Positions 1-64,000 of a DNA stretch of 64,000 nt are shown here, in pieces; positions within the stretch are counted from its first letter, which is position 1, and each line of letters starts with the position of its first letter. The translations under genes and the position numbers were made by a program. The DNA is from Cryobacterium roopkundense (GTDB taxonomy: Bacteria > Actinomycetota > Actinomycetes > Actinomycetales > Microbacteriaceae), in NCBI RefSeq assembly GCF_014200405.1, contig NZ_JACHBQ010000001.1, forward strand, positions 1,612,001 through 1,676,000, given 5' to 3'. The notes under the pieces were generated by a model. The model was not told the origin of the DNA. It saw only the letters and a program-made list of their open reading frames with translations, and did no database searches.

Positions 1-1497
1 CATGGACGGAAAGCGGCCCGGGGATTCGCCACGCTCGGTTCGATATAGCGGTTCGTCGAGCTTGAGGAGCAACTCCCGCGCAGCTCGTTCGATAAGTGGA
101 AGAGACAGGCGAGCCGAATCGGAGAAATTTCCGGCCCAATGCAACATGACCGAGTCGGCGAAACATTCAGCCAGCTCCGCATCAGCCGAGAACCTGTCCA
201 CTATGTAGCTGGCAATTTTGTCGGACGGCGGTGGGGAAAACCGATCACGAATATGCTGCAGTTCGAGTGCCAGAAGGATTGAAGACATGTTGAGCGTGAT
301 GGTCTCAACTCGAGTGGTCTCTTCAGCCATGAAATCCGCGTTAGTGCGCTCAGGAAGACCGTGTGAACCGTAGACCGTTCGAGTGATGAGTGCCCTTATC
401 GAGCCGGAAGCGGTGCGTTCTGCCGTTCTGATATTTGCTTCGTGGTCTCCGGATGGGCAGATGCCGGCGAAGAAAATCAGAAGTGCATGGTCCCATTTGC
501 GTGCACGACGGTATCGCCGAAGGTGCGCACGAAAGAGGTTCTTGGACATCGGCACATCAACACCAGCGGTTTTCCATCCCATCGATTCCTGACTAACGGA
601 CTGCATGATTAACACGGCGGCGGCTTTCAAATCGGCGAGACCATACGATTTGGCCAGGTCCGCGGCTGTTTGCGCGTGATGCATCTTTTGGATCCCGTGA
701 TCGGCAGAGTCGGCGAGCATCAAATATTGACTAACGTGCCAGCGCCTGGCGAGCTGCAACTCCCGGGGGTTCTCTGCGAGCCTTGCGATTGTTTGAGCAA
801 GCTCGTCGATGAATGAGATTGATGAATCTCCGATGGCAAAGAGAAGTTTCCGCAGGACCTCTCGCTCGCTGGGCCCAAGTAAGCCAGCGCGAGGGGGCGT
901 CGAAAGTGCGGATAAGAGAGTAAGTGCAGTGCCGCTCGTCGCCGGGTCGTTGACGAGCGCCTCGCTCTGACGAAGCATGGCTGCGCGGACGGGTAGTTCC
1001 TCCATCATTCCGCGAGAACGAGCGATATTGTTCGCTCGCGCGAGTGAAAGCGCGGCCTGAAATACGGGAATCTCTCCAGAGTCGGCAGCCTCCATGTAGG
1101 CCGCGATTGTGAAAGCAGCATGCGCCGGTGACGTTTTCACGCGTGCTGTCAGGAGGATATCGGCAATGTGTGCACGGAGTCCCTGGTTCTCCAGGACCGT
1201 GATTACTTGGGACCACAGGTCCCATGCGCTCGCTGGAGTCGCAGACATGGGACGCGTGGCAGTGAGGGGAAGCCCAGATTCCACGAGTTGGACGTCGCCC
1301 GAACTATCGAAGTCTTCCTGGAGCTCGTAGGCGAATATGAAGTCGATCTCTACCCGTAGGTCCTCGTCGAGGAGCTTGTACTGTTCGTCCAGCCAGAGGC
1401 GTTCCCAGACCATGATGAGGTCATCTCCGGAGTTCACGACTCTGTCGAGTAGTGGAGCGACGACGTGTACATGGGGCGGGACAAACTCGTAAACCAC
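1..1497 (-). CDS. DUF7380/DUF4209-type protein, 3' end beyond window
   Basis: An uninterrupted leftward reading frame of 499 codons starts at a GTG (1495-1497), preceded by a purine-rich AAGAGG a few bases upstream, and is still open at base 1. The N-terminal half is mostly helical with no obvious enzyme motif. The last visible residues, PLIERAARELLLKLDEP followed by YRTERGESPGRFPS, match the pattern I know from DUF4209 proteins, which usually carry an N-terminal DUF7380 domain and have been noted near defence genes. Biochemical function is unknown to me. It is divergent from the GTPase pseudogene at 1814. A later ATG (about residue 29) is a possible alternative start. The reading frame is directly seen; the family name rests on recalled motif similarity. 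Confidence 0.68.
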   Translation of the reverse strand, partial: MVYEFVPPHVHVVAPLLDRVVNSGDDLIMVWERLWLDEQYKLLDEDLRVEIDFIFAYELQEDFDSSGDVQLVESGLPLTATRPMSATPASAWDLWSQVITVLENQGLRAHIADILLTARVKTSPAHAAFTIAAYMEAADSGEIPVFQAALSLARANNIARSRGMMEELPVRAAMLRQSEALVNDPATSGTALTLLSALSTPPRAGLLGPSEREVLRKLLFAIGDSSISFIDELAQTIARLAENPRELQLARRWHVSQYLMLADSADHGIQKMHHAQTAADLAKSYGLADLKAAAVLIMQSVSQESMGWKTAGVDVPMSKNLFRAHLRRYRRARKWDHALLIFFAGICPSGDHEANIRTAERTASGSIRALITRTVYGSHGLPERTNADFMAEETTRVETITLNMSSILLALELQHIRDRFSPPPSDKIASYIVDRFSADAELAECFADSVMLHWAGNFSDSARLSLPLIERAARELLLKLDEPLYRTERGESPGRFPSM

Positions 1498-1813
1498 GAT
1501 TCCTCTTTCTCGATCGCTGTCGGTAGCGCGGTCGTTGGCGACGTGTCTCTGACCGCTGTAAACAAACGCAATTTACCTTCTCATACGGCGTATTGGGCAA
1601 GGGTGTTGTGACGGCAGATCCCGCCCTGCCTATGCCCCGGATCTTGCATCCGGGACACGATTGAGCGGCGTTCCTCGATACCGTTACCCACTACAAACAG
1701 TGCCAAATCACGGAGTGCCCCAAAGATGGGCCCCCGGTGCCATATCGTTGAGGCGAGGGGGCGGTTTCCACACCTATGTGCGAGATCGGGGTCCGTCAGA
1801 AAGAGCGTGTGCA
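1498..1813. other. Intergenic region between divergent genes
   Basis: About 316 bases between the divergent DUF4209-type gene and the GTPase pseudogene. It must hold promoters for both, but I see no convincing -35/-10 pair, operator palindrome or RNA gene. A frame open upstream of 1814 exists, but its residues before the ATG at 1814 look non-coding. Confidence 0.5.
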
Positions 1814-2943
1814 ATGACGGACAACGAATGGTCCGACGAGGATTTTCATAAGAAATGGCAAGAGCAGGCGGATCAGATGGGCCGCTTCAACTTGGCAATT
1901 TTCGGCAAAACAGGGGTCGGAAAATCCACCCTGATAAATGCAATCTTCGGTGAAGACGTCGCCCCGACCGGCGTCGGAGAACCGGTTACGATGGAAAATC
2001 ACCTCTATCTACACCGAGAGGGATTCCTCGGCCTCCTCGACACGCGTGGCCTTGAAATCGGTAAAGACACGGACACACTCATCGCTGAGCTCTCAACGTA
2101 TGTCCTGCGCATGCGCGAGAACCCACTGTCTGAGCAAATCCACGTGGCCTGGTACTGCGTACGCGCAACCGATCGCCGGTTTGAGGACACTGAGCGGAGT
2201 TCATACGTCGGCTACACAAGCTCGGGCTTCCAGTCGTGGCCGTTCTTACCCAAGTGCAATCGAGAGACGGCGAGTTGCACGGCGACGCAGTGGCACTGGC
2301 CGACCACATTGCCGAACTCGGGCTGCCGATCGTTGGTGGCCGCCCGATTATGGTGATGGCCGAGAGGGATAACTTCACTGGACAGGTCGAGCACGGCTTG
2401 AAGGACCTCCTGGATGCCACGTTTCGTGTTGCTCCGGAAGGCGTCGAGTTTGCCCTCGCTGCAGCGCAAAAAATCGATATGGGCCGAAAACGTCAACAGG
2501 CTAAGACCGCGGTCCGGTTGGCTGCGGCAGCGGCTCTGACGGTCGGCGCGATTCCCATTCCGGTCGCCGACGCTGGCGTACTAATTCCGATTCAACTCGG
2601 CATGATGGCGAGAGTTGCAGCAATCTATGGCGTCAAGGTGGAAACTGCCACGCTCGCAGCGGCCGTCGCGACGACGGTAGCTGCGGCGGCGGGAAGAAGC
2701 GCCGCTGTCGGCCTTCTGAAGCTGATCCCTGGCGCCGGGACGATTGTTGGGGGCACTATTTCCGCTGCCGTCGCGAGCACATTCACATTGGCCATTGGAT
2801 ACGCCTGGGCAGTTGTATGCGGCGAGCTCACACAGGGCAGGCTCAAGGGCGCCGATGGTGCGCTTGACAACGATATGGTGCGCGAACTGTTTCAAGCTCA
2901 GGTCGCACTCTGGTTCAAAACGGTGCGCGCAGGCAACGCGTAG
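1814..2943 (+). pseudogene. Frameshifted GTPase with DUF697-like tail
   Basis: The first part (from ATG 1814) has a P-loop GKTGVGKST at residues 31-39, a G3-type DTRGLE and the conserved WYCVRATDRRFEDTE stretch. Coherent sequence then leaves this frame and resumes in the next one as EFIRRLHKLGLPVVAVLTQVQ, ending at 2943 with the hydrophobic IPIPVADAGVLIPIQLGMMA segment typical of DUF697 proteins. One base appears to be missing between about 2192 and 2197 (GAG-CG-GAG where GAG-NCG-GAG is expected). Intact, it would be about 377 residues, an Era/dynamin-like GTPase with a membrane-associated tail. Either the gene is dead or this is a sequencing error; no slippery heptamer is visible at the site to suggest programmed shifting. 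It diverges from the DUF4209-type gene and converges on the conjugation block. Confidence 0.82.
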
Positions 2944-2975
2944 TTAGGTCCGAGGCCGCTAGAGGAGGAATTCGG

Positions 2976-3242
2976 CTAGAGAGTAGAACCGACGCCGAGA
3001 AGGAAGTTGACCCAGGCTACGCCGGCGCCCGCGAGGGCGGCTGATCCGCAGGCGACCCAGAGTCCGACGCGCCCTCGGGAGGCGGTCTGGAAGTTGCCAT
3101 TGGCCGCGGCGAGCGCCCAGGTTACGCCGCTGATGATCATCATGAGCACGGAGATGATCAGGACGATCATCAGCATCGCGCCGACGATGCTCTGCAAGTC
3201 TGCAGCGCCACGGACGGCGCCGAAGTCCGGGAAAACGTCCAT
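2976..3242 (-). CDS. DUF6112 family conjugation membrane protein
   Basis: An 88-residue protein beginning MDVFPDFGAVRGAADLQSIV, with two hydrophobic helices (about residues 18-42 and 60-85) joined by the polar loop ANGNFQTASRGRVGLW. This is the DUF6112 pattern found in actinobacterial conjugative elements next to the transfer peptidase and type IV secretion ATPases. The frame extends further upstream, but the ATG at 3240-3242 lies one base after the stop of the M23 peptidase gene, so it is the likely coupled start. A role as a small channel component, comparable to VirB2/VirB3-like pilin or membrane subunits, is inference. It is the last gene of the leftward block; the VirB4-like and coupling-protein genes that usually follow are not here. 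Confidence 0.85.
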   Translation of the reverse strand: MDVFPDFGAVRGAADLQSIVGAMLMIVLIISVLMMIISGVTWALAAANGNFQTASRGRVGLWVACGSAALAGAGVAWVNFLLGVGSTL

Positions 3243-3243
3243 G

Positions 3244-4404
3244 TCAGTGCGCCCTTCCGCATCCGGCCGCGGCGACCCCGGAATAGGCCGAGCCTGAGGC
3301 ATCGTGTTCGGCCAGCCAATTCAAGGCATTGACGGCGGGCTGGCTCGCGCCGCCCGGGTGGATCTCGAGGTGAAGGTGTAGGCCGGTTGACTTGCCGGCC
3401 GAACCGACGTCACCGATGTGCTGGCCGGCGGCGACAGCGTCGCCGGTCGCGACGTGGATGCCGGAGTCGTAGAGGTGGGCGTAGTAGGACGTGACGCGCT
3501 GGCCGCCGACAGTGTGTTCGATGGTGATCAGGCCGCCGTAGGTGCCCCGCTGCCCAGTAAAGCTGACGACGCCGTCAGCCACCGCGCGGATCGGAGTGTT
3601 CATTGGCGCCGCGAGGTCGCTGCCCGAGTGGAACTTCCGCGCGCCGCTGTACGGGTCGATGCGCCATCCGAAGCTATCCGTGTTTGTGTACGTGCCAGCG
3701 GGAAGCGGGAACACCACACGCGCGGTCTCTGTAATGGTCAATCCAGATCCAACCGCGGTCGCCGAGGGCGCCTGAGTGAGCGCGGCGAGGATCGACTCAG
3801 CGACGGGCTGGTAGTTCTGGTACCGATCCGGGTAGGCGCTGACCTCGACGGCCTGCGCGACTGCGCTCGGGTCGAGCGCCTGCCACCCGGCGATGTCGAG
3901 CAACCCACGTGGCGAACCGGCGTTGGGGCCCGAGGGCCCTCCGAAGAATGCCTGTGCCTGATACTCCGGGCTCATGAGCTCGGCCACCGTTCCCCAGCCT
4001 GAAACCGGGCGCATCTGGAAGAGGCCCAGGGAATCGTGATCGGAGCCCACCCCGTCGTTCGCATACCCCGCGGACTCCGGATACGCGCTGGGGTTGGCGA
4101 GCATGCGCAGCGTCGATTCGGTGAGCGCGGCCATCAACGCTATGAGCACACCGGGTCGCCCCAGGTCGGCGTAACGCGCGCCGACCGTCATGATCGTTGC
4201 GGCATGGGTCAGCTGGGTCCTGTTCAGGGTGGTCGATCGGCCGTCTCGGGTTCGAGCCGCAAGAGTGTCAGGGATGCTGCCGACGAGGAGCGATCCCGAT
4301 CCGCAGGAGCTCGAAGCGGGATTTGTGATCGCGGCAACGCCCACCAGCCCGACCAGTGGGCCGACGATCACGAGCACCGCGACGAGGCCGATGAGCTTCT
4401 TCAT
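3244..4404 (-). CDS. M23 peptidase with lytic-transglycosylase-like domain
   Basis: A 386-residue cell-wall hydrolase for DNA transfer. An N-terminal signal or anchor helix (residues about 4-27) places it outside the membrane. Residues about 60-210 resemble a lysozyme/transglycosylase fold (Glu in ALTESTL near 96, then SLGLFQMRP near 126-133). Residues about 230-350 are an M23 endopeptidase with the zinc motifs HSGSDLAAP (His259, Asp263), YYAHL (His310) and HLHLEIH (His343, His345). Two-domain enzymes of this kind are standard in actinobacterial conjugation operons, where they open peptidoglycan locally. The start follows the 4414-5067 gene by 9 bases and the stop is one base from the DUF6112 start. 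All metal ligands are present, so it is probably active. Confidence 0.93.
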   Translation of the reverse strand: MKKLIGLVAVLVIVGPLVGLVGVAAITNPASSSCGSGSLLVGSIPDTLAARTRDGRSTTLNRTQLTHAATIMTVGARYADLGRPGVLIALMAALTESTLRMLANPSAYPESAGYANDGVGSDHDSLGLFQMRPVSGWGTVAELMSPEYQAQAFFGGPSGPNAGSPRGLLDIAGWQALDPSAVAQAVEVSAYPDRYQNYQPVAESILAALTQAPSATAVGSGLTITETARVVFPLPAGTYTNTDSFGWRIDPYSGARKFHSGSDLAAPMNTPIRAVADGVVSFTGQRGTYGGLITIEHTVGGQRVTSYYAHLYDSGIHVATGDAVAAGQHIGDVGSAGKSTGLHLHLEIHPGGASQPAVNALNWLAEHDASGSAYSGVAAAGCGRAH

Positions 4405-4413
4405 CGGTCGGCC

Positions 4414-5067
4414 TCACTCCAGGGGGCGGTCGGGCTGGGACAGCCGCAGGAGCGTGCACGTCTCCTCGGCTGAGCACACGACGAAGACCGTGAAGGTCAC
4501 CTGTCTCTCCGTGTCCAGGGCCTGCGTGTTCCACGTGCCGGCTCGATAGCGGGTTCCCGACACGGTGAAAGCCCTCGTGCCCGGCGGTATCTGCCCTGCG
4601 GAGGCCTGCTCGAGCGCGGTCGACCAGGCGGCGGGCACCACGACCGATTCGACTTCGATCCATTGCCGGGTGCCATAGGTGGTGAGTTGCTGCCAGATCG
4701 GGGCGGCCGGGAAGTAGCCCCGAACGTCGGATGCCACTGCAGGGGCATCATCCGTGTCGGCGACGTCGACGAGCACCTGGGCCCAGTCGGAGAGGCCAAC
4801 GTGGTACCGCGTGTCCCAATTGAACAGGGCGCGGGCAACGCTGCGTGTGAACAGCTCGGGGTCTGTCGTCGCCAGAACGGGCGGCGGCTGCTCGGGGTTG
4901 GCCGTGGGCGTTGGTGAAGCGGATGCCACCGGCGTCGGCCGTGGGGCCTCACTCGGCTTGTCGGGGCCGCGGAATAGCCCGAACAGGCCGACGACGATGA
5001 GTATGAGCAAAGCGAGGCCGCCGCTGACGATCGCGATGACCAGGCGGCGACGGTGGGTGCAATGCAT
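4414..5067 (-). CDS. Membrane-anchored conjugation-block protein, uncharacterised
   Basis: A 217-residue protein starting MHCTHRRRLVIAIVSGG at 5067. The frame is open further upstream, but this ATG has a strong ribosome site (AGAGGAG, 6 bases upstream) and the upstream residues look non-coding. One transmembrane helix (about residues 9-30) is followed by a Pro/Ala/Ser/Thr-rich linker (about 35-65) and a soluble extracytoplasmic domain with WDTRYHVGLSDWAQVLVDV. I recognise no enzyme motif. Topology and position, between the ParB-like gene and the M23 peptidase, fit a bitopic scaffold of the secretion channel (compare TcpC/VirB8-like proteins), but that comparison is inference. Confidence 0.8.
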   Translation of the reverse strand: MHCTHRRRLVIAIVSGGLALLILIVVGLFGLFRGPDKPSEAPRPTPVASASPTPTANPEQPPPVLATTDPELFTRSVARALFNWDTRYHVGLSDWAQVLVDVADTDDAPAVASDVRGYFPAAPIWQQLTTYGTRQWIEVESVVVPAAWSTALEQASAGQIPPGTRAFTVSGTRYRAGTWNTQALDTERQVTFTVFVVCSAEETCTLLRLSQPDRPLE

Positions 5068-5101
5068 TGTGGTCTCCTCTGGGTCAGGGCGGCGGGTTGC
5101 C

Positions 5102-6184
5102 TTATCGAGCAAGTGATCGTGCCGGCAACAGGGCAACTGCGGGGGAGTCGTCACGAAGGGAGCGCATCCGCTCGGCGAAGGCGATGGTGCCGGCGAGCGT
5201 CGCTTCGAACTGCTGCCATTGCTCATCGGTGAGTTCGGACACGATCTCTGCGTAGTCGTAGTGGAGCCACCATTCGTGCAGGTCGTTCCACAGGAACACG
5301 AACGATCGCACAGGCAGCCGTGAGTGGCTGGAGGCAACCGGCCGCGTGTTCCGAGCCTTCGTCGCTGTCTTGGCACGGGAGAGCGCTTCCTTAGCGAGCT
5401 TTTCGAGTTCGATGTCGGTCTGGGTGTTCTCGGCGGCGTGTACACGTGACGCTCCTGCCGATGCGGCATGACGGATGCCCGCGGGCTGCGCCGCATCCGC
5501 TGCCAGTTGCTCGAGTTCGGCGAAAGCCAGCTGAGTCTTCATGCGACGGTGTGCCGCGGCGACGGAGCCTCCGTCGCTGATCAGGTCGAGCTCAGTGGAC
5601 GCGAGACGGCGGAGTGCCTCGTCCTGACTGTCATCGGCAACGATGCCCTGCAAGTAGCCGATGCGCTCGAGCGTCGTGTACGAACGTGTCCCGGTCACGA
5701 GGAGAGCGGCTTGCGCCCGGGCATAGCCATCGAGAGAGGTCACCGGCGCTGCCACGGTGGCAGCGCCGTCTGATCGGGGATTTCCCTGCTCCACACCGAA
5801 TCGTGACGCTACCTGACGACGCCGTGCGTCCTCGGCCAGGAGCATCTTCACCTCGCGATACAGGGTGGCCGCTTCGGTCGGGCTGAGGGTCTTGTGCAGC
5901 GCGTTGTCGTCTTGCTCCGCGAGTAGCTGGGCGAGTCCGTCTGAGATGCCGGAGCGAACCCACACGTTGAGCTTGCGCACCCCAAGCTGCCGGAGAGCGG
6001 CCAGGCGGCGGGCACCGCAGACGAGGGTGCCGTCGGGCGTCACGGTGATCGGCTGCAGCAGTCCCTGCTTCTCGATCGAAGCAGCCAAGGCGTCGATGTC
6101 GCCGAAGTCGGTGCGGTGCCGCGAACCTATCCGGATGGAGTCGATCGACCGCTCAAGTTCGATGTGACCCGGCGTGCTGATCAT
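5102..6184 (-). CDS. ParB/RepB-like nuclease-domain protein
   Basis: A 360-residue protein with an N-terminal ParB (ParB/Srx) domain: residues 10-68 contain SIRIGSRHRTDFGDIDALAA, then GLLQPITVTPDG and CGARRLAALRQLG, the CTP-binding/ParB box II pattern. The middle (about 85-230) is helical and the C-terminal third ends in a WNDLHEWWLHYDYAEIV segment. In conjugative elements such proteins assist element maintenance or partition by binding a centromere-like site; no parA and no obvious parS are seen here. The ATG overlaps the stop of the upstream gene (4-base ATGA overlap), so the two are translationally coupled. Confidence 0.9.
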   Translation of the reverse strand: MISTPGHIELERSIDSIRIGSRHRTDFGDIDALAASIEKQGLLQPITVTPDGTLVCGARRLAALRQLGVRKLNVWVRSGISDGLAQLLAEQDDNALHKTLSPTEAATLYREVKMLLAEDARRRQVASRFGVEQGNPRSDGAATVAAPVTSLDGYARAQAALLVTGTRSYTTLERIGYLQGIVADDSQDEALRRLASTELDLISDGGSVAAAHRRMKTQLAFAELEQLAADAAQPAGIRHAASAGASRVHAAENTQTDIELEKLAKEALSRAKTATKARNTRPVASSHSRLPVRSFVFLWNDLHEWWLHYDYAEIVSELTDEQWQQFEATLAGTIAFAERMRSLRDDSPAVALLPARSLAR

Positions 6185-7005
6185 ACCCGCGCTCCGGGGG
6201 CGTTGTTGACGATGTCGGAGACCAGGTCGTCGTCGTGGAACAGGGCCCGCAGCGGTTCGCCGAGGAGTAAGCGAAGCAGGATGCCGTGGCCGGCCTTGGT
6301 GTGCACCTGCAACGGGTTGCCGTTACCCAGGAGCGCCCGGAGCATCGCCATCCAGGCTCGCTGCGGGAGGTCGAGCAGCGCGCGGGCGGGATAGTCGCGG
6401 CGTAGGGCTTCGTAAGCGGATGCTCGAGAGGGTGCGTCCGCGAGTCGGCCGCAGACGTACTCGACGCCGCTGCGGGCGCGATCTGCTGGCCAGTCGAGCA
6501 AAGTGAACATCATGATCGCGTCCTCGACCGCTGCGGCGACTTCGACCACTGGCGCTTCTTCAGGCTGCGCGTCGGTCGTGCTGAAGGCGGGGTGGTAGTC
6601 GGTCAGGGCGTGCTCGCGATCGCTGAAGCGTTCTGCGTCGTGGAACGCGGAGACCTTGGGCCGGCGTGCCTGGTGTACGGAGCACAGGAGCCCTTGGGCG
6701 CGTTCCTCTGCGATGCAGGTCACCTGCACGGCTCGGGTGACCATCGCCCACGGGTCGTCGGCGCGCAGTGTTGACGGTGCCCGCATGGCATCGTAGGCTG
6801 CCGCCGCTGCCTCCCACGGATCCAGGCCGTGCTTTCGGGCCAACCCGGCGTAGCGCCGAGCGGCGAAGTGCATGAGTTCGGATGCCTCGGGGTCCGAGCG
6901 CCAGCGGACGCCGCCGTCCGCTTGAAGTCGAGCCAGCAAGAGTCGAAGACCTTCGGAGTCGCGGAACGACTTCGACCCCTTCTCTCGCTGCGTGTGCCAG
7001 TCCAT
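6181..7005 (-). CDS. Conserved element protein, function unknown
   Basis: A 274-residue protein. I chose the ATG at 7003-7005 (MDWHTQREKGSKSFRDS) because it has an excellent ribosome site (GGAGG, 7 bases upstream); an open extension to 7059 lacks one. It is soluble, rich in Ala and Arg, with no membrane segment and no motif I recognise. The motif HGLDPWEAAAAAYDAMR and the tail RALFHDDDLVSDIVNNAPG suggest a folded helical protein rather than a chance frame. Coupling to parB by a 4-base overlap suggests a shared role in maintenance or replication of the element. Confidence 0.8.
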   Translation of the reverse strand: MDWHTQREKGSKSFRDSEGLRLLLARLQADGGVRWRSDPEASELMHFAARRYAGLARKHGLDPWEAAAAAYDAMRAPSTLRADDPWAMVTRAVQVTCIAEERAQGLLCSVHQARRPKVSAFHDAERFSDREHALTDYHPAFSTTDAQPEEAPVVEVAAAVEDAIMMFTLLDWPADRARSGVEYVCGRLADAPSRASAYEALRRDYPARALLDLPQRAWMAMLRALLGNGNPLQVHTKAGHGILLRLLLGEPLRALFHDDDLVSDIVNNAPGARV

Positions 7006-7061
7006 GGCGGTACCTCCTGTCGAATAAATGCGTGTTGTTTCGCTCAACAGGATGCGCATGA

Positions 7062-7436
7062 TCAGATCCGTCCGAGCCCGTGTCGGGACATCGGTGGACG
7101 CTCTGGCGACTGCCCGAACTCGGAGAGGGGAGGCAGCCGGTCGGCACGTTCGCGCATCGCCCGACGGGCGTTGGACGGGCCCCGTCGCAGCCGCCGAGCG
7201 AGCTCGGTCTCGAAATCGAGGCCGCGACCGGCAATGCGACCGGTACCGATGCTCAGTAAATCCGAGGCCCGAACCCAGTCCAGGCCCGGGCGGGCGGCAC
7301 GCCTCTCGGGCATTATTGCGCGGGTGGGCCGTGGATCGGCGATGCCGCCGTGGGCCAACGGTACGTGGGCAGAGGCCTCTCCGTCGATGGCAAGGCTCGG
7401 TGCGCGGCGTGACTCCTCGAAGTCGTCTTCGTCCAT
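7062..7436 (-). CDS. Small uncharacterised element protein
   Basis: A 124-residue Arg-rich soluble protein starting MDEDDFEESRRAPSLAIDGE, with a ribosome site AGAGAAGG just upstream of the ATG. No domain recognised. It lies in the same leftward operon, 56 bases before the next gene and 90 bases after the primase-polymerase stop. The acidic N-terminus and basic C-terminus (RRLRRGPSNARRAMRERADR) could suit a DNA- or protein-binding accessory factor, but nothing firm can be said. Confidence 0.6.
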   Translation of the reverse strand: MDEDDFEESRRAPSLAIDGEASAHVPLAHGGIADPRPTRAIMPERRAARPGLDWVRASDLLSIGTGRIAGRGLDFETELARRLRRGPSNARRAMRERADRLPPLSEFGQSPERPPMSRHGLGRI

Positions 7437-7526
7437 GGCCTTCTCTCTTTCACGTTGGTCTTCTTAACAGCAGGAGCGACGACGCTTACCCAGAACCAGC
7501 GCGGCACATGCTCGACGGATGCTTCG

Positions 7527-8426
7527 TCACACCAGGCATTGTCCGTCACCTCGTCTGCTGCCCAGGGGTGTTTGGTCGCGCCACTGGGCTCCGGCAGCGG
7601 GGGGTTGATTCTCCGTGGCGCGTCGATTTGCCGATCTGATCGTGACGGCAATCTCCGTCTCCTCGAGGCCGGCGCTCTGGGCAGCCGGGGCGAGCGCTGC
7701 TTCGACGGCGGCGGGAGTGAAGCCGGCTTCGGTGAGTCGGCAGGCGGCCCAGAACAGTCCGCTGTTGCGCTCGCCTTCCTGCAGCTTGCCCACCCACTGC
7801 GCTAGCCGGGTCGGCTTGAGTACGCCTGCTGTCCCTGGCCGCGCCATCGCTCGGGGCGCGTGCGGGTCGACGAAATTCCGTAGGGCCGCGGCATCCACTG
7901 GCTTCGAGCCCCCTTCAGTCAGCGTGACGAGGCGATAGCCCACTCGGCCGTTCTCCCGCAGAAGGGTAGAGGGAGGCACGACCACGTAGCCGCCATTGCC
8001 CCGAAAATCGATGTGCGCAGCCGCAGCCTGCCAACAGCGTTGCGGCCGGGCAGCGGATGCCGGGAAATAGACGTGCATGCCCCCGGATGGAGTGCGCACC
8101 CGGGCAAGATCTCCGTCGACGAGCCCGGCGACGCTGGCGCGCTCGAAAGCGTCGAAGCCTGAAATGGTGTGTGCCACGTCGATGTCTACGACGTCGACAC
8201 CTGACGGGCTGCCGGTGGGCATTCCGATGTTCGCGCGGGGCCAGCGAGCCCACCACGCGCCGACCTGGTCGAGGTCGCGGCTCGCGTCGTTGAACCCCGC
8301 AGCGGTGAGCGGACGCTTGCCGTCGCGTACACACGGGAAGATCGGGATGCCCGCCCGGGCGAACACGAGGGCGGCGTCCCGTGTGGTGAGTCGGTTCGTG
8401 TCGATGAGTACCTCGGCGATATCCAT
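7527..8426 (-). CDS. Bifunctional DNA primase/polymerase (prim-pol)
   Basis: A 299-residue archaeo-eukaryotic primase-polymerase. Visible signatures are AGIPIFPCVRDGKRPLTAAGF near the N-terminus, the catalytic-type VVDIDV acidic pair, TPSGGMHVYFPA and IDFRGNGGYVVVPPS, all characteristic of the Prim-Pol family (pfam09250). The C-terminal 80 residues form a short helical region like the primase C-terminal domain. It would prime or copy element DNA during transfer or extrachromosomal replication. The start shares one base with the stop of the ArdC-like gene (TGATG), so the two are coupled. The usual helicase partner of replicative prim-pols is not adjacent. Confidence 0.9.
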   Translation of the reverse strand: MDIAEVLIDTNRLTTRDAALVFARAGIPIFPCVRDGKRPLTAAGFNDASRDLDQVGAWWARWPRANIGMPTGSPSGVDVVDIDVAHTISGFDAFERASVAGLVDGDLARVRTPSGGMHVYFPASAARPQRCWQAAAAHIDFRGNGGYVVVPPSTLLRENGRVGYRLVTLTEGGSKPVDAAALRNFVDPHAPRAMARPGTAGVLKPTRLAQWVGKLQEGERNSGLFWAACRLTEAGFTPAAVEAALAPAAQSAGLEETEIAVTIRSANRRATENQPPAAGAQWRDQTPLGSRRGDGQCLV

Positions 8427-9478
8427 CAGAGGCTCCGCACTTCGGGCCGAACCGTCGACAGATCGGTCGAGGGTGCCACGGCGAGTGTTGCGGAGAGCTT
8501 CTCGCGCTCAAACACCAGTGGATCGCCGGCGTCGAGCTGCGCTGTCGGAAGCTGGTCGAGAATGGCCACGGCCACGCGACGCACCCGCTCGCCCGTTTCT
8601 TGGGCGACCTCGCTGGCGCTCTTGCCCGGTACGGAACTCGCCCAGGCCGACACGTACGGGATCGTGTAATCGCTTGTATCCATGCCATGTGCGGCGCCGA
8701 TCATCAGGGCGACCGACTCCGCTTCGACCTCGCCGATCCCGCGATGCGAGATCGTGCCGGCCTCCGGCTGGTGCATCCGGATGTGTACCAGTTCGTGTGC
8801 GAGGGTCTTCACCTGAGCGGCGGCGTCCATATCGGTGCGCACCGAGACCGATCTGCCGGTGAAGTTGGTGAGTCCGTTGGCTCCGCCGAGCGAAGCGGCA
8901 TCCGCTTTCGACAGCAGAGTGAAGCCAGCGTCGCGGACCAGCGCGGCGAGACCATCCCAGAGACCGCGCGGAGCCTCGCCCGTGAGCAGAACCGGGGAGG
9001 GACGTTCCTGAATCGGCTGCCCGGCGGTCTGCGACACGTCCCAGACGTAGGCGGGCCGGGAACCGACCATCTGCTGACGTACAACCTCCCCGGGGCGCGG
9101 CCGCTCGTTTCGGTCGAGCCTGCGCCACGAACTCACGACAGCGGGGGAGGAGGTGGCAAAGCGCGCGGTGACGGGCGCAAAGATCATGTAACCCTTCTGT
9201 CCGGCGACGACGTGACGGCCGAGAGCGTTCCACTGCCGGAACCCGGCGACGTAGCTGGGGACCGCGCTCGACACCATTCCGCTCTCGTGCGCCGCAGAAT
9301 GCTGCGCCCAGATCAGGAGGGTGTTGTTGAAGGACCGCGTGCGGAAGCGGGCGGCGAACTCGAGTGCTTGCTTCCACTCGTTGCCGGTAACCAGAGCTTC
9401 GACAGACGCGACTAGGCGTTCGTGAAGTTCGGTGAGTTTCGCATCTCGCTCCTGCGGCGAGTGCGCTTGCATAGACAT
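8426..9478 (-). CDS. ardC: ArdC-like antirestriction protein with metallopeptidase domain
   Basis: A 350-residue protein. The N-terminal half (about 12-130) matches ArdC-type ssDNA-binding domains: FAARFRTRSFNNTLLIWAQH, the Gly-rich QWNALGRHVVAGQKGYMIFAP. The C-terminal half carries a zinc-peptidase motif HELVH (228-232) with IGEVEAESVALMIG as the third-ligand helix. ArdC proteins travel on conjugative elements and protect incoming single strands from host restriction. I chose ATG 9478 (MSMQAHSPQ), with GGAAGG 8 bases upstream; an extension to 9739 would cross the operator array and overlap the divergent gene. First gene of the leftward operon, so probably controlled by the XRE protein opposite. 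Confidence 0.88.
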   Translation of the reverse strand: MSMQAHSPQERDAKLTELHERLVASVEALVTGNEWKQALEFAARFRTRSFNNTLLIWAQHSAAHESGMVSSAVPSYVAGFRQWNALGRHVVAGQKGYMIFAPVTARFATSSPAVVSSWRRLDRNERPRPGEVVRQQMVGSRPAYVWDVSQTAGQPIQERPSPVLLTGEAPRGLWDGLAALVRDAGFTLLSKADAASLGGANGLTNFTGRSVSVRTDMDAAAQVKTLAHELVHIRMHQPEAGTISHRGIGEVEAESVALMIGAAHGMDTSDYTIPYVSAWASSVPGKSASEVAQETGERVRRVAVAILDQLPTAQLDAGDPLVFEREKLSATLAVAPSTDLSTVRPEVRSL

Positions 9479-9568
9479 AGTGATCACCTTCCCGAGGGGG
9501 GCCACGTGCTCGTGGCTGACAGACAGGTGCGCCTCGCCGTGCCAGTGCCCTCGGCGAGGGGAATCGTA

Positions 9569-9674
9569 TTTGAGCATGCTCAAATGGTGATTCTGGATAT
9601 GTTGTATCACCGGATTTGAGTATGCGCAACCCTTGCGTTGGTCATGCTCAACGAGTACATTGGGCACTCTCAAA
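9569..9674. promoter_or_regulatory. Array of four related operator-like palindromes
   Basis: Between the divergent ardC-like and XRE genes lies a perfect 16-bp palindrome, TTTGAGCATGCTCAAA (9569-9584), and three degenerate copies: TTTGAGTATGCGCAAC (9615-9630, 13 of 16 match), GTTGGTCATGCTCAAC (9637-9652, 12 of 16) and ATTGGGCACTCTCAAA (9659-9674, 12 of 16). The last three are spaced exactly 22 bp apart, about two helical turns, allowing cooperative binding on one face. They probably bind the XRE-family protein encoded immediately downstream and control both divergent operons. Confidence 0.75.
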
Positions 9675-9717
9675 GTCCCGCATGCGTTCATTGCTTGAGG
9701 AGTTGAAGGTTCCCGAT

Positions 9718-10200
9718 ATGACCGAAGTCGAAAGCACAACAGCCGCGGAGAATCTCGCGAAGCGCCTCCGCCTGCTGCTCGACGTCGCCGAGGCCGAAAC
9801 GGGCAGCGAGCCGACCTTCACGCAGATCGCGGCGTTCCTAGAGGAGCGCGGCACGAACCTCTCGCGGTCGCGGTGGACCTACATGGTGAACGGCCACCGC
9901 TACGTGCAAGACCCGGCGGTCTTCAACGGCCTCGCCGCGTTCTTCGACGTTGAACCGGCGTTCCTCGCTGGATCCGCGGACGCCGAGACCCCCGCCAAGG
10001 TGACCACACAACTCGATTTGGTGCGGGCAATGCGTGCCGCGCGCGTGAAGACCTACGCCGCCCGCACGCTCGGAGATATTTCCCCGAACGCGCTGCAGGC
10101 GATCAGCAGATTCCTGGATGCAGAGGTTTCGAAGGACCTGCCCGGACGGCCTGACGACTCTGACACAGGTGGAGATACACAGAGGTCCGGAGGGATGTGA
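9718..10200 (+). CDS. XRE-family transcriptional regulator of the element
   Basis: A 160-residue regulator. I chose ATG 9718 (MTEVESTTAAENLAKRL), with AAGG 8 bases upstream; an ATG at 9682 is possible, and starts further left would run through the operator array. Residues about 30-90 form a helix-turn-helix: FTQIAAFLEERGTNLSRSRW with NGLAAFFDVEPAFLAG, as in Cro/C1-type regulators from actinobacteria. The stop is 7 bases before the metallopeptidase start. XRE plus ImmA/IrrE pairs are the classic repressor/anti-repressor switch of mobile elements (known from ICEBs1), so this is likely the element's repressor. Confidence 0.85.
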   Translation: MTEVESTTAAENLAKRLRLLLDVAEAETGSEPTFTQIAAFLEERGTNLSRSRWTYMVNGHRYVQDPAVFNGLAAFFDVEPAFLAGSADAETPAKVTTQLDLVRAMRAARVKTYAARTLGDISPNALQAISRFLDAEVSKDLPGRPDDSDTGGDTQRSGGM

Positions 10201-10207
10201 CGCGGCA

Positions 10208-10672
10208 GTGAACAACGGAGTGACCGTGGCAAGGGCAGTCGATCGACTCGCGTTGGGCGAGACCTTCACCTTCGACCAGCTCGTCAGAGCAGTGCAGCGA
10301 AGTCGCCAACGTGGATTGCGGATAGTCGAACTCGCAGATCTCGGCGATCACGACGGACTGTGCGCCGTCTGGCTCATGAAGGAGAACGAGGATCTCATCC
10401 TTCACGCGCACAGTGACTCCGCGCTACATCGACAGCAGTTCGTGCTGCACGAACTCGCGCACATGATGCTCGGCCACGATTTCGAAGACGACCCCGAAGA
10501 ACCCGACTTCCTTCTGCCTGATATCCCACCGCAGACAAGGCGGCGGCTCCTCAGACGCCAAGACCTGGACACCCCCGAAGAAATCCTCGCGGAGACCCTC
10601 GCCGACAACCTGGCCGCCGCGATCAGGGGTTCGACCATGCATTCCTCGCGGTACCTGGAGATATTCGGATGA
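10208..10672 (+). CDS. ImmA/IrrE-type metallopeptidase
   Basis: A 154-residue zinc peptidase from GTG 10208; in-frame GTGs at 10220 and 10226 are alternatives. The zinc motif HELAHMMLGH (81-90) and the downstream EEILAETLADNLAAAIR helix supplying a further ligand are the ImmA/IrrE (pfam06114) signature. Family members cleave a cognate XRE repressor under stress and so derepress mobile genes. Its position directly behind the XRE gene and its 4-base overlap (ATGA) with the next gene support that role here; the repressor as substrate is inference. Confidence 0.88.
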   Translation: MNNGVTVARAVDRLALGETFTFDQLVRAVQRSRQRGLRIVELADLGDHDGLCAVWLMKENEDLILHAHSDSALHRQQFVLHELAHMMLGHDFEDDPEEPDFLLPDIPPQTRRRLLRRQDLDTPEEILAETLADNLAAAIRGSTMHSSRYLEIFG

Positions 10673-11679
10673 TTACCGGCATCGTCTCCGTGCTCATGTG
10701 GCTCCTCGTCGCGAGCCTGCTGATCTTGCGACGAGGTAGAGCCGAGCGCAACATCACGTATGCCGCCCTCACAATCGCGATCGCGATGACGTTGAATGCC
10801 GACGCGCCGTATCAGGCGCTCGATAGCCTCGCCGGGGGCACCAACGTAGTCACCCTTCTCGCGGATGCCGCGTTGATGGTCGGTGTGTTCTTCCTCGGCC
10901 GTGGTGTTCTGAAGGCTTCCGACCATCAACCGCGGGCGGTCCAGATTGCGCTGGGACGGTCGGCGCTCGTGGGGGCACTGGTCGGTGTGGTCGTTGCCTT
11001 CTCTTTCATTGACCGTGGCGAGACCACCACCAGCTTCATGCTTGACATTGGCGACCAACCTGTCGCGGCCACTTATTCGATCATCCAGTTCGCCTACTAC
11101 GGGCTCGTCCTCTCCGCGATGGCCGTACTCGCTGCGCGGCAGCTCCGGACTAGTATCGGCGCCCAGCGTCTGCCGCCGGCATCGTTGCTCCTCGGAAGCA
11201 TCTTCGGCGTCATGTTGAGCGTTGTCGTCGTCACCATGGATGTCGCCCATGTGATGGGAAATCTGGACCTCATGGCGGCCGCCGCTGTCGCCTACGAACC
11301 GCTGCACCTGCTGACGTTCCTGCTCCTCGTGCTCGGGTTCGCCGGGCAGCCCGCTGCCCGCACCGCGCAGGCGCGATCTCGCGAGCGGAAGACCCGGATG
11401 CTCATTGATGGACTCAACCCGATCTGGACTGACGCGAAAAGGGCCCGGCCAGGCATCAGCCAGAACGAGCAGATTGTGTTCGATACGGATGATCCAGAGA
11501 CGCTCCTTCATCGCCAGGTCGTCGAGATTCGCGACGCGCTGATCGACACCCGGGTCGCCTTCGACGTCAGCCCTGAGACCAGGGACCTCGTTGAGTGCGC
11601 CGAGCGGCACCTTCTCGGGGCCGGGCCGAAGGACACAGCGACAGTCGCGTATCGTTCGGCAACCGGACCGCAGCAGTGA
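10669..11679 (+). CDS. MAB_1171c-like multi-pass membrane protein
   Basis: A 336-residue protein with about seven predicted membrane helices in residues 1-232 (for example IVSVLMWLLVASLLIL, ALVGALVGVVVAFSFI, LLLGSIFGVMLSVVVV, LHLLTFLLLVLGF), then a roughly 100-residue cytoplasmic domain with NPIWTDAKRARP and VEIRDALIDTRV. This layout is that of the MAB_1171c family 'putative transporter' with a DUF6545-like tail, common beside XRE and ImmA genes in actinobacteria. A sensor or transporter in a signalling circuit is plausible; no function is proven. Coupled to genes on both sides by 4-base overlaps. Confidence 0.8.
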   Translation: MITGIVSVLMWLLVASLLILRRGRAERNITYAALTIAIAMTLNADAPYQALDSLAGGTNVVTLLADAALMVGVFFLGRGVLKASDHQPRAVQIALGRSALVGALVGVVVAFSFIDRGETTTSFMLDIGDQPVAATYSIIQFAYYGLVLSAMAVLAARQLRTSIGAQRLPPASLLLGSIFGVMLSVVVVTMDVAHVMGNLDLMAAAAVAYEPLHLLTFLLLVLGFAGQPAARTAQARSRERKTRMLIDGLNPIWTDAKRARPGISQNEQIVFDTDDPETLLHRQVVEIRDALIDTRVAFDVSPETRDLVECAERHLLGAGPKDTATVAYRSATGPQQ

Positions 11680-12833
11680 GAGTTGTGTCGGCGGTCGCTG
11701 GAGCCGTGGTTGCTGCTGGCCTGGCGCTCGGAGGACTCGGCCTGGTGATCGCAAGGAGCCTCACGGCCCCGGTCGGTCCGCGAACATACGACCTCACGAT
11801 TCGAGGCGTGGACGACTCGGGGGAGCGACCCGTCGTCATCCTCGATCGGACCCCGCGCACCGCAGCAGCCGGTGACTACTGCCTCATCCTCGAGAACGGC
11901 GACTTGGTTCAGCTGTCGCGCGAAGTCCAGAACCGCGGGCCTCGCCTCATCGGCCGGAAGGGCGTGGGGGAGCCGCGGCGAGACTTATCAGCGGGTCAAC
12001 GCGCATCCTGGAGCGGCATCTACTTCGCTACCCCAGCGGATGCTGCGCTTGAGTCAACCGATGTCATCGTGCCCACCGATGTCGGCCCTGCGCCCGCATG
12101 GCTCATCGCCCCTCCTGGCGAACCGTCCACCACATGGGCCATCCACATCCACGGCCTCGGAAGCACCCGCGCTGGCACGCTGCGCGGTGTTCAGGTGGCC
12201 TCAGAATCTGGTCTGACGTCACTCGTTGTAACGTATCGGAACGACGGCGAAGGCCCCAGAGTCGGCGCCGGACGATCCGAACTCGGTGCCGCCGAGGTCA
12301 ATGACGTGCGCGCGGCCGTTGCCTTCGCCCAAGAAAACGGCGCCTCCAACGTCATTCTCTTCGGCTGGTCGATGGGCGCCGCCATCGCGCTGCAGCTCGC
12401 CGCAGATGCCCAGTTGCGCGGCATCATCATTGGCCTCGTACTCGATTCACCCATCCTCGACTGGGTCGCGACAATCATGGCAAACTGTACGCGCACAGGC
12501 CTGCCTGCATGGACTGGCGTGCTCGCCATGCCGTGGCTCAAGGTCCGACTCCTGGCTAGAATGACTCGCCTCACTAACCCCGTGGATCTGCCCAGTTTCG
12601 ACTGGATTACGCGCGCCGGGGAGTTGACAGTCCCAACTCTCGTCCTCCACGGTGCCTTCGACACGTCGTCGCCGTTTGGCCTCTCGACTCGCCTCGGCAT
12701 TCTAAGCCCCGGCGTCGTCGACCTTGAGAAATTCAAGGCCGACCACACAATGAGCTGGAACGCAGACCGCACGCGTTGGCGGGCAGCCGTCTCGTCTTGG
12801 TTGGTAGCGCAGCTAGCACCTGGGGATCGATGA
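11676..12833 (+). CDS. Membrane-anchored alpha/beta hydrolase
   Basis: A 385-residue protein. I chose GTG 11676, which overlaps the upstream stop (GTGA); the longer frame from 11595 lies inside the membrane-protein gene. A single N-terminal helix (about 5-28, SAVAGAVVAAGLALGGLGLVI) points to export with the catalytic domain outside. The hydrolase fold shows IHIHGLGSTRAG, the nucleophile elbow GWSMGAAIALQL, DSPILDW, and the late acid/His region LVLHGAFDTSSPFG and KADHTMSWN. Substrate unknown. As fourth gene of the regulatory operon it could process or degrade an extracellular signal, but that is inference. Confidence 0.85.
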   Translation: MRVVSAVAGAVVAAGLALGGLGLVIARSLTAPVGPRTYDLTIRGVDDSGERPVVILDRTPRTAAAGDYCLILENGDLVQLSREVQNRGPRLIGRKGVGEPRRDLSAGQRASWSGIYFATPADAALESTDVIVPTDVGPAPAWLIAPPGEPSTTWAIHIHGLGSTRAGTLRGVQVASESGLTSLVVTYRNDGEGPRVGAGRSELGAAEVNDVRAAVAFAQENGASNVILFGWSMGAAIALQLAADAQLRGIIIGLVLDSPILDWVATIMANCTRTGLPAWTGVLAMPWLKVRLLARMTRLTNPVDLPSFDWITRAGELTVPTLVLHGAFDTSSPFGLSTRLGILSPGVVDLEKFKADHTMSWNADRTRWRAAVSSWLVAQLAPGDR

Positions 12834-13130
12834 GACCCAAATGCCAGTGACCGAATTCGTGCCTGAAGCGCCCGTGCGGTGGGTCTCGTCACCCTCAGCA
12901 GAATGCTGGTCAAGCGCCGCCGGGAGAGACGTGCGAACGGGTCCACCGGATTCCCGAGGGTCCAAGTCGATGGCTTGTGGAGTGGGCGGGACTCGGGCGA
13001 GGGTGCTGGTGGTGGGGCCGTCTTTTCGCCGCTGGCGGCCGGGGTGTTCGAGCTCTTACCAGAACATAGAACGGGCAGGTACTGCCATAGTGGAGAGGCG
13101 CCGTTCTCCGGGGGCGATTTTGGGGGTTGC
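12834..13130 (+). promoter_or_regulatory. Upstream region of the HamA/HamB operon
   Basis: About 297 bases between the hydrolase stop and the HamA start. The frame of HamA stays open through part of it, but those residues are Arg/Gly-rich and look non-coding. It presumably holds the defence-operon promoter; CATAGAACG near 13065 is a weak -10-like candidate. A G-rich stretch just before ATG 13131 may serve as ribosome site. No strong palindrome seen. Confidence 0.35.
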
Positions 13131-13886
13131 ATGACTCAGTTCTCTTTGTGGACCACGCGCGATGATCGCGTAGTCGGGACCCACCGCTTGTCGATCTTGG
13201 AGATGGATGAGAGCAAATTCGATGACGCGGTAGCGGTGTTGATTCCGTCATTCACTCAGCACTACATCAAGCCTGAACGACTTGAAAGGGCCTTGAGGAG
13301 AGGCGGGCGGCGGGCTGAAATTGCTCTGGCTAATCGGACGCCGACGACGAGTCGCACGAGATCAGGTGACTTCGGCGAGATCCTTGGAACGAACTACCTG
13401 AAAGAGGAACTCAACTACATGGCTGTTTTCCGTCTGCGCTGGAAGGATAACGCGAAGCTGCCTATGCGCGGAGACGACCTGCTCGGGGTGCGGGTCAACA
13501 TTAAGAACGAGTTGGAATTCCTTAAAGGCGAGGCAAAGAGCGGTCAGAGGCCGGGCGCCTCCGTTATCTCAAAAGCGCGACAAGCTCTGGACCAGTACAA
13601 CGGCATGCCGAATCCCGTCTCCGTCGCATTTCTTGTTGACCGGCTTGAGGAGAGCGGAGAGGTCGAGCTTTCTGACCGTGTTGATGATGTTATGACGGAG
13701 GAGGGCATAACAGCGGACAATGTCGAGCACCTCCTGTTTATCTTTTCGGGAACGGATGCATCCTCGCTTGTAAACAATGACATTGGAGCGCAGGGTGGCA
13801 GAATTGCCCAGGTCGGGGTAGTCGTGCGTGCTGTTTCGCACCAGAAGTTGATTCAAACCGTATTCGACGGAGTCGTCCATGGCTGA
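13131..13886 (+). CDS. hamA: Hachiman-like HamA (DUF1837) nuclease subunit
   Basis: A 251-residue protein from ATG 13131. It has a PD-(D/E)xK nuclease pattern: GDFGEILGTNYL (Glu83), RGDDLLGV (Asp115/116) and EFLKGEAKSG (Glu134-x-Lys136), followed by the helix SKARQALDQY. DUF1837/HamA proteins share this core and pair with a superfamily 2 helicase in Hachiman, an anti-phage system in which HamA acts as a nuclease effector released by HamB. The gene overlaps the helicase gene by 8 bases, the expected operon arrangement. The related AbpA of the AbpAB system also carries DUF1837, so Hachiman versus AbpAB-like is not settled by sequence alone. Confidence 0.75.
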   Translation: MTQFSLWTTRDDRVVGTHRLSILEMDESKFDDAVAVLIPSFTQHYIKPERLERALRRGGRRAEIALANRTPTTSRTRSGDFGEILGTNYLKEELNYMAVFRLRWKDNAKLPMRGDDLLGVRVNIKNELEFLKGEAKSGQRPGASVISKARQALDQYNGMPNPVSVAFLVDRLEESGEVELSDRVDDVMTEEGITADNVEHLLFIFSGTDASSLVNNDIGAQGGRIAQVGVVVRAVSHQKLIQTVFDGVVHG

Positions 13887-16800
13887 TGCCACAGAGATCG
13901 ACGAGCAGATTCGCAAACGGACCGCCCCTGCATTCCGAGGCAGCCTCTTGGCTCGAGGTCAGGCCCGATCTCTGGTTTGGAGAGATGGACTCGTACCCAA
14001 GGGTGGGCCCAACTTCTCAGATCACCTTTCCTACGATCTGCTCACCTACGGCTACGGTCTACTCGGCGAGGGTCTGCGCCTGATCGATCTTGAGGGCGCG
14101 TCACCGACGACATCGCTCGCTCTCGAGCGGGCTGCGGAGTCATTGGAATCCGTCTTACGAAATGGTGACGGTCAATTACCCGAGCGTGATCTAAACGTTC
14201 TGGTGGCCGCCGCCGCTTACCACGTGGGGGGCTTCGCGGCTCGGGCCTATTCCCTTTTGGATCAGCAAAATTTTGGAGAGGCTCATCCCGCCTCTGGTCA
14301 GGCGCTCGTATTCCTGATGCTTCGGCGCCTAGATCATTTGGAACACCTCGTGTCCCAGACCCTGCCCCGAATGGACGTCGACGTCGAGCCGCCGCTACCG
14401 TCGACGGATGCCGAGCTCCACGAAATGGCCTACGAAGTTCTTGATGACCTATTCCTCCAGGCCATGTCTACAGCTCTCACGGCTTTGGAGCACGGCTCAC
14501 AGGGCCTTCTTCAAGAATCATTGAAAATGCTCGAGGAGAGCGCCGCCCTCGCGGGAGCGGGAGGATACGTCGAGCAATGGTGGATCCATCGGTTGGCACG
14601 ATTCGTATTGGACGGCCTGTGGAGAGCAAGCCTTCACCTTCGGATTCCCCTCGCAGACGATCACACGACCGCGCCGTGGCGATGGGACCACCTGCGCTTG
14701 CTGTTTATCACCAGCCTGCTCAACCGTGAGCGCGCCGAGATTGAACTCTGGCCTTCCCAACTCGAAGCTGCTGAGCAAGTATTCGGCTCGGATGACAGCC
14801 TCGTTGTGTCCTTGCCGACGAGTGCAGGTAAGACGCGCATCGCAGAGTTGTGCATCCTAAAGGCCCTAGCCGAGGGACGGCGTGTGGCCTTCGTTACCCC
14901 TCTCAAGGCTCTTTCAGCTCAGACAGAAAGGTCTCTCTCGAAGACCTTTGCACCGCTCGGGGTCAGCGTCTCCAGCCTGTACGGCGGCATCGGCATGACG
15001 TCTGTTGACGAGGACCTCGCAATGAGCGTCGAGATCCTTGTCGCTACGCCAGAAAAACTCGACTTTGCGATTCGGAGTGATCCGAATCTCCTGGACAACG
15101 TCGGCCTTATCGTTCTCGATGAGGGGCACATGATCGGGACGGGTGAGCGCGAGATTCGCTATGAAGCGCAAGTCCAGCGACTTCTGCATCGATCCGACGC
15201 CAAGACGCGGCGAATAGTCTGTCTCTCAGCCGTTTTGCCGTCTGGTGAGGCGCTCATTGATTTTTGCGGCTGGATGTCAGGTGACGCCGAGCGCGGCCTC
15301 GTTACGAATGAGTGGACCCCAACTCGTCGCCGATTCGGTTCCGTTACGTGGAACGGCACGGTGGGGCGGCTCGAGCTCGAACTCGGCGGCGAGACGGCGT
15401 TCGTCCCAGCCCTTGTAAAGCTCAAACGGGCACCCATCACGGTAAGAAGGAGCCGGACGTTTCCTCAGGATCAGGGAGACCTTACTCTCAGCGTTGCCTG
15501 GGCGATGGCCGACGAGGGGCACTCGGTTCTCATCTATTCCCCGCAGAAGAACTGGGTAGTTTCGCTTGCGAAGAAGGTCGTGGAGCTGATCGGCTTGGGA
15601 CTCCTGACTGACTTTTCGCCGCAATTGACCGACAAATACCGTAACGCGGTGACGGCCGGCGAAGAGCTGTTTGGGGCCCAGCATCCCGTCGTCCAATGCC
15701 TACGTCGAGGAGTCGCCGTACATCACGGCAGCTTGCCGGCCGCTTTCAGGAGCCAAATCGAAGAACTGCTCAGGGAGGGGGCCATTCGGATGACTATCTC
15801 GTCACCGACTCTTGCCCAGGGTGTCAACCTCTCAGCGACGTCTTTGGTCTTTCATAGCCTCTCTGCGATGAGCGGCTCTGATTTCAGAAACGTTGTTGGC
15901 CGAGCCGGGCGCGCTTATGCGGATGTCGAAGGGCTCGTAATCCTGCCCGTATTTGTTGAAGACAAGCGGAAGCAGCGCAGGCAACTCGCCCTGTGGGCCG
16001 ATCTGAAGAGTGGATCCCGCGAAATGGATGTACGGAGTGGTCTGGTTCGGCTCGTCGCCGAGCTATTGAGCGCCCTCCAGATGCGGACCGGTGCCGTCAG
16101 TTTGGCCGAGCAAACTGAATATCTAGTTAATCAGCCAGACCCGTTCAGCTGGGCGAAAGGAGGCGAGTCGTCGGTGGACATTGTCCAGCAGTTGGATGCC
16201 CTCGATATAGCAATTCTGAGTTTGCTCGGCGATGAGGGAGTGCCCGAGGCCGCCCTCCTAGCGACGCTTGACGAAGTGCTCCAGAGTTCACTGTGGAGTC
16301 GAACGCTGAGCCGATTGACCCAAGGCGATCAGGACCTGCGGACGCTGCTGCTGCGCAAACGCGCTACGTACATTTGGGAAAGCACGTCAGCGAACCAGCG
16401 TCGTGCGCTATATCTCGCCGGAATCGGTCTCTCATCGAGCGAAGAATTTCGTGCTGTGCTTCCGAAGCTCGCGTTGGCATTGGAAGCGGCCGAAGTTGCT
16501 GTTGCCGAGGGCAATGAGGACCTCGCCCCACTGGCAATCACAGCGTTCGCCGCTACGGCGTTCCAATGCCAGCCGTTTGTACCGAAAGCTCTTCCCACCC
16601 GCTGGCGGGAGATGCTCACCCAATGGATTAGAGGGGAGGCTCTCACGGTAGCCGAGGACGAGGATCCGCTTGAGGCCATGGACTTCGTGGAAGGTGCCGT
16701 TGGGTATCGCTTGGTCTGGGCACTCGAAGCGGTGCGAGTCATGTCACCACTCTTCGATAAACCCGACCTCGAATCCGATTCCGAAGCTTTCAGTCTCCTA

Positions 16801-17313
16801 GTTCCCGGCAACGTCGTTGCCGCCGTTCAAGCGGGAACGCTGAATACTTCAGCTCAAACAATGCTTCAAGCGGGCCTAGCATCGCGAGAGGTTGCTCGAA
16901 TTGTCGTGGCCGATTTCGCACCCACATTCAGTTCGGTTCAACAAATGACTCTGTGGCTGAAGTCCGAATCCGTCGCACTTTACTCAGAAGAACCGACCAG
17001 TCCTACCTCCAAGTTGCATGACATTTGGTTGTCATTCGTTGAGCGCAGCAGTTTCGAAGTCTCGTCGGCTTGGTCTCGGCGGGAGTATGACTTGGAAGTT
17101 GATTGGTTCGAAGAGTCTCCAACAATTGGTTGGCCCCTCATCGTGCGCCACAATTCACTCGATGTTAGATCGGCCGACTTCACTCTTCTCGGGCATCTCA
17201 GAGAATCGATCAAAGTGGCGCCAGGCCGCCTTCAGGCATACGCAACCGGTCCCACGACCATGCGAGTCGTTCAAATCGGCCCCGATGATGCTCCCTCGAC
17301 TGAGTTCTTCTGA
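13879..17313 (+). CDS. hamB: Hachiman-like HamB DExH helicase
   Basis: A 1,144-residue superfamily 2 helicase. Residues 1-285 are a helical N-terminal region without recognised motifs. Motifs seen: SLPTSAGKTR (Walker A, 311-320), VTPLKALSAQ (Ia), ATPEKLDF, VLDEGHMIG (DEGH, 414-417), LSAVLPSG (III), HHGSLPAAFRSQIEELL (IV region), SPTLAQGVNL (V) and NVVGRAGRA (VI). The C-terminal 400 residues are helical. Ski2-like helicases with this layout pair with DUF1837 nucleases in Hachiman, where the helicase senses damaged or foreign DNA and controls the nuclease. Translationally coupled to hamA. It converges on hsdR with only 29 bases between them and no evident terminator. Confidence 0.78.
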   Translation: MADATEIDEQIRKRTAPAFRGSLLARGQARSLVWRDGLVPKGGPNFSDHLSYDLLTYGYGLLGEGLRLIDLEGASPTTSLALERAAESLESVLRNGDGQLPERDLNVLVAAAAYHVGGFAARAYSLLDQQNFGEAHPASGQALVFLMLRRLDHLEHLVSQTLPRMDVDVEPPLPSTDAELHEMAYEVLDDLFLQAMSTALTALEHGSQGLLQESLKMLEESAALAGAGGYVEQWWIHRLARFVLDGLWRASLHLRIPLADDHTTAPWRWDHLRLLFITSLLNRERAEIELWPSQLEAAEQVFGSDDSLVVSLPTSAGKTRIAELCILKALAEGRRVAFVTPLKALSAQTERSLSKTFAPLGVSVSSLYGGIGMTSVDEDLAMSVEILVATPEKLDFAIRSDPNLLDNVGLIVLDEGHMIGTGEREIRYEAQVQRLLHRSDAKTRRIVCLSAVLPSGEALIDFCGWMSGDAERGLVTNEWTPTRRRFGSVTWNGTVGRLELELGGETAFVPALVKLKRAPITVRRSRTFPQDQGDLTLSVAWAMADEGHSVLIYSPQKNWVVSLAKKVVELIGLGLLTDFSPQLTDKYRNAVTAGEELFGAQHPVVQCLRRGVAVHHGSLPAAFRSQIEELLREGAIRMTISSPTLAQGVNLSATSLVFHSLSAMSGSDFRNVVGRAGRAYADVEGLVILPVFVEDKRKQRRQLALWADLKSGSREMDVRSGLVRLVAELLSALQMRTGAVSLAEQTEYLVNQPDPFSWAKGGESSVDIVQQLDALDIAILSLLGDEGVPEAALLATLDEVLQSSLWSRTLSRLTQGDQDLRTLLLRKRATYIWESTSANQRRALYLAGIGLSSSEEFRAVLPKLALALEAAEVAVAEGNEDLAPLAITAFAATAFQCQPFVPKALPTRWREMLTQWIRGEALTVAEDEDPLEAMDFVEGAVGYRLVWALEAVRVMSPLFDKPDLESDSEAFSLLVPGNVVAAVQAGTLNTSAQTMLQAGLASREVARIVVADFAPTFSSVQQMTLWLKSESVALYSEEPTSPTSKLHDIWLSFVERSSFEVSSAWSRREYDLEVDWFEESPTIGWPLIVRHNSLDVRSADFTLLGHLRESIKVAPGRLQAYATGPTTMRVVQIGPDDAPSTEFF

Positions 17314-17342
17314 TCCTGTCGTTGGCTGCGGCCTGAAATCGG

Positions 17343-20300
17343 CTAAGCGGCGTTGCGCTCGTCTCGGTAGAGTGCACGGCCGATGATGTCGATGATCTTG
17401 GCGAGCTTGTCGTCGCTGGTGAGCGCCTCGGCGACCATCGCCGTGAAGTTGGTCCCCGACGACACGATTGCGTTTGTCACCGTGCTGCCCAGGTCAGGGC
17501 TCGCGAGGAACTGCTGCTCGCTGTTGACCTTGATCTGGGTGGTCACCTTCTCATTCTCGGCGACTTTGCCCTTCACATAGGTATAAAAGCCCATCATGTC
17601 GGCAGCCGTGAGGCCGTCCCCGTCGAAGAGCTGGTTCAGCTGGTTCACGGCCTCGAGCAGGCGCGCAAGAACCGGGTCCACAGGGGTCTTGGAGCCGGGG
17701 GCTTTGAGCGGGTCCAATTCCTCATCTCCGGTCAGACTGATGTTCTGCTGGTCGTGCTTCTTAATTCCGTACCCGATCATCGACACACCGGTGAGGTCGA
17801 TCGCGCTGCGCCGTGTCTTCTCGCTGATCACGCGAGCCAGCGTCCGGTAGTAGATCGAGTGCTTCTCGATCGCCACGTCTTCAAAGTTGATGATCTGCGA
17901 CAGAAAGTCGTATGCATTGATGAACGAGGTTAGGTCGCTGCGGAACAGCTCCAATCGGTCGACCTCTTCAAGGTCACCGGCCTCCGTCGCCGCGTCATAA
18001 CGCTTGTTGAACCTGTCCTTGCCCGGTGCGATAGCGGCGGCGAGAGCGTTGTTACCCTTCTTGAAGACCTCGACGGATGCCGCAGCATCCACTTCGTGCT
18101 CCTCGTAGAGGTGCAGGGCGTCGAGCTTGCTCTTGATGTCGTGCACGATGTTCGGGTCCGACACTGCAGACAGGCGGGCGTCCTTGAAATACGGTTCGAA
18201 CGACTCCCGAATGACCTCGGGATCGTTCACGAAGTCGAGCACATACGTGGTGTCTTTGCCCTTAGCCATCCGGTTCAGCCGAGACAGGGTCTGCACTGCC
18301 GTGACACCGGAGAGTTTCTTGTCGACGTACATGGCCACGAGCAGCGGCTGATCAAACCCGGTCTGGTACTTATTGGCCACCAGCATCACCTGGAAGCTGT
18401 CGGTCTTGAACGCTTCCGGAAGGGAGCGGCCCTTGAGACCGGTGTTCATACTCGCCTCCGTGAACTTGTCCGGGCTGAGGTCCTCGTCGAGCACCTCGCC
18501 GGAGAACGCCACGAGAGCGCGAACGTCCGTGTGTCCGGTGCGTTTGAGGTAGGCGTCGAAGGCGAGTTTGTAGCGCACGACTTCGCGGCGCGACCCCGTG
18601 ACAACCATCGCCTTGGCCTTGCCGTTCAGGCGCCAGGCCACGTTTTCACGGTAGTGCTCGATGATGAGCGCAACCTTTTGGGTGATGTTGAAGTCATGCA
18701 GGCGAACCCACTGCATGAGCTCCTTCACCGCTTGGGTCTTCTCCACCAACGGCCCATCGGAGTGATACTCCTGACCGCTGTGAGCGAGCTTGAACGCAAC
18801 CTTGTAGGGCGTGTAGTTGCGCAGCACATCGAGGATGAAGCCTTCCTCAATGGCCTGCTGCATTGTGTACAGGTGGAACGGCTTCGGCAGGCCCCCGTCG
18901 ACGGAGCGACCGAAGAGTTCTAGAGTCTTGGCCTTGGGCGTGGCCGTGTACGCGAAATAGGAGATGTTCTTCGCATTCGCGCGAGACTCCATGTCAACAG
19001 CGAGGAGTGCCTCCATGTCGACCTCACCACCGTCGGCGAGGTCTGCGAGTTCGTCGGCGTTGAGAACCGACTTCACCTTGTTCGACGTGGTTCCCGTCTG
19101 AGAGGAGTGCGCCTCGTCGGCGATGATCGCAAAGCTGCGCCCCGCGAGGGAGCCTTCGAGCTTGGCTAGCTCGGCCATCGCGAACGGGAACGTCTGGATG
19201 GTCACGACGATGATCTGCGCGCCCTGCGTGAGCGCCTCAGCCAATCGGCTCGACTTCGACCCGCCGGTCTTGCTGTCGATGCCGATGACCACGCCCGTCT
19301 TGGAATCGATCTGCTTGATCGCATCCTGCAACTGCGTGTCCAAAACGGTGCGGTCGGTGACCACGATCACCGAGTTGAAGACCTTACTGCCATCGGCTCG
19401 GTGGAGCGTCGAAAGCTGATGCGCGGTCCACGCGATCGAGTTCGTTTTTCCCGAGCCCGCCGAATGCTGAATCAGGTACCGGTGCCCCGGCCCCTCCTCA
19501 CGTGCTGCCTCGATGAGTTTCGTCACTGATTCCCACTGCTGAAAGCGCGGAAACAGCAGAGTCTCTTTCTTTTCAACTTCCCCGGTCACCGGGTCGATGC
19601 TCTTCTCCACTTGGAGGTGCATGAACTGCCCGAGGATGCCGAGCCAGGCGTCTTTCTGCAGCACGCGCTCCCAGAGGTACGCGGTCTCTGACCCGTCGGG
19701 GTTGACCGGGTTGCCGGCCCGCCCGTCATTGCCCTTGTTGAACGGCAGGAAGAACGTGTCCGGCCCCTGTAGGTGTGTGGTCATGAACACTTCACTGTTG
19801 GACACGGCGAAGTGCACCAGCGCACGGTGTCCGAAGGACAGCAACGGTTCGCCCTTGGGGTTACGGTCGGTGCGGTACTGCGAGATCGCATCCTGCACGC
19901 TCTGCGTGAAGTCTGTCTTCAACTCCAGCGTCGCCACCGGCAGCCCGTTGACGAACAGGACCAGGTCGATGCTCTTCTGGTTTGCCGTGGAGTAGAACAC
20001 CTGCCGCATCACGCGCAGGCGCATCTTGCCGTAGTCAGCCGTAGTCGTGGGGTTCAACCCGTCAGCCGGGCGAAACTGCGCCATGCGGAACGAAGCCGGC
20101 GTGTACTTGAATCCGCGCCGCAACACCGACAACGTGCCACCCTGCACTCCGGCGACACTGTCGAACGAGGCATCGAGAGACTTTGCCAGCCGGTCGAGAA
20201 TCGCGTTTCGCGCCTTCTCCTGAACGGATGCCGCATCACCCGGCTTCACGACCTTGGCCAACGCCTCGGGCTGGGTGTCGGCCAACCAGCCGAACACATC

Positions 20301-20420
20301 CTCCGGGAACAGCGCTCGTTCCTTGTCGTATCCGGTGCCCGTGGGAGAATACAGCCACCCCTGGGATTCCAGGTAGAGAGCGATTTCTTCTTCGAATGGT
20401 TTCTCGTTGTGCTGCCCCAT
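17343..20420 (-). CDS. hsdR: Type I restriction enzyme R subunit
   Basis: A 1,025-residue HsdR. N-terminal nuclease domain: DLVLFVNGLPVATLELK, with Glu-x-Lys as PD-(D/E)xK residues near 195. Translocase motor: IQHSAGSGKTNSIAW (Walker A), FAIIADEAHSSQ (DEAH box), FAYTATPKAKTLELFG, and late motifs YQTGFDQPLLVAMYVDKKL and QTLSRLNRM. The C-terminal helical part binds the methylase. It cuts unmodified DNA far from the recognition site after ATP-driven translocation. Last of the leftward hsdM-hsdS-hsdR operon; its ATG shares one base with the hsdS stop (TAATG). All key motifs are present, so it is probably functional. Confidence 0.95.
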   Translation of the reverse strand: MGQHNEKPFEEEIALYLESQGWLYSPTGTGYDKERALFPEDVFGWLADTQPEALAKVVKPGDAASVQEKARNAILDRLAKSLDASFDSVAGVQGGTLSVLRRGFKYTPASFRMAQFRPADGLNPTTTADYGKMRLRVMRQVFYSTANQKSIDLVLFVNGLPVATLELKTDFTQSVQDAISQYRTDRNPKGEPLLSFGHRALVHFAVSNSEVFMTTHLQGPDTFFLPFNKGNDGRAGNPVNPDGSETAYLWERVLQKDAWLGILGQFMHLQVEKSIDPVTGEVEKKETLLFPRFQQWESVTKLIEAAREEGPGHRYLIQHSAGSGKTNSIAWTAHQLSTLHRADGSKVFNSVIVVTDRTVLDTQLQDAIKQIDSKTGVVIGIDSKTGGSKSSRLAEALTQGAQIIVVTIQTFPFAMAELAKLEGSLAGRSFAIIADEAHSSQTGTTSNKVKSVLNADELADLADGGEVDMEALLAVDMESRANAKNISYFAYTATPKAKTLELFGRSVDGGLPKPFHLYTMQQAIEEGFILDVLRNYTPYKVAFKLAHSGQEYHSDGPLVEKTQAVKELMQWVRLHDFNITQKVALIIEHYRENVAWRLNGKAKAMVVTGSRREVVRYKLAFDAYLKRTGHTDVRALVAFSGEVLDEDLSPDKFTEASMNTGLKGRSLPEAFKTDSFQVMLVANKYQTGFDQPLLVAMYVDKKLSGVTAVQTLSRLNRMAKGKDTTYVLDFVNDPEVIRESFEPYFKDARLSAVSDPNIVHDIKSKLDALHLYEEHEVDAAASVEVFKKGNNALAAAIAPGKDRFNKRYDAATEAGDLEEVDRLELFRSDLTSFINAYDFLSQIINFEDVAIEKHSIYYRTLARVISEKTRRSAIDLTGVSMIGYGIKKHDQQNISLTGDEELDPLKAPGSKTPVDPVLARLLEAVNQLNQLFDGDGLTAADMMGFYTYVKGKVAENEKVTTQIKVNSEQQFLASPDLGSTVTNAIVSSGTNFTAMVAEALTSDDKLAKIIDIIGRALYRDERNAA

Positions 20421-21769
20421 TAGAGCCCCCTCACATCAATCTTCCCCATGACCGCCGCACTTATCAGTGCCTGACGGCGCTCCTTCAATACCTCGACAAC
20501 CTCGCGTGCCTTACCAATGAGCGCGTCGATTCTGGAGGTCTCCAGGTCCAAAAAGATACCGATTTCCTTCTGAATCGATCGCGCCGGAACTGAGATCTGA
20601 ATTTCCTTGAAATCCTCATAAGCGAGGTTCTGCATGCTGCTGCTGGTACCCACACGAAGAGCACTTACCTGATCTTTATAGGTTCGTGTTTGGAACCACC
20701 AGTAGGTGAAAACTGACTCGGAGCTGAATCCAAGTTGCCAAAGCTTGTCTGAGAGAAAAAGGTTGTCGTGTTCTTCTCTAACGAGCGCGGCAGACCCCAC
20801 GAGTTCGGGGGAATTGGCGCGGTTGATGATTATCTTGCTTTTGCGCACAGGACAGGTGACGCGGGCTATGTCTTCGTCCAAAACAACTTTGTTATTCGAA
20901 GCATCGAAGATTCCCCTTGAGGCACTGCCTGTCTTCAAAACCCCGACCTCACCAGACTCCGCCGGCGTATTGATGGCATTCACGCTGGTACCAGATTCGC
21001 GATCAGCTACGAGGTGCTTCATCCGGGAGAGTAACCACCCCGTCGGAACCTTTCCGAGCCACGGAATCCCTGATTCGGTGAGTTCTAAAGCGGGGTCGAG
21101 GCCACGGGTGACGGCTTGGGTGATCACGGCTTGACGGCGCTCGGTCAGCGTCTCGGCTAACTGCTCCTGCTTGGTGATGAGCGCGTCAATCTGCCCGGTC
21201 TCCCGACCCAAATACTCCGCAATTTGCCTTTGCTCGGCGAGTGGCGGAATAGGGAGGGGCAGTGAAGCGAGTGCTGACTGCCCTAGCCCGACACGCGTCA
21301 GCCCATTCGATCGCGTAGCCAAGACGCTCTTCACGAAAGTTGAATCAAAGAGCCACTTCAAGAACAAACCGTCCGAATCTGGGTTCGTCCGAAGGATGGC
21401 TAAATGATACCCGTATATGACACCAGGCAAGTCTTGATCCGCGAATGCTGCAATGCCGATGTCATCGGCTGATTCCGAATCCTTGGTGATGGCTACGTCC
21501 CCTGCACGAACAGTAAAGCGCGCTATTTCTTCTGCACTCGCGGTTGCTTCCATGAAAGAGAGGGCGCTTGAGATTCGGTCGTTGTAATACACGTCCACGT
21601 AATTGCAGAGTCGGACCGCCAATTGGCCGTCATAGCTCTTCTTATCAACAGTGCTGGCGAGGCTCGTCGCAATATCTTTCAGGCGGCCTCGATTCCAGTG
21701 CGACGGAAGTTGCCCCATCCATGTAGCACTCTGGTCTAGCGCCGCTGACAAGCGATGGTCGTCATTCAC
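20420..21769 (-). CDS. hsdS: Type I restriction-modification specificity subunit S
   Basis: A 449-residue HsdS with the usual two target-recognition domains, each followed by a long conserved helix. The first half ends in PIPPLAEQRQIAEYLGRETGQIDALITKQ and the second in a parallel copy, SIQKEIGIFLDLETSRIDALIGKA with KERRQALISAAVMGKI. The second recognition domain (about 235-385, ESGIPWLGKVPTGWLLSRMKH onwards) is shaped as expected. Codon use in the recognition domains is more AT-rich than in hsdR and hsdM, as is common for exchanged specificity domains. The start overlaps the hsdM stop by four bases. The target sequence cannot be read from the protein. Confidence 0.94.
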   Translation of the reverse strand: MNDDHRLSAALDQSATWMGQLPSHWNRGRLKDIATSLASTVDKKSYDGQLAVRLCNYVDVYYNDRISSALSFMEATASAEEIARFTVRAGDVAITKDSESADDIGIAAFADQDLPGVIYGYHLAILRTNPDSDGLFLKWLFDSTFVKSVLATRSNGLTRVGLGQSALASLPLPIPPLAEQRQIAEYLGRETGQIDALITKQEQLAETLTERRQAVITQAVTRGLDPALELTESGIPWLGKVPTGWLLSRMKHLVADRESGTSVNAINTPAESGEVGVLKTGSASRGIFDASNNKVVLDEDIARVTCPVRKSKIIINRANSPELVGSAALVREEHDNLFLSDKLWQLGFSSESVFTYWWFQTRTYKDQVSALRVGTSSSMQNLAYEDFKEIQISVPARSIQKEIGIFLDLETSRIDALIGKAREVVEVLKERRQALISAAVMGKIDVRGL

Positions 21770-23745
21770 GAGCGTTCAACTTCCCCAAGCAGAACGGTGA
21801 TTTCTTGCACCAACTTGTTGAGGTCGGCGTCGATCTCATCGAGCGAGCGCGGCGGCAGGTATTTGTAGAAGTGCCGGGTGAAGGGGATCTCATACCCGAC
21901 CTTGTCCTTGGTGCGGTCGACCCAGAAGTGCTCAACATGCGGGGCGATCTCGCGCTGGATGTAAGTGTCGACGTTCTCGGTGAGCGGCACGTTCTCTGTG
22001 TCCCGAAGGCTAGTGTCGGCAACCGGCTTGCCTTTGGTGTCCGTTACAACCGGCGCGGTCTCGTCTCGCTCGGCTAGCCCGGCGATGAGGGCCTTCAGCT
22101 GCGGCGCAGCGACGGTGACGCCAGCGGAGTCGAGTGCCTTCTTGATGTGAGTGGTGAACGCGGCGGCATCGGTTGTTCTCTCGGAGACGGTGCTGAGACC
22201 CAGGAGCGCGGTCTCGATCTGCTCTGCGAGGGTGGCGAGATTCTTGGCCGCCAAAGCGAGCTGCAGGCGCTCCGGGGTGACAGCCCAGCTGAACTGTTGG
22301 GGTCGTTCGACGGTGATAGTGGTGTAGCCGAAGTCGGCGGTGGAGAAGATTTTCGAAGCGTCAGCATCCGTTGTTTCGGCGCCGTTTCTGTTGTTGCCGT
22401 AGAGCTGGACGATGTGTTCGATTTGTTCGGGGCTGATGAGACGGCGTTTGGAGCCCAGGCTCTTGCGCATTTTGATCCACTGGTCGGTGGCGTCGATGAG
22501 CTGCACTTTGCCCTTGCGGCTGGTGGGCTTGTCGTTGTCTAGGATCCAGATGTAGGTGGCGATGCCGGTGTTGTAGAACAGGTCGGTGGGCATGGCGATG
22601 ATGGCGTCGAGGAGGTCGTTCTCGATGACGTACTTGCGGATGTTGCTTTCGCCGGAGCCAGCGCCGCCGGTGAAGAGCGGGCTGCCGTTCAAGACGATGC
22701 CGACGCGGCCGCCGCCCTGAGCCTTTGGGCGCATCTTCTTCACGAGGTGCATGAGGAAGAGCAGAGATCCGTCGGAGACGCGGGGCAGGCCGGGTCCGAA
22801 GCGGCCGTCGTAACCGCGCTGGTCGTATTCGTTATGAACGAACGACTGCTGTTTCTTCCACTCGACACCGAAAGGCGGATTCGAGAGGCCATAGTCGAAC
22901 GTTTTTCCGAGATGCCCGTCGTTGGTGAGGGTGTCGCCCCAAATGATGTTCTCGATGGCCTGGCCCTTGATGACCATGTCAGCCTTGGCGATGGCGAAGG
23001 ATTCGGCGTTGAGTTCCTGGCCCACGAGGGTGAGGGAGGCCTGGGGGAAGTGTTCGCGCACGTAGTCATCGGCGACACTGAGCATGCCTCCGGTGCCGGC
23101 GGTGGGGTCGTAGACCGTGCGCACGGCGCCGGGAACGGAGAGGGACTTCTCGGGGTTTTCATCTGCGTGCTCGGTGAAGAGCAGGCTGACCATGAGGCGT
23201 ACGACTTCGCGCGGGGTGAAGTGTTCTCCGGCGGTTTCGTTGGAGGCTTCTGCGAAGCGTCGGATGAGCTCTTCGAAGATGAGGCCCATCTCGGTGTTGC
23301 TGACCCGGTCAGGGTGCAGGTCGACGGCCGCGAACTTCTGGATGAGCAGGTAGAGCAGGTCGTTCTCGTCGAGGCGGGCGATCTGGGCCGGAAAGTCGTA
23401 GCGGTCGAAGATGTCACGCACGTTGGCAGAGAAACCATCAAGGTAATTGAGCAGGTTCGCACGCACGTTGGCGGGATCACCGCTGAGCTTCTCGACCGTG
23501 TACAGGCTGGTGTTGTAGAAGTCGTGCTTAGAGATGGCCGGGAGGAGCTTCTCGACTGGGATGCTGCCGTCTTTGTACTTGGCGTATTCGGCAAGCACGG
23601 CGTCTTTGGTCGGCGCCAGCACCGCGTCGAGGCGGCTCAAGATGGTGAATGGCAGCACGATCTTGCCGTAATCGGACTGCTTGTAGGTGCCGCGAAGCAG
23701 ATTCGCGATCGACCAGATGAATGCCCCGTTGTTATTTTCAGCCAT
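21766..23745 (-). CDS. hsdM: Type I restriction-modification methylase subunit M
   Basis: A 659-residue HsdM, N6-adenine methyltransferase. Helical N-terminal domain (about 1-160, NLLRGTYKQSDYGKIVLPFTI), then AdoMet motif I VYDPTAGTGGML, motif IV GLSNPPFGVEW, and the EHFTPREVVRLMVSLLF segment conserved in HsdM. It is longer than the E. coli enzyme (about 530) owing to a C-terminal extension with a coiled region. It methylates the host target and forms the M2S core needed for restriction. First gene of the operon; ATG 23745 lacks a strong ribosome site, and the roughly 200 bases upstream are the likely promoter. Confidence 0.94.
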   Translation of the reverse strand: MAENNNGAFIWSIANLLRGTYKQSDYGKIVLPFTILSRLDAVLAPTKDAVLAEYAKYKDGSIPVEKLLPAISKHDFYNTSLYTVEKLSGDPANVRANLLNYLDGFSANVRDIFDRYDFPAQIARLDENDLLYLLIQKFAAVDLHPDRVSNTEMGLIFEELIRRFAEASNETAGEHFTPREVVRLMVSLLFTEHADENPEKSLSVPGAVRTVYDPTAGTGGMLSVADDYVREHFPQASLTLVGQELNAESFAIAKADMVIKGQAIENIIWGDTLTNDGHLGKTFDYGLSNPPFGVEWKKQQSFVHNEYDQRGYDGRFGPGLPRVSDGSLLFLMHLVKKMRPKAQGGGRVGIVLNGSPLFTGGAGSGESNIRKYVIENDLLDAIIAMPTDLFYNTGIATYIWILDNDKPTSRKGKVQLIDATDQWIKMRKSLGSKRRLISPEQIEHIVQLYGNNRNGAETTDADASKIFSTADFGYTTITVERPQQFSWAVTPERLQLALAAKNLATLAEQIETALLGLSTVSERTTDAAAFTTHIKKALDSAGVTVAAPQLKALIAGLAERDETAPVVTDTKGKPVADTSLRDTENVPLTENVDTYIQREIAPHVEHFWVDRTKDKVGYEIPFTRHFYKYLPPRSLDEIDADLNKLVQEITVLLGEVERS

Positions 23746-23954
23746 GTGCTGCGGTGTTTCCCCTCGAATTGCCTAGGTTCAGCCTATTGGGAGGGTGCGA
23801 CAAGAAAAGGACCGACGCTCGGCTCATATCTATACAGTCACCCTGGACCGACACGAAGCCTCTACGGGAAAGAGGTCGAGGGCAATGAAACCGAAATTCA
23901 AGGTCAGCGACACAGGTCTTCCCCTGAACGCTGGCTCGATGGGCATTGCGGTCA

Positions 23955-24761
23955 TTAAATTACCGTCACATCTTTAGTAACGGTAGATTCAAGCCCTTCC
24001 CCGGTGCGGATCCCCTCGCCTGCCGAGGACTGATCCTCAATGGCCAGCAACTCCAAACGGCTTGTTCCCGTTCCTGAGAGCGCGGTAACCGACGGGACAG
24101 AATCAATTTTATTGAGACAAATCTTGGCCTTCTGCTCGAAATCCTTCCGGTCGATCTTCGCGGTTAGCTGGTGGACTTTGGCTTCGTCGGCCTTGGCCCA
24201 GTTTTCGCGCCACGCTGTAACTGCACGCGGGATTGCTTCCGCGACCTTGGTTGGGTTCCTGACCAGGTAAATGAACATGGCCGCGAGGCCACCTGTTCCG
24301 AGCACGCCGTTCCAATTGAGACTTATCGATGCGAGCAAATCTAGTGGGGAACCGGCCGATAACCGGCGCACGGTCAACCCGGGAAGGCCAACTGTTTGGT
24401 CGGGGTTGATAGTGGCAGCGCAGAGCTTCCATAGGTCGTTGAGGGCGACCAGTTTCTGCGATATTTCGTCAAGGGTCCAATCAGAATGCTCAAATCGGAC
24501 GGCCAAGTGCACCATGTTCTGCGAGTCGAACGTATCCTCCATGCCCGGTAGTCGTCGCTGGTTGAGTTGCTCACTGGCGAGCAGCAACCACTCGAGAGAG
24601 TAGACACGTTCCACGCGGCTTCCGAAGGTGATCCATTGTGGTTCCGGGAGAGTCCCGCTCTCGATCATTGCCCGCACGGCGACCGGTTCAAGACCGAGCG
24701 CACGCGAAACAACGCCTGTCGAAAGAAATGAAGCATCTTGCGTGTTCGCGGTAGAACCCAT
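23955..24761 (-). CDS. Uncharacterised protein with MerR-like N-terminus
   Basis: A 268-residue protein of unknown function. The N-terminal 60 residues (STGVVSRALGLEPVAVRAMIE, WITFGSRVERVYSLEWLLLA) look like a MerR/excisionase-type winged helix used to read DNA or as a protein adaptor. The middle has one moderately hydrophobic stretch (VLGTGGLAAMFIYLV, about 175-190) that could be a membrane or buried helix. The tail is Ser/Thr/Gly-rich. Base composition is lower in GC than the surrounding genes, in keeping with transfer. It lies between the type I system and mrr, so a defence or regulatory role is possible but not shown. No clear ribosome site at the ATG. Confidence 0.6.
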   Translation of the reverse strand: MGSTANTQDASFLSTGVVSRALGLEPVAVRAMIESGTLPEPQWITFGSRVERVYSLEWLLLASEQLNQRRLPGMEDTFDSQNMVHLAVRFEHSDWTLDEISQKLVALNDLWKLCAATINPDQTVGLPGLTVRRLSAGSPLDLLASISLNWNGVLGTGGLAAMFIYLVRNPTKVAEAIPRAVTAWRENWAKADEAKVHQLTAKIDRKDFEQKAKICLNKIDSVPSVTALSGTGTSRLELLAIEDQSSAGEGIRTGEGLESTVTKDVTVI

Positions 24762-24799
24762 AAAGCGACGCTACTGGGTCTTTCCCTAGCCTCAAGACC

Positions 24800-25179
24800 A
24801 TGGGGGACAAACCCCAGAGGCGTCCGCTCATCGCTTGGACCGGCAGATCCAGCCAACACGTCCGGAGTCCCACGCCTCTTGCAGATCGAGGCGGAGTGGG
24901 CATTATCGCTGCAGAAGTCACAGGCCATGCCGTTGCTGGCCACGATGTTCTCGGGCCGGGCTGCTCGGATGTTGCGTCTCTCAACTATTCGTGTTGGTTC
25001 CGGTCGTCACGGACCACGCCGACTGTGACAGACTCGTTGTCATCAAACACTTTTGGGTCGGGCGGCCGCTCCGCGATGCTCGTGACATCGCTGAGCAGCT
25101 CACATGGAGGGGCGTCGCGCTTGGCCTCGACCTACTGATCTACGATCCCTCTGAGGGCAGGGTGCTGGTCTCAAACTGA
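24800..25179 (+). pseudogene. Possible small frameshifted gene
   Basis: From ATG 24800 one frame reads as plausible protein (GDKPQRRPLIAWTG, GVGIIAAEVTGHAVAGHDV) as far as about 24978. Plausible sequence then continues in the next frame as LFVLVPVVTDHADCDRLVVI and ends RGVALGLDLLIYDPSEGRVL before a stop at 25179. Together they would give about 125 residues. I recognise no family. One indel near 24975-24985 would explain the pattern. It may instead be two chance frames; confidence is low. Confidence 0.35.
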
Positions 25180-25335
25180 GCTCTGTATCGCAGCCGGCGT
25201 GTCGCGCCGGACCGTCGCGGGCATTGGAGGTGGCGCATCGGCCGCCACTAAGACTCCGGCCAATTCACAAAAACGCTTGGCGATAAGCTCGAGTTCGAAG
25301 TATAGAACTAAAGCTGTTAATGACGGGGGTGCCAA

Positions 25336-25831
25336 GTGGTCGATCAGATGCCCAACTGGGAAGGCTTCATGATCCCAACGCTTCACGTTTTGAGCGACGG
25401 GGTCGTTCGCCATTGGCGTGAGTTTCAGCCTCTGGTCGCTGACCAGGCGGCCCTGACAGACGAGCAGAGGCAAGAGATGCTGCCGTCGGGTAACCAGATC
25501 AAGTACGAGAATCGCATCGGCTGGGGTGTCTCGTTCCTGACGAACGTCGGCGCACTCACCCGTCCCAAGCGTGGGCACTACGGCACAACCGACGCTGGCA
25601 GGCAGCTCCTCTCGAGGTTCCCGAACGGTGTGAAAGAGAGCGACATTCGCATGCTCGGGAAGGATCCGCAATCCCCGATTCGTATCTATCAAAAGAGTGA
25701 GCGATCGACGATTACTGTCGATCCAATCGCTGTGTCCGACACGGAAACGATGACGCCCACTGAACAGGTCCAGAGCGGGGTTGAACGCATCCATGAGGAA
25801 GTGGCCGTGGAGTTGCTCGAACGACTCCAGG
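25336..25831 (+). pseudogene. mrr: mrr restriction gene, 5' part (split by transposon)
   Basis: GTG 25336 starts a protein reading VDQMPNWEGFMIPTLHVLSD, GRHYGTT-like winged-helix sequence (RPKRGHYGTTDAGRQLL) and RIHEEVAVELLERLQ. This is the Mrr N-terminal DNA-binding domain (Mrr_N, pfam14338), residues 1-165. The coding sequence is broken at 25831 by the transposon; translation runs on into the transposon end and stops at 25893, giving a 185-residue product without nuclease. Joining 25831 to 29200 restores the frame exactly (CTC-CAG-GGT-AAG-GAA) and gives a 308-residue Mrr. Mrr enzymes cut modified DNA. Confidence 0.93.
25827..25831. repeat. 5-bp target-site duplication, left copy
   Basis: CCAGG immediately left of the transposon end; the second copy is at 29195-29199. 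Removing one copy with the element regenerates an intact mrr frame, which independently supports the boundaries. Confidence 0.9.
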
Positions 25832-25883
25832 TGTCGCCCGTCGCGTTGTTTGACGATGGCGGCGTCATCGTGAGTGACGATGG
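25832..25883 (+). repeat. Left terminal inverted repeat of the transposon
   Basis: Begins TGTCGCCCGTCGCG and ends GTGACGATGG; an additional TGACGATGG box sits inside at about 25851-25859. It aligns without gaps over 52 bp with the reverse complement of 29143-29194, with the termini, the TGACGA core, the GGCGTC block and the last ten bases conserved. Confidence 0.88.
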
Positions 25884-25892
25884 CCGGGTGTG

Positions 25893-25926
25893 AAAAGGCC
25901 CCGCCGGTGGATTTCGGCGGGGCTTT
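25893..25926. terminator. Bidirectional terminator inside the transposon's left end
   Basis: GCCCCGCCG (25898-25906) pairs perfectly with CGGCGGGGC (25915-25923); AAAA lies before the stem and TTT after it, so it can act on both strands. It lies just after the stop of the truncated mrr product and 43 bases beyond the stop of the ATPase gene, insulating the transposon from the host gene. Confidence 0.8.
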
Positions 25927-25968
25927 CATCGTGATGGTGACGTGGTGGTCGTCAGGGGTGACGCGACC

Positions 25969-26781
25969 TCATTCGCTGTTCTCGGTGATCGCCGATTGTG
26001 CGGCGGCCAGGTCGACGATTGCTTTGTCGGCGGCGTAGGTCGCGATCAGCGCGGCGACGGCGAGGTTGTTGACCGCCCGTGGATACCCCCTCGAGGCGAG
26101 GTGGATCGCTTGGATGGCGTCGTCGGAGAACAGCGGGTCTGACCGGCCAGCGAATTTGAGGTGTTGCCGGATGTAATCGGTTGTGTCGGCGGCATTCATC
26201 CCGGTGATTGTGTAGCATGTGGAAATGCGTTGATCCAATGCCGCGAGCACGGCAAGTTTCAGGCGGCGCCGCAGGGTGGGTTGGCCGATGAGGAGCATCG
26301 CGAAGTGCGACCCGGTATCCATTGCCACGTTCGTCAACATGCGTAACGATTCCAGGTCGGTGTTGGTGAGCAGGTGCGCTTCGTCGATGACGACGACGGG
26401 CAGGCGGGCTCGTTCGTCGAGTTCCCCGGCGAGTAGCGCCGCGGTTTGCGAGGACAGCACTCCGGAGAAAAACGCCGGGGTCCCGCCAAGCGCCGTGACG
26501 ATCTGAGTGTGGATTCCACGCATCGTGATCGTCGGGTCGGGGATGTAGATGATCTGGTGCCGGGAGGGTTCCAACTGGGCCAGGGCCGCGCGGACGGCGA
26601 CGGTTTTCCCGGCGCCGACTTCACCGCTGATCACGCCGAGCTGGCGTTGGCTGACGCACCAATCGATGCGGGCGATCGCTTCCCGGTGCGAGGGGTGCGG
26701 GTGCAAGGCCTGCGGCGGAATATCGCGGGCGAAGGGCATACGCGTGAAGCCGTAGTGCGATTGCAGGGTGTCGATACTCAT
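25969..26781 (-). CDS. TnsC/ExeA-like transposition AAA ATPase
   Basis: A 270-residue ATPase starting MSIDTLQSHYGFTRMPFARD, the ExeA/TnsC-type opening. Walker A GEVGAGKT (about 53-60), Walker B VVVIDEAHLL (about 129-138), sensor I LLIGQPTLRRRL and an arginine-rich DQRISTCYTITGM segment are all present. In Tn7/Mu-like elements such ATPases select target DNA and activate the transposase. The ATG overlaps the transposase stop by four bases, so both are made together. Confidence 0.92.
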   Translation of the reverse strand: MSIDTLQSHYGFTRMPFARDIPPQALHPHPSHREAIARIDWCVSQRQLGVISGEVGAGKTVAVRAALAQLEPSRHQIIYIPDPTITMRGIHTQIVTALGGTPAFFSGVLSSQTAALLAGELDERARLPVVVIDEAHLLTNTDLESLRMLTNVAMDTGSHFAMLLIGQPTLRRRLKLAVLAALDQRISTCYTITGMNAADTTDYIRQHLKFAGRSDPLFSDDAIQAIHLASRGYPRAVNNLAVAALIATYAADKAIVDLAAAQSAITENSE

Positions 26782-28304
26782 CGGGCGGCCTCCGAAACTG
26801 TCGGCACGAAGACGACCTTCCTCGCCGCCGGGGTGGATGCTTTCACGAAACTAATCGGTTCCCCAGCCATCGTGCCCTTGTGCCGGGTCTCCACCAGGCG
26901 CAGGTAGTCAATGCCGGAGGCCGCATTCCGGGCACCGGTGTCGGCCTCGTCAGCCGCCGCGGTCGCGGCCTTCTTGTGAACGTGCCGGCGAATTTCACTC
27001 AGTACGGCGATGCCGGCCGGGACGCCGTTCCCGGCCGAGACGGTGATCAGCCCGGCGAGGTCGAAGGGGTCATAAACCAGCTCCACTCGTTTGCCGACGA
27101 GGAGCTGATCCACTTGATACGTGTTGGACTGCAACGACACCGTCGCGGACTTCGTCACCGTGCGGATCGCCGACCACTGGAACGCCTCCGCAATGACGGT
27201 TTTCTCCTTCCGCACCGGGCGTCGTCCCGCCCAGCCGGCATCCCAGCGCTGCACCGGTGTTTGCCCTGTCGTCGAATGCGTGGCCTGGTGATAGACCATC
27301 TCCACCCACGACGTGAACAGAGCATTCATCTCTTCCAGCGTGGTGACCATGCTGCCCACCCCGGCATCTACTACGCCGGTCGTGGTATCGACGGTGGTGA
27401 TCTCGGTGAGGAACTGCGAGTTGACGGTGTTGAAGAACCGCTCGATCTTTCCGCGGCCCTGCGGCCGATACGGCTTCGAATGCGTCAACCGGATTCCGAG
27501 GCGCGCGCAGGTCCGCGAGAGCGACTCATCAACAAAAGCGCTTCCGTTATCGACGTAAATCGTCCCGGGAATTCCGCGCGCTTCCAACGCCGGGCGGAGG
27601 GCCGCGGTGAGGCGGACGGAGTCTTCGGCGTAAGCCCACCGGCCCGCCGTCACCATCCTGGAGTGGTCGTCGAGGAACGCGAACAGATACGTCTTCCGCC
27701 CATTGATCCGCGGCCCGTGCAACCCGTCACCGACCCATATTTCATTCGGGTAGTCCGCTTCAAACCGGCCGAAAACCTCCCGCACCCCGGTCGAAAGTTC
27801 CAGCGTGCGGAAGTGCCGCAGCAGCGTCGACTCCGACGGAGCATCACCGAGCGTGTCGATCATGATGCGCCGCACCTGCGCCGAGGTGCGGGCGGGCCGC
27901 TCCCTCTTCAACGTCGCCGCCAACGACAAGATCTGCGCCGGCGTCACCGCGCCCTGCGCCCGGCCTCGGGGTCTCAACGCGTCGAACCCTCCGCGCCGCC
28001 ACTGCCTGATCCACCGATCAAGAGTGTCCTTGCTGACCGTCACCGTCCCGCCGAATGGACCCGGATGCACCAGCCCTGCCAGCGCTCGAACCATCGGGCC
28101 GCGCTGCCGCGTCGTCACACTGTCATCGGCGGCGTCCCGGATCAGGTGGTAACGAAACAGCGCGATCTTCTCCGTCCGTCCGCGGCGCACCGCCGAAGCA
28201 GACGGCGGTCCCGCCGGCGGCGGCGGGACGAGCAAAGCATCGGCTGGCTCCGCTGGGGAAGCCCGCGGCGAAACGGGGAGCAATGCCGGGGAAAGTGCGG
28301 GCAT
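26778..28304 (-). CDS. DDE transposase (rve fold, TnsB/Mu-like)
   Basis: A 508-residue transposase. I chose ATG 28304 (MPALSPALLPVSPRA) because AGAGGA lies 6 bases upstream; the frame is open further left without a ribosome site. N-terminal helix-turn-helix domains (TVSKDTLDRWIRQWRRGG, TPAQILSLAATLKRE, RTSAQVRRIMID) precede the catalytic rve core: NEIWVGDGLHG (first Asp), GTIYVDNGSAF (second Asp) and QGRGKIERFFNT (Glu). The C-terminal Mu-type beta domain (SNTYQVDQLLVGKRVELVYDP) follows. The complete D, D, E set suggests an active enzyme. Confidence 0.93.
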   Translation of the reverse strand: MPALSPALLPVSPRASPAEPADALLVPPPPAGPPSASAVRRGRTEKIALFRYHLIRDAADDSVTTRQRGPMVRALAGLVHPGPFGGTVTVSKDTLDRWIRQWRRGGFDALRPRGRAQGAVTPAQILSLAATLKRERPARTSAQVRRIMIDTLGDAPSESTLLRHFRTLELSTGVREVFGRFEADYPNEIWVGDGLHGPRINGRKTYLFAFLDDHSRMVTAGRWAYAEDSVRLTAALRPALEARGIPGTIYVDNGSAFVDESLSRTCARLGIRLTHSKPYRPQGRGKIERFFNTVNSQFLTEITTVDTTTGVVDAGVGSMVTTLEEMNALFTSWVEMVYHQATHSTTGQTPVQRWDAGWAGRRPVRKEKTVIAEAFQWSAIRTVTKSATVSLQSNTYQVDQLLVGKRVELVYDPFDLAGLITVSAGNGVPAGIAVLSEIRRHVHKKAATAAADEADTGARNAASGIDYLRLVETRHKGTMAGEPISFVKASTPAARKVVFVPTVSEAAR

Positions 28305-28335
28305 GAAGAGTCCTCTCAAACAGTGAACACACCCA

Positions 28336-29013
28336 TCACAGGGATATGGCAGGCGCTCCTGCCACTGTTGCCGCCCACCACGGACGGCATAAGGGCCAGT
28401 TGGTGTTGGGGACCGCCGCCCACCAGCTCCGGCAAAAAAACAGCCCGTTGGTCTGAGCGATCGCCACCTGAACCCACGCCACCGTGACGGTCGCGACGAA
28501 CCGGCGAGCCAGCCCCCGTGCATACGCCATCAACGCCGACAACGCCTCACCCGAAACAGTCCCAGCAGGCCTTGGCCAGACGACCACCGCATCGGGAGCA
28601 TCCCGCACCAACAACCCCGTGAACCGTTCACCCATCGCCGCGGCCGAAGCGGCGAAAGCACGCAACCAACCACGAACCGTCGAAACCGGTCTTCCGCAGT
28701 CCGCAGCGATCCTCCGATGACCCCAACCCAAAGCAGTCTTCGCCTCGATCGCCGCCGCAATCACCTCGGCGGTATCTGCTCGCCGCGCGGCCAACCGCAC
28801 CTCCAGGAGCACATGCGTGCCCTGGCAGGCCGTGCACCGAGACCGACGCGGGCGAAGGCCCCGCGGCACCCAATCTGTGCCGAGGCCCTCACGGATCACA
28901 CGCGCCCGAGCCCACCCCCACGGGCGCAAACGGCCACCACAATCGGGGCAGGCAACCCGCCCGACCCGAAGGTCCAACTCGACAACAACAGAATCATGAC
29001 TTACCGTGAGCAT
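28336..29013 (-). CDS. DUF6431-like zinc-ribbon/HTH transposon accessory protein
   Basis: A 225-residue protein: N-terminal zinc ribbon CPDCGGRLRPWGWARAR ... RCTACQGTHVLL (two CxxC pairs, about residues 21-24 and 60-63), then helix-turn-helix-like ALGWGHRRIAADCGRPVSTVRGWLRAF (about 92-118). This resembles DUF6431 proteins that accompany transposases in actinobacteria. First gene of the transposon operon, 31 bases before the transposase start. It may help bind ends or act as a regulator. The family name is from memory. Confidence 0.75.
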   Translation of the reverse strand: MLTVSHDSVVVELDLRVGRVACPDCGGRLRPWGWARARVIREGLGTDWVPRGLRPRRSRCTACQGTHVLLEVRLAARRADTAEVIAAAIEAKTALGWGHRRIAADCGRPVSTVRGWLRAFAASAAAMGERFTGLLVRDAPDAVVVWPRPAGTVSGEALSALMAYARGLARRFVATVTVAWVQVAIAQTNGLFFCRSWWAAVPNTNWPLCRPWWAATVAGAPAISL

Positions 29014-29037
29014 CAGCGCGGCCTTACGCGTTAGAAC

Positions 29038-29073
29038 GGCCCGGCGTGATCCTTCAAGATTGCACGCCGGGCC
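29038..29073. terminator. Hairpin insulating the transposon's right end
   Basis: GGCCCGGCGTG (29038-29048) and CACGCCGGGCC (29063-29073) form a perfect 11-bp stem with a 14-base loop. It sits between the right inverted repeat and the first transposon gene. No long T-run follows, so it may stop incoming transcription or form a structured leader. Confidence 0.55.
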
Positions 29074-29142
29074 ATTCGTCTATCCGGACATCGTCAGCCT
29101 GACGCCGCCGACAACCAGAAACCAAATCCAGGCGCACTAAAC

Positions 29143-29194
29143 CCATCGTCACCGACCCCGACGCCTACGTCGTCACCCCACGAGACGCACAACA
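29143..29194 (-). repeat. Right terminal inverted repeat of the transposon
   Basis: Read leftward from 29194 it begins TGTTGTGCGTCTCG and ends GTGACGATGG at 29143, matching the left end over 52 bp without gaps. Confidence 0.88.
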
Positions 29195-29199
29195 CCAGG
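29195..29199. repeat. 5-bp target-site duplication, right copy
   Basis: CCAGG directly right of the transposon end, identical to 25827-25831. Confidence 0.9.
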
Positions 29200-29630
29200 G
29201 TAAGGAACCAGGCTTCTTCGAGCAGGCAGTTGTGCAATTGTTGCTTGCCATGGGCTACGGAGGTACGACCGGTAGCGGCAGTGTCACGCAGCTGAGCAAC
29301 GACGGCGGCATCGATGGCGTGATCGACCAAGACGTGCTGGGCCTCAGCCGCGTCTACATTCAAGCGAAGCGATACGCGGACAGTAACGTCGTCGGGCGAC
29401 CTGATATTCAGGCCTTCGTAGGCGCCCTTAGCGGAAAAGCAGACAGCGGAGTCTTCATCACGACCAGCCGCTTTTCAGATGGAGCCCGCGTTTACGCCGA
29501 AGGTGTTCCAACGCGCGTCATTCTGATCGACGGTAAGCGCCTCACCAGCTTGATGATTCGTTACGGGGTTGGAGTCCAAGTACGCGAGACCTACAGGGTC
29601 GTTGAGATCGATGAGGACTTTTTTGCATGA
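29200..29630 (+). pseudogene. mrr: mrr restriction gene, 3' part with nuclease domain
   Basis: Continues the Mrr frame after the transposon: GKEPGFFEQAVVQLLLAMG, then the PD-(D/E)xK-type nuclease core SNDGGIDGVIDQD (Asp), VYIQAKRY (Gln-x-Lys) and GRPDIQAFVGAL, ending at 29630 with VVEIDEDFFA. The catalytic residues are intact, but the DNA-binding half is 3.4 kb away. A GTG at 29232 could start a short orphan nuclease domain; no good ribosome site is seen there. Confidence 0.93.
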
Positions 29631-29660
29631 TCAGTGTCTTCGAAGCCAGTGAGTGAAGAC

Positions 29661-29789
29661 ATGCCGGGCTCGCACAAGATTCACCTCGGAAGCGACAGCG
29701 GCTTCTGCCTGTGCGGCGTCATTCGCCTGCGCCTCACTTCAGGCGAGCGGAATGATGTGGCGTGCCACCTCTGCCGCAAGAATGCATAG
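29661..29789 (+). CDS. Small zinc-ribbon protein (42 residues)
   Basis: ATG 29661 opens a 42-residue frame reading MPGSHKIHLGSDSGFCLCG and ending NDVACHLCRKNA. The CxC ... CxxC arrangement with an N-terminal His matches a class of tiny actinobacterial zinc-ribbon proteins often found near restriction or transfer genes. It lies 30 bases after mrr. No clear ribosome site, so translation is uncertain. Confidence 0.5.
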   Translation: MPGSHKIHLGSDSGFCLCGVIRLRLTSGERNDVACHLCRKNA

Positions 29790-29904
29790 TGGGGTACGAC
29801 CCCAAGAATCAGCGGCGCTTCGTTGAGGGCAGTGCCTTGCTCGAATGGTGCAACACCCCGGGGTTGACCACTGCTCTCTGGTCTGAGTGGGCATCGTGTA
29901 GCCC

Positions 29905-30045
29905 CTAAATAATGACTCGTGTTTTCAATCCACCCACCGCCGGCCAACGGATTTGCGCCACGCCCGTCTGGCAGACCACGCACGTTCCCACGACCCGAAT
30001 GTTGCCAACTTTGCCAGCGCTTGGGCACTGCGGACCATTGGCCAC
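29905..30045 (-). CDS. Possible small zinc-binding protein
   Basis: From a GTG at 30045, 46 residues: VANGPQCPSAGKVGNIRVVG then TCVVCQTGVAQIRWPAVGGL to a stop at 29905. The Cys-x7-8 ... CxxC spacing looks like a zinc ribbon and the sequence does not look random. The frame stays open upstream into the relaxase promoter region, so the start is uncertain. Confidence 0.35.
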   Translation of the reverse strand: MANGPQCPSAGKVGNIRVVGTCVVCQTGVAQIRWPAVGGLKTRVII

Positions 30046-30175
30046 AACGACCTGAATTGTCTTGGCAGGGAAAACATTCGCCCCGTTCCGCGCGGTTTCC
30101 TGTGACGCAGAGGCGTGCACCGAAATCTCTTGTGGGCCGCGGCGCACCTTCGTGACGAATGCGGAGGTGCGCGCG

Positions 30176-33100
30176 GTGACGGTGTCGATGCGGGTGATGA
30201 GCGCCGGCGACGGGTACAAGTACCTGTTGCGCACGGTCGCCGTGGCCGACGGGAACCGCTTGCCATCGACGCCGCTGACCCGCTACTACACCGAGCAGGG
30301 CACGCCGCCCGGCCGATGGATGGGCAGTGGCCTTCCGCGGCTCGGTGGGGGCTTCATTGTCGAAGGCGACGAGGTCACGGAGGAGCATCTTCAGCTCCTC
30401 ATCGGATTGGGCCGCGACCCGGTTACAGGTGAGGCGCTGGGGCGGGCGTACCCGGTCTACCGGACTGCCGCGGACCGCGCCGCCGTGGCCCGAGATGAGG
30501 ACGGTGCCGGCCCGGACCCCAGCGAGGGAGCATCCGCTGCCGCACCACCCTCCGAGGAGGAGCCAGCCCGAAGCCGGCAGCGCGCCGTCGCCGGCTACGA
30601 CTTCACGTTCTCGATTCCGAAGTCGGCGAGTGTGCTCTGGGGTGTTGCCGACGCAGCCAAGCAGGCGCGCATCGCCGAGGCTCACCACTTTGCGGTTGCC
30701 GAGGTGATTGCATACATGGAGCGCGAGGTGGCGGCAACGCGTATCGGCGCGACGGCGCAGGGCGGCGCCGTCGCGCAGGTCGATGTGACCGGCCTGATCG
30801 CGACGGCGTTCGATCACTTCGACAGTCGGGCTGGCGATCCTCATCTGCACACGCACGTCGTGATCAGCAACAAGGTGCAGACCGTGCTTGACGGCAAGTG
30901 GCGCTCCCTCGATGGCCGGCCGATGCACGATGCCGTGGTGGCGCTCTCCGAACTGCACGAGACCCTGTTCGCCGACGCGCTCACGCGATCCCTCGGCGTG
31001 CACTGGGAAAAGCGAGAGCGGGGGCGGGATCGACACCCTGCCTGGGCGATAAGCGTCATTCCGGAAGCGCTCGTTGTGGAATTCTCGTCGCGGTCCCGGC
31101 ACATCGATGTGGAGACCGACCGGTTGATCGAGGCATACGTCGGGAGCCACGGGCGTCGCCCGAACCCGGTGACCATCACCAAGTTGCGGGCACAGGCCAC
31201 GCTCTCCACTCGGCCCGTGAAGCAGGTGCACTCGTTGGCAGAGCTCACTGCGGCGTGGAGAGAACGGGCCAGGCTCGTGCTCGGGCGCGACGTGTCGGCG
31301 TTGGTGAGTGCGGCATCCGCTCACCCGCCTGCGCCCGCGCTGCGCGCACAGGACGTGCCGCGCGATGCGATCGAGGCGCTGGCATTGAGCGTGATGACGG
31401 CCGTCGGTGAGAAGCGTGCAACCTGGCGGCACTGGAACCTCACGGCCGAGACAGCGCGCCAAACGATGCCGTACCGCTTCGCATCCGCTTCGGATCGAGA
31501 GGCTGTCGTTGGGCTCATAACGGATGCTGCCGAGCGCGCGTCCCTGCGCATCACGCCACCCGAGCTCGCCTCGAGCCCTGCCACCTTTCAACGCGACGAC
31601 GGCACGTCGGTCTTCAGGGCGAAGCACTCTGTCGTGTTCACCTCGACCGAGTTACTGGAGGCTGAGTCTCGGCTGCTCGAGCGTGCCGCCGATCAGACCG
31701 CTCCACGAGTCGCGGCGACCACGCTGCGTTCGGCCGCGCGCACGAAGCTGCCCGGCGGGGGAGTGCTCGCCGATGACCAGCTCGCGGCACTCCTGTCGAT
31801 CGTCGGCTCCGGCCGGGTCATCGATGTTCTCGTGGGACCGGCCGGTGCGGGCAAGACGACGGCCATGAGCGTGCTTCGGCACGCCTGGGAGAAGGCGCAC
31901 GGTGCGGGCTCCGTCGCCGGGCTCGCACCCTCCGCCGCCGCCGCGACCGTGCTGGCGACGGACCTCGGAATCACCACCGAGAACCTGGCGAAATGGTGGC
32001 AGACCCATCTTGACCACCGAACGACCTTCCGGGCCGGTCAGCTCGTGATCATCGACGAGGCATCGTTGGCGGGCACGCTGCCCCTGGATCGGATCACCGC
32101 GTTGGCCGCGACTGCCGGCGCGAAAGTTCTGCTTGTGGGCGACTACGCCCAGCTCCAGTCGGTGGAAGCGGGTGGCGCGTTTTCGATGCTGGTGCACGAG
32201 CGAGCGGATGCGCCCGAACTCATCGACGTGCACCGCTTCGTGCACGAGTGGGAGAAGACGGCATGCCTCGGGCTGCGCCAGGGCAACTCTGAGGTGATCG
32301 GCCTCTACGTCGTGCACGACCGCCTGCGGGACGGCACAACCGAAGCGATGGCGGATGCCGCCTACGAGGCCTGGCACGCAGACACCCGAGCTGGCAAGGA
32401 GACAGTGCTGATCAGCGACTCGAACGAGGCGGTGGCAGCGCTGAACGTGCGGGCCCGCACAGAACTGATCCTCGAGGGCCAGGTCGATGCGCTGCGCGAA
32501 GTCGCCCTGCACGACGGAACCTGCGCCGCTGTCGGTGACACCGTCATCACCCGACGCAACGACCGCCGGCTCTATGCGTCGCGGACATGGGTGCGCAACG
32601 GTGACCGGTGGGCCGTGATCGACGTGCACCGGAACGGTTCGGTCGAAGTGCGACGGCACGGTCGGCGGTGGGGGAGCACGGTGCTGCTTCCCGCCGAGTA
32701 CGTGCGCGACCACGTTGAACTGGGCTACGCGGTCACATCGCACCGGGCGCAGGGAATCACGACCGACACCGCGCACGTGGTCGTCGCGCCGAGCATGCCG
32801 CGCGAGAACCTCTACGTCGCGATGACGCGGGGTCGCGAGGCGAACACCGCCTACGTCGCCGTCGACCGGCCCGATGTTGCCCACGTTGGGCCGCGCCCTG
32901 GTGTCGATGGCGACGTGACGGCGCGCAGCATCCTCTTCGGCATTCTGCAGCACGTCGGCGCTGAGCTGTCCGCGCACGAGACGATTGCGGCGGAGCAGGA
33001 TGCGTGGGGATCTGTGGCGCAACTCGCGGCGGAGTACGAGACACTTGCAGCGGCCGCGCAGCACGACAGGTGGGTGTCGGTGGTGCGCGACTGTGGCCTC

Positions 33101-33736
33101 TCGGCCGGTCAAGCTGACGCTGTAATCGCATCGGATGCCTTCGGGCCGTTCACCGCGGAGCTCCGGCGTGCGGAGGCCCTCAACTTTGATGTCGCAAGCA
33201 TGCTCTCACGTGTGGTGGCGGTTCGCGGGTTCGAGGATGCCCAAGACATCGCGGCGGTGCTGCGAGCCAGATTGGCGTCGGTTGTTTCTCAGGACAGTGG
33301 AGCCGGCCGCTCGCGTCGTGCTCCGCGCCTCGTTGCAGGGCTGATCCCACGGGCGATCGGACCGATGGATTTGTCCATGCAGACCGCCCTCGGCGAACGT
33401 GCCGACTTGATCGAATCGCGGGCGAGCGCCGTCCTGAATGATGCGGTGCTCGCGGGGGAGACTTGGACTCGCGCGCTCGGTGTTGTTCCGCGAGGGGTGA
33501 CATCCGCGGTGTGGCGACAGCACGCGTGCACGGTCGCGGCGTACCGGGACCGTTACGGCATCGTGGGCGGCCGACCGCTCGGTGCAGCACCGGAAACGAC
33601 GGCGCAGAAACTTGACTCAGCTCGCGCCCATGCCGCGCTCCAGACTGCTCAGCATTTGGCGGCAGATTCTCGCACGGACGCGGCACCCGCACTGACTCCG
33701 GTGACCCGGGTGGCGGAGTACCTGACCCGCGGGTGA
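30176..33736 (+). CDS. traA: MobF-family relaxase-helicase
   Basis: A 1,186-residue conjugative relaxase. I chose GTG 30176 (VTVSMRVMSAGDGYKYLL): GGAGG lies exactly 8 bases upstream and relaxases of this type begin with this motif; the open frame back to 30062 is not needed. Tyrosines in DGYKYLL and TRYYTEQG are candidates for the nicking residues; the metal-binding triad is HLHTH (about 223-227). A RecD/TraI-type helicase follows, with Walker A GPAGAGKTT (about 554-562), IIDEASLAG (Walker B) and YAVTSHRAQGIT (motif VI region). It nicks at oriT and unwinds the transferred strand. No coupling protein gene is adjacent. Confidence 0.95.
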   Translation: MTVSMRVMSAGDGYKYLLRTVAVADGNRLPSTPLTRYYTEQGTPPGRWMGSGLPRLGGGFIVEGDEVTEEHLQLLIGLGRDPVTGEALGRAYPVYRTAADRAAVARDEDGAGPDPSEGASAAAPPSEEEPARSRQRAVAGYDFTFSIPKSASVLWGVADAAKQARIAEAHHFAVAEVIAYMEREVAATRIGATAQGGAVAQVDVTGLIATAFDHFDSRAGDPHLHTHVVISNKVQTVLDGKWRSLDGRPMHDAVVALSELHETLFADALTRSLGVHWEKRERGRDRHPAWAISVIPEALVVEFSSRSRHIDVETDRLIEAYVGSHGRRPNPVTITKLRAQATLSTRPVKQVHSLAELTAAWRERARLVLGRDVSALVSAASAHPPAPALRAQDVPRDAIEALALSVMTAVGEKRATWRHWNLTAETARQTMPYRFASASDREAVVGLITDAAERASLRITPPELASSPATFQRDDGTSVFRAKHSVVFTSTELLEAESRLLERAADQTAPRVAATTLRSAARTKLPGGGVLADDQLAALLSIVGSGRVIDVLVGPAGAGKTTAMSVLRHAWEKAHGAGSVAGLAPSAAAATVLATDLGITTENLAKWWQTHLDHRTTFRAGQLVIIDEASLAGTLPLDRITALAATAGAKVLLVGDYAQLQSVEAGGAFSMLVHERADAPELIDVHRFVHEWEKTACLGLRQGNSEVIGLYVVHDRLRDGTTEAMADAAYEAWHADTRAGKETVLISDSNEAVAALNVRARTELILEGQVDALREVALHDGTCAAVGDTVITRRNDRRLYASRTWVRNGDRWAVIDVHRNGSVEVRRHGRRWGSTVLLPAEYVRDHVELGYAVTSHRAQGITTDTAHVVVAPSMPRENLYVAMTRGREANTAYVAVDRPDVAHVGPRPGVDGDVTARSILFGILQHVGAELSAHETIAAEQDAWGSVAQLAAEYETLAAAAQHDRWVSVVRDCGLSAGQADAVIASDAFGPFTAELRRAEALNFDVASMLSRVVAVRGFEDAQDIAAVLRARLASVVSQDSGAGRSRRAPRLVAGLIPRAIGPMDLSMQTALGERADLIESRASAVLNDAVLAGETWTRALGVVPRGVTSAVWRQHACTVAAYRDRYGIVGGRPLGAAPETTAQKLDSARAHAALQTAQHLAADSRTDAAPALTPVTRVAEYLTRG

Positions 33737-34098
33737 CCCTGGTTGAGCGCACGGTGTCGAGAAGGTCCGCCCCAGCTTGGGACGTGACCGTCGAGCGGCG
33801 CCACGAAGCCAATCTTCATCGCGGTCAGTTCTGACCATGCATGGGTGATCACGCCGTTGCACCATCTTGCAACGGCCAAGCTGCCAGTCGACGGGGGTAT
33901 GGCGGTTGTCGCGCCTAGCGTGCCTAAGGTTTTACTCACTCGGTGGCGACACCCTATCTGCGCACTAGCATAGGTATCCCCCTTACGATTTCAGTGAGAT
34001 GCCCATATCTAAGTGGCGCATGACCGTCTGCAATGGAGCAATCGCTATCTCACTGAAATCGTAAAGGGGATAGGTATTTGGTTCAAAGGGGGAACAAC
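33737..34098. other. Gap downstream of relaxase, with large inverted repeat
   Basis: 362 bases with no convincing gene. The right half holds the 98-bp inverted-repeat structure listed separately and the ribosome site (AAAGGGGG) of the next gene. The left half shows nothing I can name; GC drops compared with the relaxase gene. Confidence 0.5.
33975..34072. repeat. 26-bp inverted repeat with 46-bp spacer; candidate oriT or operator
   Basis: TATCCCCCTTACGATTTCAG (start of arm, 33975-34000) is answered by a 26-base arm at 34047-34072, with 25 of 26 bases pairing. The spacer is 46 bases. Such a long near-perfect repeat can be a relaxase-recognised oriT, a recombination or IS-like end pair, or a structured leader of the downstream module. 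Its place between the relaxase stop and gene 34099 fits oriT or promoter control. No direct proof. Confidence 0.75.
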
Positions 34099-35346
34099 AT
34101 GGGACGTCGACGAGGATTTCTTGCCGAGATTCAGCACCAGTCGCGACTTGCCGAGCAACGGCAGCGCGCCGCAGTTCGCGAGCAGGATGCCGCATACAGG
34201 CGCGCTGTCGCCGCACAGAACGCCGCTCAGCGGGCGAAGCTGGCGGCGTCGAGAGCCTCTGATGCCGATCGGAAGCGTATGGAGAAGGAGGCAGCCGCGG
34301 CGCACGTGGCCGCGATGCAGGCAGAAGTCGACCAACTCAATGCCACCCTTTTCGCCGGCTACGACGAGTTGGACAGTTTGCTGGCCGCCACTCTAGAAGT
34401 TGATGACTATGTCGATTTGGAAAGCCTGCGTCAGAGGGCTGAACATCCTCCGTTCTCAAAACCCAACCTTCAGACGGCAATTCCCGTTCCAACCCCGCTC
34501 ACCGTCCCAGTCAAGCCCACCCGTCGAACTGTCGAAAAGCCCACGGGCCTCTTCGGCCGCAAGAAGAAGCTCGCAGAGGCCGATGCTCAGGCGGATGCAG
34601 AAATGGGCGTCGCTCTGCGGGCTTGGGAGATGGCAGGGCAAGCTCTCCCCGCGCGTCAGGCACAGCAGAGCTCATCGTATGCAGCCGCTGAGAGGGCCCG
34701 GGTGGAGGAACTCGCGACTGAACAGGCGCGCTACGAGGCGGATTGCGCGAGCAGAGAGGCTCTTGTTGCCAAGAACAACTTCTCGCTCGACGAACTAATC
34801 GCAAACCTCGGGTATGGGGATGCTGCGGCTATTCACGAGTATGTCGGAATTGTCATCGCAAACTCCGTATACCCGGACAGCTTCGACATCGACCACGAGT
34901 CGGAGTTCGAGGCGTCATCCGCCGAGCTTCGCCTACGCGTTCTTGTTCCGGGGCCAGACCAGATTCCGACTGTAAAGGCTTACAGGTATGTCAAGGCAAG
35001 CGACGAGATCACCTCTGCCGAGTTGTCACAGAAGGATGCTAAGGATCGGTACGCCGGAATCGTGCATCAGGTAGCCCTGCGCAGCCTCCACGAAGTATTC
35101 GAAGCCGACCGTCGAAAACTGATCCAAGCCATTTCACTTGAGGTCGGGACGCAGACGGTAAGTCCCGCTACGGGAAACGAAACGTACGTCCCTTTCGTGG
35201 CGGTCGCAGTTTCGCGTGAGGCATTCGCTCAGATTGAGCTGTCTGCAGTTGTGCCTGCCGCGACTCTTGAACACCTCGGGGCGGCGCTTTCCAAGAACCC
35301 CCTTGGGCTAATTCCATCCAACGGTAGCGGCGTACGTCGGTCGTGA
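34099..35346 (+). CDS. Coiled-coil protein resembling Mrr-like enzyme N-terminal half, nuclease absent
   Basis: A 415-residue protein from ATG 34099 (MGRRRGFLAEIQHQSRLAEQ), with GGGGG 7 bases upstream. Residues about 5-85 are a charged coiled coil rich in Ala, Arg and Glu; a Pro/Thr linker follows. The C-terminal half (LDELIANLGYGDAAAIHEYV, KAYRYVKASDEI, ALRSLHEVFEADRRKLI, TLEHLGAALSKNPLGLIP) strongly recalls the region that precedes the Mrr nuclease domain in large 'restriction system' proteins of Streptomyces. Here the protein ends where that nuclease domain would begin. The neighbouring GIY-YIG gene overlaps its stop, suggesting the nuclease is supplied separately. The homology statement is from memory and needs a search. 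Confidence 0.75.
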   Translation: MGRRRGFLAEIQHQSRLAEQRQRAAVREQDAAYRRAVAAQNAAQRAKLAASRASDADRKRMEKEAAAAHVAAMQAEVDQLNATLFAGYDELDSLLAATLEVDDYVDLESLRQRAEHPPFSKPNLQTAIPVPTPLTVPVKPTRRTVEKPTGLFGRKKKLAEADAQADAEMGVALRAWEMAGQALPARQAQQSSSYAAAERARVEELATEQARYEADCASREALVAKNNFSLDELIANLGYGDAAAIHEYVGIVIANSVYPDSFDIDHESEFEASSAELRLRVLVPGPDQIPTVKAYRYVKASDEITSAELSQKDAKDRYAGIVHQVALRSLHEVFEADRRKLIQAISLEVGTQTVSPATGNETYVPFVAVAVSREAFAQIELSAVVPAATLEHLGAALSKNPLGLIPSNGSGVRRS

Positions 35347-36725
35347 TGGGAACTCCCGCAGGTCCTGTCTTTAACCCACCGCCCGGCTGGCCGAAACCGC
35401 CGGCCGGGTGGCGTCCGCCAGCGAGCTGGAGTCCTGACCCGTCGTGGCCCGCAGCGCCAGAAGGTTGGCAGCTTTGGCTCAATGCTGACGCCGGGGAGTC
35501 CTTAAGTGTGACCGAACCCGATTTGATCGAATCCGCCCAGCCCATTGGGGCGGCCACAGAGCCAGGCGCTGCGACTTTTCGTCAGAACGCATCAGCTCGC
35601 CTAACGTACCTTGAGGCCGAGAACGCGGAACTGCGAGCACGTCTGGCGAGCCTTAGCTCAGCAGGTGATGAGTACATTGAGCTTGACGACGCGCGTGTGC
35701 TGCAGAACGTCGGAATCTACCGATATCACCATCCGTTGGAGAATGCAGCGCTGCATCGCGAACGTCTCGACTCGATCGAGACCCGAATTGCTGAAGTAGT
35801 GAAGTCCGGCTTGGCCATAGTGAAGTCGAATCTCTTCACATTTGACAATTCCTTGGCCAAGGGGCGGCGGATGACCGATGACCTGTCACGTCTCATGCTT
35901 CGCGCATACAACGCTGAAGCTGATAACAGCATTCGCTCGTTGAGGGTCGGCAACGTGCTGACCGCCAAACGGCGGTTGGAAGCGTCTCGGACGGCAATCG
36001 CAAAGATCGGCTCATTGATGGAAATGCGCATCAGTGACGACTATCACAATCTCCGCGTCGAAGAGATTGAGCTCACCGCTGATTGGCTGATGAAGCGGCA
36101 GGAGGAGAAAGAAGCCGAACGGGAGGAACGCGCACGTCTGAGGGAAGAGCGCCGCGTTGAAAAGGAACTGGCTGAAGAGCGAGCGGAACTCGACAAAGAG
36201 CGCCAACATCTTATTAATGCGTTGAATGCGATCCGTGCCGGTGGCGAGGAGGACCCCGACTTGGTTCTGCGCCTCGCCGACCTCGACGCCGCGATTGCGG
36301 ACAATGACTTCCGGGCCGCGAACATTCGGGCGGGATACGTCTACGTCATTTCGAATCGTGGAGCATTTGGGGAGAATGTCGTTAAAATCGGCCTCACCCG
36401 ACGTCTCGAGCCAACCGAGAGGGTTGCTGAGCTGAGTGGGGCCTCCGTTCCTTTCCGTTTCGACATCCACACGTTGTTTTTCTCCGAGGATGCAGTGACG
36501 CTTGAGAACGAGTTGCATAAACACTTTGCGGCCCGCGCCATGAATCAAGCGAATTCACGTAAGGAGTTCTTCTTTGCGTCCCCGGCCGAGGTGCGCGAGG
36601 TCTTGATGAAGAAAGTCGGTAACCTTCTCGAATTCCGAGAACATGCAGAGGCAACCGAATTCATGCAGTCTGTGGGGCTCTGGCCCGAGAGTGAAAGCCG
36701 TTTTCAGGCCGTCAACCTACTGTGA
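35346..36725 (+). CDS. DUF4041 / T5orf172 GIY-YIG nuclease-like protein
   Basis: A 459-residue protein. ATG 35346 overlaps the upstream stop (TGATG); a GTG one codon earlier is also possible. The N-terminus (4-45) is a Pro/Trp repeat, PPPGWPKPPAGWRPPASW, a motif typical of actinobacterial adaptor or membrane-proximal proteins. A short coiled coil precedes DUF4041 (about 115-235: YRYHHPLENAALHRERLDSI, GVLTAKR-like LRVGNVLTAKRRLEASR), then a long charged helix (240-300), then a T5orf172/GIY-YIG domain (about 320-430: GYVYVISNRGAFGENVVKIG, RLEPTERVAELSGASVPF, LENELHKHFAA, RKEFFFASPAEV). Such proteins are predicted DNA nucleases in phages and mobile elements. Coupled to the Mrr-like protein, it probably forms a two-part defence or DNA-processing unit. 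Confidence 0.85.
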   Translation: MGTPAGPVFNPPPGWPKPPAGWRPPASWSPDPSWPAAPEGWQLWLNADAGESLSVTEPDLIESAQPIGAATEPGAATFRQNASARLTYLEAENAELRARLASLSSAGDEYIELDDARVLQNVGIYRYHHPLENAALHRERLDSIETRIAEVVKSGLAIVKSNLFTFDNSLAKGRRMTDDLSRLMLRAYNAEADNSIRSLRVGNVLTAKRRLEASRTAIAKIGSLMEMRISDDYHNLRVEEIELTADWLMKRQEEKEAEREERARLREERRVEKELAEERAELDKERQHLINALNAIRAGGEEDPDLVLRLADLDAAIADNDFRAANIRAGYVYVISNRGAFGENVVKIGLTRRLEPTERVAELSGASVPFRFDIHTLFFSEDAVTLENELHKHFAARAMNQANSRKEFFFASPAEVREVLMKKVGNLLEFREHAEATEFMQSVGLWPESESRFQAVNLL

Positions 36726-37070
36726 CCCAGTCTTCACGTTGGGGTAAATGGTCCCCGCGGTTGCGCAGCAGCCAGCGAGCAACCCAGCTTCTGATGAACC
36801 CCGTGGGGTTGCGGTCATGAGGCCTTCCTCTCGCTGGCTGTTTCTGAAGTGTTGTCAGGCCACCCCCTGGAATGAAGCCTGTCCGAAGGGCGCACCAGGG
36901 GAGTGGTTTCCTAGTCTGGTTAAATAATGGATTCTGGCAAGAAGCGAGCACCTGCGAAAAGTGACGGGGGGAGGTGCCTCCCGTGTGATCAGGTTCACTA
37001 CCCGGGCTCCTCCGCGCCACCGTAGCAAGTAGACGGCGAAGCAATCGAGGCAGTAGACGTTGTACTGAAC
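36726..37070. other. Gene-free stretch
   Basis: About 345 bases after the GIY-YIG gene. No frame with protein-like sequence on either strand, no hairpin with T-run, no repeat that I can see. Confidence 0.5.
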
Positions 37071-37208
37071 GTGAAGCCATTTGAAATCGATGTGTGGTTC
37101 ACGGAATCGCAGGTTGCGGAGGACGGCCTGAATGTTGAACGGGACCAACGCGGTGACTGGTCGCTGGTGCCCATGGACCAGAACTGGGCTGCGATGCAAG
37201 CGGTTTGA
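37071..37208 (+). CDS. Possible 45-residue protein
   Basis: GTG 37071 opens VKPFEIDVWFTESQVAEDGL and ends SLVPMDQNWAAMQAV before TGA at 37208. Composition is balanced and protein-like, with an acidic middle. The frame is open for a few codons upstream, after a stop at about 37031. No recognised family and no clear ribosome site. Confidence 0.35.
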   Translation: MKPFEIDVWFTESQVAEDGLNVERDQRGDWSLVPMDQNWAAMQAV

Positions 37209-37360
37209 GTTGTCCCCGGGGGCTTCCGCCCACGGGCATCCGGTTCTAAACTCTCTTCAGGCAACCTCTATGTGCGCCATCGCTCGGTGCGATGGCATGA
37301 CCCCCGGTCACCGGGCAGTCCTTTCAGGTTCTTGTTGCCGAACTTCTGGAAGGCTGCATC

Positions 37361-37750
37361 ATGTTCGGACTCATCTTGGGCGTCACCGCTCGCATCCATT
37401 ACGCCGTGCGCGGGTTCATGCCGAGCAACATCCTGCTCGACGCGCTCCACACTCGGCGCGGTCTCAAGTGGGGCGCGCCGGCGATGCTGCTCGCTGTCCC
37501 GTACGCACTCGCCGCGGTGTTCAGTGCCGGCCAAGCGGATGCCGGTGGCTCCGGCTGGTTCAACCTGCTGGCACTGGTCTTCGTGTGGAACGCCCTCAAG
37601 TTTGTTGTTGCCGGGCCGGTGACGCTGATGCGGTTGCTCCGCCTGCGCAGCCGAGCGGCCCAGGCTCGGCGCCGCGCGGCGCGAGCCGTCTACGAGGTCG
37701 TCGAACCAGACCGGATTGCGGAACCTGCGCTTTCATCGACGCAGGCGTGA
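37361..37750 (+). CDS. Small membrane protein of the element
   Basis: A 129-residue protein from ATG 37361, with GGAAGG 7 bases upstream. It has two likely membrane helices (GAPAMLLAVPYALAAVFSAG, about 48-67, and WFNLLALVFVWNALKFVVAG, about 76-95) and a basic C-terminal tail (RLLRLRSRAAQARRRAARAV). Proteins of this shape occur next to relaxase genes in actinobacterial elements, and I recall them as conserved but uncharacterised. It may anchor part of the transfer apparatus. Confidence 0.78.
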   Translation: MFGLILGVTARIHYAVRGFMPSNILLDALHTRRGLKWGAPAMLLAVPYALAAVFSAGQADAGGSGWFNLLALVFVWNALKFVVAGPVTLMRLLRLRSRAAQARRRAARAVYEVVEPDRIAEPALSSTQA

Positions 37751-37873
37751 GCCTGTCCTGGTCGATCGCGTGGTGGGCGACTCGGTTCGGCTTGCCCGGC
37801 AAGTCACTGCCAACGCACCTCCTAGTCACGGCAGTATTGGGCACACACACGTCCGCCGGTAGGAGGCTTCCCC

Positions 37874-38140
37874 ATGACGATCCCGCAGGAACAGTTCGAC
37901 GATCTGCTCAGCCGCACCGCGCTCGCTTCGCTCTTCTATTACCCGGAGGTCGCGGTGGACGATAACGAATACAGCCTCCAGAATGACATCTCGTATTGCT
38001 TGGAGCCCGTCGCGGGGATCTCCGGCGAGGATGCCGAACGGCTCCGGGTCGCCGTCGGGCACGTGATCGCGAATCCGACCGCGCATCGCTCTGAACTCCT
38101 GGCCCTGGTCATCGAGCTGGCGCCCCCACCCACCGAGTAG
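37874..38140 (+). CDS. Small uncharacterised acidic protein
   Basis: An 88-residue soluble protein from ATG 37874, with GGAGG 9-10 bases upstream. It is acidic and helical (EQFDDLLSRTALASLFYYPE, SGEDAERLRVAVGHVIANP). No family recognised. Its stop is 8 bases before the next small frame, so it belongs to the same rightward group. Confidence 0.7.
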   Translation: MTIPQEQFDDLLSRTALASLFYYPEVAVDDNEYSLQNDISYCLEPVAGISGEDAERLRVAVGHVIANPTAHRSELLALVIELAPPPTE

Positions 38141-38148
38141 CAGCGACT

Positions 38149-38310
38149 ATGAACGTGCCATCCGCTGACAGCACAGGGCCTCGCCAGGAGTTGGTGCAGC
38201 ATCCGCCTGCTGACGCTCCTGACGAACCGGGCCGGGAGAGCCGCACTGACCGTGTGGCTGAGAGTAGGCGTGAGTGGGTGGCCGCGAACCGCGAGCTGTG
38301 CGGGAGATGA
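38149..38310 (+). CDS. Short N-terminal frame of the Arg-rich repeat protein
   Basis: A 53-residue frame, MNVPSADSTGPRQELVQHPP to SRREWVAANRELCGR, whose stop overlaps an ATG (38307) of the next frame as ATGA. Its end continues, one base shifted, the same repeat pattern as the following protein (REWVAANREL / VREMNRRWRAEH). Either this is a coupled leader gene, or one base was lost near 38296-38302 and the two frames were once one protein of about 421 residues. Confidence 0.5.
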   Translation: MNVPSADSTGPRQELVQHPPADAPDEPGRESRTDRVAESRREWVAANRELCGR

Positions 38311-39413
38311 ATCGGCGCTGGCGCGCGGAGCACCTGGAGCGTTCGCGGCAACAGAACCGCGATTCGATGCGTCGGGCCGCGGAGCGCAGGCGTCGCGAGG
38401 AAGCGGCGCGTGCTCGGGGGAGGGAGCGTGCGAAACAGTGGCGGGAGGATCACCCTGATCGTAGGCGCGAGTACCAACAGAGGTGGGTCGAGGAAAACCG
38501 CGACAAGATCCGGGAGTACTACAACCGCTACTACGAGAAGCACCGCGAAGAGGTGAACGCTCGCGCGGCAGCCCGGCGCGACGCCGACCCCGAACGCACG
38601 AGGCAGGTCACTAAACAGTGGGCCGACCGGAACAAGGAGCGCCGGGCCGACTTGCAGCGTAGGCGGCGAAGCGACCTAGAGACCTACCAGTCGGAGTTGG
38701 AGGCCAACGCCGCAGCTCGACGGCTCAAGCGCTCACTCGCGCGGGCAGGCCTCCCTCCGAAGTCGCTCCACTCGGCATCCGCTGCCGAGCGCCGCGCCAA
38801 CGAACGTGACGCCGACACCTATTTCAATGATCCGGCATTACCCGAGCATCTGCGTCAGTTCACGGTGTTCGCGGAGTCCCTCACCGAGCATATGCTCACG
38901 CACTGCACCCGCATGCGTGAGTTCGCCGAGGCCTATGTGGAAACCAGAGAACGGATGAGGCTCCCGCCCGTTCCGGTGGAGAATATCGTCTACGCCCGTG
39001 CTGTCGAGATCGTCACCGACCGGATGCGCCGAGTCGACCTCCTGACCAGCCGCGACGTCGCCGCTGCGGTGCGGAGCACACAGGCCGAGGTCCGTCTGCA
39101 GGAGCGGCGGCGGCAGTTTGAGGCTTTCCTGAATGCCGTCGTGACCAATGCGAACCGCAATAGAGAGCGTTATCGCTACGACGCGGAAATTGAGAATCGA
39201 GCGAGGGCGAACCGTGGATTGCCGAGTGCACCTATCGAGTCACTGATCGTGCACCTCGCCCTTCAGTACGCTATTGAGCGTGTGCCCGCGAATATGCTCA
39301 CGGCTGACGACGCTCGAAATGCTGCCCGCGTCGCGAAGCTACACATCTCAGCCTTCTCGGAAGGACCGCAGCCAGCCGTCAACGATCGCGATCACCGAAG
39401 GTCATTCGGTTAG
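38307..39413 (+). CDS. Arg/Glu-rich repeat protein, uncharacterised
   Basis: From ATG 38307, about 368 residues. The first 130 are a charged helix built of irregular 14-16-residue repeats around W/Y-R-x-E-H/N (NRRWRAEHLERSR, KQWREDHPDRRREY, QRWVEENRDKIREYYN, NRYYEKHREEVN, KQWADRNKERRAD), a pattern seen in mobile-element and phage proteins thought to bind nucleic acid. The C-terminal 220 residues are a separate helical domain (TEHMLTHCTRMREFAEAYVE, ANMLTADDARNAARVAKLHI). Function unknown. The last 50 residues recur as a decayed copy at 40410-40565. An extended GTG start at 38274 is possible. Confidence 0.7.
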   Translation: MNRRWRAEHLERSRQQNRDSMRRAAERRRREEAARARGRERAKQWREDHPDRRREYQQRWVEENRDKIREYYNRYYEKHREEVNARAAARRDADPERTRQVTKQWADRNKERRADLQRRRRSDLETYQSELEANAAARRLKRSLARAGLPPKSLHSASAAERRANERDADTYFNDPALPEHLRQFTVFAESLTEHMLTHCTRMREFAEAYVETRERMRLPPVPVENIVYARAVEIVTDRMRRVDLLTSRDVAAAVRSTQAEVRLQERRRQFEAFLNAVVTNANRNRERYRYDAEIENRARANRGLPSAPIESLIVHLALQYAIERVPANMLTADDARNAARVAKLHISAFSEGPQPAVNDRDHRRSFG

Positions 39414-39649
39414 TTAATTTGGAGAATCGCGACGTGCTCTCACCAGAATGAGAGTGGCAGGAAATCAGGGACGGTTCAGGCCCCAGAGATTGCCACGACA
39501 GCTGCGAAGACCTTGAAGCCGAGCCCCATGTGCCGTTGGCTGGCGAACCCACACGAACGCGCTGGGGGAAGAGATCAGGCCGATCCAGAAGGGTGTTCTC
39601 GGGAATGTCTCCTTTTGGTATGCCGTCGCCCATCGTGTCGTTAGGCTTT
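39414..39649 (-). other. Remnant-like stretch
   Basis: On the minus strand, protein-like pieces appear in different frames: PFWIGLISSPSAFVWVRQPT, then MGLGFKVFAAVVAISGA ending near 39479. This suggests a decayed small membrane-protein gene, but no single intact frame joins them. Confidence 0.3.
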
Positions 39650-39838
39650 TCACTCAACGGCGGGCCGCTCGAAGACGACGGACAGCGGCGTCAGGCCGAT
39701 CCCGAGCCTGGTCGCACTCGCTACACGCCAGCCGTGGGCGGCGAACTCGTTGAGCTCCATCGTGACGACGGCATCGAACTCGACCGACGTCGAGAATGCC
39801 CCGACCGGCAGGGTGACGTGCTTGTACTCAAACTTCAT
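39650..39838 (-). CDS. DUF4177-like small protein
   Basis: A 62-residue protein. I chose ATG 39838 (MKFEYKHVTLPVGAFSTSVE) because GGGGGAA lies just upstream; the longer open frame reads as non-coding. The pattern YKHVTLPVG ... LNEFAAHGWRVASATRLG is that of DUF4177, small proteins with a beta-alpha-beta fold of unknown role. Isolated and opposite to its neighbours. Confidence 0.75.
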   Translation of the reverse strand: MKFEYKHVTLPVGAFSTSVEFDAVVTMELNEFAAHGWRVASATRLGIGLTPLSVVFERPAVE

Positions 39839-40310
39839 GGTTCCCCCAGTTTTTTCCTGAGCGTAGCGTCCATCAGAGACGGGTTGCATGCCCCAGCTCG
39901 GGCGGGACAACGTGATGAAGACCCTCATGCTGGGCGCGACGGGGCGCGCGCGGTCGCACTCGCACAGGGCATGTCCACCCAAGAGTGTGCTTGCGGTGTT
40001 TGGGGCCGCTGACCAGGCCGGTATCGGCCGCGACGGTCAGACCAGCTGCAGCGATGCTGCTGTCTCTGCGTTGATCACGGGGGCGGAGGCAATCTCGAGT
40101 GCAGGCCGGACCCGCCGTCTGATTGGGGGCGCATTGGGTTTCGAATTCCACCGGTACTGCTTCGCAACGATTGGCTCTGGTTTCCAGGTGGGTCCCGCAG
40201 CACTCGGTTCCAACCCCGCTTTTACCCCGCACATTCAGCTCGAATAGCAGAAAACGAAGTGATCACGATCCCGGTGATTCACCAGGATCTCGCACCATAT
40301 TTGAGGTCAA
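39839..40310. other. Gene-free stretch
   Basis: About 470 bases with no convincing coding frame on either strand. Nothing recognisable apart from being the spacer between DUF4177 and the decayed repeat-protein copy; it may be the ruin of the duplicated gene's 5' part. Confidence 0.4.
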
Positions 40311-40409
40311 ATGACCAGCCCGAATCGGACAATCGATAATCGTGGTCATGAGGATACCGCTGCCTTGAGAGCGTCGGCGCTGGAGTGCCCGAGAAGTCGC
40401 GTGCACCTT

Positions 40410-40565
40410 GCTTTCCGGGACGTCATTGAGCGAGTGTCCACGAATCTGCTTACGGCCGACGTCGTTCGGAATGCTGCCCGCGTTGCGAAGCTGCACATTG
40501 CCCCCTCCTCGCAAGGATTGAAGGCCGCGGTCGACGATCGCAGTCCCCGACGGTCGTTCGGGTAG
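40410..40565 (+). pseudogene. Decayed partial copy of the repeat protein's C-terminus
   Basis: The frame reading FRDVIERVSTNLLTADVVRN then AARVAKLHI and DRSPRRSFG aligns with the last 50 residues of the 38307-39413 protein (YAIERVPANMLTADDARNAA, ending DRDHRRSFG). DNA identity is obvious through AATGCTGCCCGCGT and the stop. The open frame upstream (from 40311) is unrelated. A fragment left by duplication or recombination about 1.15 kb away. Confidence 0.8.
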
Positions 40566-40703
40566 TTGAGTTGGGCAGTGTCGCCGTTCACTCGGGAAGA
40601 AGCATCAAGATTTCAGGGAAAGTCCACTTCGCGTCTAGCCCGTCTCCTGGCTTGGTCAAAGAAATAGGCAGATTCATTGTAGAACGACTCACATTTGGAA
40701 AGA

Positions 40704-41921
40704 CTAAGTTCGCTCCCATATGGCGGCGAGCCCCTGGCCGCCGCCGATGCACATGGTTTCGAGCACGAAGCGGCCTTCGGTTCGCTGCAGGTGCCGTGCT
40801 GCGGTGGCGAGGATGCGGGCACCGGTGGCTCCCACCGGATGGCCGAGGGAGATTCCCGACCCGTTCACGTTGGTGCGGTCCCAGTCGGCGTCGGTGAAGT
40901 TCCACTCGCGGGACACGGCCAGCACCTGCGCGGCGAAGGCTTCGTTGAGTTCGATCAGGTCGATGTCGGCGAGGGTGAGTCCGGCGCGTTCGAGGGCCTT
41001 GGCGGTGGCGGGTACCGGCCCCAGTCCCATGCGTGACGGGTCGACACCGGCCCGGGCCCACGACGCCAGCCGCACCAGCGGGGTCAGTCCAAGTTCGGCC
41101 GCCCGCTCCGGCGTGGTTACGATGCACGCCGCGGCGGCGTCGTTCTGCCCGCTCGCGTTGCCAGCGGTGACAGTGGAAGCGACATCCGTTTTCCCGAGTA
41201 TCGGTGTGAGCACGGCGAGGGCTTCGAGACTCGTCTCGCGAGGAGTTTCATCGGCCGAGACGACGACGGTCCCCCTCCGGCCGAGCACGGTGACCGGCAC
41301 GATCTCGTCGACGAACCGCCCGTCGGCCACCGCGGCAAGGGCGCGCTGCTGTGAGCGCAGGGCGAGTTCGTCCTGTTCGACGCGGTCGATCGCGTAGTCG
41401 TGGCGCAGGTTTTCGGCGGTTTCGAGCATTCCGCCCGGCACTGGGAAGCGCCTCCCGCCGGCGGTCTCCCGGCCGCGGCCGAGCGCGTCGCGCAGCAGTA
41501 TGCCGGCCGTGCCGGCTGTGCCCCAGCGGGAATCAACGGTGTAGAACGGGGCCTGGCTCATCACGTCGACGCCGCCGGCGATGACCAGGTCGCTGACGCC
41601 GGTCTGCACCTGCATGGCGGCGTCGAGCACGGCCTGCAGGCCGGAGCCGCAGCGCCGGTCGACCTGCACGCCGCCGACCGTCACCGGCAGGCCAGCGTTC
41701 AGGGCGGCGACCCTGGCCACGGGGGCGGCCTCGGCGCTGGGATAGGCCTGGCCGAAGATCACGTCGTCCACGAGCCCGCCGTCGACCCCGGTGCGTTCGA
41801 TGAGCGCGGCGATGACCACGGCCGCCAGGTCGGCGGGTGCCACCGTCGTGAACGCGCCGCCGAAACGACCGATCGGGGTTCGCAGCGGCTCGCAGATGAC
41901 GACCTCACGCAGCGCAGTCAT
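40704..41921 (-). CDS. Thiolase (acetyl-CoA acyltransferase)
   Basis: A 405-residue thiolase. Nucleophile Cys91 in DRRCGSGLQAV, the NEAFAAQVLA motif (catalytic His/Asn region), GSGISLGHPVGATG (His) and the second Cys in CIGGGQGLAAIW are all present, so it should be active. It splits a 3-ketoacyl-CoA with CoA in beta-oxidation. Last gene of the leftward arm; its ATG overlaps the stop of the unknown gene 41918 by four bases. Right boundary of the catabolic locus; the mobile element ends just left of it. Chain length or substrate cannot be read. Confidence 0.94.
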   Translation of the reverse strand: MTALREVVICEPLRTPIGRFGGAFTTVAPADLAAVVIAALIERTGVDGGLVDDVIFGQAYPSAEAAPVARVAALNAGLPVTVGGVQVDRRCGSGLQAVLDAAMQVQTGVSDLVIAGGVDVMSQAPFYTVDSRWGTAGTAGILLRDALGRGRETAGGRRFPVPGGMLETAENLRHDYAIDRVEQDELALRSQQRALAAVADGRFVDEIVPVTVLGRRGTVVVSADETPRETSLEALAVLTPILGKTDVASTVTAGNASGQNDAAAACIVTTPERAAELGLTPLVRLASWARAGVDPSRMGLGPVPATAKALERAGLTLADIDLIELNEAFAAQVLAVSREWNFTDADWDRTNVNGSGISLGHPVGATGARILATAARHLQRTEGRFVLETMCIGGGQGLAAIWERT

Positions 41922-42373
41922 GCGGCCACCGCTATCGATATCTGCGTTGTGATCGTGTTTCGTGGCGTCGGCACCAGCAGCGTGACTTCGGTGGTGGCGC
42001 CGTGCAGGAGCTTTTCAGAACGGCCCGGACCCTTGATCAACTTCGGGTCCGCCTCGTGCTCCCAGGGATCCGGGCCCACGCGGGGCATGGCGTTCCTTGA
42101 GTGCACCGCCACCTGCACGCCCTCGGGCCGCAAGTTGGTGATGAGCAGCGATAGACCGATGGCGAGGTTCACGTACGTAATCGGGGCAGCTCGGGCCGCC
42201 AAATTGTTGCGGATCAGCGACAGCAGATAGTTCCTTGCCCGCCACGGCATGCCGTGGGTCACCATCGCGGCGTCGGTCTCTCGATCGGCACGCGCCCGGC
42301 CCGCGCTGTGGATTGATACCCCGTCGGGAAGATCAGCTTGGGATAGTGCGGTGCGTGTATTCGTTTCGTTCAT
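41918..42373 (-). CDS. Unknown protein coupled to thiolase
   Basis: A 151-residue protein from ATG 42373, chosen for GAGGGA 8 bases upstream. Contains RARNYLLSLIRNNLAARAAP, then alternating hydrophobic segments (YVNLAIGLSLLITNL, TTEVTLLVPTP) that look like beta strands. No family recognised. It is translationally coupled to the thiolase and follows the cytochrome b gene by 111 bases, so it probably serves the same pathway. Confidence 0.7.
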   Translation of the reverse strand: MNETNTRTALSQADLPDGVSIHSAGRARADRETDAAMVTHGMPWRARNYLLSLIRNNLAARAAPITYVNLAIGLSLLITNLRPEGVQVAVHSRNAMPRVGPDPWEHEADPKLIKGPGRSEKLLHGATTEVTLLVPTPRNTITTQISIAVAA

Positions 42374-42484
42374 GAAATGCGTCCCTCGATGGCCCGCCAG
42401 AAAGCGGGTACATGAAAATAACGTTGCAGCCACTTCACAGGGGCTACCGAACCGTCCCCCTGTGGCTTTGGGGGCCCTGTATGT

Positions 42485-43441
42485 CTAGTTGCGTGTCACC
42501 TTCCCCATAGTCGACGCGATTAACCGCAGGGATATCGGCTTCAGCGCCAACCAGGCACCCGCCATCACGACGACAGAGGCTACGAAGATCCAGAATCCCA
42601 GCCAGTTTGTAGCATCGCTTGCGGCGTACATGTGGTTGAGGTTTCGTAGAGCTCCCGTGGCGAGGACAAGTGCGACGTGGACAACGATGAAGCCTGCGAA
42701 TGCCAACATAAGAGGGAAGTGCATGGCCCGGGCAACTTCGATGGGGAACGCCTTATTCAGCCATGTCGCGTTCTGTGGCCACGACGGTGACATGCGAAGT
42801 CCGGTCAAAATTGACAGTGGCGCGACGATGAAGACGATCGTAAAGTATGTGAGCAGTTGCAGAGAGTTGTAGTTCACCCAACCATCCTCAGTGGGCCAGT
42901 TGAGTGATGCGTATTGAATACCAGCCGAGAGAGCGTTGGGCACAACATCCCATGAGATCGGTACGATGCGGGTCCATTGTGCCGTGACGAAGAGGAGCAC
43001 GTAAAATACGATCCCGTTGAGGACCCACAGTGTGTCCGTGACGATGTGCAGCCAAAGATTAATGCTGATCTTCTTGGGAGCCCGCTTGCTGCGGAGAATT
43101 CCGATGTTGTTTCGGGTGAAGTACAGCGCAGGTCGTTGCGTCGTGCGAATTTGCCACCCGGATTTGATGACGAAAACCATGAGGAGTGCATTGATTCCGT
43201 GTTGCCAGGCGAGCCATGCGGGAAATCCCACTGGTGCCCACTCCGGTAGGTGTGCTTCCCCTGGGTAGGTGGTCAGAAAATTCAAGCCAGCTTCCCTGGA
43301 ACGGAATAGTTGTGCGGCTACACCAGTCGCGAAGACAAGCACGATGGCCGTTGGCACGATCCAGACGAGCTTGAACCATGCACTTTCTCGGAATGTCGCG
43401 AGTTGTTTCGCGGTCGTGATCGCCGGGGCCTTCTGGCTCAC
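42485..43441 (-). CDS. Membrane cytochrome b-type protein next to ETF
   Basis: A 318-residue integral membrane protein with about six helices (FKLVWIVPTAIVLVFATGVA, GINALLMVFVIKSG, NGIVFYVLLFVTA, LLTYFTIVFIVAPLSILTG, MHFPLMLAFAGFIVVHVALV, NWLGFWIFVASVVVMAGAWL). His residues in WQHGIN, LWLHIVTD, MHFPLM and VVHVAL are placed like haem-b ligands in the cytochrome b561/NiFe-hydrogenase cytochrome b superfamily. The start overlaps the etfA stop by four bases. It may pass electrons from ETF to the quinone pool; no ETF:quinone oxidoreductase or FeS partner gene lies nearby. That role is inference. Confidence 0.8.
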   Translation of the reverse strand: MSQKAPAITTAKQLATFRESAWFKLVWIVPTAIVLVFATGVAAQLFRSREAGLNFLTTYPGEAHLPEWAPVGFPAWLAWQHGINALLMVFVIKSGWQIRTTQRPALYFTRNNIGILRSKRAPKKISINLWLHIVTDTLWVLNGIVFYVLLFVTAQWTRIVPISWDVVPNALSAGIQYASLNWPTEDGWVNYNSLQLLTYFTIVFIVAPLSILTGLRMSPSWPQNATWLNKAFPIEVARAMHFPLMLAFAGFIVVHVALVLATGALRNLNHMYAASDATNWLGFWIFVASVVVMAGAWLALKPISLRLIASTMGKVTRN

Positions 43442-44415
43442 TGGTGACGCATTTCAAGTTGTTTGATTAGCTGTGGCACGACGGTGAACACATCACCGAC
43501 GATGCCGAAGTCGGCGATGTCGAAGATGGGGGCATTAGCATCCGTGTTGATCGCAACGATTGTGGACGCGGTCTGCATGCCGGCTCGATGCTGGATGGCG
43601 CCGGAGATACCGAGCGCGACGTACAACTGGGGGGAGATCGTGACACCCGTCTGTCCGACCTGGGAGGCCTGCAGCACGTAGCCGGCATCGACGGCCGCGC
43701 GGGACGCGCCGACCGCGGCGCCGAGGGCGTCCGCGAGCTGCTCGACAAGGACGAATTTTTCCAGGGATTGGAGTCCTCGGCCCCCCGAGACCACGCGGGT
43801 CGCTGCTCGGAGTTCGGGCCGATTCGATGTCACTCGGGTTGCCGTAACCGACTCGATGACGGCACCGGGCACGGCTGACGGCGGCAGCGGCTGGGAGCTG
43901 ACCTCCGCTGCGGTCGAAAACGCCGGCGTGACCGGTTCTATCGCGCCGGGGCGAATCGTCACAATCAGCGGACCATTTTCGGTGACGGAGTCCACTAAGT
44001 ACGAACCGCCTAAGACGGAGGTTGTCGCGACGGGCTGACCTTCTATGTCTCGCACGTCGACTGCATCCGTTACCAGACCAACGCCGAGTCGCACCGATAG
44101 CCGACCAGCGATCTCACGACCGTCGATCGTGTGTTCTATGACGATGGCGATCGGGTCGGTGGTGGAGGCCGCGGTGGCTAACGCAGCGACCAGGGGCGTG
44201 ATCAGTTGGGTCATGGCGTCGTGAGTCGTGAAGTGAAGGATCTGGGTGGCGCCGGCATCGCCGAGCGCTACGGTCGCTGTGTCGCTCAATGGGCCTGGAC
44301 TAACGACGACGGCGACGGGAGTGCCGAGGCGGGCCGCGGCGGTAATGAGCGAGGCGGCAGACGTTTCTACGCGGTGCTCAGCAGTGAGTACAACGAGGGC
44401 GAGAGCGATTGTCAT
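43438..44415 (-). CDS. etfA: Electron transfer flavoprotein alpha subunit
   Basis: A 325-residue EtfA/FixB. The C-terminal FAD domain shows ATRVVSGGRGLQSLEKFVLV, GASRAAVDAGYVLQASQVGQTG and SPQLYVALGISGAIQHRAGM, ending NTDANAPIFDIADFGIVGDV, all standard EtfA motifs. It accepts electrons from acyl-CoA dehydrogenases with EtfB. Lies 9 bases after etfB and overlaps the cytochrome b gene. Confidence 0.95.
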   Translation of the reverse strand: MTIALALVVLTAEHRVETSAASLITAAARLGTPVAVVVSPGPLSDTATVALGDAGATQILHFTTHDAMTQLITPLVAALATAASTTDPIAIVIEHTIDGREIAGRLSVRLGVGLVTDAVDVRDIEGQPVATTSVLGGSYLVDSVTENGPLIVTIRPGAIEPVTPAFSTAAEVSSQPLPPSAVPGAVIESVTATRVTSNRPELRAATRVVSGGRGLQSLEKFVLVEQLADALGAAVGASRAAVDAGYVLQASQVGQTGVTISPQLYVALGISGAIQHRAGMQTASTIVAINTDANAPIFDIADFGIVGDVFTVVPQLIKQLEMRHQ

Positions 44416-44424
44416 GAGAGTCTC

Positions 44425-45189
44425 CTAGATGAGGTGGGACGACGTCAGGAATTCGACGAGTTCGTTTGCCGCTGTGCCGTCATCGACGATTTTTCGACCC
44501 GCAGCGCGAGCGGGGCGCTGCGTTATGGAACGCACGGCCGAATGTGAAGAGGGCTCGACGATGTCGAGATCGCTCAACTTCACCGTGTGTATTGGCTTCT
44601 TCTTGGCGCGCATCAGGCCTTTGAACGACGCGAAGCGCGGCTCCGGGTTGTGCTCCGTGACAGAGATGACTGCAGGAAGCGGCGCCCGCACGACTCGCGT
44701 CGCCTGTTCACCCGCGCGTTCACCGGCGACCGCAGACGTGCTGATTTCGACAGTATTGAGGTAACTGGCGTGTGGAACGCCGAGTTGCTCTGCGACCATC
44801 GCCGCCATCGATCCGCCGCGGCCATCGGTAGATTCGTTTCCGCAGATGATCAAGTCGAATCCCTCACGCTGGAGGGCGGCTGCGAGCACCGCCGAGGTGC
44901 GAAGCATGTCCGAGCCCACCAGTGCGTCGTCGACGACGTGAATGGCCGAGTCGGCACCGAGTGCCAAACCCTTGCGCAGCATTTCAGCAGCGGATGCCGG
45001 GCCCATAGACATCAGCACGACCTCGGCATCGTGAGTATCCTTCTCCGTCAGCGCAACTTCGATCGCGCGCTCTGTGATTTCGTCGATGACAAGGTCGACA
45101 CCCGAGCGTTGGATCCGTCGCGTGGTGTCATCGAGTCGGCGTTCACCGTAGGTATCGGGCACCTGCTTGACGAGCACGATAATCTTCAT
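44425..45189 (-). CDS. etfB: Electron transfer flavoprotein beta subunit
   Basis: A 254-residue EtfB/FixA. I chose ATG 45189 (MKIIVLVKQVPDTYGERRLD), with GGAG 5 bases upstream; the frame is open further but this is the family's N-terminus. AMP/FAD-site motifs LIICGNESTDGRGGSMAAMV and PAVISVTEHNPEPRFASFKG, with the docking-type GLMRAKKKPI, are present. Works with EtfA; the pair should serve the two-subunit acyl-CoA dehydrogenase encoded on the other arm. Confidence 0.95.
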   Translation of the reverse strand: MKIIVLVKQVPDTYGERRLDDTTRRIQRSGVDLVIDEITERAIEVALTEKDTHDAEVVLMSMGPASAAEMLRKGLALGADSAIHVVDDALVGSDMLRTSAVLAAALQREGFDLIICGNESTDGRGGSMAAMVAEQLGVPHASYLNTVEISTSAVAGERAGEQATRVVRAPLPAVISVTEHNPEPRFASFKGLMRAKKKPIHTVKLSDLDIVEPSSHSAVRSITQRPARAAGRKIVDDGTAANELVEFLTSSHLI

Positions 45190-45224
45190 TGATTCTCCTG
45201 TATTGGGGTTCGGATGAGGCGTGC

Positions 45225-46196
45225 TTAGGCGATGCTCGCCAGGAGCTTGGTTGTGATGATGTCTTCCGCCTCGTCCACCATGCGGGCAATGAGTTCGGAG
45301 CACGTCGGTATATCGTCTATGAGAGTTTGGGAGAGACCGGCCCACCAGATGCCGGCCTCGAGGTCACCGGTTTCGTACACCGTTCGCCCTCGTCGCCCTG
45401 CGACTAGTTCTCGAACATCACCGAATTCTCCTCCGGCAGAGAGGATGGCAACTACCTCTTCCGAGACGCTGTTCGCCGACACGCGTGCGGTGTTGCGCAG
45501 CTGTCGGAAGATGAGCTGGGTCTGCAGCTCATCGCGGGCCACCAACTCCTCCTTGACCCGTTGATGGATGGGAGCTTCTGCCGTGGCCATGAAACGTGTG
45601 GCGAGAAGCACACCGTCGGCACCTAGTGCTAACGCCGCAGCGAGGCCCGCGCCGTTTCCGATTCCGCCCGCAGCCAGAAGTGGAATGGTGATGGTGCGCG
45701 CGGCAGCAGCAAGAAGCACAAACAGCGGAACATCAAGTTCACCGGGATGTCCGGCGGCCTCGAAGCCAATCATGGCGATCGCGTCGACACCAGCCGCTTG
45801 GGCCTTTACAGCGTGGCGGATGCTCGTGGCCTTGTGCACGATTTTGATCCCGGCTGCGTGATATGTGTCGACGAACCGATCGGGGTTTGAGCCGGACGTC
45901 TCGACCACCGGAACACCGAGGTCGATGATGACCGCCTGATATTCCTCGTAAGGGGGTGGTGAAATCGACGGAAGCGTCGTGAGATTCACGGCGAACGGCT
46001 TGTCGGTGAGTTCTTGGCATCGCGCAATCTGTCCGGCAAGGGCGTCCGGTGTCGGAAAGGTGAGCGCTGTTATCGTGCCGAGTCCGCCGGCATTGGAAAC
46101 GGCGGCGGCGAGCTCGGCGTTGCCGATCCACTGCATACCGCCCTGCATGATCGGCGCTTTAATGCCAAATTCGGCGGTGAATCGTGTGTTCAGCAC
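45225..46196 (-). CDS. Nitronate monooxygenase-family flavoprotein
   Basis: A 323-residue FMN protein. I chose GTG 46196 (VLNTRFTAEFGIKAPIMQGG), with AGGAG 8 bases upstream; the extension to 46319 runs into the divergent operator. TIM-barrel and FMN motifs: IMQGGMQWIGNAELAAAVSN, IAMIGFEAAGHPGE, LLAAGGIGNGAGLAAALALG. Family members oxidise nitronates, but many in catabolic operons act as flavin reductases or enone/acyl-CoA oxidoreductases, so the name is provisional. First gene of the leftward arm. Confidence 0.88.
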   Translation of the reverse strand: MLNTRFTAEFGIKAPIMQGGMQWIGNAELAAAVSNAGGLGTITALTFPTPDALAGQIARCQELTDKPFAVNLTTLPSISPPPYEEYQAVIIDLGVPVVETSGSNPDRFVDTYHAAGIKIVHKATSIRHAVKAQAAGVDAIAMIGFEAAGHPGELDVPLFVLLAAAARTITIPLLAAGGIGNGAGLAAALALGADGVLLATRFMATAEAPIHQRVKEELVARDELQTQLIFRQLRNTARVSANSVSEEVVAILSAGGEFGDVRELVAGRRGRTVYETGDLEAGIWWAGLSQTLIDDIPTCSELIARMVDEAEDIITTKLLASIA

Positions 46197-46291
46197 AGGC
46201 AGGTCTCCTTTGACCGGGTGGAATAAAACGTGAGAGGCGAGAGCTTGCAGTGGCTTGCTCAACTTGCAGATCAGACTATTTGTGTCTTCAG

Positions 46292-46321
46292 TATTGACTA
46301 ACGAACGGTTGTCAGTCAATA
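46292..46321. promoter_or_regulatory. Palindromic operator with back-to-back promoters
   Basis: A 30-bp imperfect palindrome with perfect 8-bp outer arms, TATTGACT ... AGTCAATA. Its symmetry creates a promoter on each strand: TTGACT (-35), 17-base spacer, CAATAC (-10). The rightward -10 is about 8 bases from the GTG at 46331, so the cyclase transcript may be leaderless. A TetR-type regulator binding here would shut off both arms at once. Confidence 0.75.
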
Positions 46322-46330
46322 CTGTGGCCT

Positions 46331-47269
46331 GTGAACATAAACAGAGTCGTTCCTCAATATGACGAGTTGCCGGTCATCCCAAAGTTGGATTTGCCGCATT
46401 CGTGGGCGTTTTTCGGACCCGGTGATCAGTTCGGCACCCTGAACTTTCTCACTCCCGAAATCGTGGCGAGCGCCGCGCACGCGGTCGTCTCGGGCGAAGT
46501 GGTGTCGTTGAGCCTGCCGGTAGACCAGCCGAACCCGCCTCTCTTCGGCCGGGAGCCCATGAACCACATTCAGTTCGACGCCGATCGCAACACACGGGAC
46601 GACCGCGTTGACAACTATTTCCCACAAGGATCCAGTCAGTGGGACGGCTTTTATCACGTGCGTGCTCGCGAGTTTGGATACTTCGGGGGAGTTGAGGCAC
46701 GGGAAAATCCAGCCCAAACATGGCTCGGTATAGACACTTGGGCGGAACGTGGCATCGTGGGCCGCGGTGTTCTGCTCGACGTTGAGGCATATCTGATTGC
46801 CGCTGGTTCACCGGAGATTCCGGTTGACGAGCAGTTCACAATCGACGCGTTTCTGCTCCAAGAGGTCGCTTCTGCGCAAGGCGTTCGGATCGTGCAGGGT
46901 GACATCTTGGTCATCCGAACAGGGTGGCCGGCCAAATACACTCGACGGGAACCGGGTGCGGCTCCGGTAACGCAGATTCCTGGGCTCTCTGCAGGAGCCG
47001 CGACAGCGCGCCTCTTATGGAATTGGCACGTTGCGGCGGTGGTGACAGATCTACCCGCTGTCGAGCCTGTTCCCGGAGATCCTGCAATTGGATCACTCCA
47101 TCGCAGACTTCTTCCCCTGCTCGGAATCCCGATCGCGGAGTTGTTCGATCTCGAAGCACTCTCCGTGGCGTGCGCCCGCGCGCAGCGATTCACTTTTCTC
47201 TTCACGGCAGCACCACTCAACCTCCACGGTGCTGCCGGCTCTCCTGGGAACGCACTCGCGATTCTCTAA
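46331..47269 (+). CDS. Cyclase-family metal hydrolase
   Basis: A 312-residue protein of the cyclase/kynurenine-formamidase-like family, from GTG 46331. Key parts: FGTLNFLTPE, VSLSLPVDQPNPPLFGREPM, the metal-site variant SQWDGFYHVRAREFGYFGG (replacing the HxGTHxD motif of formamidases, as in one branch of the family), RGVLLDVEAYL and GDILVIRTGWPAKY. It probably hydrolyses or isomerises an intermediate, such as a lactone, amide or ring. First gene of the rightward arm; probably leaderless. Confidence 0.85.
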   Translation: MNINRVVPQYDELPVIPKLDLPHSWAFFGPGDQFGTLNFLTPEIVASAAHAVVSGEVVSLSLPVDQPNPPLFGREPMNHIQFDADRNTRDDRVDNYFPQGSSQWDGFYHVRAREFGYFGGVEARENPAQTWLGIDTWAERGIVGRGVLLDVEAYLIAAGSPEIPVDEQFTIDAFLLQEVASAQGVRIVQGDILVIRTGWPAKYTRREPGAAPVTQIPGLSAGAATARLLWNWHVAAVVTDLPAVEPVPGDPAIGSLHRRLLPLLGIPIAELFDLEALSVACARAQRFTFLFTAAPLNLHGAAGSPGNALAIL

Positions 47270-47302
47270 CCGATTCACCATCACCATACGAAGGAAAATT
47301 CA

Positions 47303-48529
47303 ATGAAGAATTTTGCACAACGAACTGCTGCCATGGCACTGGTCATCGGAACAGTTGGCGTCCTGGCTGCGTGTTCTCAGACCCCAGCAGCGAGTGACAG
47401 TAGTGAGCCGATATCGATCGGCGTCGTCGGCCCGCAAACCGGCCCGCTCGCGGAGATCGGGGAGAACCAGGTCGCCGGCGCCGAAGTGGCCATCGAACAG
47501 ATCAACGCAGCCGGCGGGATTCTGGGCCGGCAAGTGAAGCTGTCCAACGCGGACGAGCAGACAACCCCTGAGACGTCGACAGCAGCCGTGCGCAACCTCG
47601 CCAACGGCGGCGTCAATCTCATCGTCGGAATGCTCTCCAGCGCAGGGTGTCTCGCACTGGCACCGCAACTCGCCAGCATGGATGTCGCACTCGTCGGTAC
47701 GGGCTGCACGAACGATGGGCTCACCGGCCAAAACGGAGAAGCAGCGCCATATCCAAACTTTTTCCGCACGTCGAACAATGACTCAGCACTGATCGGACCG
47801 CTCGCGCAAACCATTGCCGAGAAATTTCCTGAAGCGACTGACTACTCGGCTTTTGGGTACGACTACATCACCGGCACTACTCAGTGGGCCTTGTTTCAGG
47901 ATGAGATTCAAGACGACGGCGTGGACCTAGACGTCCAGAGCGAGACGTTCGTTCCCATCGGCGAGCAGAACTTCGGGCTGCAGGTGCAGCAGTTGGTCAA
48001 CGGCGCAACTGACCCGGAGAAGAGCGCCCTGTACCTCGGGACATTCAGCTCAGGCACGGGCAGCTTCCTGCAGCAAGCCGCGTCCTACGATCTATCATCA
48101 AAGCTTGCCGTGATTGTGAACCCCGGCGGCTATTACCCCATTGCGCGCACCCTTAACGGCCTCGCACCAAATGTGTGGAACTCCTACGACTACAACTACG
48201 CAGCGTTCGACAATGACGAGAACACGCAGTTCGTCGAGGATTTCAAGGCAAAGACCGGCAACATGCCCGTGGACTGGAGCTACGACGCGTACGTGGGCGT
48301 TCTGGCCATGAAAGCGGCGATCGAGAAGGCTGGAACAACCGACACCGCTGCGGTGCTTGAGGCCCTCGCCGGGCTAACGTTCAACACCCCCGGGGGAGAG
48401 CTGACTATGGACGCAACGACCCACCAGGCTAACCCGCCCGTTGTCATCACCAACACGGTCGGCGACACCTCAGCGGAGGAAGGCGTCAAGGTGCTGGAAA
48501 CGGTTGTCGTCCCTCGAGATGAGGACTGA
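47303..48529 (+). CDS. livK: Branched-chain amino acid/carboxylate ABC substrate-binding lipoprotein
   Basis: A 408-residue type I periplasmic-binding lipoprotein: signal peptide with lipobox LAAC (Cys24), then ISIGVVGPQTGPLAEIGENQ, GGILGRQVKL, VNLIVGMLSSAGCLALAPQL and DWSYDAYVGVLAMKAAIEKA, the LivK/HAAT family pattern. Members bind amino acids, aromatic acids or other carboxylates. The strong site AAGGAAAA precedes the ATG. It feeds the permease and ATPase genes that follow and is likely the import step for the pathway's substrate. Confidence 0.94.
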   Translation: MKNFAQRTAAMALVIGTVGVLAACSQTPAASDSSEPISIGVVGPQTGPLAEIGENQVAGAEVAIEQINAAGGILGRQVKLSNADEQTTPETSTAAVRNLANGGVNLIVGMLSSAGCLALAPQLASMDVALVGTGCTNDGLTGQNGEAAPYPNFFRTSNNDSALIGPLAQTIAEKFPEATDYSAFGYDYITGTTQWALFQDEIQDDGVDLDVQSETFVPIGEQNFGLQVQQLVNGATDPEKSALYLGTFSSGTGSFLQQAASYDLSSKLAVIVNPGGYYPIARTLNGLAPNVWNSYDYNYAAFDNDENTQFVEDFKAKTGNMPVDWSYDAYVGVLAMKAAIEKAGTTDTAAVLEALAGLTFNTPGGELTMDATTHQANPPVVITNTVGDTSAEEGVKVLETVVVPRDED

Positions 48530-48531
48530 CG

Positions 48532-49413
48532 TTGACTCTCTTATCAACGTTGATCAGCGGCGTTGCCTATGGAGTCCCGCTCTTCCTCGTCGCCAGCGGC
48601 CTGACCCTCATCTATGGAGTGATCGGAGTCCTCAACTTCGCCCACGGTTCGTTCTTCGTTGTCGGTGCGTTGCTCGCAACCACGATTATCGGGTCCACGG
48701 TTCCGACCGTGCCCACCTTCATCATTGCCGTGCTTGCGGGAGCGGCCGTTGTGGCTGCACTGGGAATGCTGACGGAAACCACGGTGGTGCGCCATCTGTA
48801 TCGGCGAGATCACATCACCATGCTGCTGGCCACCTTCGCAATCCTTTTGATTGTGGAGGGGGCGGCAGAGGGGATCTGGGGCAATTCGTCTCGAGCGATC
48901 AACAAGCCTGAAATTCTGTCCGGGAGCACCCAAATTCTCGGCACGACGGTCCCGCTCTACGACATCTTGCTGGTCATAGTCGGAGCGGTAGTTGCGATTG
49001 GGCTCTTCCTGCTCATCAACAAGAGCACCTTCGGTCGTTCTGTTCGGGCGATCGCTCAGGACCAGGTGATGGGCGAGGCTGTGGGACTCAACACCAAACG
49101 CGTCATGCTTCTCGTGTTCGGGCTAGGTTCGGCCTTGGCCGGTCTCGCCGGCGCGTTGATCGCTCCGAATGTCTCCGTTTCACCCAGCTTGGGGCATGCA
49201 TTTATCCTGCAAAGTTTTGCCATTGTTATCATCGGCGGTCTCGGATCGGTAACCGGTTCCCTCGTGGCTGCACTTCTTGTGGGGGTCTCGGAGGCTTTCG
49301 CAGTCGCTTACGCGACGTACCTCACCGGATTCACCTTCTACATCCTCGTGGCCATCATCTTGCTGGTGCGACCCCGCGGACTACTCGGTAGCGCCAAACT
49401 AGGGAGGGCCTGA
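48532..49413 (+). CDS. livH: LivH-type ABC permease
   Basis: A 293-residue permease with about eight helices. LivH motifs: GLTLIYGVIGVLNFAHGSFF near the N-terminus, STFGRSVRAIAQDQVMGEAV (the EAA-like coupling loop), FAIVIIGGLGSVTGSLVAAL. The start is TTG at 48532, two bases after livK's stop, with GAGGAC just upstream. The stop shares one base with the livM start. Confidence 0.94.
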   Translation: MTLLSTLISGVAYGVPLFLVASGLTLIYGVIGVLNFAHGSFFVVGALLATTIIGSTVPTVPTFIIAVLAGAAVVAALGMLTETTVVRHLYRRDHITMLLATFAILLIVEGAAEGIWGNSSRAINKPEILSGSTQILGTTVPLYDILLVIVGAVVAIGLFLLINKSTFGRSVRAIAQDQVMGEAVGLNTKRVMLLVFGLGSALAGLAGALIAPNVSVSPSLGHAFILQSFAIVIIGGLGSVTGSLVAALLVGVSEAFAVAYATYLTGFTFYILVAIILLVRPRGLLGSAKLGRA

Positions 49414-50435
49414 TGAGTGTACCCGTGCGCAACCCTGCGCCTCCCAAGAGCACTGCTCCGCCGCTGGAAACGGGGTCCTCCCGTTCCCGGTTCGACCTTC
49501 GACCGATCTACGAGCCCCTCATCTTCTTGTCGGCAACGACCGTGGCATATTTCGTGATGCCACCAAACATGCAATACGTGCTGGGCATCGCTGTGATTTA
49601 CGCATTGCTCGCAACAAGCCTGGGCGTGCTGTTTGGCTGGACCGGCATCTACACCTTCGGTCACGCGGCTTTCTTCGGGATTGGAGCCTATGCCACGGCG
49701 CTCTTGAAAGAACAGGCCTGGGGACCACTTGCCTTCCTCGGCATCTCCGCGGTGGTCGCAGTGATCGCAGCGATGCTGATCGGCCTGATCGGGCAGCGCC
49801 TCGCCAAAGTCGAATTCGCAATGCTTACAATGATCGTCGGCCAAATCGCCTACCTGCTCACGTTCCGGGTACCAGCCCTACAAGGCGACAATGGAATCTA
49901 CGGCATCCCACGAGGCGACGTTTTCGGCATCGACATCACACCTCCCGCCTCGTTCTGGTGGTACTCGATCATCGTCGTCGCAATCGTCATGGGCGTACTT
50001 CGCCGCATCCACCTGTCAGCATTCGGTGAAAGCCTCAACGCCATCCGTGACGACGCGGTCAAGGCCGCAGCCATCGGAATTCCCGTGAAATCACTTCGGC
50101 TCGCGGCCTTTGGGCTCGCAGGCGGAGTGGCAGGACTAGCCGGTGGGCTGTTTGCACAGCAGGGATCCATCGTTACCCCCAGCACCCTGTCATTTGCCTT
50201 CAGCGGCCAGATCATCATCATGGCTCTGCTCGGCGGAATGATGGGTTTCTGGGGACCAGCGCTCGGTGCCATTCTCTTTCAATTCATTAACGCGCTGGTG
50301 TTTGGCAACTCTCCCCACGGAACCCTGGTGCTCGGCATCATCCTGCTCGCTGTTGTGATGCTGTTTCCCAGCGGCGTCCTTGGGGCCCTCGCGCGACTGC
50401 GCGATCTCCTAATGAGAACACGGAGTAAACGATGA
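49413..50435 (+). CDS. livM: LivM-type ABC permease
   Basis: A 340-residue permease with a Pro-rich N-terminal 25 residues and about nine helices. LivM signatures: SLGVLFGWTGIYTFGHAAFF, ALNAIRDDAVKAAAIGI-like loop (ESLNAIRDDAVKAAAIGIPV), IIIMALLGGMMGFWGPALGA. Overlaps livH and livG by short TGATG/ATGA junctions. Confidence 0.94.
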   Translation: MSVPVRNPAPPKSTAPPLETGSSRSRFDLRPIYEPLIFLSATTVAYFVMPPNMQYVLGIAVIYALLATSLGVLFGWTGIYTFGHAAFFGIGAYATALLKEQAWGPLAFLGISAVVAVIAAMLIGLIGQRLAKVEFAMLTMIVGQIAYLLTFRVPALQGDNGIYGIPRGDVFGIDITPPASFWWYSIIVVAIVMGVLRRIHLSAFGESLNAIRDDAVKAAAIGIPVKSLRLAAFGLAGGVAGLAGGLFAQQGSIVTPSTLSFAFSGQIIIMALLGGMMGFWGPALGAILFQFINALVFGNSPHGTLVLGIILLAVVMLFPSGVLGALARLRDLLMRTRSKR

Positions 50436-51190
50436 ACGTTCTCGAGCTGCGTAACGTCTATAAGAACTACGGCGGCCCCCCGGTCGTACAAGACGTATCA
50501 CTGTCCATCGCCGTCGGTCAGACCGTCGCGATCATCGGACCCAACGGTGCCGGAAAGACCACGCTTTTCGGTGTGATGGCCGGAGAACACCGCGCAACCA
50601 AGGGGGCACTCTCCCTCTTCGGCAAGGACGCCACGCGAGCGGGAGCCCAAAAACTATCGCACCTCGGCGTCGCCCGCACCTTCCAAATCGCCCGATACTT
50701 TCTCGCCAAGACCGTAGAACAAAACCTGGTGATTGCCCGAGATGCTCATCAATCCAAATATCGGAATCCGCTATCACGCACACCTCGCTCAGACGCGGAC
50801 ATTCACGCGGCATTGGACGCGGTCGGCCTGTACAACCTGCGCAACCAGCCGTCAAGCACGCTCTCCCACGGTGATCGCAAGAGCCTTGAAATTGCCATGG
50901 CCCTGACACAAAATCCCGCCGTTCTCCTGCTCGACGAACCGACAGCCGGCATGGGGGCCGAAGATATCCCCCGCACCATTCGCCTGCTCAGAGGGCTCCG
51001 CGAGTCTCGCCCAGATCTGACGGTCATCATCACAGCCCACGACATGGAGGTGGTCTTCGCGCTGGCCGATCGCGTCGTGCTCATGGCCAACGGGCGCGTT
51101 GCTCTTGAAGGTAACCCATCGGCAGTTCGCGACGATCCGCTGACTCGTGAAATCTACTTAGGTAATTCCTACGAAGGGGGCCAATCATGA
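50432..51190 (+). CDS. livG: LivG-type ABC ATPase
   Basis: A 252-residue ATPase. Walker A GPNGAGKTTLFG, Q-loop region RTFQIARYFLAKTVEQNL, signature LSHGDRKSLEIAMALTQNP (LSHGD variant typical of LivG), Walker B LLLDEPTAGMG and switch His in ITAHDMEVVF. Energises import together with LivF. Coupled to both neighbours by four-base overlaps. Confidence 0.94.
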   Translation: MNVLELRNVYKNYGGPPVVQDVSLSIAVGQTVAIIGPNGAGKTTLFGVMAGEHRATKGALSLFGKDATRAGAQKLSHLGVARTFQIARYFLAKTVEQNLVIARDAHQSKYRNPLSRTPRSDADIHAALDAVGLYNLRNQPSSTLSHGDRKSLEIAMALTQNPAVLLLDEPTAGMGAEDIPRTIRLLRGLRESRPDLTVIITAHDMEVVFALADRVVLMANGRVALEGNPSAVRDDPLTREIYLGNSYEGGQS

Positions 51191-51903
51191 CCGAGCTGGT
51201 CGTGACCTCACTGTCAGCGTCGTACGGACTCGCCGTGGCGTTAACAGACGTATCGATCACCCTTGGACAGGGTGAAACCGTCGGACTTCTCGGCAGAAAT
51301 GGAGCTGGCAAGACAACGCTACTGAAAGCGATCATCAACAGCGCGGAGTTGAGTTCGACCGGCGAGGTGATGGCCGGCAGCACATCCATCCGCAAATCGC
51401 CAACCTATCAAGTTGCGCGTAAGGGTGTCGCGTGGGTCCCGGACAATCGCCGAATCTTCACAGCGCTCAGTGTGGCTGAAAACCTTGACCTGGCCCGGTC
51501 CAGACGGGCATCGAAAGACCAACTCGACCGTGTCCTGGCGAGTATCCCACTCGTCGAGACCCTGCTCAAGCGCCGAGGGTTTGAACTCAGCGGCGGTGAA
51601 CAGCAGGCCGTCACCATCGCTCGAGCGCTAATGGGCGCCCCCGATTTTCTCCTGCTCGATGAACCCACCGAAGGGCTTGCCCCGCTCATCGTCGAACAGC
51701 TTCAAGCGTCGATCGCCCGGTTGCCTGAACTATTCAATCTGGGAATTCTCATCACTGAGCAGAACTTTCGCTTCGTGACCGAACTCGCCGACCGCGTCTA
51801 CATACTGGAAACTGGCCAGGCAGTCTGGAACGGAACGTCGGATGAACTCATCGGCCGACCCGACCTCATCGACAGACACCTCTCGGTTGGAGAAAAGTTA
51901 TGA
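51187..51903 (+). CDS. livF: LivF-type ABC ATPase
   Basis: A 238-residue ATPase. Walker A GRNGAGKTTLLKAI, signature LSGGEQQAVTIARALMG, Walker B FLLLDEPTEGLAP and ITEQNFRF in place of the His loop, all typical of LivF. Overlaps the TetR gene start by four bases (ATGA). Confidence 0.94.
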   Translation: MTELVVTSLSASYGLAVALTDVSITLGQGETVGLLGRNGAGKTTLLKAIINSAELSSTGEVMAGSTSIRKSPTYQVARKGVAWVPDNRRIFTALSVAENLDLARSRRASKDQLDRVLASIPLVETLLKRRGFELSGGEQQAVTIARALMGAPDFLLLDEPTEGLAPLIVEQLQASIARLPELFNLGILITEQNFRFVTELADRVYILETGQAVWNGTSDELIGRPDLIDRHLSVGEKL

Positions 51904-52562
51904 GTACCCACATGAACGACACCGAAATCCGCATCTTCGAATCGGCCCGCGTCCTCTTCAACGAGTGGGGCTACACGTCGATGACCCTGCGACAGATTGC
52001 AAAAGACGTCGGAATCGAGGTGCAAAGCATCTACAACTACACATCATCGAAGCAGGCACTCGTTGAAAAGCTGGTGCGAACAGGAACTGCCGAGCTTCAC
52101 AGTTCAGTAGTTGACGCGATCGCCTCGGCCGAACCCGCACCAACAGCACGGCTGCGAGCGGCAATGCAAGCACACGTTCTCCACTACCTAAGTTCGGCGA
52201 GCGTCGTTGTCTTCTTTCGAGACAGCCTCGTGCACTTCGACAGCGATACTCGCAGTTCCCTGCTGCTGCTGCTCAAAGAATACGAACAATTGTTCAAGGA
52301 CATTCTTCGAGAAGGGATCGCCACCGGAGCGTTTCGTGAACTAGACGTCACCCCAACCACGTACGCGATCCTCGGCATGGGCGACTCCGTCACCAACTGG
52401 TGGCGCGCAGGCGGACGACTTGGCGCCCCCGAGCTGAGTGAGCTCTATGGCGAGCTCGCCGTGCAGATGGTCTCGTGCACCCCCGCCGATGCCGGACTAA
52501 GGGTGCCGCCGACGCCGACCCCAGCTTTGTATCCAGAATCTAAGGAGAACGACAGCGCATGA
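51900..52562 (+). CDS. TetR-family regulator inside the operon
   Basis: A 220-residue TetR. N-terminal helix-turn-helix: RIFESARVLFNEWGYTSMTL, then RQIAKDVGIEVQSIYNYTSS, KQALVEKLV. The C-terminal helical ligand domain differs between family members. It is embedded between livF and the dehydrogenase, coupled to both, which suggests feedback on its own operon through the 46292-46321 palindrome; the ligand may be an acyl-CoA intermediate. It competes with the second TetR (60597) as the operator's owner. Confidence 0.92.
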   Translation: MSTHMNDTEIRIFESARVLFNEWGYTSMTLRQIAKDVGIEVQSIYNYTSSKQALVEKLVRTGTAELHSSVVDAIASAEPAPTARLRAAMQAHVLHYLSSASVVVFFRDSLVHFDSDTRSSLLLLLKEYEQLFKDILREGIATGAFRELDVTPTTYAILGMGDSVTNWWRAGGRLGAPELSELYGELAVQMVSCTPADAGLRVPPTPTPALYPESKENDSA

Positions 52563-53683
52563 GCATTACACGATTTGACGAACCAGCCGCAGCGAAATTT
52601 CGAGAAGACGTCAGCTCGTGGGTTCACGAAGCCTTACCCACGAAATGGCGCACCGACCGAGCCTCTCTCACCCCTGATGAGGTGCAGCAAGCTCAACGAG
52701 AGTGGGACGAGGCTCTCCACGCTGGAGGATATGCCGGGCTTGCCTGGCCCGCCGAATACGGTGGACGTGGCTTCGGTCCCATTGAAGAGCTCATCTACTA
52801 CGAAGAGTCCTCCAAGGCGAATGCCCCCGACGGATTTGGAAGGATCGGGCGGGTTCTCGCTGGCCCAACGATCATCGTTGCCGGAACCGAAGCACAAAAA
52901 GGCAAGTATCTACCGCGCATTCTCGACGCGAGCGAAATCTGGTGCCAGGGGTTTTCCGAACCGGGCGCAGGATCCGACCTGGCCGCCGTGCGCACCACTG
53001 CCCAAAAGGTTGCCGGCGGCTACGTAGTCAACGGCCAGAAGACCTGGACCAGTTTCGCCCAATACTCGAAGCGCTGTCTGATGCTCGCCAAGAGCTCGAC
53101 CGAACTGCGACGCCACCACAACCTCAGCTTCCTCCTCCTTGATATGGAGCAGGAAGGCGTCGATGTGAGGCCAATCCGCCAAATCAGTGGAGAGGAAGAA
53201 TTCAGTGAAGTCTTCTTCACCAATGTTTTTGTGGCCGATGAAGACCTCGTCGGCCCGGAACACGAGGGGTGGGGCGTCGCCATGACCGTGCTGAGCAATG
53301 AACGAGGCACAACGGAGGCCGCAACGCGACTCGTAGAAGCGACCGCTCAAATCGACTTGCTGAACCGCTGCTGCGCGCGCCACGAGGGACTCGACGGGCC
53401 GCGGCTCCGTGACCGGTGCGAGCTGCTGCGCTGGCAGATTCTCCGCGCAACTGAAGAGAAGGCGGCCGACCTCGACTGGTTCACTGCGGGCTCGATTCTC
53501 AAAGTCCAGTGGAGCGAACTCATCCAGGACTCGACACGATTGGGGGTGGACAGCGGGTGCCCGGAACACCGCGACTACTGGCGCCACCACTATCTCGCAT
53601 CGAAGGCCATGTCGATCTATTCAGGGACCAACGAGATTCAGCGCAACATCATCACCGACCGAGTACTGAAAGTAGCAAGGTAA
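52559..53683 (+). CDS. Acyl-CoA dehydrogenase, larger subunit
   Basis: A 374-residue dehydrogenase with a full FAD fold: GLAWPAEYGGRGFGPIEEL, WCQGFSEPGAGSDLAAVRT, VNGQKTWTSFAQYSKRC, AMTVLSNERGTTEAATRLVE and the C-terminal SIYSGTNEIQRNIITDRVL. It desaturates an acyl-CoA at alpha-beta and passes electrons to EtfAB. The next gene is a smaller partner, as in heterotetrameric FadE28/FadE29-type enzymes of steroid and branched-acid degradation. Coupled to the TetR gene. Confidence 0.92.
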   Translation: MSITRFDEPAAAKFREDVSSWVHEALPTKWRTDRASLTPDEVQQAQREWDEALHAGGYAGLAWPAEYGGRGFGPIEELIYYEESSKANAPDGFGRIGRVLAGPTIIVAGTEAQKGKYLPRILDASEIWCQGFSEPGAGSDLAAVRTTAQKVAGGYVVNGQKTWTSFAQYSKRCLMLAKSSTELRRHHNLSFLLLDMEQEGVDVRPIRQISGEEEFSEVFFTNVFVADEDLVGPEHEGWGVAMTVLSNERGTTEAATRLVEATAQIDLLNRCCARHEGLDGPRLRDRCELLRWQILRATEEKAADLDWFTAGSILKVQWSELIQDSTRLGVDSGCPEHRDYWRHHYLASKAMSIYSGTNEIQRNIITDRVLKVAR

Positions 53684-53685
53684 CC

Positions 53686-54519
53686 ATGTCGACAATCGTT
53701 CAAGAAATGGGCGCCATGGCCGCATCGAGCGTCCGCGAAATCCTCGACAGCGGGCAGGGATCACCCGCTGCACCCAACCCGCAGCTCTGGTCGATTCTTT
53801 CAGACGGTGGCTGGGGATCGATTTCCAGCGATCTTGAAAATGGCGTGGAACTGCGCGACATCCTCGAAGTCGCCCGAGTTTCGGGTCGATACCCGTACTC
53901 GACCCCGATTGTTTCAACCCTGTTGGCGGGCCGTTGGTTTGAACTCGACGACGATCAGCTTGAATCGGGCATCGTCCCCGCCGTACGCCGCGGCGCTCAA
54001 GTCGTCGCTCCTTACTATTCGGATGGTGTCGCCGTCGTGGACGGACTTGGCGGAATCATCGCCGCTTCGCCCAGCGCAGCCGAACCCTTTTCTCTGCTCT
54101 CTCCCCTGGCCGTGCTGCCGAGCAGCACGACGGTATTGTCCGAAGCACACCTTGGTGAACTCCGGGCTGCCTTCCTTGCCGTTGCAGTGGGATGCGCCGA
54201 CGCCGTTATCGACGCATCCATCGCCTGGTCCACCACGAGAGAACAATTCGGACAACCGATCAAGGGATTCCAGGCCGTGCGGCACCACCTCGCAAACGCA
54301 CACATCGCTCGCGAGCAGGCTTGGACTGCGGCCATCGCCGCGGCCCACGAACCGGCACGCTCCGCAGCCTGGGCACGCCAAGGATTCGCCCTCGCGCGAA
54401 CCTCCATTGAACTCGGAATTCAGGTGCACGGTGGCGTGGGTTTCACCTGGGAAGTGGGACTTCATCACTACCTCAACCACATCATCGAACTGCAGTCAGT
54501 TCTCGGTGACGACCAGTGA
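53686..54519 (+). CDS. Acyl-CoA dehydrogenase, smaller subunit
   Basis: A 277-residue protein from ATG 53686 (MSTIVQEMGAMAASSVREIL), with AAGG 5 bases upstream; the frame stays open into the previous gene without a site. It is shorter than a normal dehydrogenase and has a reduced middle domain, but keeps the C-terminal fold: STTREQFGQPIKGFQAVRHH, LARTSIELGIQVHGGVGFTW. This is the usual small subunit of two-gene actinobacterial dehydrogenases that form a heterotetramer with one FAD per pair. Overlaps the hydratase gene by four bases. Confidence 0.9.
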   Translation: MSTIVQEMGAMAASSVREILDSGQGSPAAPNPQLWSILSDGGWGSISSDLENGVELRDILEVARVSGRYPYSTPIVSTLLAGRWFELDDDQLESGIVPAVRRGAQVVAPYYSDGVAVVDGLGGIIAASPSAAEPFSLLSPLAVLPSSTTVLSEAHLGELRAAFLAVAVGCADAVIDASIAWSTTREQFGQPIKGFQAVRHHLANAHIAREQAWTAAIAAAHEPARSAAWARQGFALARTSIELGIQVHGGVGFTWEVGLHHYLNHIIELQSVLGDDQ

Positions 54520-55298
54520 CGACACTCGAGGTTGATCGCCCTGGCCCAGGGGTCCTCCGATTCCGACTCAACGGAGTCGCCACCCTCAATGCCCTCGACG
54601 ATGAGGTGAAGGGGCAACTGGTCGATGCCCTCCGCGCGGCGGCCTTGGATCGCACAACACGCGTCGTGCTCCTTACTGGCACAGGACGAGCCTTCTGCGC
54701 CGGCGGCGACGTGCGGGGGATGGGCACACGAAGCCCCACCGAGACAAACGATGTGCTCACCTTTGGTAGACAGATCACGGAGGCAATCGCACATCTCCAG
54801 AAGCCCGTGGTGGCCGCGGTAAACGGTCTCGCATCCGGAGCCGGATTCAACCTTGCGCTCGTCTCAGACATCATCCTGGCTGCACCGACTGCATGGTTCC
54901 AACAATCATTCGTACGAATGGGTCTCGCCCCCGATATGGGTGGGACATATCTGCTCGGTCAGGCCATTGGGCCGCATCGCGCCAAGGCAGCCCTTATGAC
55001 TGGTCGCCGATTCTCGGCAGACGATGGCGTCGAACTCGGTTTCGTAGCCGAGGTGCTCAGCGGGAACTTCGACGACGAAGCCGTCGCCTACTGCAGCGTG
55101 TTGGCACGTAAGGCCCCGATTGCGCTCGGACTCACCAAGCTTCTCGCAAATCGGGCGCACGAAGGCACGCTGGCCGACGCCCTCGACCGAGAGTCGCTGG
55201 CACAAGCCCTGCTCTCGGCCACCACCGACCATAAACGCGCCGTGGATGCCTTTCTCAACAACGGCGACCTCGATGCACTCGAATTCAAAGGCGAATGA
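54516..55298 (+). CDS. Enoyl-CoA hydratase/isomerase family protein (1)
   Basis: A 260-residue crotonase. CoA and oxyanion-hole motifs: GTGRAFCAGGDVRGMGTRSP and NGLASGAGFNLALVSDIILA; the second acid region is MGLAPDMGGTYLLGQAIG. Asp in PDMGG replaces the usual Glu at one catalytic position, seen in isomerase-type members, so hydratase versus isomerase is open. First of three crotonases in the operon. Overlaps its upstream neighbour by four bases. Confidence 0.92.
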   Translation: MTTLEVDRPGPGVLRFRLNGVATLNALDDEVKGQLVDALRAAALDRTTRVVLLTGTGRAFCAGGDVRGMGTRSPTETNDVLTFGRQITEAIAHLQKPVVAAVNGLASGAGFNLALVSDIILAAPTAWFQQSFVRMGLAPDMGGTYLLGQAIGPHRAKAALMTGRRFSADDGVELGFVAEVLSGNFDDEAVAYCSVLARKAPIALGLTKLLANRAHEGTLADALDRESLAQALLSATTDHKRAVDAFLNNGDLDALEFKGE

Positions 55299-55299
55299 C

Positions 55300-56112
55300 G
55301 TGACACAACTAGTGACAACTACAGTCGACGGACGCATCGCACACGTGACGCTCGATCGGCCAAAGAAACTGAACGCAATGAACGATCAGCTGCTGGAAGA
55401 ATTTTCTGCCACGATCGCAACTCTCGGAGCAGACGATGCCGTGTCGGTGATCGTGGTCGCCGGCGCCGGCAACAACTTCAGTGTCGGCTTCGATGTTGAT
55501 CCGGGAAACGGATACTCCGAAGCCGCAGCCGGGCTCAGTCCCTACGCCGACTGGGCATCACTGCGCCGCAACATCCAACGGTGGCTGGCAGTTTGGGATA
55601 CTCCCAAACCCGTCATTTCAGCCATCGAGGGTTATTGCATGGGCGGAGCAACGATGCTCGCCGTGTGCACAGACATCACGGTTGTCAGTGAGGATGCGAC
55701 GCTTGGCTGGCCTGCCATCCCGCTCGGAGGGGGGCTCTTGAGCCCAACCACAGCGTGGCTCATCGGCCCGAAGAAGGCCAAGGAGCTCTCGTTCATTGCC
55801 GGCAGCAGCCTGACAGGAAGCGAAGCCGCAGCCATGGGCTGGGCCAATCACGCAGTACCAGCCGGCACAGCTCTCGAAAAGGCCGACTCATTGGCCGCAC
55901 AGATCGCGAAGATGCCCTTAGATCTGTTGCGCCTCAAAAAACTTGCACTGAATCGCTTTCTCGATCAGCAGGGATTTCGGGAATCAGTTCTGATGGGCGC
56001 TGAATGGGACGCAATCGCTCACACGTCTCCGGCAACCCATGTCATGACCGACAAGGTGAAAGAACTTGGCTTGAAAGGCGCCATCGGCTGGTTCAACCAG
56101 GACCCAGCATGA
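55300..56112 (+). CDS. Enoyl-CoA hydratase/isomerase family protein (2)
   Basis: A 270-residue crotonase from GTG 55300 (VTQLVTTTVDGRIAHVTLDR), with AAAGG 8 bases upstream. Motifs: GAGNNFSVGFDVDPG, IEGYCMGGATMLAVCTD, LGWPAIPLGGGLLSP. The FSVGFD loop and the WPAIPLGGG segment lack the standard Glu pair, so the reaction may be other than hydration (isomerase or hydrolase). Overlaps the synthetase gene by four bases. Confidence 0.9.
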   Translation: MTQLVTTTVDGRIAHVTLDRPKKLNAMNDQLLEEFSATIATLGADDAVSVIVVAGAGNNFSVGFDVDPGNGYSEAAAGLSPYADWASLRRNIQRWLAVWDTPKPVISAIEGYCMGGATMLAVCTDITVVSEDATLGWPAIPLGGGLLSPTTAWLIGPKKAKELSFIAGSSLTGSEAAAMGWANHAVPAGTALEKADSLAAQIAKMPLDLLRLKKLALNRFLDQQGFRESVLMGAEWDAIAHTSPATHVMTDKVKELGLKGAIGWFNQDPA

Positions 56113-57566
56113 ACAGGGCCATTCCGCTCTTTGACTGGGCATTCTCCCAAGGCGACAAGCCAGCCATCATCACCGACGACAATTCCTACACTTTCGCCGA
56201 ACTCCGGGATGCCATATTGAGCGCCGCGGCCGCGCTCGCGGGCCAGATTTGTACTGGAACACGTGTCGGCCTTTACATCGACAGCACGCCCAATTTTGTC
56301 ATCTACCAATACGCAACGTTCTATCTGGGCGGAGTAGTAGTTCCCCTCAATCGAGCCATGCACGAGAACGAAGTCATCGACTCGATCACACACCTCGGAA
56401 TAGTGCTCCTGGTCAGCGACACCCCCATTGATTTGAGCGCCGCCTCGGCGAGCAGCTACGTCGTCGACGGAGAATTCCACAATCTCCACCTCAGTGCGAA
56501 CGCCCCGGAGATGGTCACGCTGGACATTGATGACCCGGCATTGCTGCTACAGACCTCGGGATCAACCGGACGCCCCAAGGGCGTGCAACTCACCATCCGC
56601 AACCTCGTTGCCAACTATGACCCTACCTACCGCTGGATCGGCGTCGGAAACCACGACGTGATACTCCTGACCCTGCCCATTTTCAACACCTATGCCCTTA
56701 ACCAAGGCGTCAACATGATGGCCATGACCGGAGCAACGGTACGCCTGCTGCGACGTTTCTCTCCGGAGAACATGCGCCGCGCATTCGCCGACTCACAGCC
56801 AACCTTCCTACCGCTAGTGCCGACAATGCTCACACGCCTCTACAAAGAGAGAGTGGTATATGACCGCCCGATCACGGTTGGGATCGGTGCTGCGGCCAGT
56901 CCCGCACAGATCGCCCTCGATGCCTGGGAAGTTTTCCCCCAGGCATTCGTATTCTTCGGTTACGGCCTGACCGAGGGCACGGCCATCGCATCTCAGAATC
57001 GGGTCGGCACCAAACACTCCAACAATGGAGACTTCCTCTCGGCGGGGCGGGTAGTACCAGGCGTTTCGGTAAAACTCGCACCTTCCGACGAACCCGACGG
57101 ACGAGGCGAAATCCTCATCGGCGGTGATTCCGTGTTCTCGGCTTACGTTGGAACCACGGAGGAACGTCCTGTCGTGGACGGATGGCTACACACCGGTGAC
57201 ATCGGAGCCTTCGACGGAGAACGCCTGAGAATCGTCGATCGCAAACGCGAACTGATCATTCGCGGCGGGCAGAACATCTATCCGGGAGAAATCGAGCGAC
57301 TTCTGTCGTCTCACGAAGCCGTCCTGGAAGTCGCCGTGGTCGGAGCCCCCGAGCCCGACCTCGGCGAAGTCCCGGTGGCATTCGTTGTGCTGCGCAATGG
57401 CCACGCACCCCACCCCGCCGAGCTCATCGAGTGGATGCGTCCCCAAGCGGCAGCCTTCAAAATTCCAGCCGCACTGCACATCGTCGACGTGATGCCCAAA
57501 ACACCCACCGGCAAGATTCGCAAGCTCGACCTTCGCGCAATAATCGCAGCCGGAAAAGACAAGTAG
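56109..57566 (+). CDS. Acyl-CoA synthetase (AMP-binding)
   Basis: A 485-residue ANL ligase from ATG 56109, overlapping the previous stop (ATGA). Motifs: LLLQTSGSTGRPKGVQLT (P-loop), FFGYGLTEGTAIAS, DGWLHTGDIGAFDGERLRIV, DRKRELIIRGGQNIYPGEIE and the catalytic Lys in MPKTPTGKIRK. It joins the imported acid to CoA with ATP, starting the pathway. Somewhat shorter than typical (about 510-550), with a trimmed N-terminus. Confidence 0.94.
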   Translation: MNRAIPLFDWAFSQGDKPAIITDDNSYTFAELRDAILSAAAALAGQICTGTRVGLYIDSTPNFVIYQYATFYLGGVVVPLNRAMHENEVIDSITHLGIVLLVSDTPIDLSAASASSYVVDGEFHNLHLSANAPEMVTLDIDDPALLLQTSGSTGRPKGVQLTIRNLVANYDPTYRWIGVGNHDVILLTLPIFNTYALNQGVNMMAMTGATVRLLRRFSPENMRRAFADSQPTFLPLVPTMLTRLYKERVVYDRPITVGIGAAASPAQIALDAWEVFPQAFVFFGYGLTEGTAIASQNRVGTKHSNNGDFLSAGRVVPGVSVKLAPSDEPDGRGEILIGGDSVFSAYVGTTEERPVVDGWLHTGDIGAFDGERLRIVDRKRELIIRGGQNIYPGEIERLLSSHEAVLEVAVVGAPEPDLGEVPVAFVVLRNGHAPHPAELIEWMRPQAAAFKIPAALHIVDVMPKTPTGKIRKLDLRAIIAAGKDK

Positions 57567-57567
57567 C

Positions 57568-58020
57568 ATGCGGCAGTTGACCGGAGTGTCCGAAATCAAA
57601 GCCGCCCTTGGAGAGGAATTGGGTCTGGGGTCATGGCACGACATTCACCAATTGGAAATCGACGCCTTCGCGGCCGTCACCCACGACCACCAATGGATCC
57701 ACGTTGACGAGAAAGAAGCTGCTGCCGGACCTTACGGCAGCACCATCGCGCATGGATATCTGACCCTGTCGCTGATTCCCCTGTTGGTCAGCGATGCGTA
57801 CGTGTTCTCCGGATTCACGATGAAGGTGAACTACGGACTCGAGCGCGTGCGGTTCCCCGCGCCGATCCGAGTGGGATGTCGCATTCGGGCGCGCGCTGCA
57901 CTCACCTCCGTGGAGGTCACGCCCGGGGGACTGCGCGCCATCGTGCGGAACACCGTCGAGGTTGAAGGCTTCTCGACGCCGGGCTGTGTTGCCGACACAG
58001 TGTCCCTACTCATAAGTTGA
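57568..58020 (+). CDS. MaoC-like (R)-specific hydratase
   Basis: A 150-residue single hot-dog protein with the hydratase-2 motif FAAVTHDHQWIHVDEKEAAA, then GPYGSTIAHGYLTLSLIPLL (catalytic Asp and His). It may hydrate an enoyl-CoA with R-stereochemistry, or a substrate too bulky for the crotonases. One base after the synthetase stop. Confidence 0.9.
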   Translation: MRQLTGVSEIKAALGEELGLGSWHDIHQLEIDAFAAVTHDHQWIHVDEKEAAAGPYGSTIAHGYLTLSLIPLLVSDAYVFSGFTMKVNYGLERVRFPAPIRVGCRIRARAALTSVEVTPGGLRAIVRNTVEVEGFSTPGCVADTVSLLIS

Positions 58021-58076
58021 GCCGCGAATCTGTTTAGACCAGCCACACGCACGGTCACAAATGAAAGGAACCACGG

Positions 58077-58820
58077 ATGCCACTTCTCGATGGTCGAACG
58101 GCAGTAATCACAGGAGCAGCGCAAGGCCTCGGATATGCGATCGCACAGGCTTTCCTCGCCGAGGGGGCCAACGTCGTGCTCGGCGACATCGACGGGGCCG
58201 CAGCTGCCACCGCCGCCGCGCGACTCAGCGCTGATTCCCGAACACTGGGGGTGGAATGCGACGTCGTATCCGAAGTGCACGTGGACAGGCTCCTTGCCGC
58301 GGCGAAGTCAGCTTTCGGAAGCGTCGATATCATGGTGAACAATGCGGGCATCACCCGTGACCTGACCATGCGCAAGATGCGCCTCGACGATTTTTCTCTC
58401 GTGATCGATGTGCACTTGAAAGGAACGTGGCTCGGCACGCGAGCGGCAGCATCCGTCATGCGCGAGCAGGGAACCGGCGGTTCGATCATCAACATGTCGT
58501 CGATCTCGGGAAAAGTCGGAAACCCCGGTCAAACGAACTACAGCGCGGCGAAAGCCGGGATAATCGGCCTGACCAAGGCTGCCGCGAAAGAAATCGGTTT
58601 CGCCGGAGTACGCGTGAACGCCCTGCAGCCCGGCATTATCGAGACATTAATGACGCAGAAGCTCTCCGAAGAGGTGAGGAGCGCGCGCCTGGCCGACGTC
58701 CCGTTGGGCCGATTCGGTACCCCTGAGGAAGTTGCGCAGGTCGCTGTGTTCCTCGCCAGCGACATGTCGAGTTACCTTACTGGGATCTCGATCGAAATCG
58801 CTGGCGGGCGCAACATCTGA
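58077..58820 (+). CDS. SDR-family 3-hydroxyacyl dehydrogenase (FabG-like)
   Basis: A 247-residue short-chain dehydrogenase. Cofactor motif TGAAQGLGYAIAQAF with an acidic GDIDG after strand 2 (NAD preference), NNAGITRDLTMRKM, Ser of NMSSISGKVGNPGQ, and YSAAKAGIIGL (Tyr-x3-Lys). It oxidises a 3-hydroxyacyl-CoA to the keto form for the thiolase. A 56-base gap before it holds AAAGGAA as ribosome site. Stop and next start share one base. Confidence 0.93.
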   Translation: MPLLDGRTAVITGAAQGLGYAIAQAFLAEGANVVLGDIDGAAAATAAARLSADSRTLGVECDVVSEVHVDRLLAAAKSAFGSVDIMVNNAGITRDLTMRKMRLDDFSLVIDVHLKGTWLGTRAAASVMREQGTGGSIINMSSISGKVGNPGQTNYSAAKAGIIGLTKAAAKEIGFAGVRVNALQPGIIETLMTQKLSEEVRSARLADVPLGRFGTPEEVAQVAVFLASDMSSYLTGISIEIAGGRNI

Positions 58821-59710
58821 TGGAAATCATACGGCCTGGCTCCGCGGCGGACGTGAATCTGCGTGACATGGTTCGAGTCGACCGAGCGGACGGGGAAAGT
58901 CGATTCGTCGGAAATCTTGTCTCCGGGCCTTTCGGCCGAATCTTCGGCGGCCAACTTATCGGTCAGGCCGTAACAGCAGCGACGGCAACGACAGCGTCCT
59001 ATTCCGGGCGGCAGGCTCACTCGATACACGCCTATTTTCTTCGCAAGGGTGATGCCGCCATCCCGGTTACTTATGCGGTCGACAGCGTCAGGGACGGTCG
59101 CTCGTTCTCAGTGCGATCGGTTCGCGCATTTCAGCATGATCGACTGCTCCTAACCGCGACCATGTCGTTCCACGACGCCCGCGACGGACTTACCCATCAG
59201 GCAGATCGGGCCGGCGATTACCCGGACCCGGACTCCCTGCCACCGGATAATCGACTTCTCGATGTGCCGACCAACTCTCAGAATCCAGGGCACCGGTCGG
59301 CCGTGGAACTCCGCAGGATCCCCGCCAAGTTATACCCGCCGGCAGCGGGCAGTCCGCCCGGGCAAGCCGTCTGGATTCGATCGCGAACGCCCGCGGGGGC
59401 GCATTGTCGTGCTCTGGAATCGGCAGTCCTCGCACTGTCCACCGATTTCACCGTCTTAGAGTCCATCGTCTACGGGCACGGGCTGACCTTCGCGACGCCC
59501 GGCTTGTCCATCGCGAGTCTCGATCACGCCGTGTGGTGGCACGCTCCTGGGAACATGGACGACTGGCTACTCTACATCCAGTCAAGTCCGTGGGCGGGCG
59601 GCGAGCGCGGCCTGGTAACAGGGAAGATCTATGACCGCGGCGGAAGACTGCTGGCATCCGTCGCACAGGAAGGCCTAATTCGCCTCAGCACGATGCAGGC
59701 AACAAAATGA
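58820..59710 (+). CDS. TesB-like acyl-CoA thioesterase II
   Basis: A 296-residue double hot-dog thioesterase. Motifs: FGGQLIGQAVTAATATT, AHSIHAYFLRKGD, DGRSFSVRSVRAFQHDRLLL and, in the second domain, LSTDFTVLESIVYGHGL, ASLDHAVWWHAPGNMDDWLL, all as in TesB. It releases CoA from intermediates, likely preventing CoA trapping. One-base overlap with the SDR gene and four-base overlap with the next. Confidence 0.92.
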   Translation: MEIIRPGSAADVNLRDMVRVDRADGESRFVGNLVSGPFGRIFGGQLIGQAVTAATATTASYSGRQAHSIHAYFLRKGDAAIPVTYAVDSVRDGRSFSVRSVRAFQHDRLLLTATMSFHDARDGLTHQADRAGDYPDPDSLPPDNRLLDVPTNSQNPGHRSAVELRRIPAKLYPPAAGSPPGQAVWIRSRTPAGAHCRALESAVLALSTDFTVLESIVYGHGLTFATPGLSIASLDHAVWWHAPGNMDDWLLYIQSSPWAGGERGLVTGKIYDRGGRLLASVAQEGLIRLSTMQATK

Positions 59711-60483
59711 ATGCGGTCATCACCGAACGCCGGGGCAGCGTGCTCATCGTGACCCTCAATCGGCCCCAGGTCCTGAACGCTGTCAACCCGGAGGTGGCTC
59801 GAGAACTGGGCGAAGCGCTTCAGCGTCTTGATGAAACGCCTGAATTGCGAGTGGGCATCATCACGGGGGCCGGGCGCGCATTCTGCGCAGGGCTTGACAT
59901 GAAGGCGGTCGTCGCAGGGGAATCTATTTCGGCCACGCGCCACCCCGAATGGGGATTCGCGGGTCTGACTTCGCGGACGGTGACGAAGCCGCTGATCGCG
60001 GCCGTCAACGGCGATGCTGTCGGGGGAGGACTTGAGATCGCGCTAGCCTGCGACGTCATCCTCGCCTCCAATATGGCTCGGTTCGGTCTGCCCGAGGTTT
60101 CGCGGGGGCTTTTGGCGGCTGGCGGTGGAGTCTACCGATTGGCCCAGCAACTCCCGGAAAAGGTTGCGATGGAGTTGCTCCTGACCGGCCGCCTGGCCGA
60201 CGCCAGCGAGATGCACGGACGAGGACTCGTACATGCGGTCGTCGCACCAGGCGATGTGCTGCCAGCTGCACTCGCAATGGCCGAGCGGATAGCCAGCAAC
60301 GCCCCGCTCGCTGTGCAGGCCACCAAGCGCCTGGCGAGATCGGCGCGGGTACTCGAACCGACTCACGCCAATGCCGTTGCTCTCGCCGATGAAGAAGCAG
60401 CCACCATTTTTGAGACTGTGGATGCACGGGAGGGAATAGCTGCATTTGTCGAAGGTAGGCCTCCTGTCTTCTGGGGGAGCTGA
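59707..60483 (+). CDS. Enoyl-CoA hydratase/isomerase family protein (3)
   Basis: A 258-residue crotonase. Motifs: GAGRAFCAGLDMKAVVAGES, NGDAVGGGLEIALACDVILA and FGLPEVSRGLLAAGGGVYRL; the Glu of PEVSRG is present, so this one has the best hydratase signature of the three. Last gene of the rightward operon. Confidence 0.93.
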   Translation: MNAVITERRGSVLIVTLNRPQVLNAVNPEVARELGEALQRLDETPELRVGIITGAGRAFCAGLDMKAVVAGESISATRHPEWGFAGLTSRTVTKPLIAAVNGDAVGGGLEIALACDVILASNMARFGLPEVSRGLLAAGGGVYRLAQQLPEKVAMELLLTGRLADASEMHGRGLVHAVVAPGDVLPAALAMAERIASNAPLAVQATKRLARSARVLEPTHANAVALADEEAATIFETVDAREGIAAFVEGRPPVFWGS

Positions 60484-60596
60484 CGGGTGGTGGTTCTCGT
60501 GCCGGGCGTCATCAACGAGTTGGTCCGCTCAGCGCCCAGCGTCTAGTCTCGGGGGACCGCGACGTAATCGCGATCGAGCTATGACGACGAAACCAG

Positions 60597-61208
60597 ATGA
60601 GTGCTGAAGTGACGAAGTTCGACCATAACGGAGAGCGATACGCCCGCGACGCAGAAGTCATGGCGATCGTGATCGAGGTGATGTCTGAGCGTGGTTACGC
60701 CGGAACCTCGATGCAAGAGATCGCCGCGCGTTTGGGAATTCTCAAGGGCAGCCTCTATCACTACTTCAGCTCCAAAGAAGAGCTCCTCATGCGTATCCTG
60801 AACGAATCGCACGAGCAGGTCCTGGCCATCGACCAGCGCATTTCAGAGCAAGGGTTGTCGCCTCTGGAAGAGTTGCTTGAGTATCTGCGCGAATCCAGCC
60901 TGTGGTACCTCGCCAATGTGGAACGAGCAAATATATTCTTCACCGATCGACGCCATCTAACGGGCGAGCGACTCGAGCGGGCTAACCAATTGGGTCGGGC
61001 CTTTGAAATTCACATCCAGAATCTGATTAAGAAGGGACAGGACCAGGGCCAGATACGCGACGATCAGGACGTGCGCCTAATCTCACGTTTTGTGATGGGC
61101 ACGGTGAACAACGTTCGCTTCTGGCCCAATCGTTCATCACCAGTCCCAGATGCCGTGAAAATATCCGAGACCCTCGTGGCCTTGACCCGGAGCGCGATTA
61201 GCGCCTGA
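60597..61208 (+). CDS. TetR-family regulator (KstR2-like layout)
   Basis: A 203-residue TetR. Helix-turn-helix MSERGYAGTSMQEIAARLGI then LKGSLYHYFSSKEELLMRIL is very typical of acyl-CoA-responsive regulators such as KstR2/FadR-type. The C-terminal domain keeps NVERANIFFTDRRHLTGERL. It follows the operon after a 113-base gap and may respond to a pathway acyl-CoA. No strong ribosome site at its ATG. Confidence 0.9.
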   Translation: MSAEVTKFDHNGERYARDAEVMAIVIEVMSERGYAGTSMQEIAARLGILKGSLYHYFSSKEELLMRILNESHEQVLAIDQRISEQGLSPLEELLEYLRESSLWYLANVERANIFFTDRRHLTGERLERANQLGRAFEIHIQNLIKKGQDQGQIRDDQDVRLISRFVMGTVNNVRFWPNRSSPVPDAVKISETLVALTRSAISA

Positions 61209-61927
61209 TCTGGGGGCTTCGCCCGACACTGAGGAGCGGCTGCTCAGATGGGCATTTGACGCATGTTCGCTTTGAAAGCGGAAGCGTGGACTCCACGCTT
61301 CCGGAGCAGCGTCAGGGCGAGGATTTGAAAAGAATCTTCGGCTAGGCCGCCATCCTGTCGGTACGCTCGCTGTGGTGCTGGTCTAGCACAGGATCTACTC
61401 AGATGCACGAGAGGTGGCTCTCCCCGAGCATTGCAGTATGCACGCGGCGCAGTACTAATTGCCCACCTCGTCGCCGACACGAGTCATGGATCGTGCGCAC
61501 ACCCGAACTCTCATTTGATCGCCCCCTAATGGTTTGGATCAATTCGTGCATTTGTGCATTTGTGCATTCGGTACTTCAGGACTTCAGGACTTCAGGACGG
61601 CATTGCAGGGGTCACGACAAGCCTCATGGGGGAATGAACGAAGGAGCCATTCGCTAGCTGAAATGTGGGTCATGAGTCGGGGCGTGCTCTGCCCAGCACC
61701 CTTGACGACATTCATGCAATCTTCTACGATTTTGCTCATGCTCAATTTAGGAATGGTGCTCGGCGGTCTCGGGCCGTGTCCTGGAGACTTGATACGCGCA
61801 CGTTTATTCAACGTTTATTGCCTCGAAAGAGTCCGAAGCGGGTCCAGATGTTTCGAGGGAACGGAGGTGGCTAGATCAAAGAAGTCCTCGTCAGGTCGAG
61901 ATTATTCGAGGTGTTGACGCGTCCTCA
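61209..61927. other. Gene-free stretch between TetR and tRNA-like scar
   Basis: About 720 bases. No convincing gene on either strand; a 127-codon rightward frame (61534) has no protein-like character. A hairpin-like GCGTGGACTCCACGC lies near 61283-61297 and the octamer repeats at 61546-61596 are the only other structure. Confidence 0.5.
61546..61596 (+). repeat. Two adjacent triple octamer repeats
   Basis: GTGCATTT is repeated three times (61546-61569, last copy GTGCATTC), then after three bases ACTTCAGG three times (61573-61596). Two independent 8-bp tandem repeats side by side, in a non-coding region; the unit length suggests slippage or binding sites. Confidence 0.85.
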
Positions 61928-61990
61928 GTAGGGTTGAAAAAGAGTTCGGCGCAAGCCGTCGGTCCTGGGTTCAAGTCCCAGTCGCCCTAC
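61928..61990 (+). other. tRNA-like fragment (T-arm and acceptor end)
   Basis: GTAGGG (61928-61933) can pair with CCCTAC (61985-61990); between them lie a CGGC-GCAA-GCCG hairpin and a perfect T-arm, CTGGG-TTCAAGT-CCCAG (61965-61981). There is no D-arm or anticodon arm of normal form, so it is not a working tRNA. It resembles the 3' end of a tRNA left as an attachment site by an integrating element. Isotype cannot be told. Confidence 0.6.
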
Positions 61991-62159
61991 AAATAAATAT
62001 TGCTTGATCAGGGGTTTTCTTCCTCAAAAATCGCCGAGATTTGATGATTTTTGGGTATGTTTTGGAGTCAATTCTTTGGGGAATCCAAAGAAGTGCCGCC
62101 TGACCAGCACGTCTTCGGGTCTTCTGTAGGGACGGATTTGATGTTTTTGGTTCGTTTAT

Positions 62160-62214
62160 GGGTTCAAGTCTCAGTTCGTTGAAAATACTGGACTTGATCA
62201 AGTTTTTTCCTCCA
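62160..62214 (+). repeat. Second, diverged copy of the tRNA-end region
   Basis: GGGTTCAAGTCTCAGT here repeats GGGTTCAAGTCCCAGT at 61968-61983, and both are followed by TTGATCA and a T-rich TTTT...TTCCTC block (62005-62025 and 62194-62213). The two copies are about 192 bases apart, like tandem attachment-site duplicates. The AT-rich DNA between them differs in composition from the surroundings. Confidence 0.6.
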
Positions 62215-62215
62215 A

Positions 62216-62547
62216 TTTAGGGGAGCGTGGTTCACTGCCGATGACGTTTATCCACCGTCTATTCATAAAAGTGGTCCATTTCGGCCTTTTCTTGCGTGAC
62301 TGCAAAATCGCGTTCGGTTGGTCTGGGTCCACCTCGAGCAGCTTCGGGTCGTTGAGACTTGAAAGGTTCTCCGTTCACTCGTGAGCTCACCAGGCATCGG
62401 TTGAACCTGGAACGAACGTTGTGGTTCCAGAAGGACCAGAGTGGAGGCTTGCCTTCACTTGAGCGGTGAACTGCAGGGGTAATGCTGACGGGATTCTCGC
62501 AGGAATCGCGGGGGAGAGGACGATTGCAGGCGTGCTGGAACCTCAGG
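62216..62547. other. Gene-free stretch before the IS21 element
   Basis: About 330 bases. A leftward open frame (62259-62666) overlaps it but crosses the probable IS end and has no protein-like character. I see nothing else. Confidence 0.4.
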
Positions 62548-62705
62548 TGTGTTTTGTCAACTTGAAGCCGGCCATTTGAGCGATTAAAAACCTGCCAGTG
62601 CGGCGTGGTTTCCGGCCAGTTGAGCACGGTGGTCAGAATGGCCGGTTTTCGGCGTCGTTCCAGCATTCTCGGCCAGCGCGGCCGTCGGCTGGGGTGGTGC
62701 GGGGG

Positions 62706-63437
62706 TTATTTCATGAGGGCGTGTTTAACTCGGTAGGACTCGCCACGAAATTGCAGGAGCCGGCCGTGGTGCACGATGCGGTCGATGACGGCAGCGGCCA
62801 TGTTGTCGTCGCCGAACACGGTTCCCCAGCGGGAGAATTCCAAATTTGTGGTTATGGCCAGGCTTCTTTTTTCATAACCGTCCGCAATGACCTGGAACAG
62901 GAGCCGGGCGCCTTCGGTATCGATTGGTAAGTAGCCAAATTCGTCAATCACCACGAGCCGATTTTTGGCTATGGAGGCCAGCTCCCGATCGAGGCGCCCT
63001 TCGTCTTTGGCGCGGCGCAGCTGCATCACCAGCGACGAGGTGGTGAAGAAACGTGCCGGGATTCCCTCGCGGCAGGCGGCGGCGACCAGCGCGCTGGCGA
63101 GGTGGGTTTTCCCGGTGCCGACGTCACCGTAGAAGACAAGGTCCTCGGCCCGGTCGATGAAATCCAGCGAGGTCAGCTCGTCACGGCCGTAGTCCTCGGG
63201 GAACTTCACGCTCGAGTAGTCAAAACCCGTGAGTGACTTCAACGCCGGCAACCGGGCCGCTGTCAGCAGTCGTTGGCGGCGAGATGCTTGGCGGGATTCG
63301 TGCTCGGCCGTGAGCATTCCGTGCAGGTATTCGCGTTGCTTCGGGGTGCCTTTCTCGGCCCACTCGGCCAGCACGGTATTGGTCAGGGAGGCCTGCCGGC
63401 CGGTCTCGATGATGTTTTGAACGGTGATCAGGCTCAT
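62706..63437 (-). CDS. istB: IS21-type helper ATPase IstB
   Basis: A 243-residue IstB. Walker A YGDVGTGKTHLASALV (about 104-118), Walker B LVVIDEFGYLPID, sensor region LAITTNLEFSRWGTVFGDD and the final DRIVHHGRLLQFRGESYRV, the IstB signature. It assists IstA in strand transfer. Overlaps the istA stop by four bases. Confidence 0.95.
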   Translation of the reverse strand: MSLITVQNIIETGRQASLTNTVLAEWAEKGTPKQREYLHGMLTAEHESRQASRRQRLLTAARLPALKSLTGFDYSSVKFPEDYGRDELTSLDFIDRAEDLVFYGDVGTGKTHLASALVAAACREGIPARFFTTSSLVMQLRRAKDEGRLDRELASIAKNRLVVIDEFGYLPIDTEGARLLFQVIADGYEKRSLAITTNLEFSRWGTVFGDDNMAAAVIDRIVHHGRLLQFRGESYRVKHALMK

Positions 63438-64000
63438 GCGATCTCTCCTGTCAGCGTGTTCACGGTGGTGAAGGCGTCGGCGGTGAAGATGTCATAAACG
63501 CTAAGGTCCACGTTCTCCGCCGCCGGGGCCGTGCCGTCGGCGAGGCGCCGGGCGAGCATGCTCAGCGCGGCGATATCGGGGGTGTCCCCACGCTGGATCA
63601 GCATGTCGGCGGCGCCGATTGCGGCGTCGAAACCGGCCGAACCGCTGGCGGCATCCACGGCGCTGAGGAGTCGCCGCCGGTTGGTGGCGGTGGCCGTATC
63701 GAGCCACTGCCGCACCGGATCTGGGACCAGGGGGCGCAGTTGGGAGTGACCCCAAGCGCCGGGCTTGGTCACCAGCAACGGCAGCAGCGACGCGGGTTCG
63801 AAGATCGTCTCGGTCTGTCGTCCGAACGCCCGAGGGAATGACCGCACCGGCGTGGCCTGCTCATCGAGGATCTCGACCACATCGTGTCGTAACCCCACTG
63901 TCAGGGTGCGGCTATGGAAGGAAGACCCGGCCGCATAGGTGTTCCCGTCGATGAGGAGGTTCCCGGTCTTGTCGGCGGTGCGGGACTCATAACGCACCGG
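63434..64000 (-). CDS. istA: IS21-type transposase IstA, C-terminal part
   Basis: The last about 188 codons of the IstA transposase; the frame is open through base 64000, so the gene begins outside the window. The visible part is the C-terminal region after the rve core: DKTGNLLIDGNTYAAGSSFH (Mu-type beta domain), then LRPLVPDPVRQWLDTATATN. The catalytic D, D, E residues lie beyond the edge. It overlaps istB by four bases. Confidence 0.88.
   Translation of the reverse strand, partial: PVRYESRTADKTGNLLIDGNTYAAGSSFHSRTLTVGLRHDVVEILDEQATPVRSFPRAFGRQTETIFEPASLLPLLVTKPGAWGHSQLRPLVPDPVRQWLDTATATNRRRLLSAVDAASGSAGFDAAIGAADMLIQRGDTPDIAALSMLARRLADGTAPAAENVDLSVYDIFTADAFTTVNTLTGEIA

Follow-up and report, generated by a model that had tools for sequence, protein, structure and literature searches.

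Two adjoining genes of Cryobacterium roopkundense, found in a window of 64,000 nucleotides (the whole stretch of DNA that was analysed), probably code for a single two-subunit nuclease directed against invaders, in which gene 2 would be a SNIPE-type cutter and gene 1 a targeting or licensing subunit. The pair looks like a two-part anti-phage machine with an exchangeable cutting part. The nuclease is of a known kind; the constant partner and the exchange between nucleases appear to be new. The first-pass annotation knew of no described system with this pairing; our literature searches, with bioRxiv preprints and most subscription journals outside their coverage, found no description of the pairing either. 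The nuclease partner itself is a homologue of SNIPE (PD-lambda-1).

Both reading frames are intact on the forward strand and overlap within the hexamer GTGATG, in agreement with the overlapping gene pair of the first-pass annotation. Gene 1, the presumed partner subunit (34099..35346), runs from the ATG at 34099 to the TGA at 35344-35346 and encodes 415 amino acids; gene 2 (35343..36725) encodes 460 amino acids, starts at the GTG at 35343 or the ATG at 35346, which makes the overlap 4 bases or 1 base, and ends at 36725. The N-terminal part of gene 1 (34099..34788, residues about 1-230; approximate boundaries read from the sequence and the alignment) is charged and probably helical or coiled-coil. 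Alignments place behind it a conserved C-terminal domain common to Mrr-fused proteins (34789..35316, residues 231-406), in which Y258, P259, D302, R328, E332, E335, D337 and G359 are invariant among 69 aligned sequences. The Pfam scan gave no domain above cut-off in gene 1 and no match to Mrr_cat. With E-values up to 1 allowed, PADLOC matched gene 1 to one model only, that of the type IV enzyme mREase_IV (E 3.2e-32), and since only profile positions 12-379 of 544 are matched, the C-terminal nuclease part is missing. Judged by these profile matches, gene 1 is homologous to the pre-nuclease part of Mrr type IV-like proteins and stops where the nuclease begins, as had been proposed; absence of Mrr homology would have told against the proposal, and the homology was found. 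Gene 1 thus resembles the Mrr-type IV restriction-like proteins (PADLOC mREase_IV PDLC03663; Mrr_cat PF04471) in its homologous pre-nuclease module and differs from them in having no Mrr nuclease, the next gene supplying a GIY-YIG nuclease instead. No solved relative of either protein was retrieved by phmmer at E up to 1; a profile search returned six and three weak matches, by name mostly coiled-coil-type proteins.

The second protein was likewise as proposed, with a Pro/Trp N-terminus, DUF4041 and a T5orf172/GIY-YIG nuclease domain. The Pro/Trp element (35364..35477, residues 8-45, FNPPPGWPxPPxGWxPPxxWxPDPxWPxxPxGWxLW) is followed by DUF4041 (35889..36056, residues 183-238; E 4.4e-19) and by the nuclease domain (36333..36605, residues 331-421; T5orf172 and MUG113 at E 4.2e-16 and 4.1e-13), all on the forward strand. 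Gene 2 matches PADLOC's two PD-Lambda-1 models with E-values of 1.5e-94 and 2e-89. The putative catalytic glutamate, E388 (codon 36504..36506, forward strand), is a glutamate in 78 of 79 rows of the gene 2 alignment; the remaining row, locus L078, has a gap because its frame does not align there. The same 78 rows keep Y332, Y334, K348, I349, G350, R353, R354, H392, N404, R406 and E408. E388 aligns with the glutamate of a SNIPE homologue carried by a Salmonella plasmid, the correspondence being one of alignment and not of the E414 numbering of SNIPE. The order DUF4041 then GIY-YIG (T5orf172/MUG113) and the intact active-site residues, including the putative catalytic glutamate shared with the Salmonella homologue, are the points of likeness to SNIPE. 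By these profile and alignment criteria gene 2 is a SNIPE (PD-lambda-1) homologue with no predicted transmembrane segment.

The Pro/Trp element is 69% identical on average between pairs of sequences, against 24% for the linker behind it, and a loose pattern of it fits 70 of 78 gene 2 relatives. It is absent at five loci (L063, L074, L079, L082 and L086), all of which keep gene 1, and gene 1 is therefore unlikely to dock on this element alone. A DNA-pattern search of the window's own genome for further such elements was too strict, returning one place and missing gene 2 itself.

PD-lambda-1 was characterised as SNIPE by Saxton et al. 2026 (PMC13190303), its DUF4041 protein having first been reported by Vassallo et al. 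2022 (PMC9519451). SNIPE is described as a single membrane-anchored protein that works as one gene in E. coli and reportedly cuts phage DNA during injection; both DUF4041 and the GIY-YIG glutamate are reported to be essential, and DUF4041 to promote DNA binding and probably to contact tape measure proteins (PMC13190303). Among 474 SNIPE homologues, 59% are reported to have one predicted transmembrane segment, 7% two and 34% none, and the parts of that paper covering homologues and discussion mention no partner gene (PMC13190303). Gene 2 differs from the SNIPE so described in its Pro/Trp N-terminal element, in a second, apparently obligate subunit and, by hydropathy only, in lacking the N-terminal anchor, as that 34% of published homologues likewise do. 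The maxima of the Kyte-Doolittle hydropathy in a 19-residue window (KD19) are 1.29 and 1.10 for the two window proteins, with no transmembrane-like stretch; by this hydropathy measure only, none of 78 gene 2 relatives exceeds 1.6, and three of 78 gene 1 relatives do (highest 1.72). The SNIPE homologue of the Salmonella plasmid reaches 3.15, and one gene separates it from a tape measure gene.

These values bear on a different reading of gene 1, namely that it is chiefly an anchor or inhibitor and not a sensor, which replaces the transmembrane segment of SNIPE, tethers or silences gene 2 and spares the host chromosome. The lack of transmembrane-like segments in both window proteins and in the 78 gene 2 relatives fits such a role, as does the report that SNIPE deprived of its transmembrane segment cuts host DNA and is toxic (PMC13190303); in addition gene 1 comes first and overlaps gene 2, hence it would be made before the nuclease. 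We nevertheless regard this reading as unlikely, since the lone SNIPE homologues of the window's order, which have no gene 1, are in most cases likewise free of a hydrophobic N-terminal segment (KD19 below 1.6 in 23 of 24 assessed; L117 reaches 2.31). Broken copies of gene 1 beside gene 2 at three loci (L010, L062 and L125; sequencing error or lost coupling is possible) argue weakly against an obligate antidote. The same three loci, together with L124, in which gene 2 is cut short, also sit awkwardly with the two-subunit model.

Gene 1 by itself, as an alignment with two peptide patterns drawn from it, served as the query in a scan of 84,980 species genomes; of the 133 relatives obtained, the best 80 were retained. 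At 80 of these 80 loci the next gene downstream, on the same strand, is a gene 2 homologue, and the pairing is therefore not due to chance; co-occurrence in other genomes, whose absence would have spoken against the first-pass annotation, is thus strict among the loci fetched. In the same 80 loci the gap between the genes is -4 in 52 and -1 in nine, measured from the start codon nearest to the gene 1 stop, a procedure that leans towards overlap and for which the script found no start at three loci. The isolates with the pair among these 80 belong to Actinomycetota, Pseudomonadota and one Planctomycete, and metagenome bins, some with short contigs, add Nitrospirota, Verrucomicrobiota, Gemmatimonadota and others. 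Of 396 genomes sampled from the window's order, eight have a gene 1 relative: gene 2 adjoins it in five (L001-L004 and L006), two are Mrr fusions (L007 and L008), and the last locus is cut off by a contig end (L005). A search of 394 genomes of the class with a gene 1 profile gave relatives in 55 of them; eight of 29 newly fetched loci (L119-L126, L122 being the same locus as L003) have a standalone gene 1 with gene 2 adjoining. Because the initial step of the genome searches scored no more than a few candidates in each genome (mostly four), some relatives may have been missed, and the collections overlap, so that a few genomes may be counted more than once. Among viral contigs, a search with one gene 1 sequence found none, and a search with the alignment found eight loci, one of them a pair and seven Mrr-fused. 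A phage-borne origin of gene 1 was considered and rejected, no match being found in 50,697 phage records.

Taken by itself, the nuclease family is much more widespread: a gene 2 match occurs in 40 of the 396 genomes of the order, five of which have gene 1 and 35 of which do not (25 checked at the locus, 10 by absence from the list of gene 1 matches). Hence the SNIPE-type nuclease family does not generally need gene 1, which speaks against the two-subunit model. Gene 1 was absent from 25 of 25 loci of lone homologues, within 1.5 kb on each side or to the contig end; in 16 of 25 the N-terminal slot carries DUF2510, Pro/Trp or TerD patterns, the families being confirmed for L096 and L106. The lone actinobacterial homologues share the nuclease half of gene 2 and the usual lack of a hydrophobic N-terminal segment, and differ from it in having no gene 1 and a less conserved DUF4041. 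Their frequency, together with the action of SNIPE as a single gene in E. coli (PMC13190303), would suit a gene 2 that works alone like SNIPE, with gene 1 as an independent defence or accessory gene travelling along. We hold this to be improbable, because it sits poorly with the adjacency of the two genes at 80 of 80 loci (best 80 of 133), in the same order, mostly with a 4-base overlap and across phyla, and with the one-chain fusions and the independent second pairing set out below.

Gene 1 relatives are either standalone beside a GIY-YIG gene or fused to an Mrr nuclease without it, with three exceptions that have neither. At 21 of 21 class loci (L127-L147) the gene 1 relative runs on into an Mrr nuclease and gene 2 is absent from the DNA inspected, which extended 1.5 kb to either side of the match. 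Of the weak gene 1 places of the class search that had yielded no locus, a sample of twenty comprised 17 Mrr-fused, none with gene 2 and three with neither nuclease. In all, gene 2 was found in the adjoining DNA inspected at none of 47 Mrr-fused loci (L007 and L008, and sets of 21, 7 and 17). Mrr_cat was confirmed in five of five fused proteins scanned (E 4.8e-29 to 4.6e-32). The homology often covers most of the length of gene 1, as in the fused protein of L128 (E 1.1e-97, gene 1 positions 17-414); in other fused proteins it is mainly that of the C-terminal domain (positions 259-414 in L007 and L008). The association of gene 1 with two unrelated nuclease folds argues against a task that is tied to one nuclease. 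The three relatives with neither nuclease, which do not fit the two-subunit model, are L191, L192 and L195, described here by our own reading of their translations: L191 apparently lies between transposase remains and L195 ends where the nuclease would begin, for which reasons both look decayed, and L192 lies between glutamine synthetase-like and kinase-like genes.

Trees of both halves show one main paired clade and a second, independent pairing with TerD domains on both partners. A tree of the C-terminal domain of gene 1 was built from 49 rows (21 of the 69 in alignment A5, four of the eight loci L119-L126, 23 Mrr-fused proteins and L006); the 25 main paired rows fall on one side of a branch (100/100), and the paired L006, from genome G253, groups with L127, an Mrr-fused protein (97/94). 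A second tree covered 48 nuclease halves; in it 22 paired rows make up a single clade (97/89), from which L006 is again separate, grouping with lone homologues that bear TerD (98/86; long branch). The G253 pair (L006/L148) resembles the main pairs in that gene 1 and gene 2 homologues adjoin; it differs in its reversed gene order, in the TerD domain on both partners and in the placement of its gene 1 among the Mrr-fused proteins. An integrase gene adjoins it, and SIR2- and HerA-like genes lie a few kb away. Among 221 genomes of the family of G253, the TerD-type pair was found in G253 only, and three more pairs (L162-L164) were found in that family.

A search with both proteins joined as the query revealed, among the best 120 of 488 matches, five single-chain proteins of 762-893 amino acids (P0241-P0245) that cover 91-100% of the joined query. 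By our own reading, P0241, with a single member on a short contig, could be an assembly error, and in P0242-P0245 an unrelated linker replaces the Pro/Trp element. The first-pass annotation had the nuclease of an Mrr-type protein separated and replaced by a different fold. The exclusive distribution, the second pairing and these fusions bear out an exchange of nucleases, of which the main one may have gone in either direction, the trees being unrooted. Distances of gene 1 and gene 2 are correlated (r = 0.71 over 76 loci; largest of 999 permutations 0.18), which speaks for common inheritance and not for contact. At 60-70% nuclease identity, the identity of DUF4041 is 0.62 for paired against 0.48 for lone members and that of the stretch before DUF4041 is 0.55 against 0.36 (400 and 107 sequence pairs, not independent), as expected if the partner binds there.

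On the two-subunit model, gene 2 would cut as a SNIPE-type GIY-YIG nuclease without a membrane anchor, and its DUF4041 would hold DNA (in E. coli SNIPE also the phage tape measure protein). Gene 1 would bind gene 2 and bring it to, or switch it on at, incoming DNA or injection machinery, either by recognising the DNA or the entry machinery of the invader or by licensing cutting there; the gene 1 relatives would serve a covalently attached Mrr nuclease in the same way. It is from the patterns of homology, pairing and fusion that we infer the physical complex, the anti-phage defence and the targeting role of gene 1. More tentatively, and short of what we would call probable, gene 1 may be a nuclease-agnostic targeting subunit that has passed in evolution between two nucleases, Mrr in cis and the SNIPE-type GIY-YIG enzyme in trans. 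It would then take over from the membrane anchor the distinction between incoming DNA and the chromosome, and would define a branch of SNIPE immunity that is soluble and has two components. A third of the published SNIPE homologues have no predicted transmembrane segment, though SNIPE reportedly spares its host by way of the membrane (PMC13190303). Our finding points to a cross-phylum SNIPE branch with a second protein at every locus fetched by the gene 1 scan (best 80 of 133); this second protein is shared with a different nuclease family, and the finding offers a direct test of how anchorless SNIPE nucleases find invaders. When tools list PD-Lambda-1 for genomes of this kind, they may be naming one half of a system: 95 of 114 Clavibacter genomes are listed with PD-Lambda-1 (PMC11856565), and L035, the single locus fetched from Clavibacter, carries the pair.

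The neighbourhood in the window contains a relaxase and other defence genes, as the first-pass annotation had stated. A TrwC-type relaxase gene (30062-33736) lies just before the pair, about 360 bases from gene 1, and also upstream are Hachiman (HamA, HamB), a type I restriction-modification locus and a Mu-type transposase with an AAA protein. This proximity, and a pair-bearing Kocuria rosea plasmid typed as mobilizable with MOBF and MOBP relaxases, would be compatible with a pair that is not defensive and processes DNA for the neighbouring relaxase-bearing mobile element, a role that we consider very improbable given the neighbours of the relatives, which are varied, some defence-like and some housekeeping-like. 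Around the 80 relatives, 143 nearest open reading frames were called crudely and 113 were scanned, 30 mostly short ones being left out. Among the first 25 of their 168 PADLOC families are MkoA, type I and IV restriction, IetAS, QatD, AbiEii and PD-T4-6, with one or two members each and housekeeping families beside them; these counts describe the neighbours of the relatives alone and make no claim of enrichment in defence islands. Of the 25 commonest families of each library, none matches more than four of the 113 neighbours and none is a relaxase; hence no third gene is common to the pairs.

Upstream of gene 1, the long inverted repeat of the first-pass annotation is real, with 31-nucleotide arms (33970-34000 and 34047-34077) that are 90% complementary, but it is unrelated to the module. 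It lies within an element of roughly 100 bp, of which the genome holds ten further near-full copies (94-100% identical) and fragments, and this element was absent from the 250 bases upstream of gene 1 in the 78 relatives tested, two of the 80 having too little upstream sequence. Because it is dispersed in the genome and not found upstream of the relatives, the inverted repeat is not part of the module, and its candidacy as an operator was rejected. Six relatives have other short inverted repeats upstream, with arms of 14-17 nucleotides and none longer than 17. The repeat element gives no Rfam match near gathering scores and folds strongly as RNA (z -4.9).

Upstream of gene 1, the window holds a palindromic element of about 100 bp with 31-nt arms (33970-34077), for which a strong RNA hairpin is predicted. 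Ten other near-full copies, 94-100% identical, as well as some fragments, are present in the 4.5 Mb genome, and we regard the element as MITE- or REP-like. On the 3' side of the gene 1/gene 2 pair lies a gene for an Arg/Glu-rich protein of 379 aa (38274-39413), for which a family search returned no significant match. Elsewhere in the window we located a HamA-HamB pair of the Hachiman defence system (12879-17313; model matches with E 0 for HamB and 8.3e-71 for HamA) and, on the minus strand, the genes for the R, S and M subunits of a type I restriction-modification system (17343-23745). The minus strand also carries a Mu/TnsB-like transposase and an AAA ATPase (25969-28523), adjoined by an ORF with a weak DUF6431/HTH match.

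Among the fetched loci with relatives of either gene, some copies of the pair look decayed: gene 1 is broken beside gene 2 in three of them (L010, L062 and L125), and at L124 an open gene 1 stands alongside a shortened gene 2. At L192 (genome G673), a distant gene 1 relative stands alone, with neither nuclease alongside; it is possibly a relic or a further partner type.

On a Salmonella plasmid (L158, CP148766.1), a single gene separates a SNIPE homologue from a tape measure protein gene; SNIPE reportedly recognises this kind of protein (PMC13190303). At L148 (genome G253), an integrase gene adjoins the TerD-SNIPE and gene 1-TerD genes, and SIR2/HerA-like genes lie a few kb from them.
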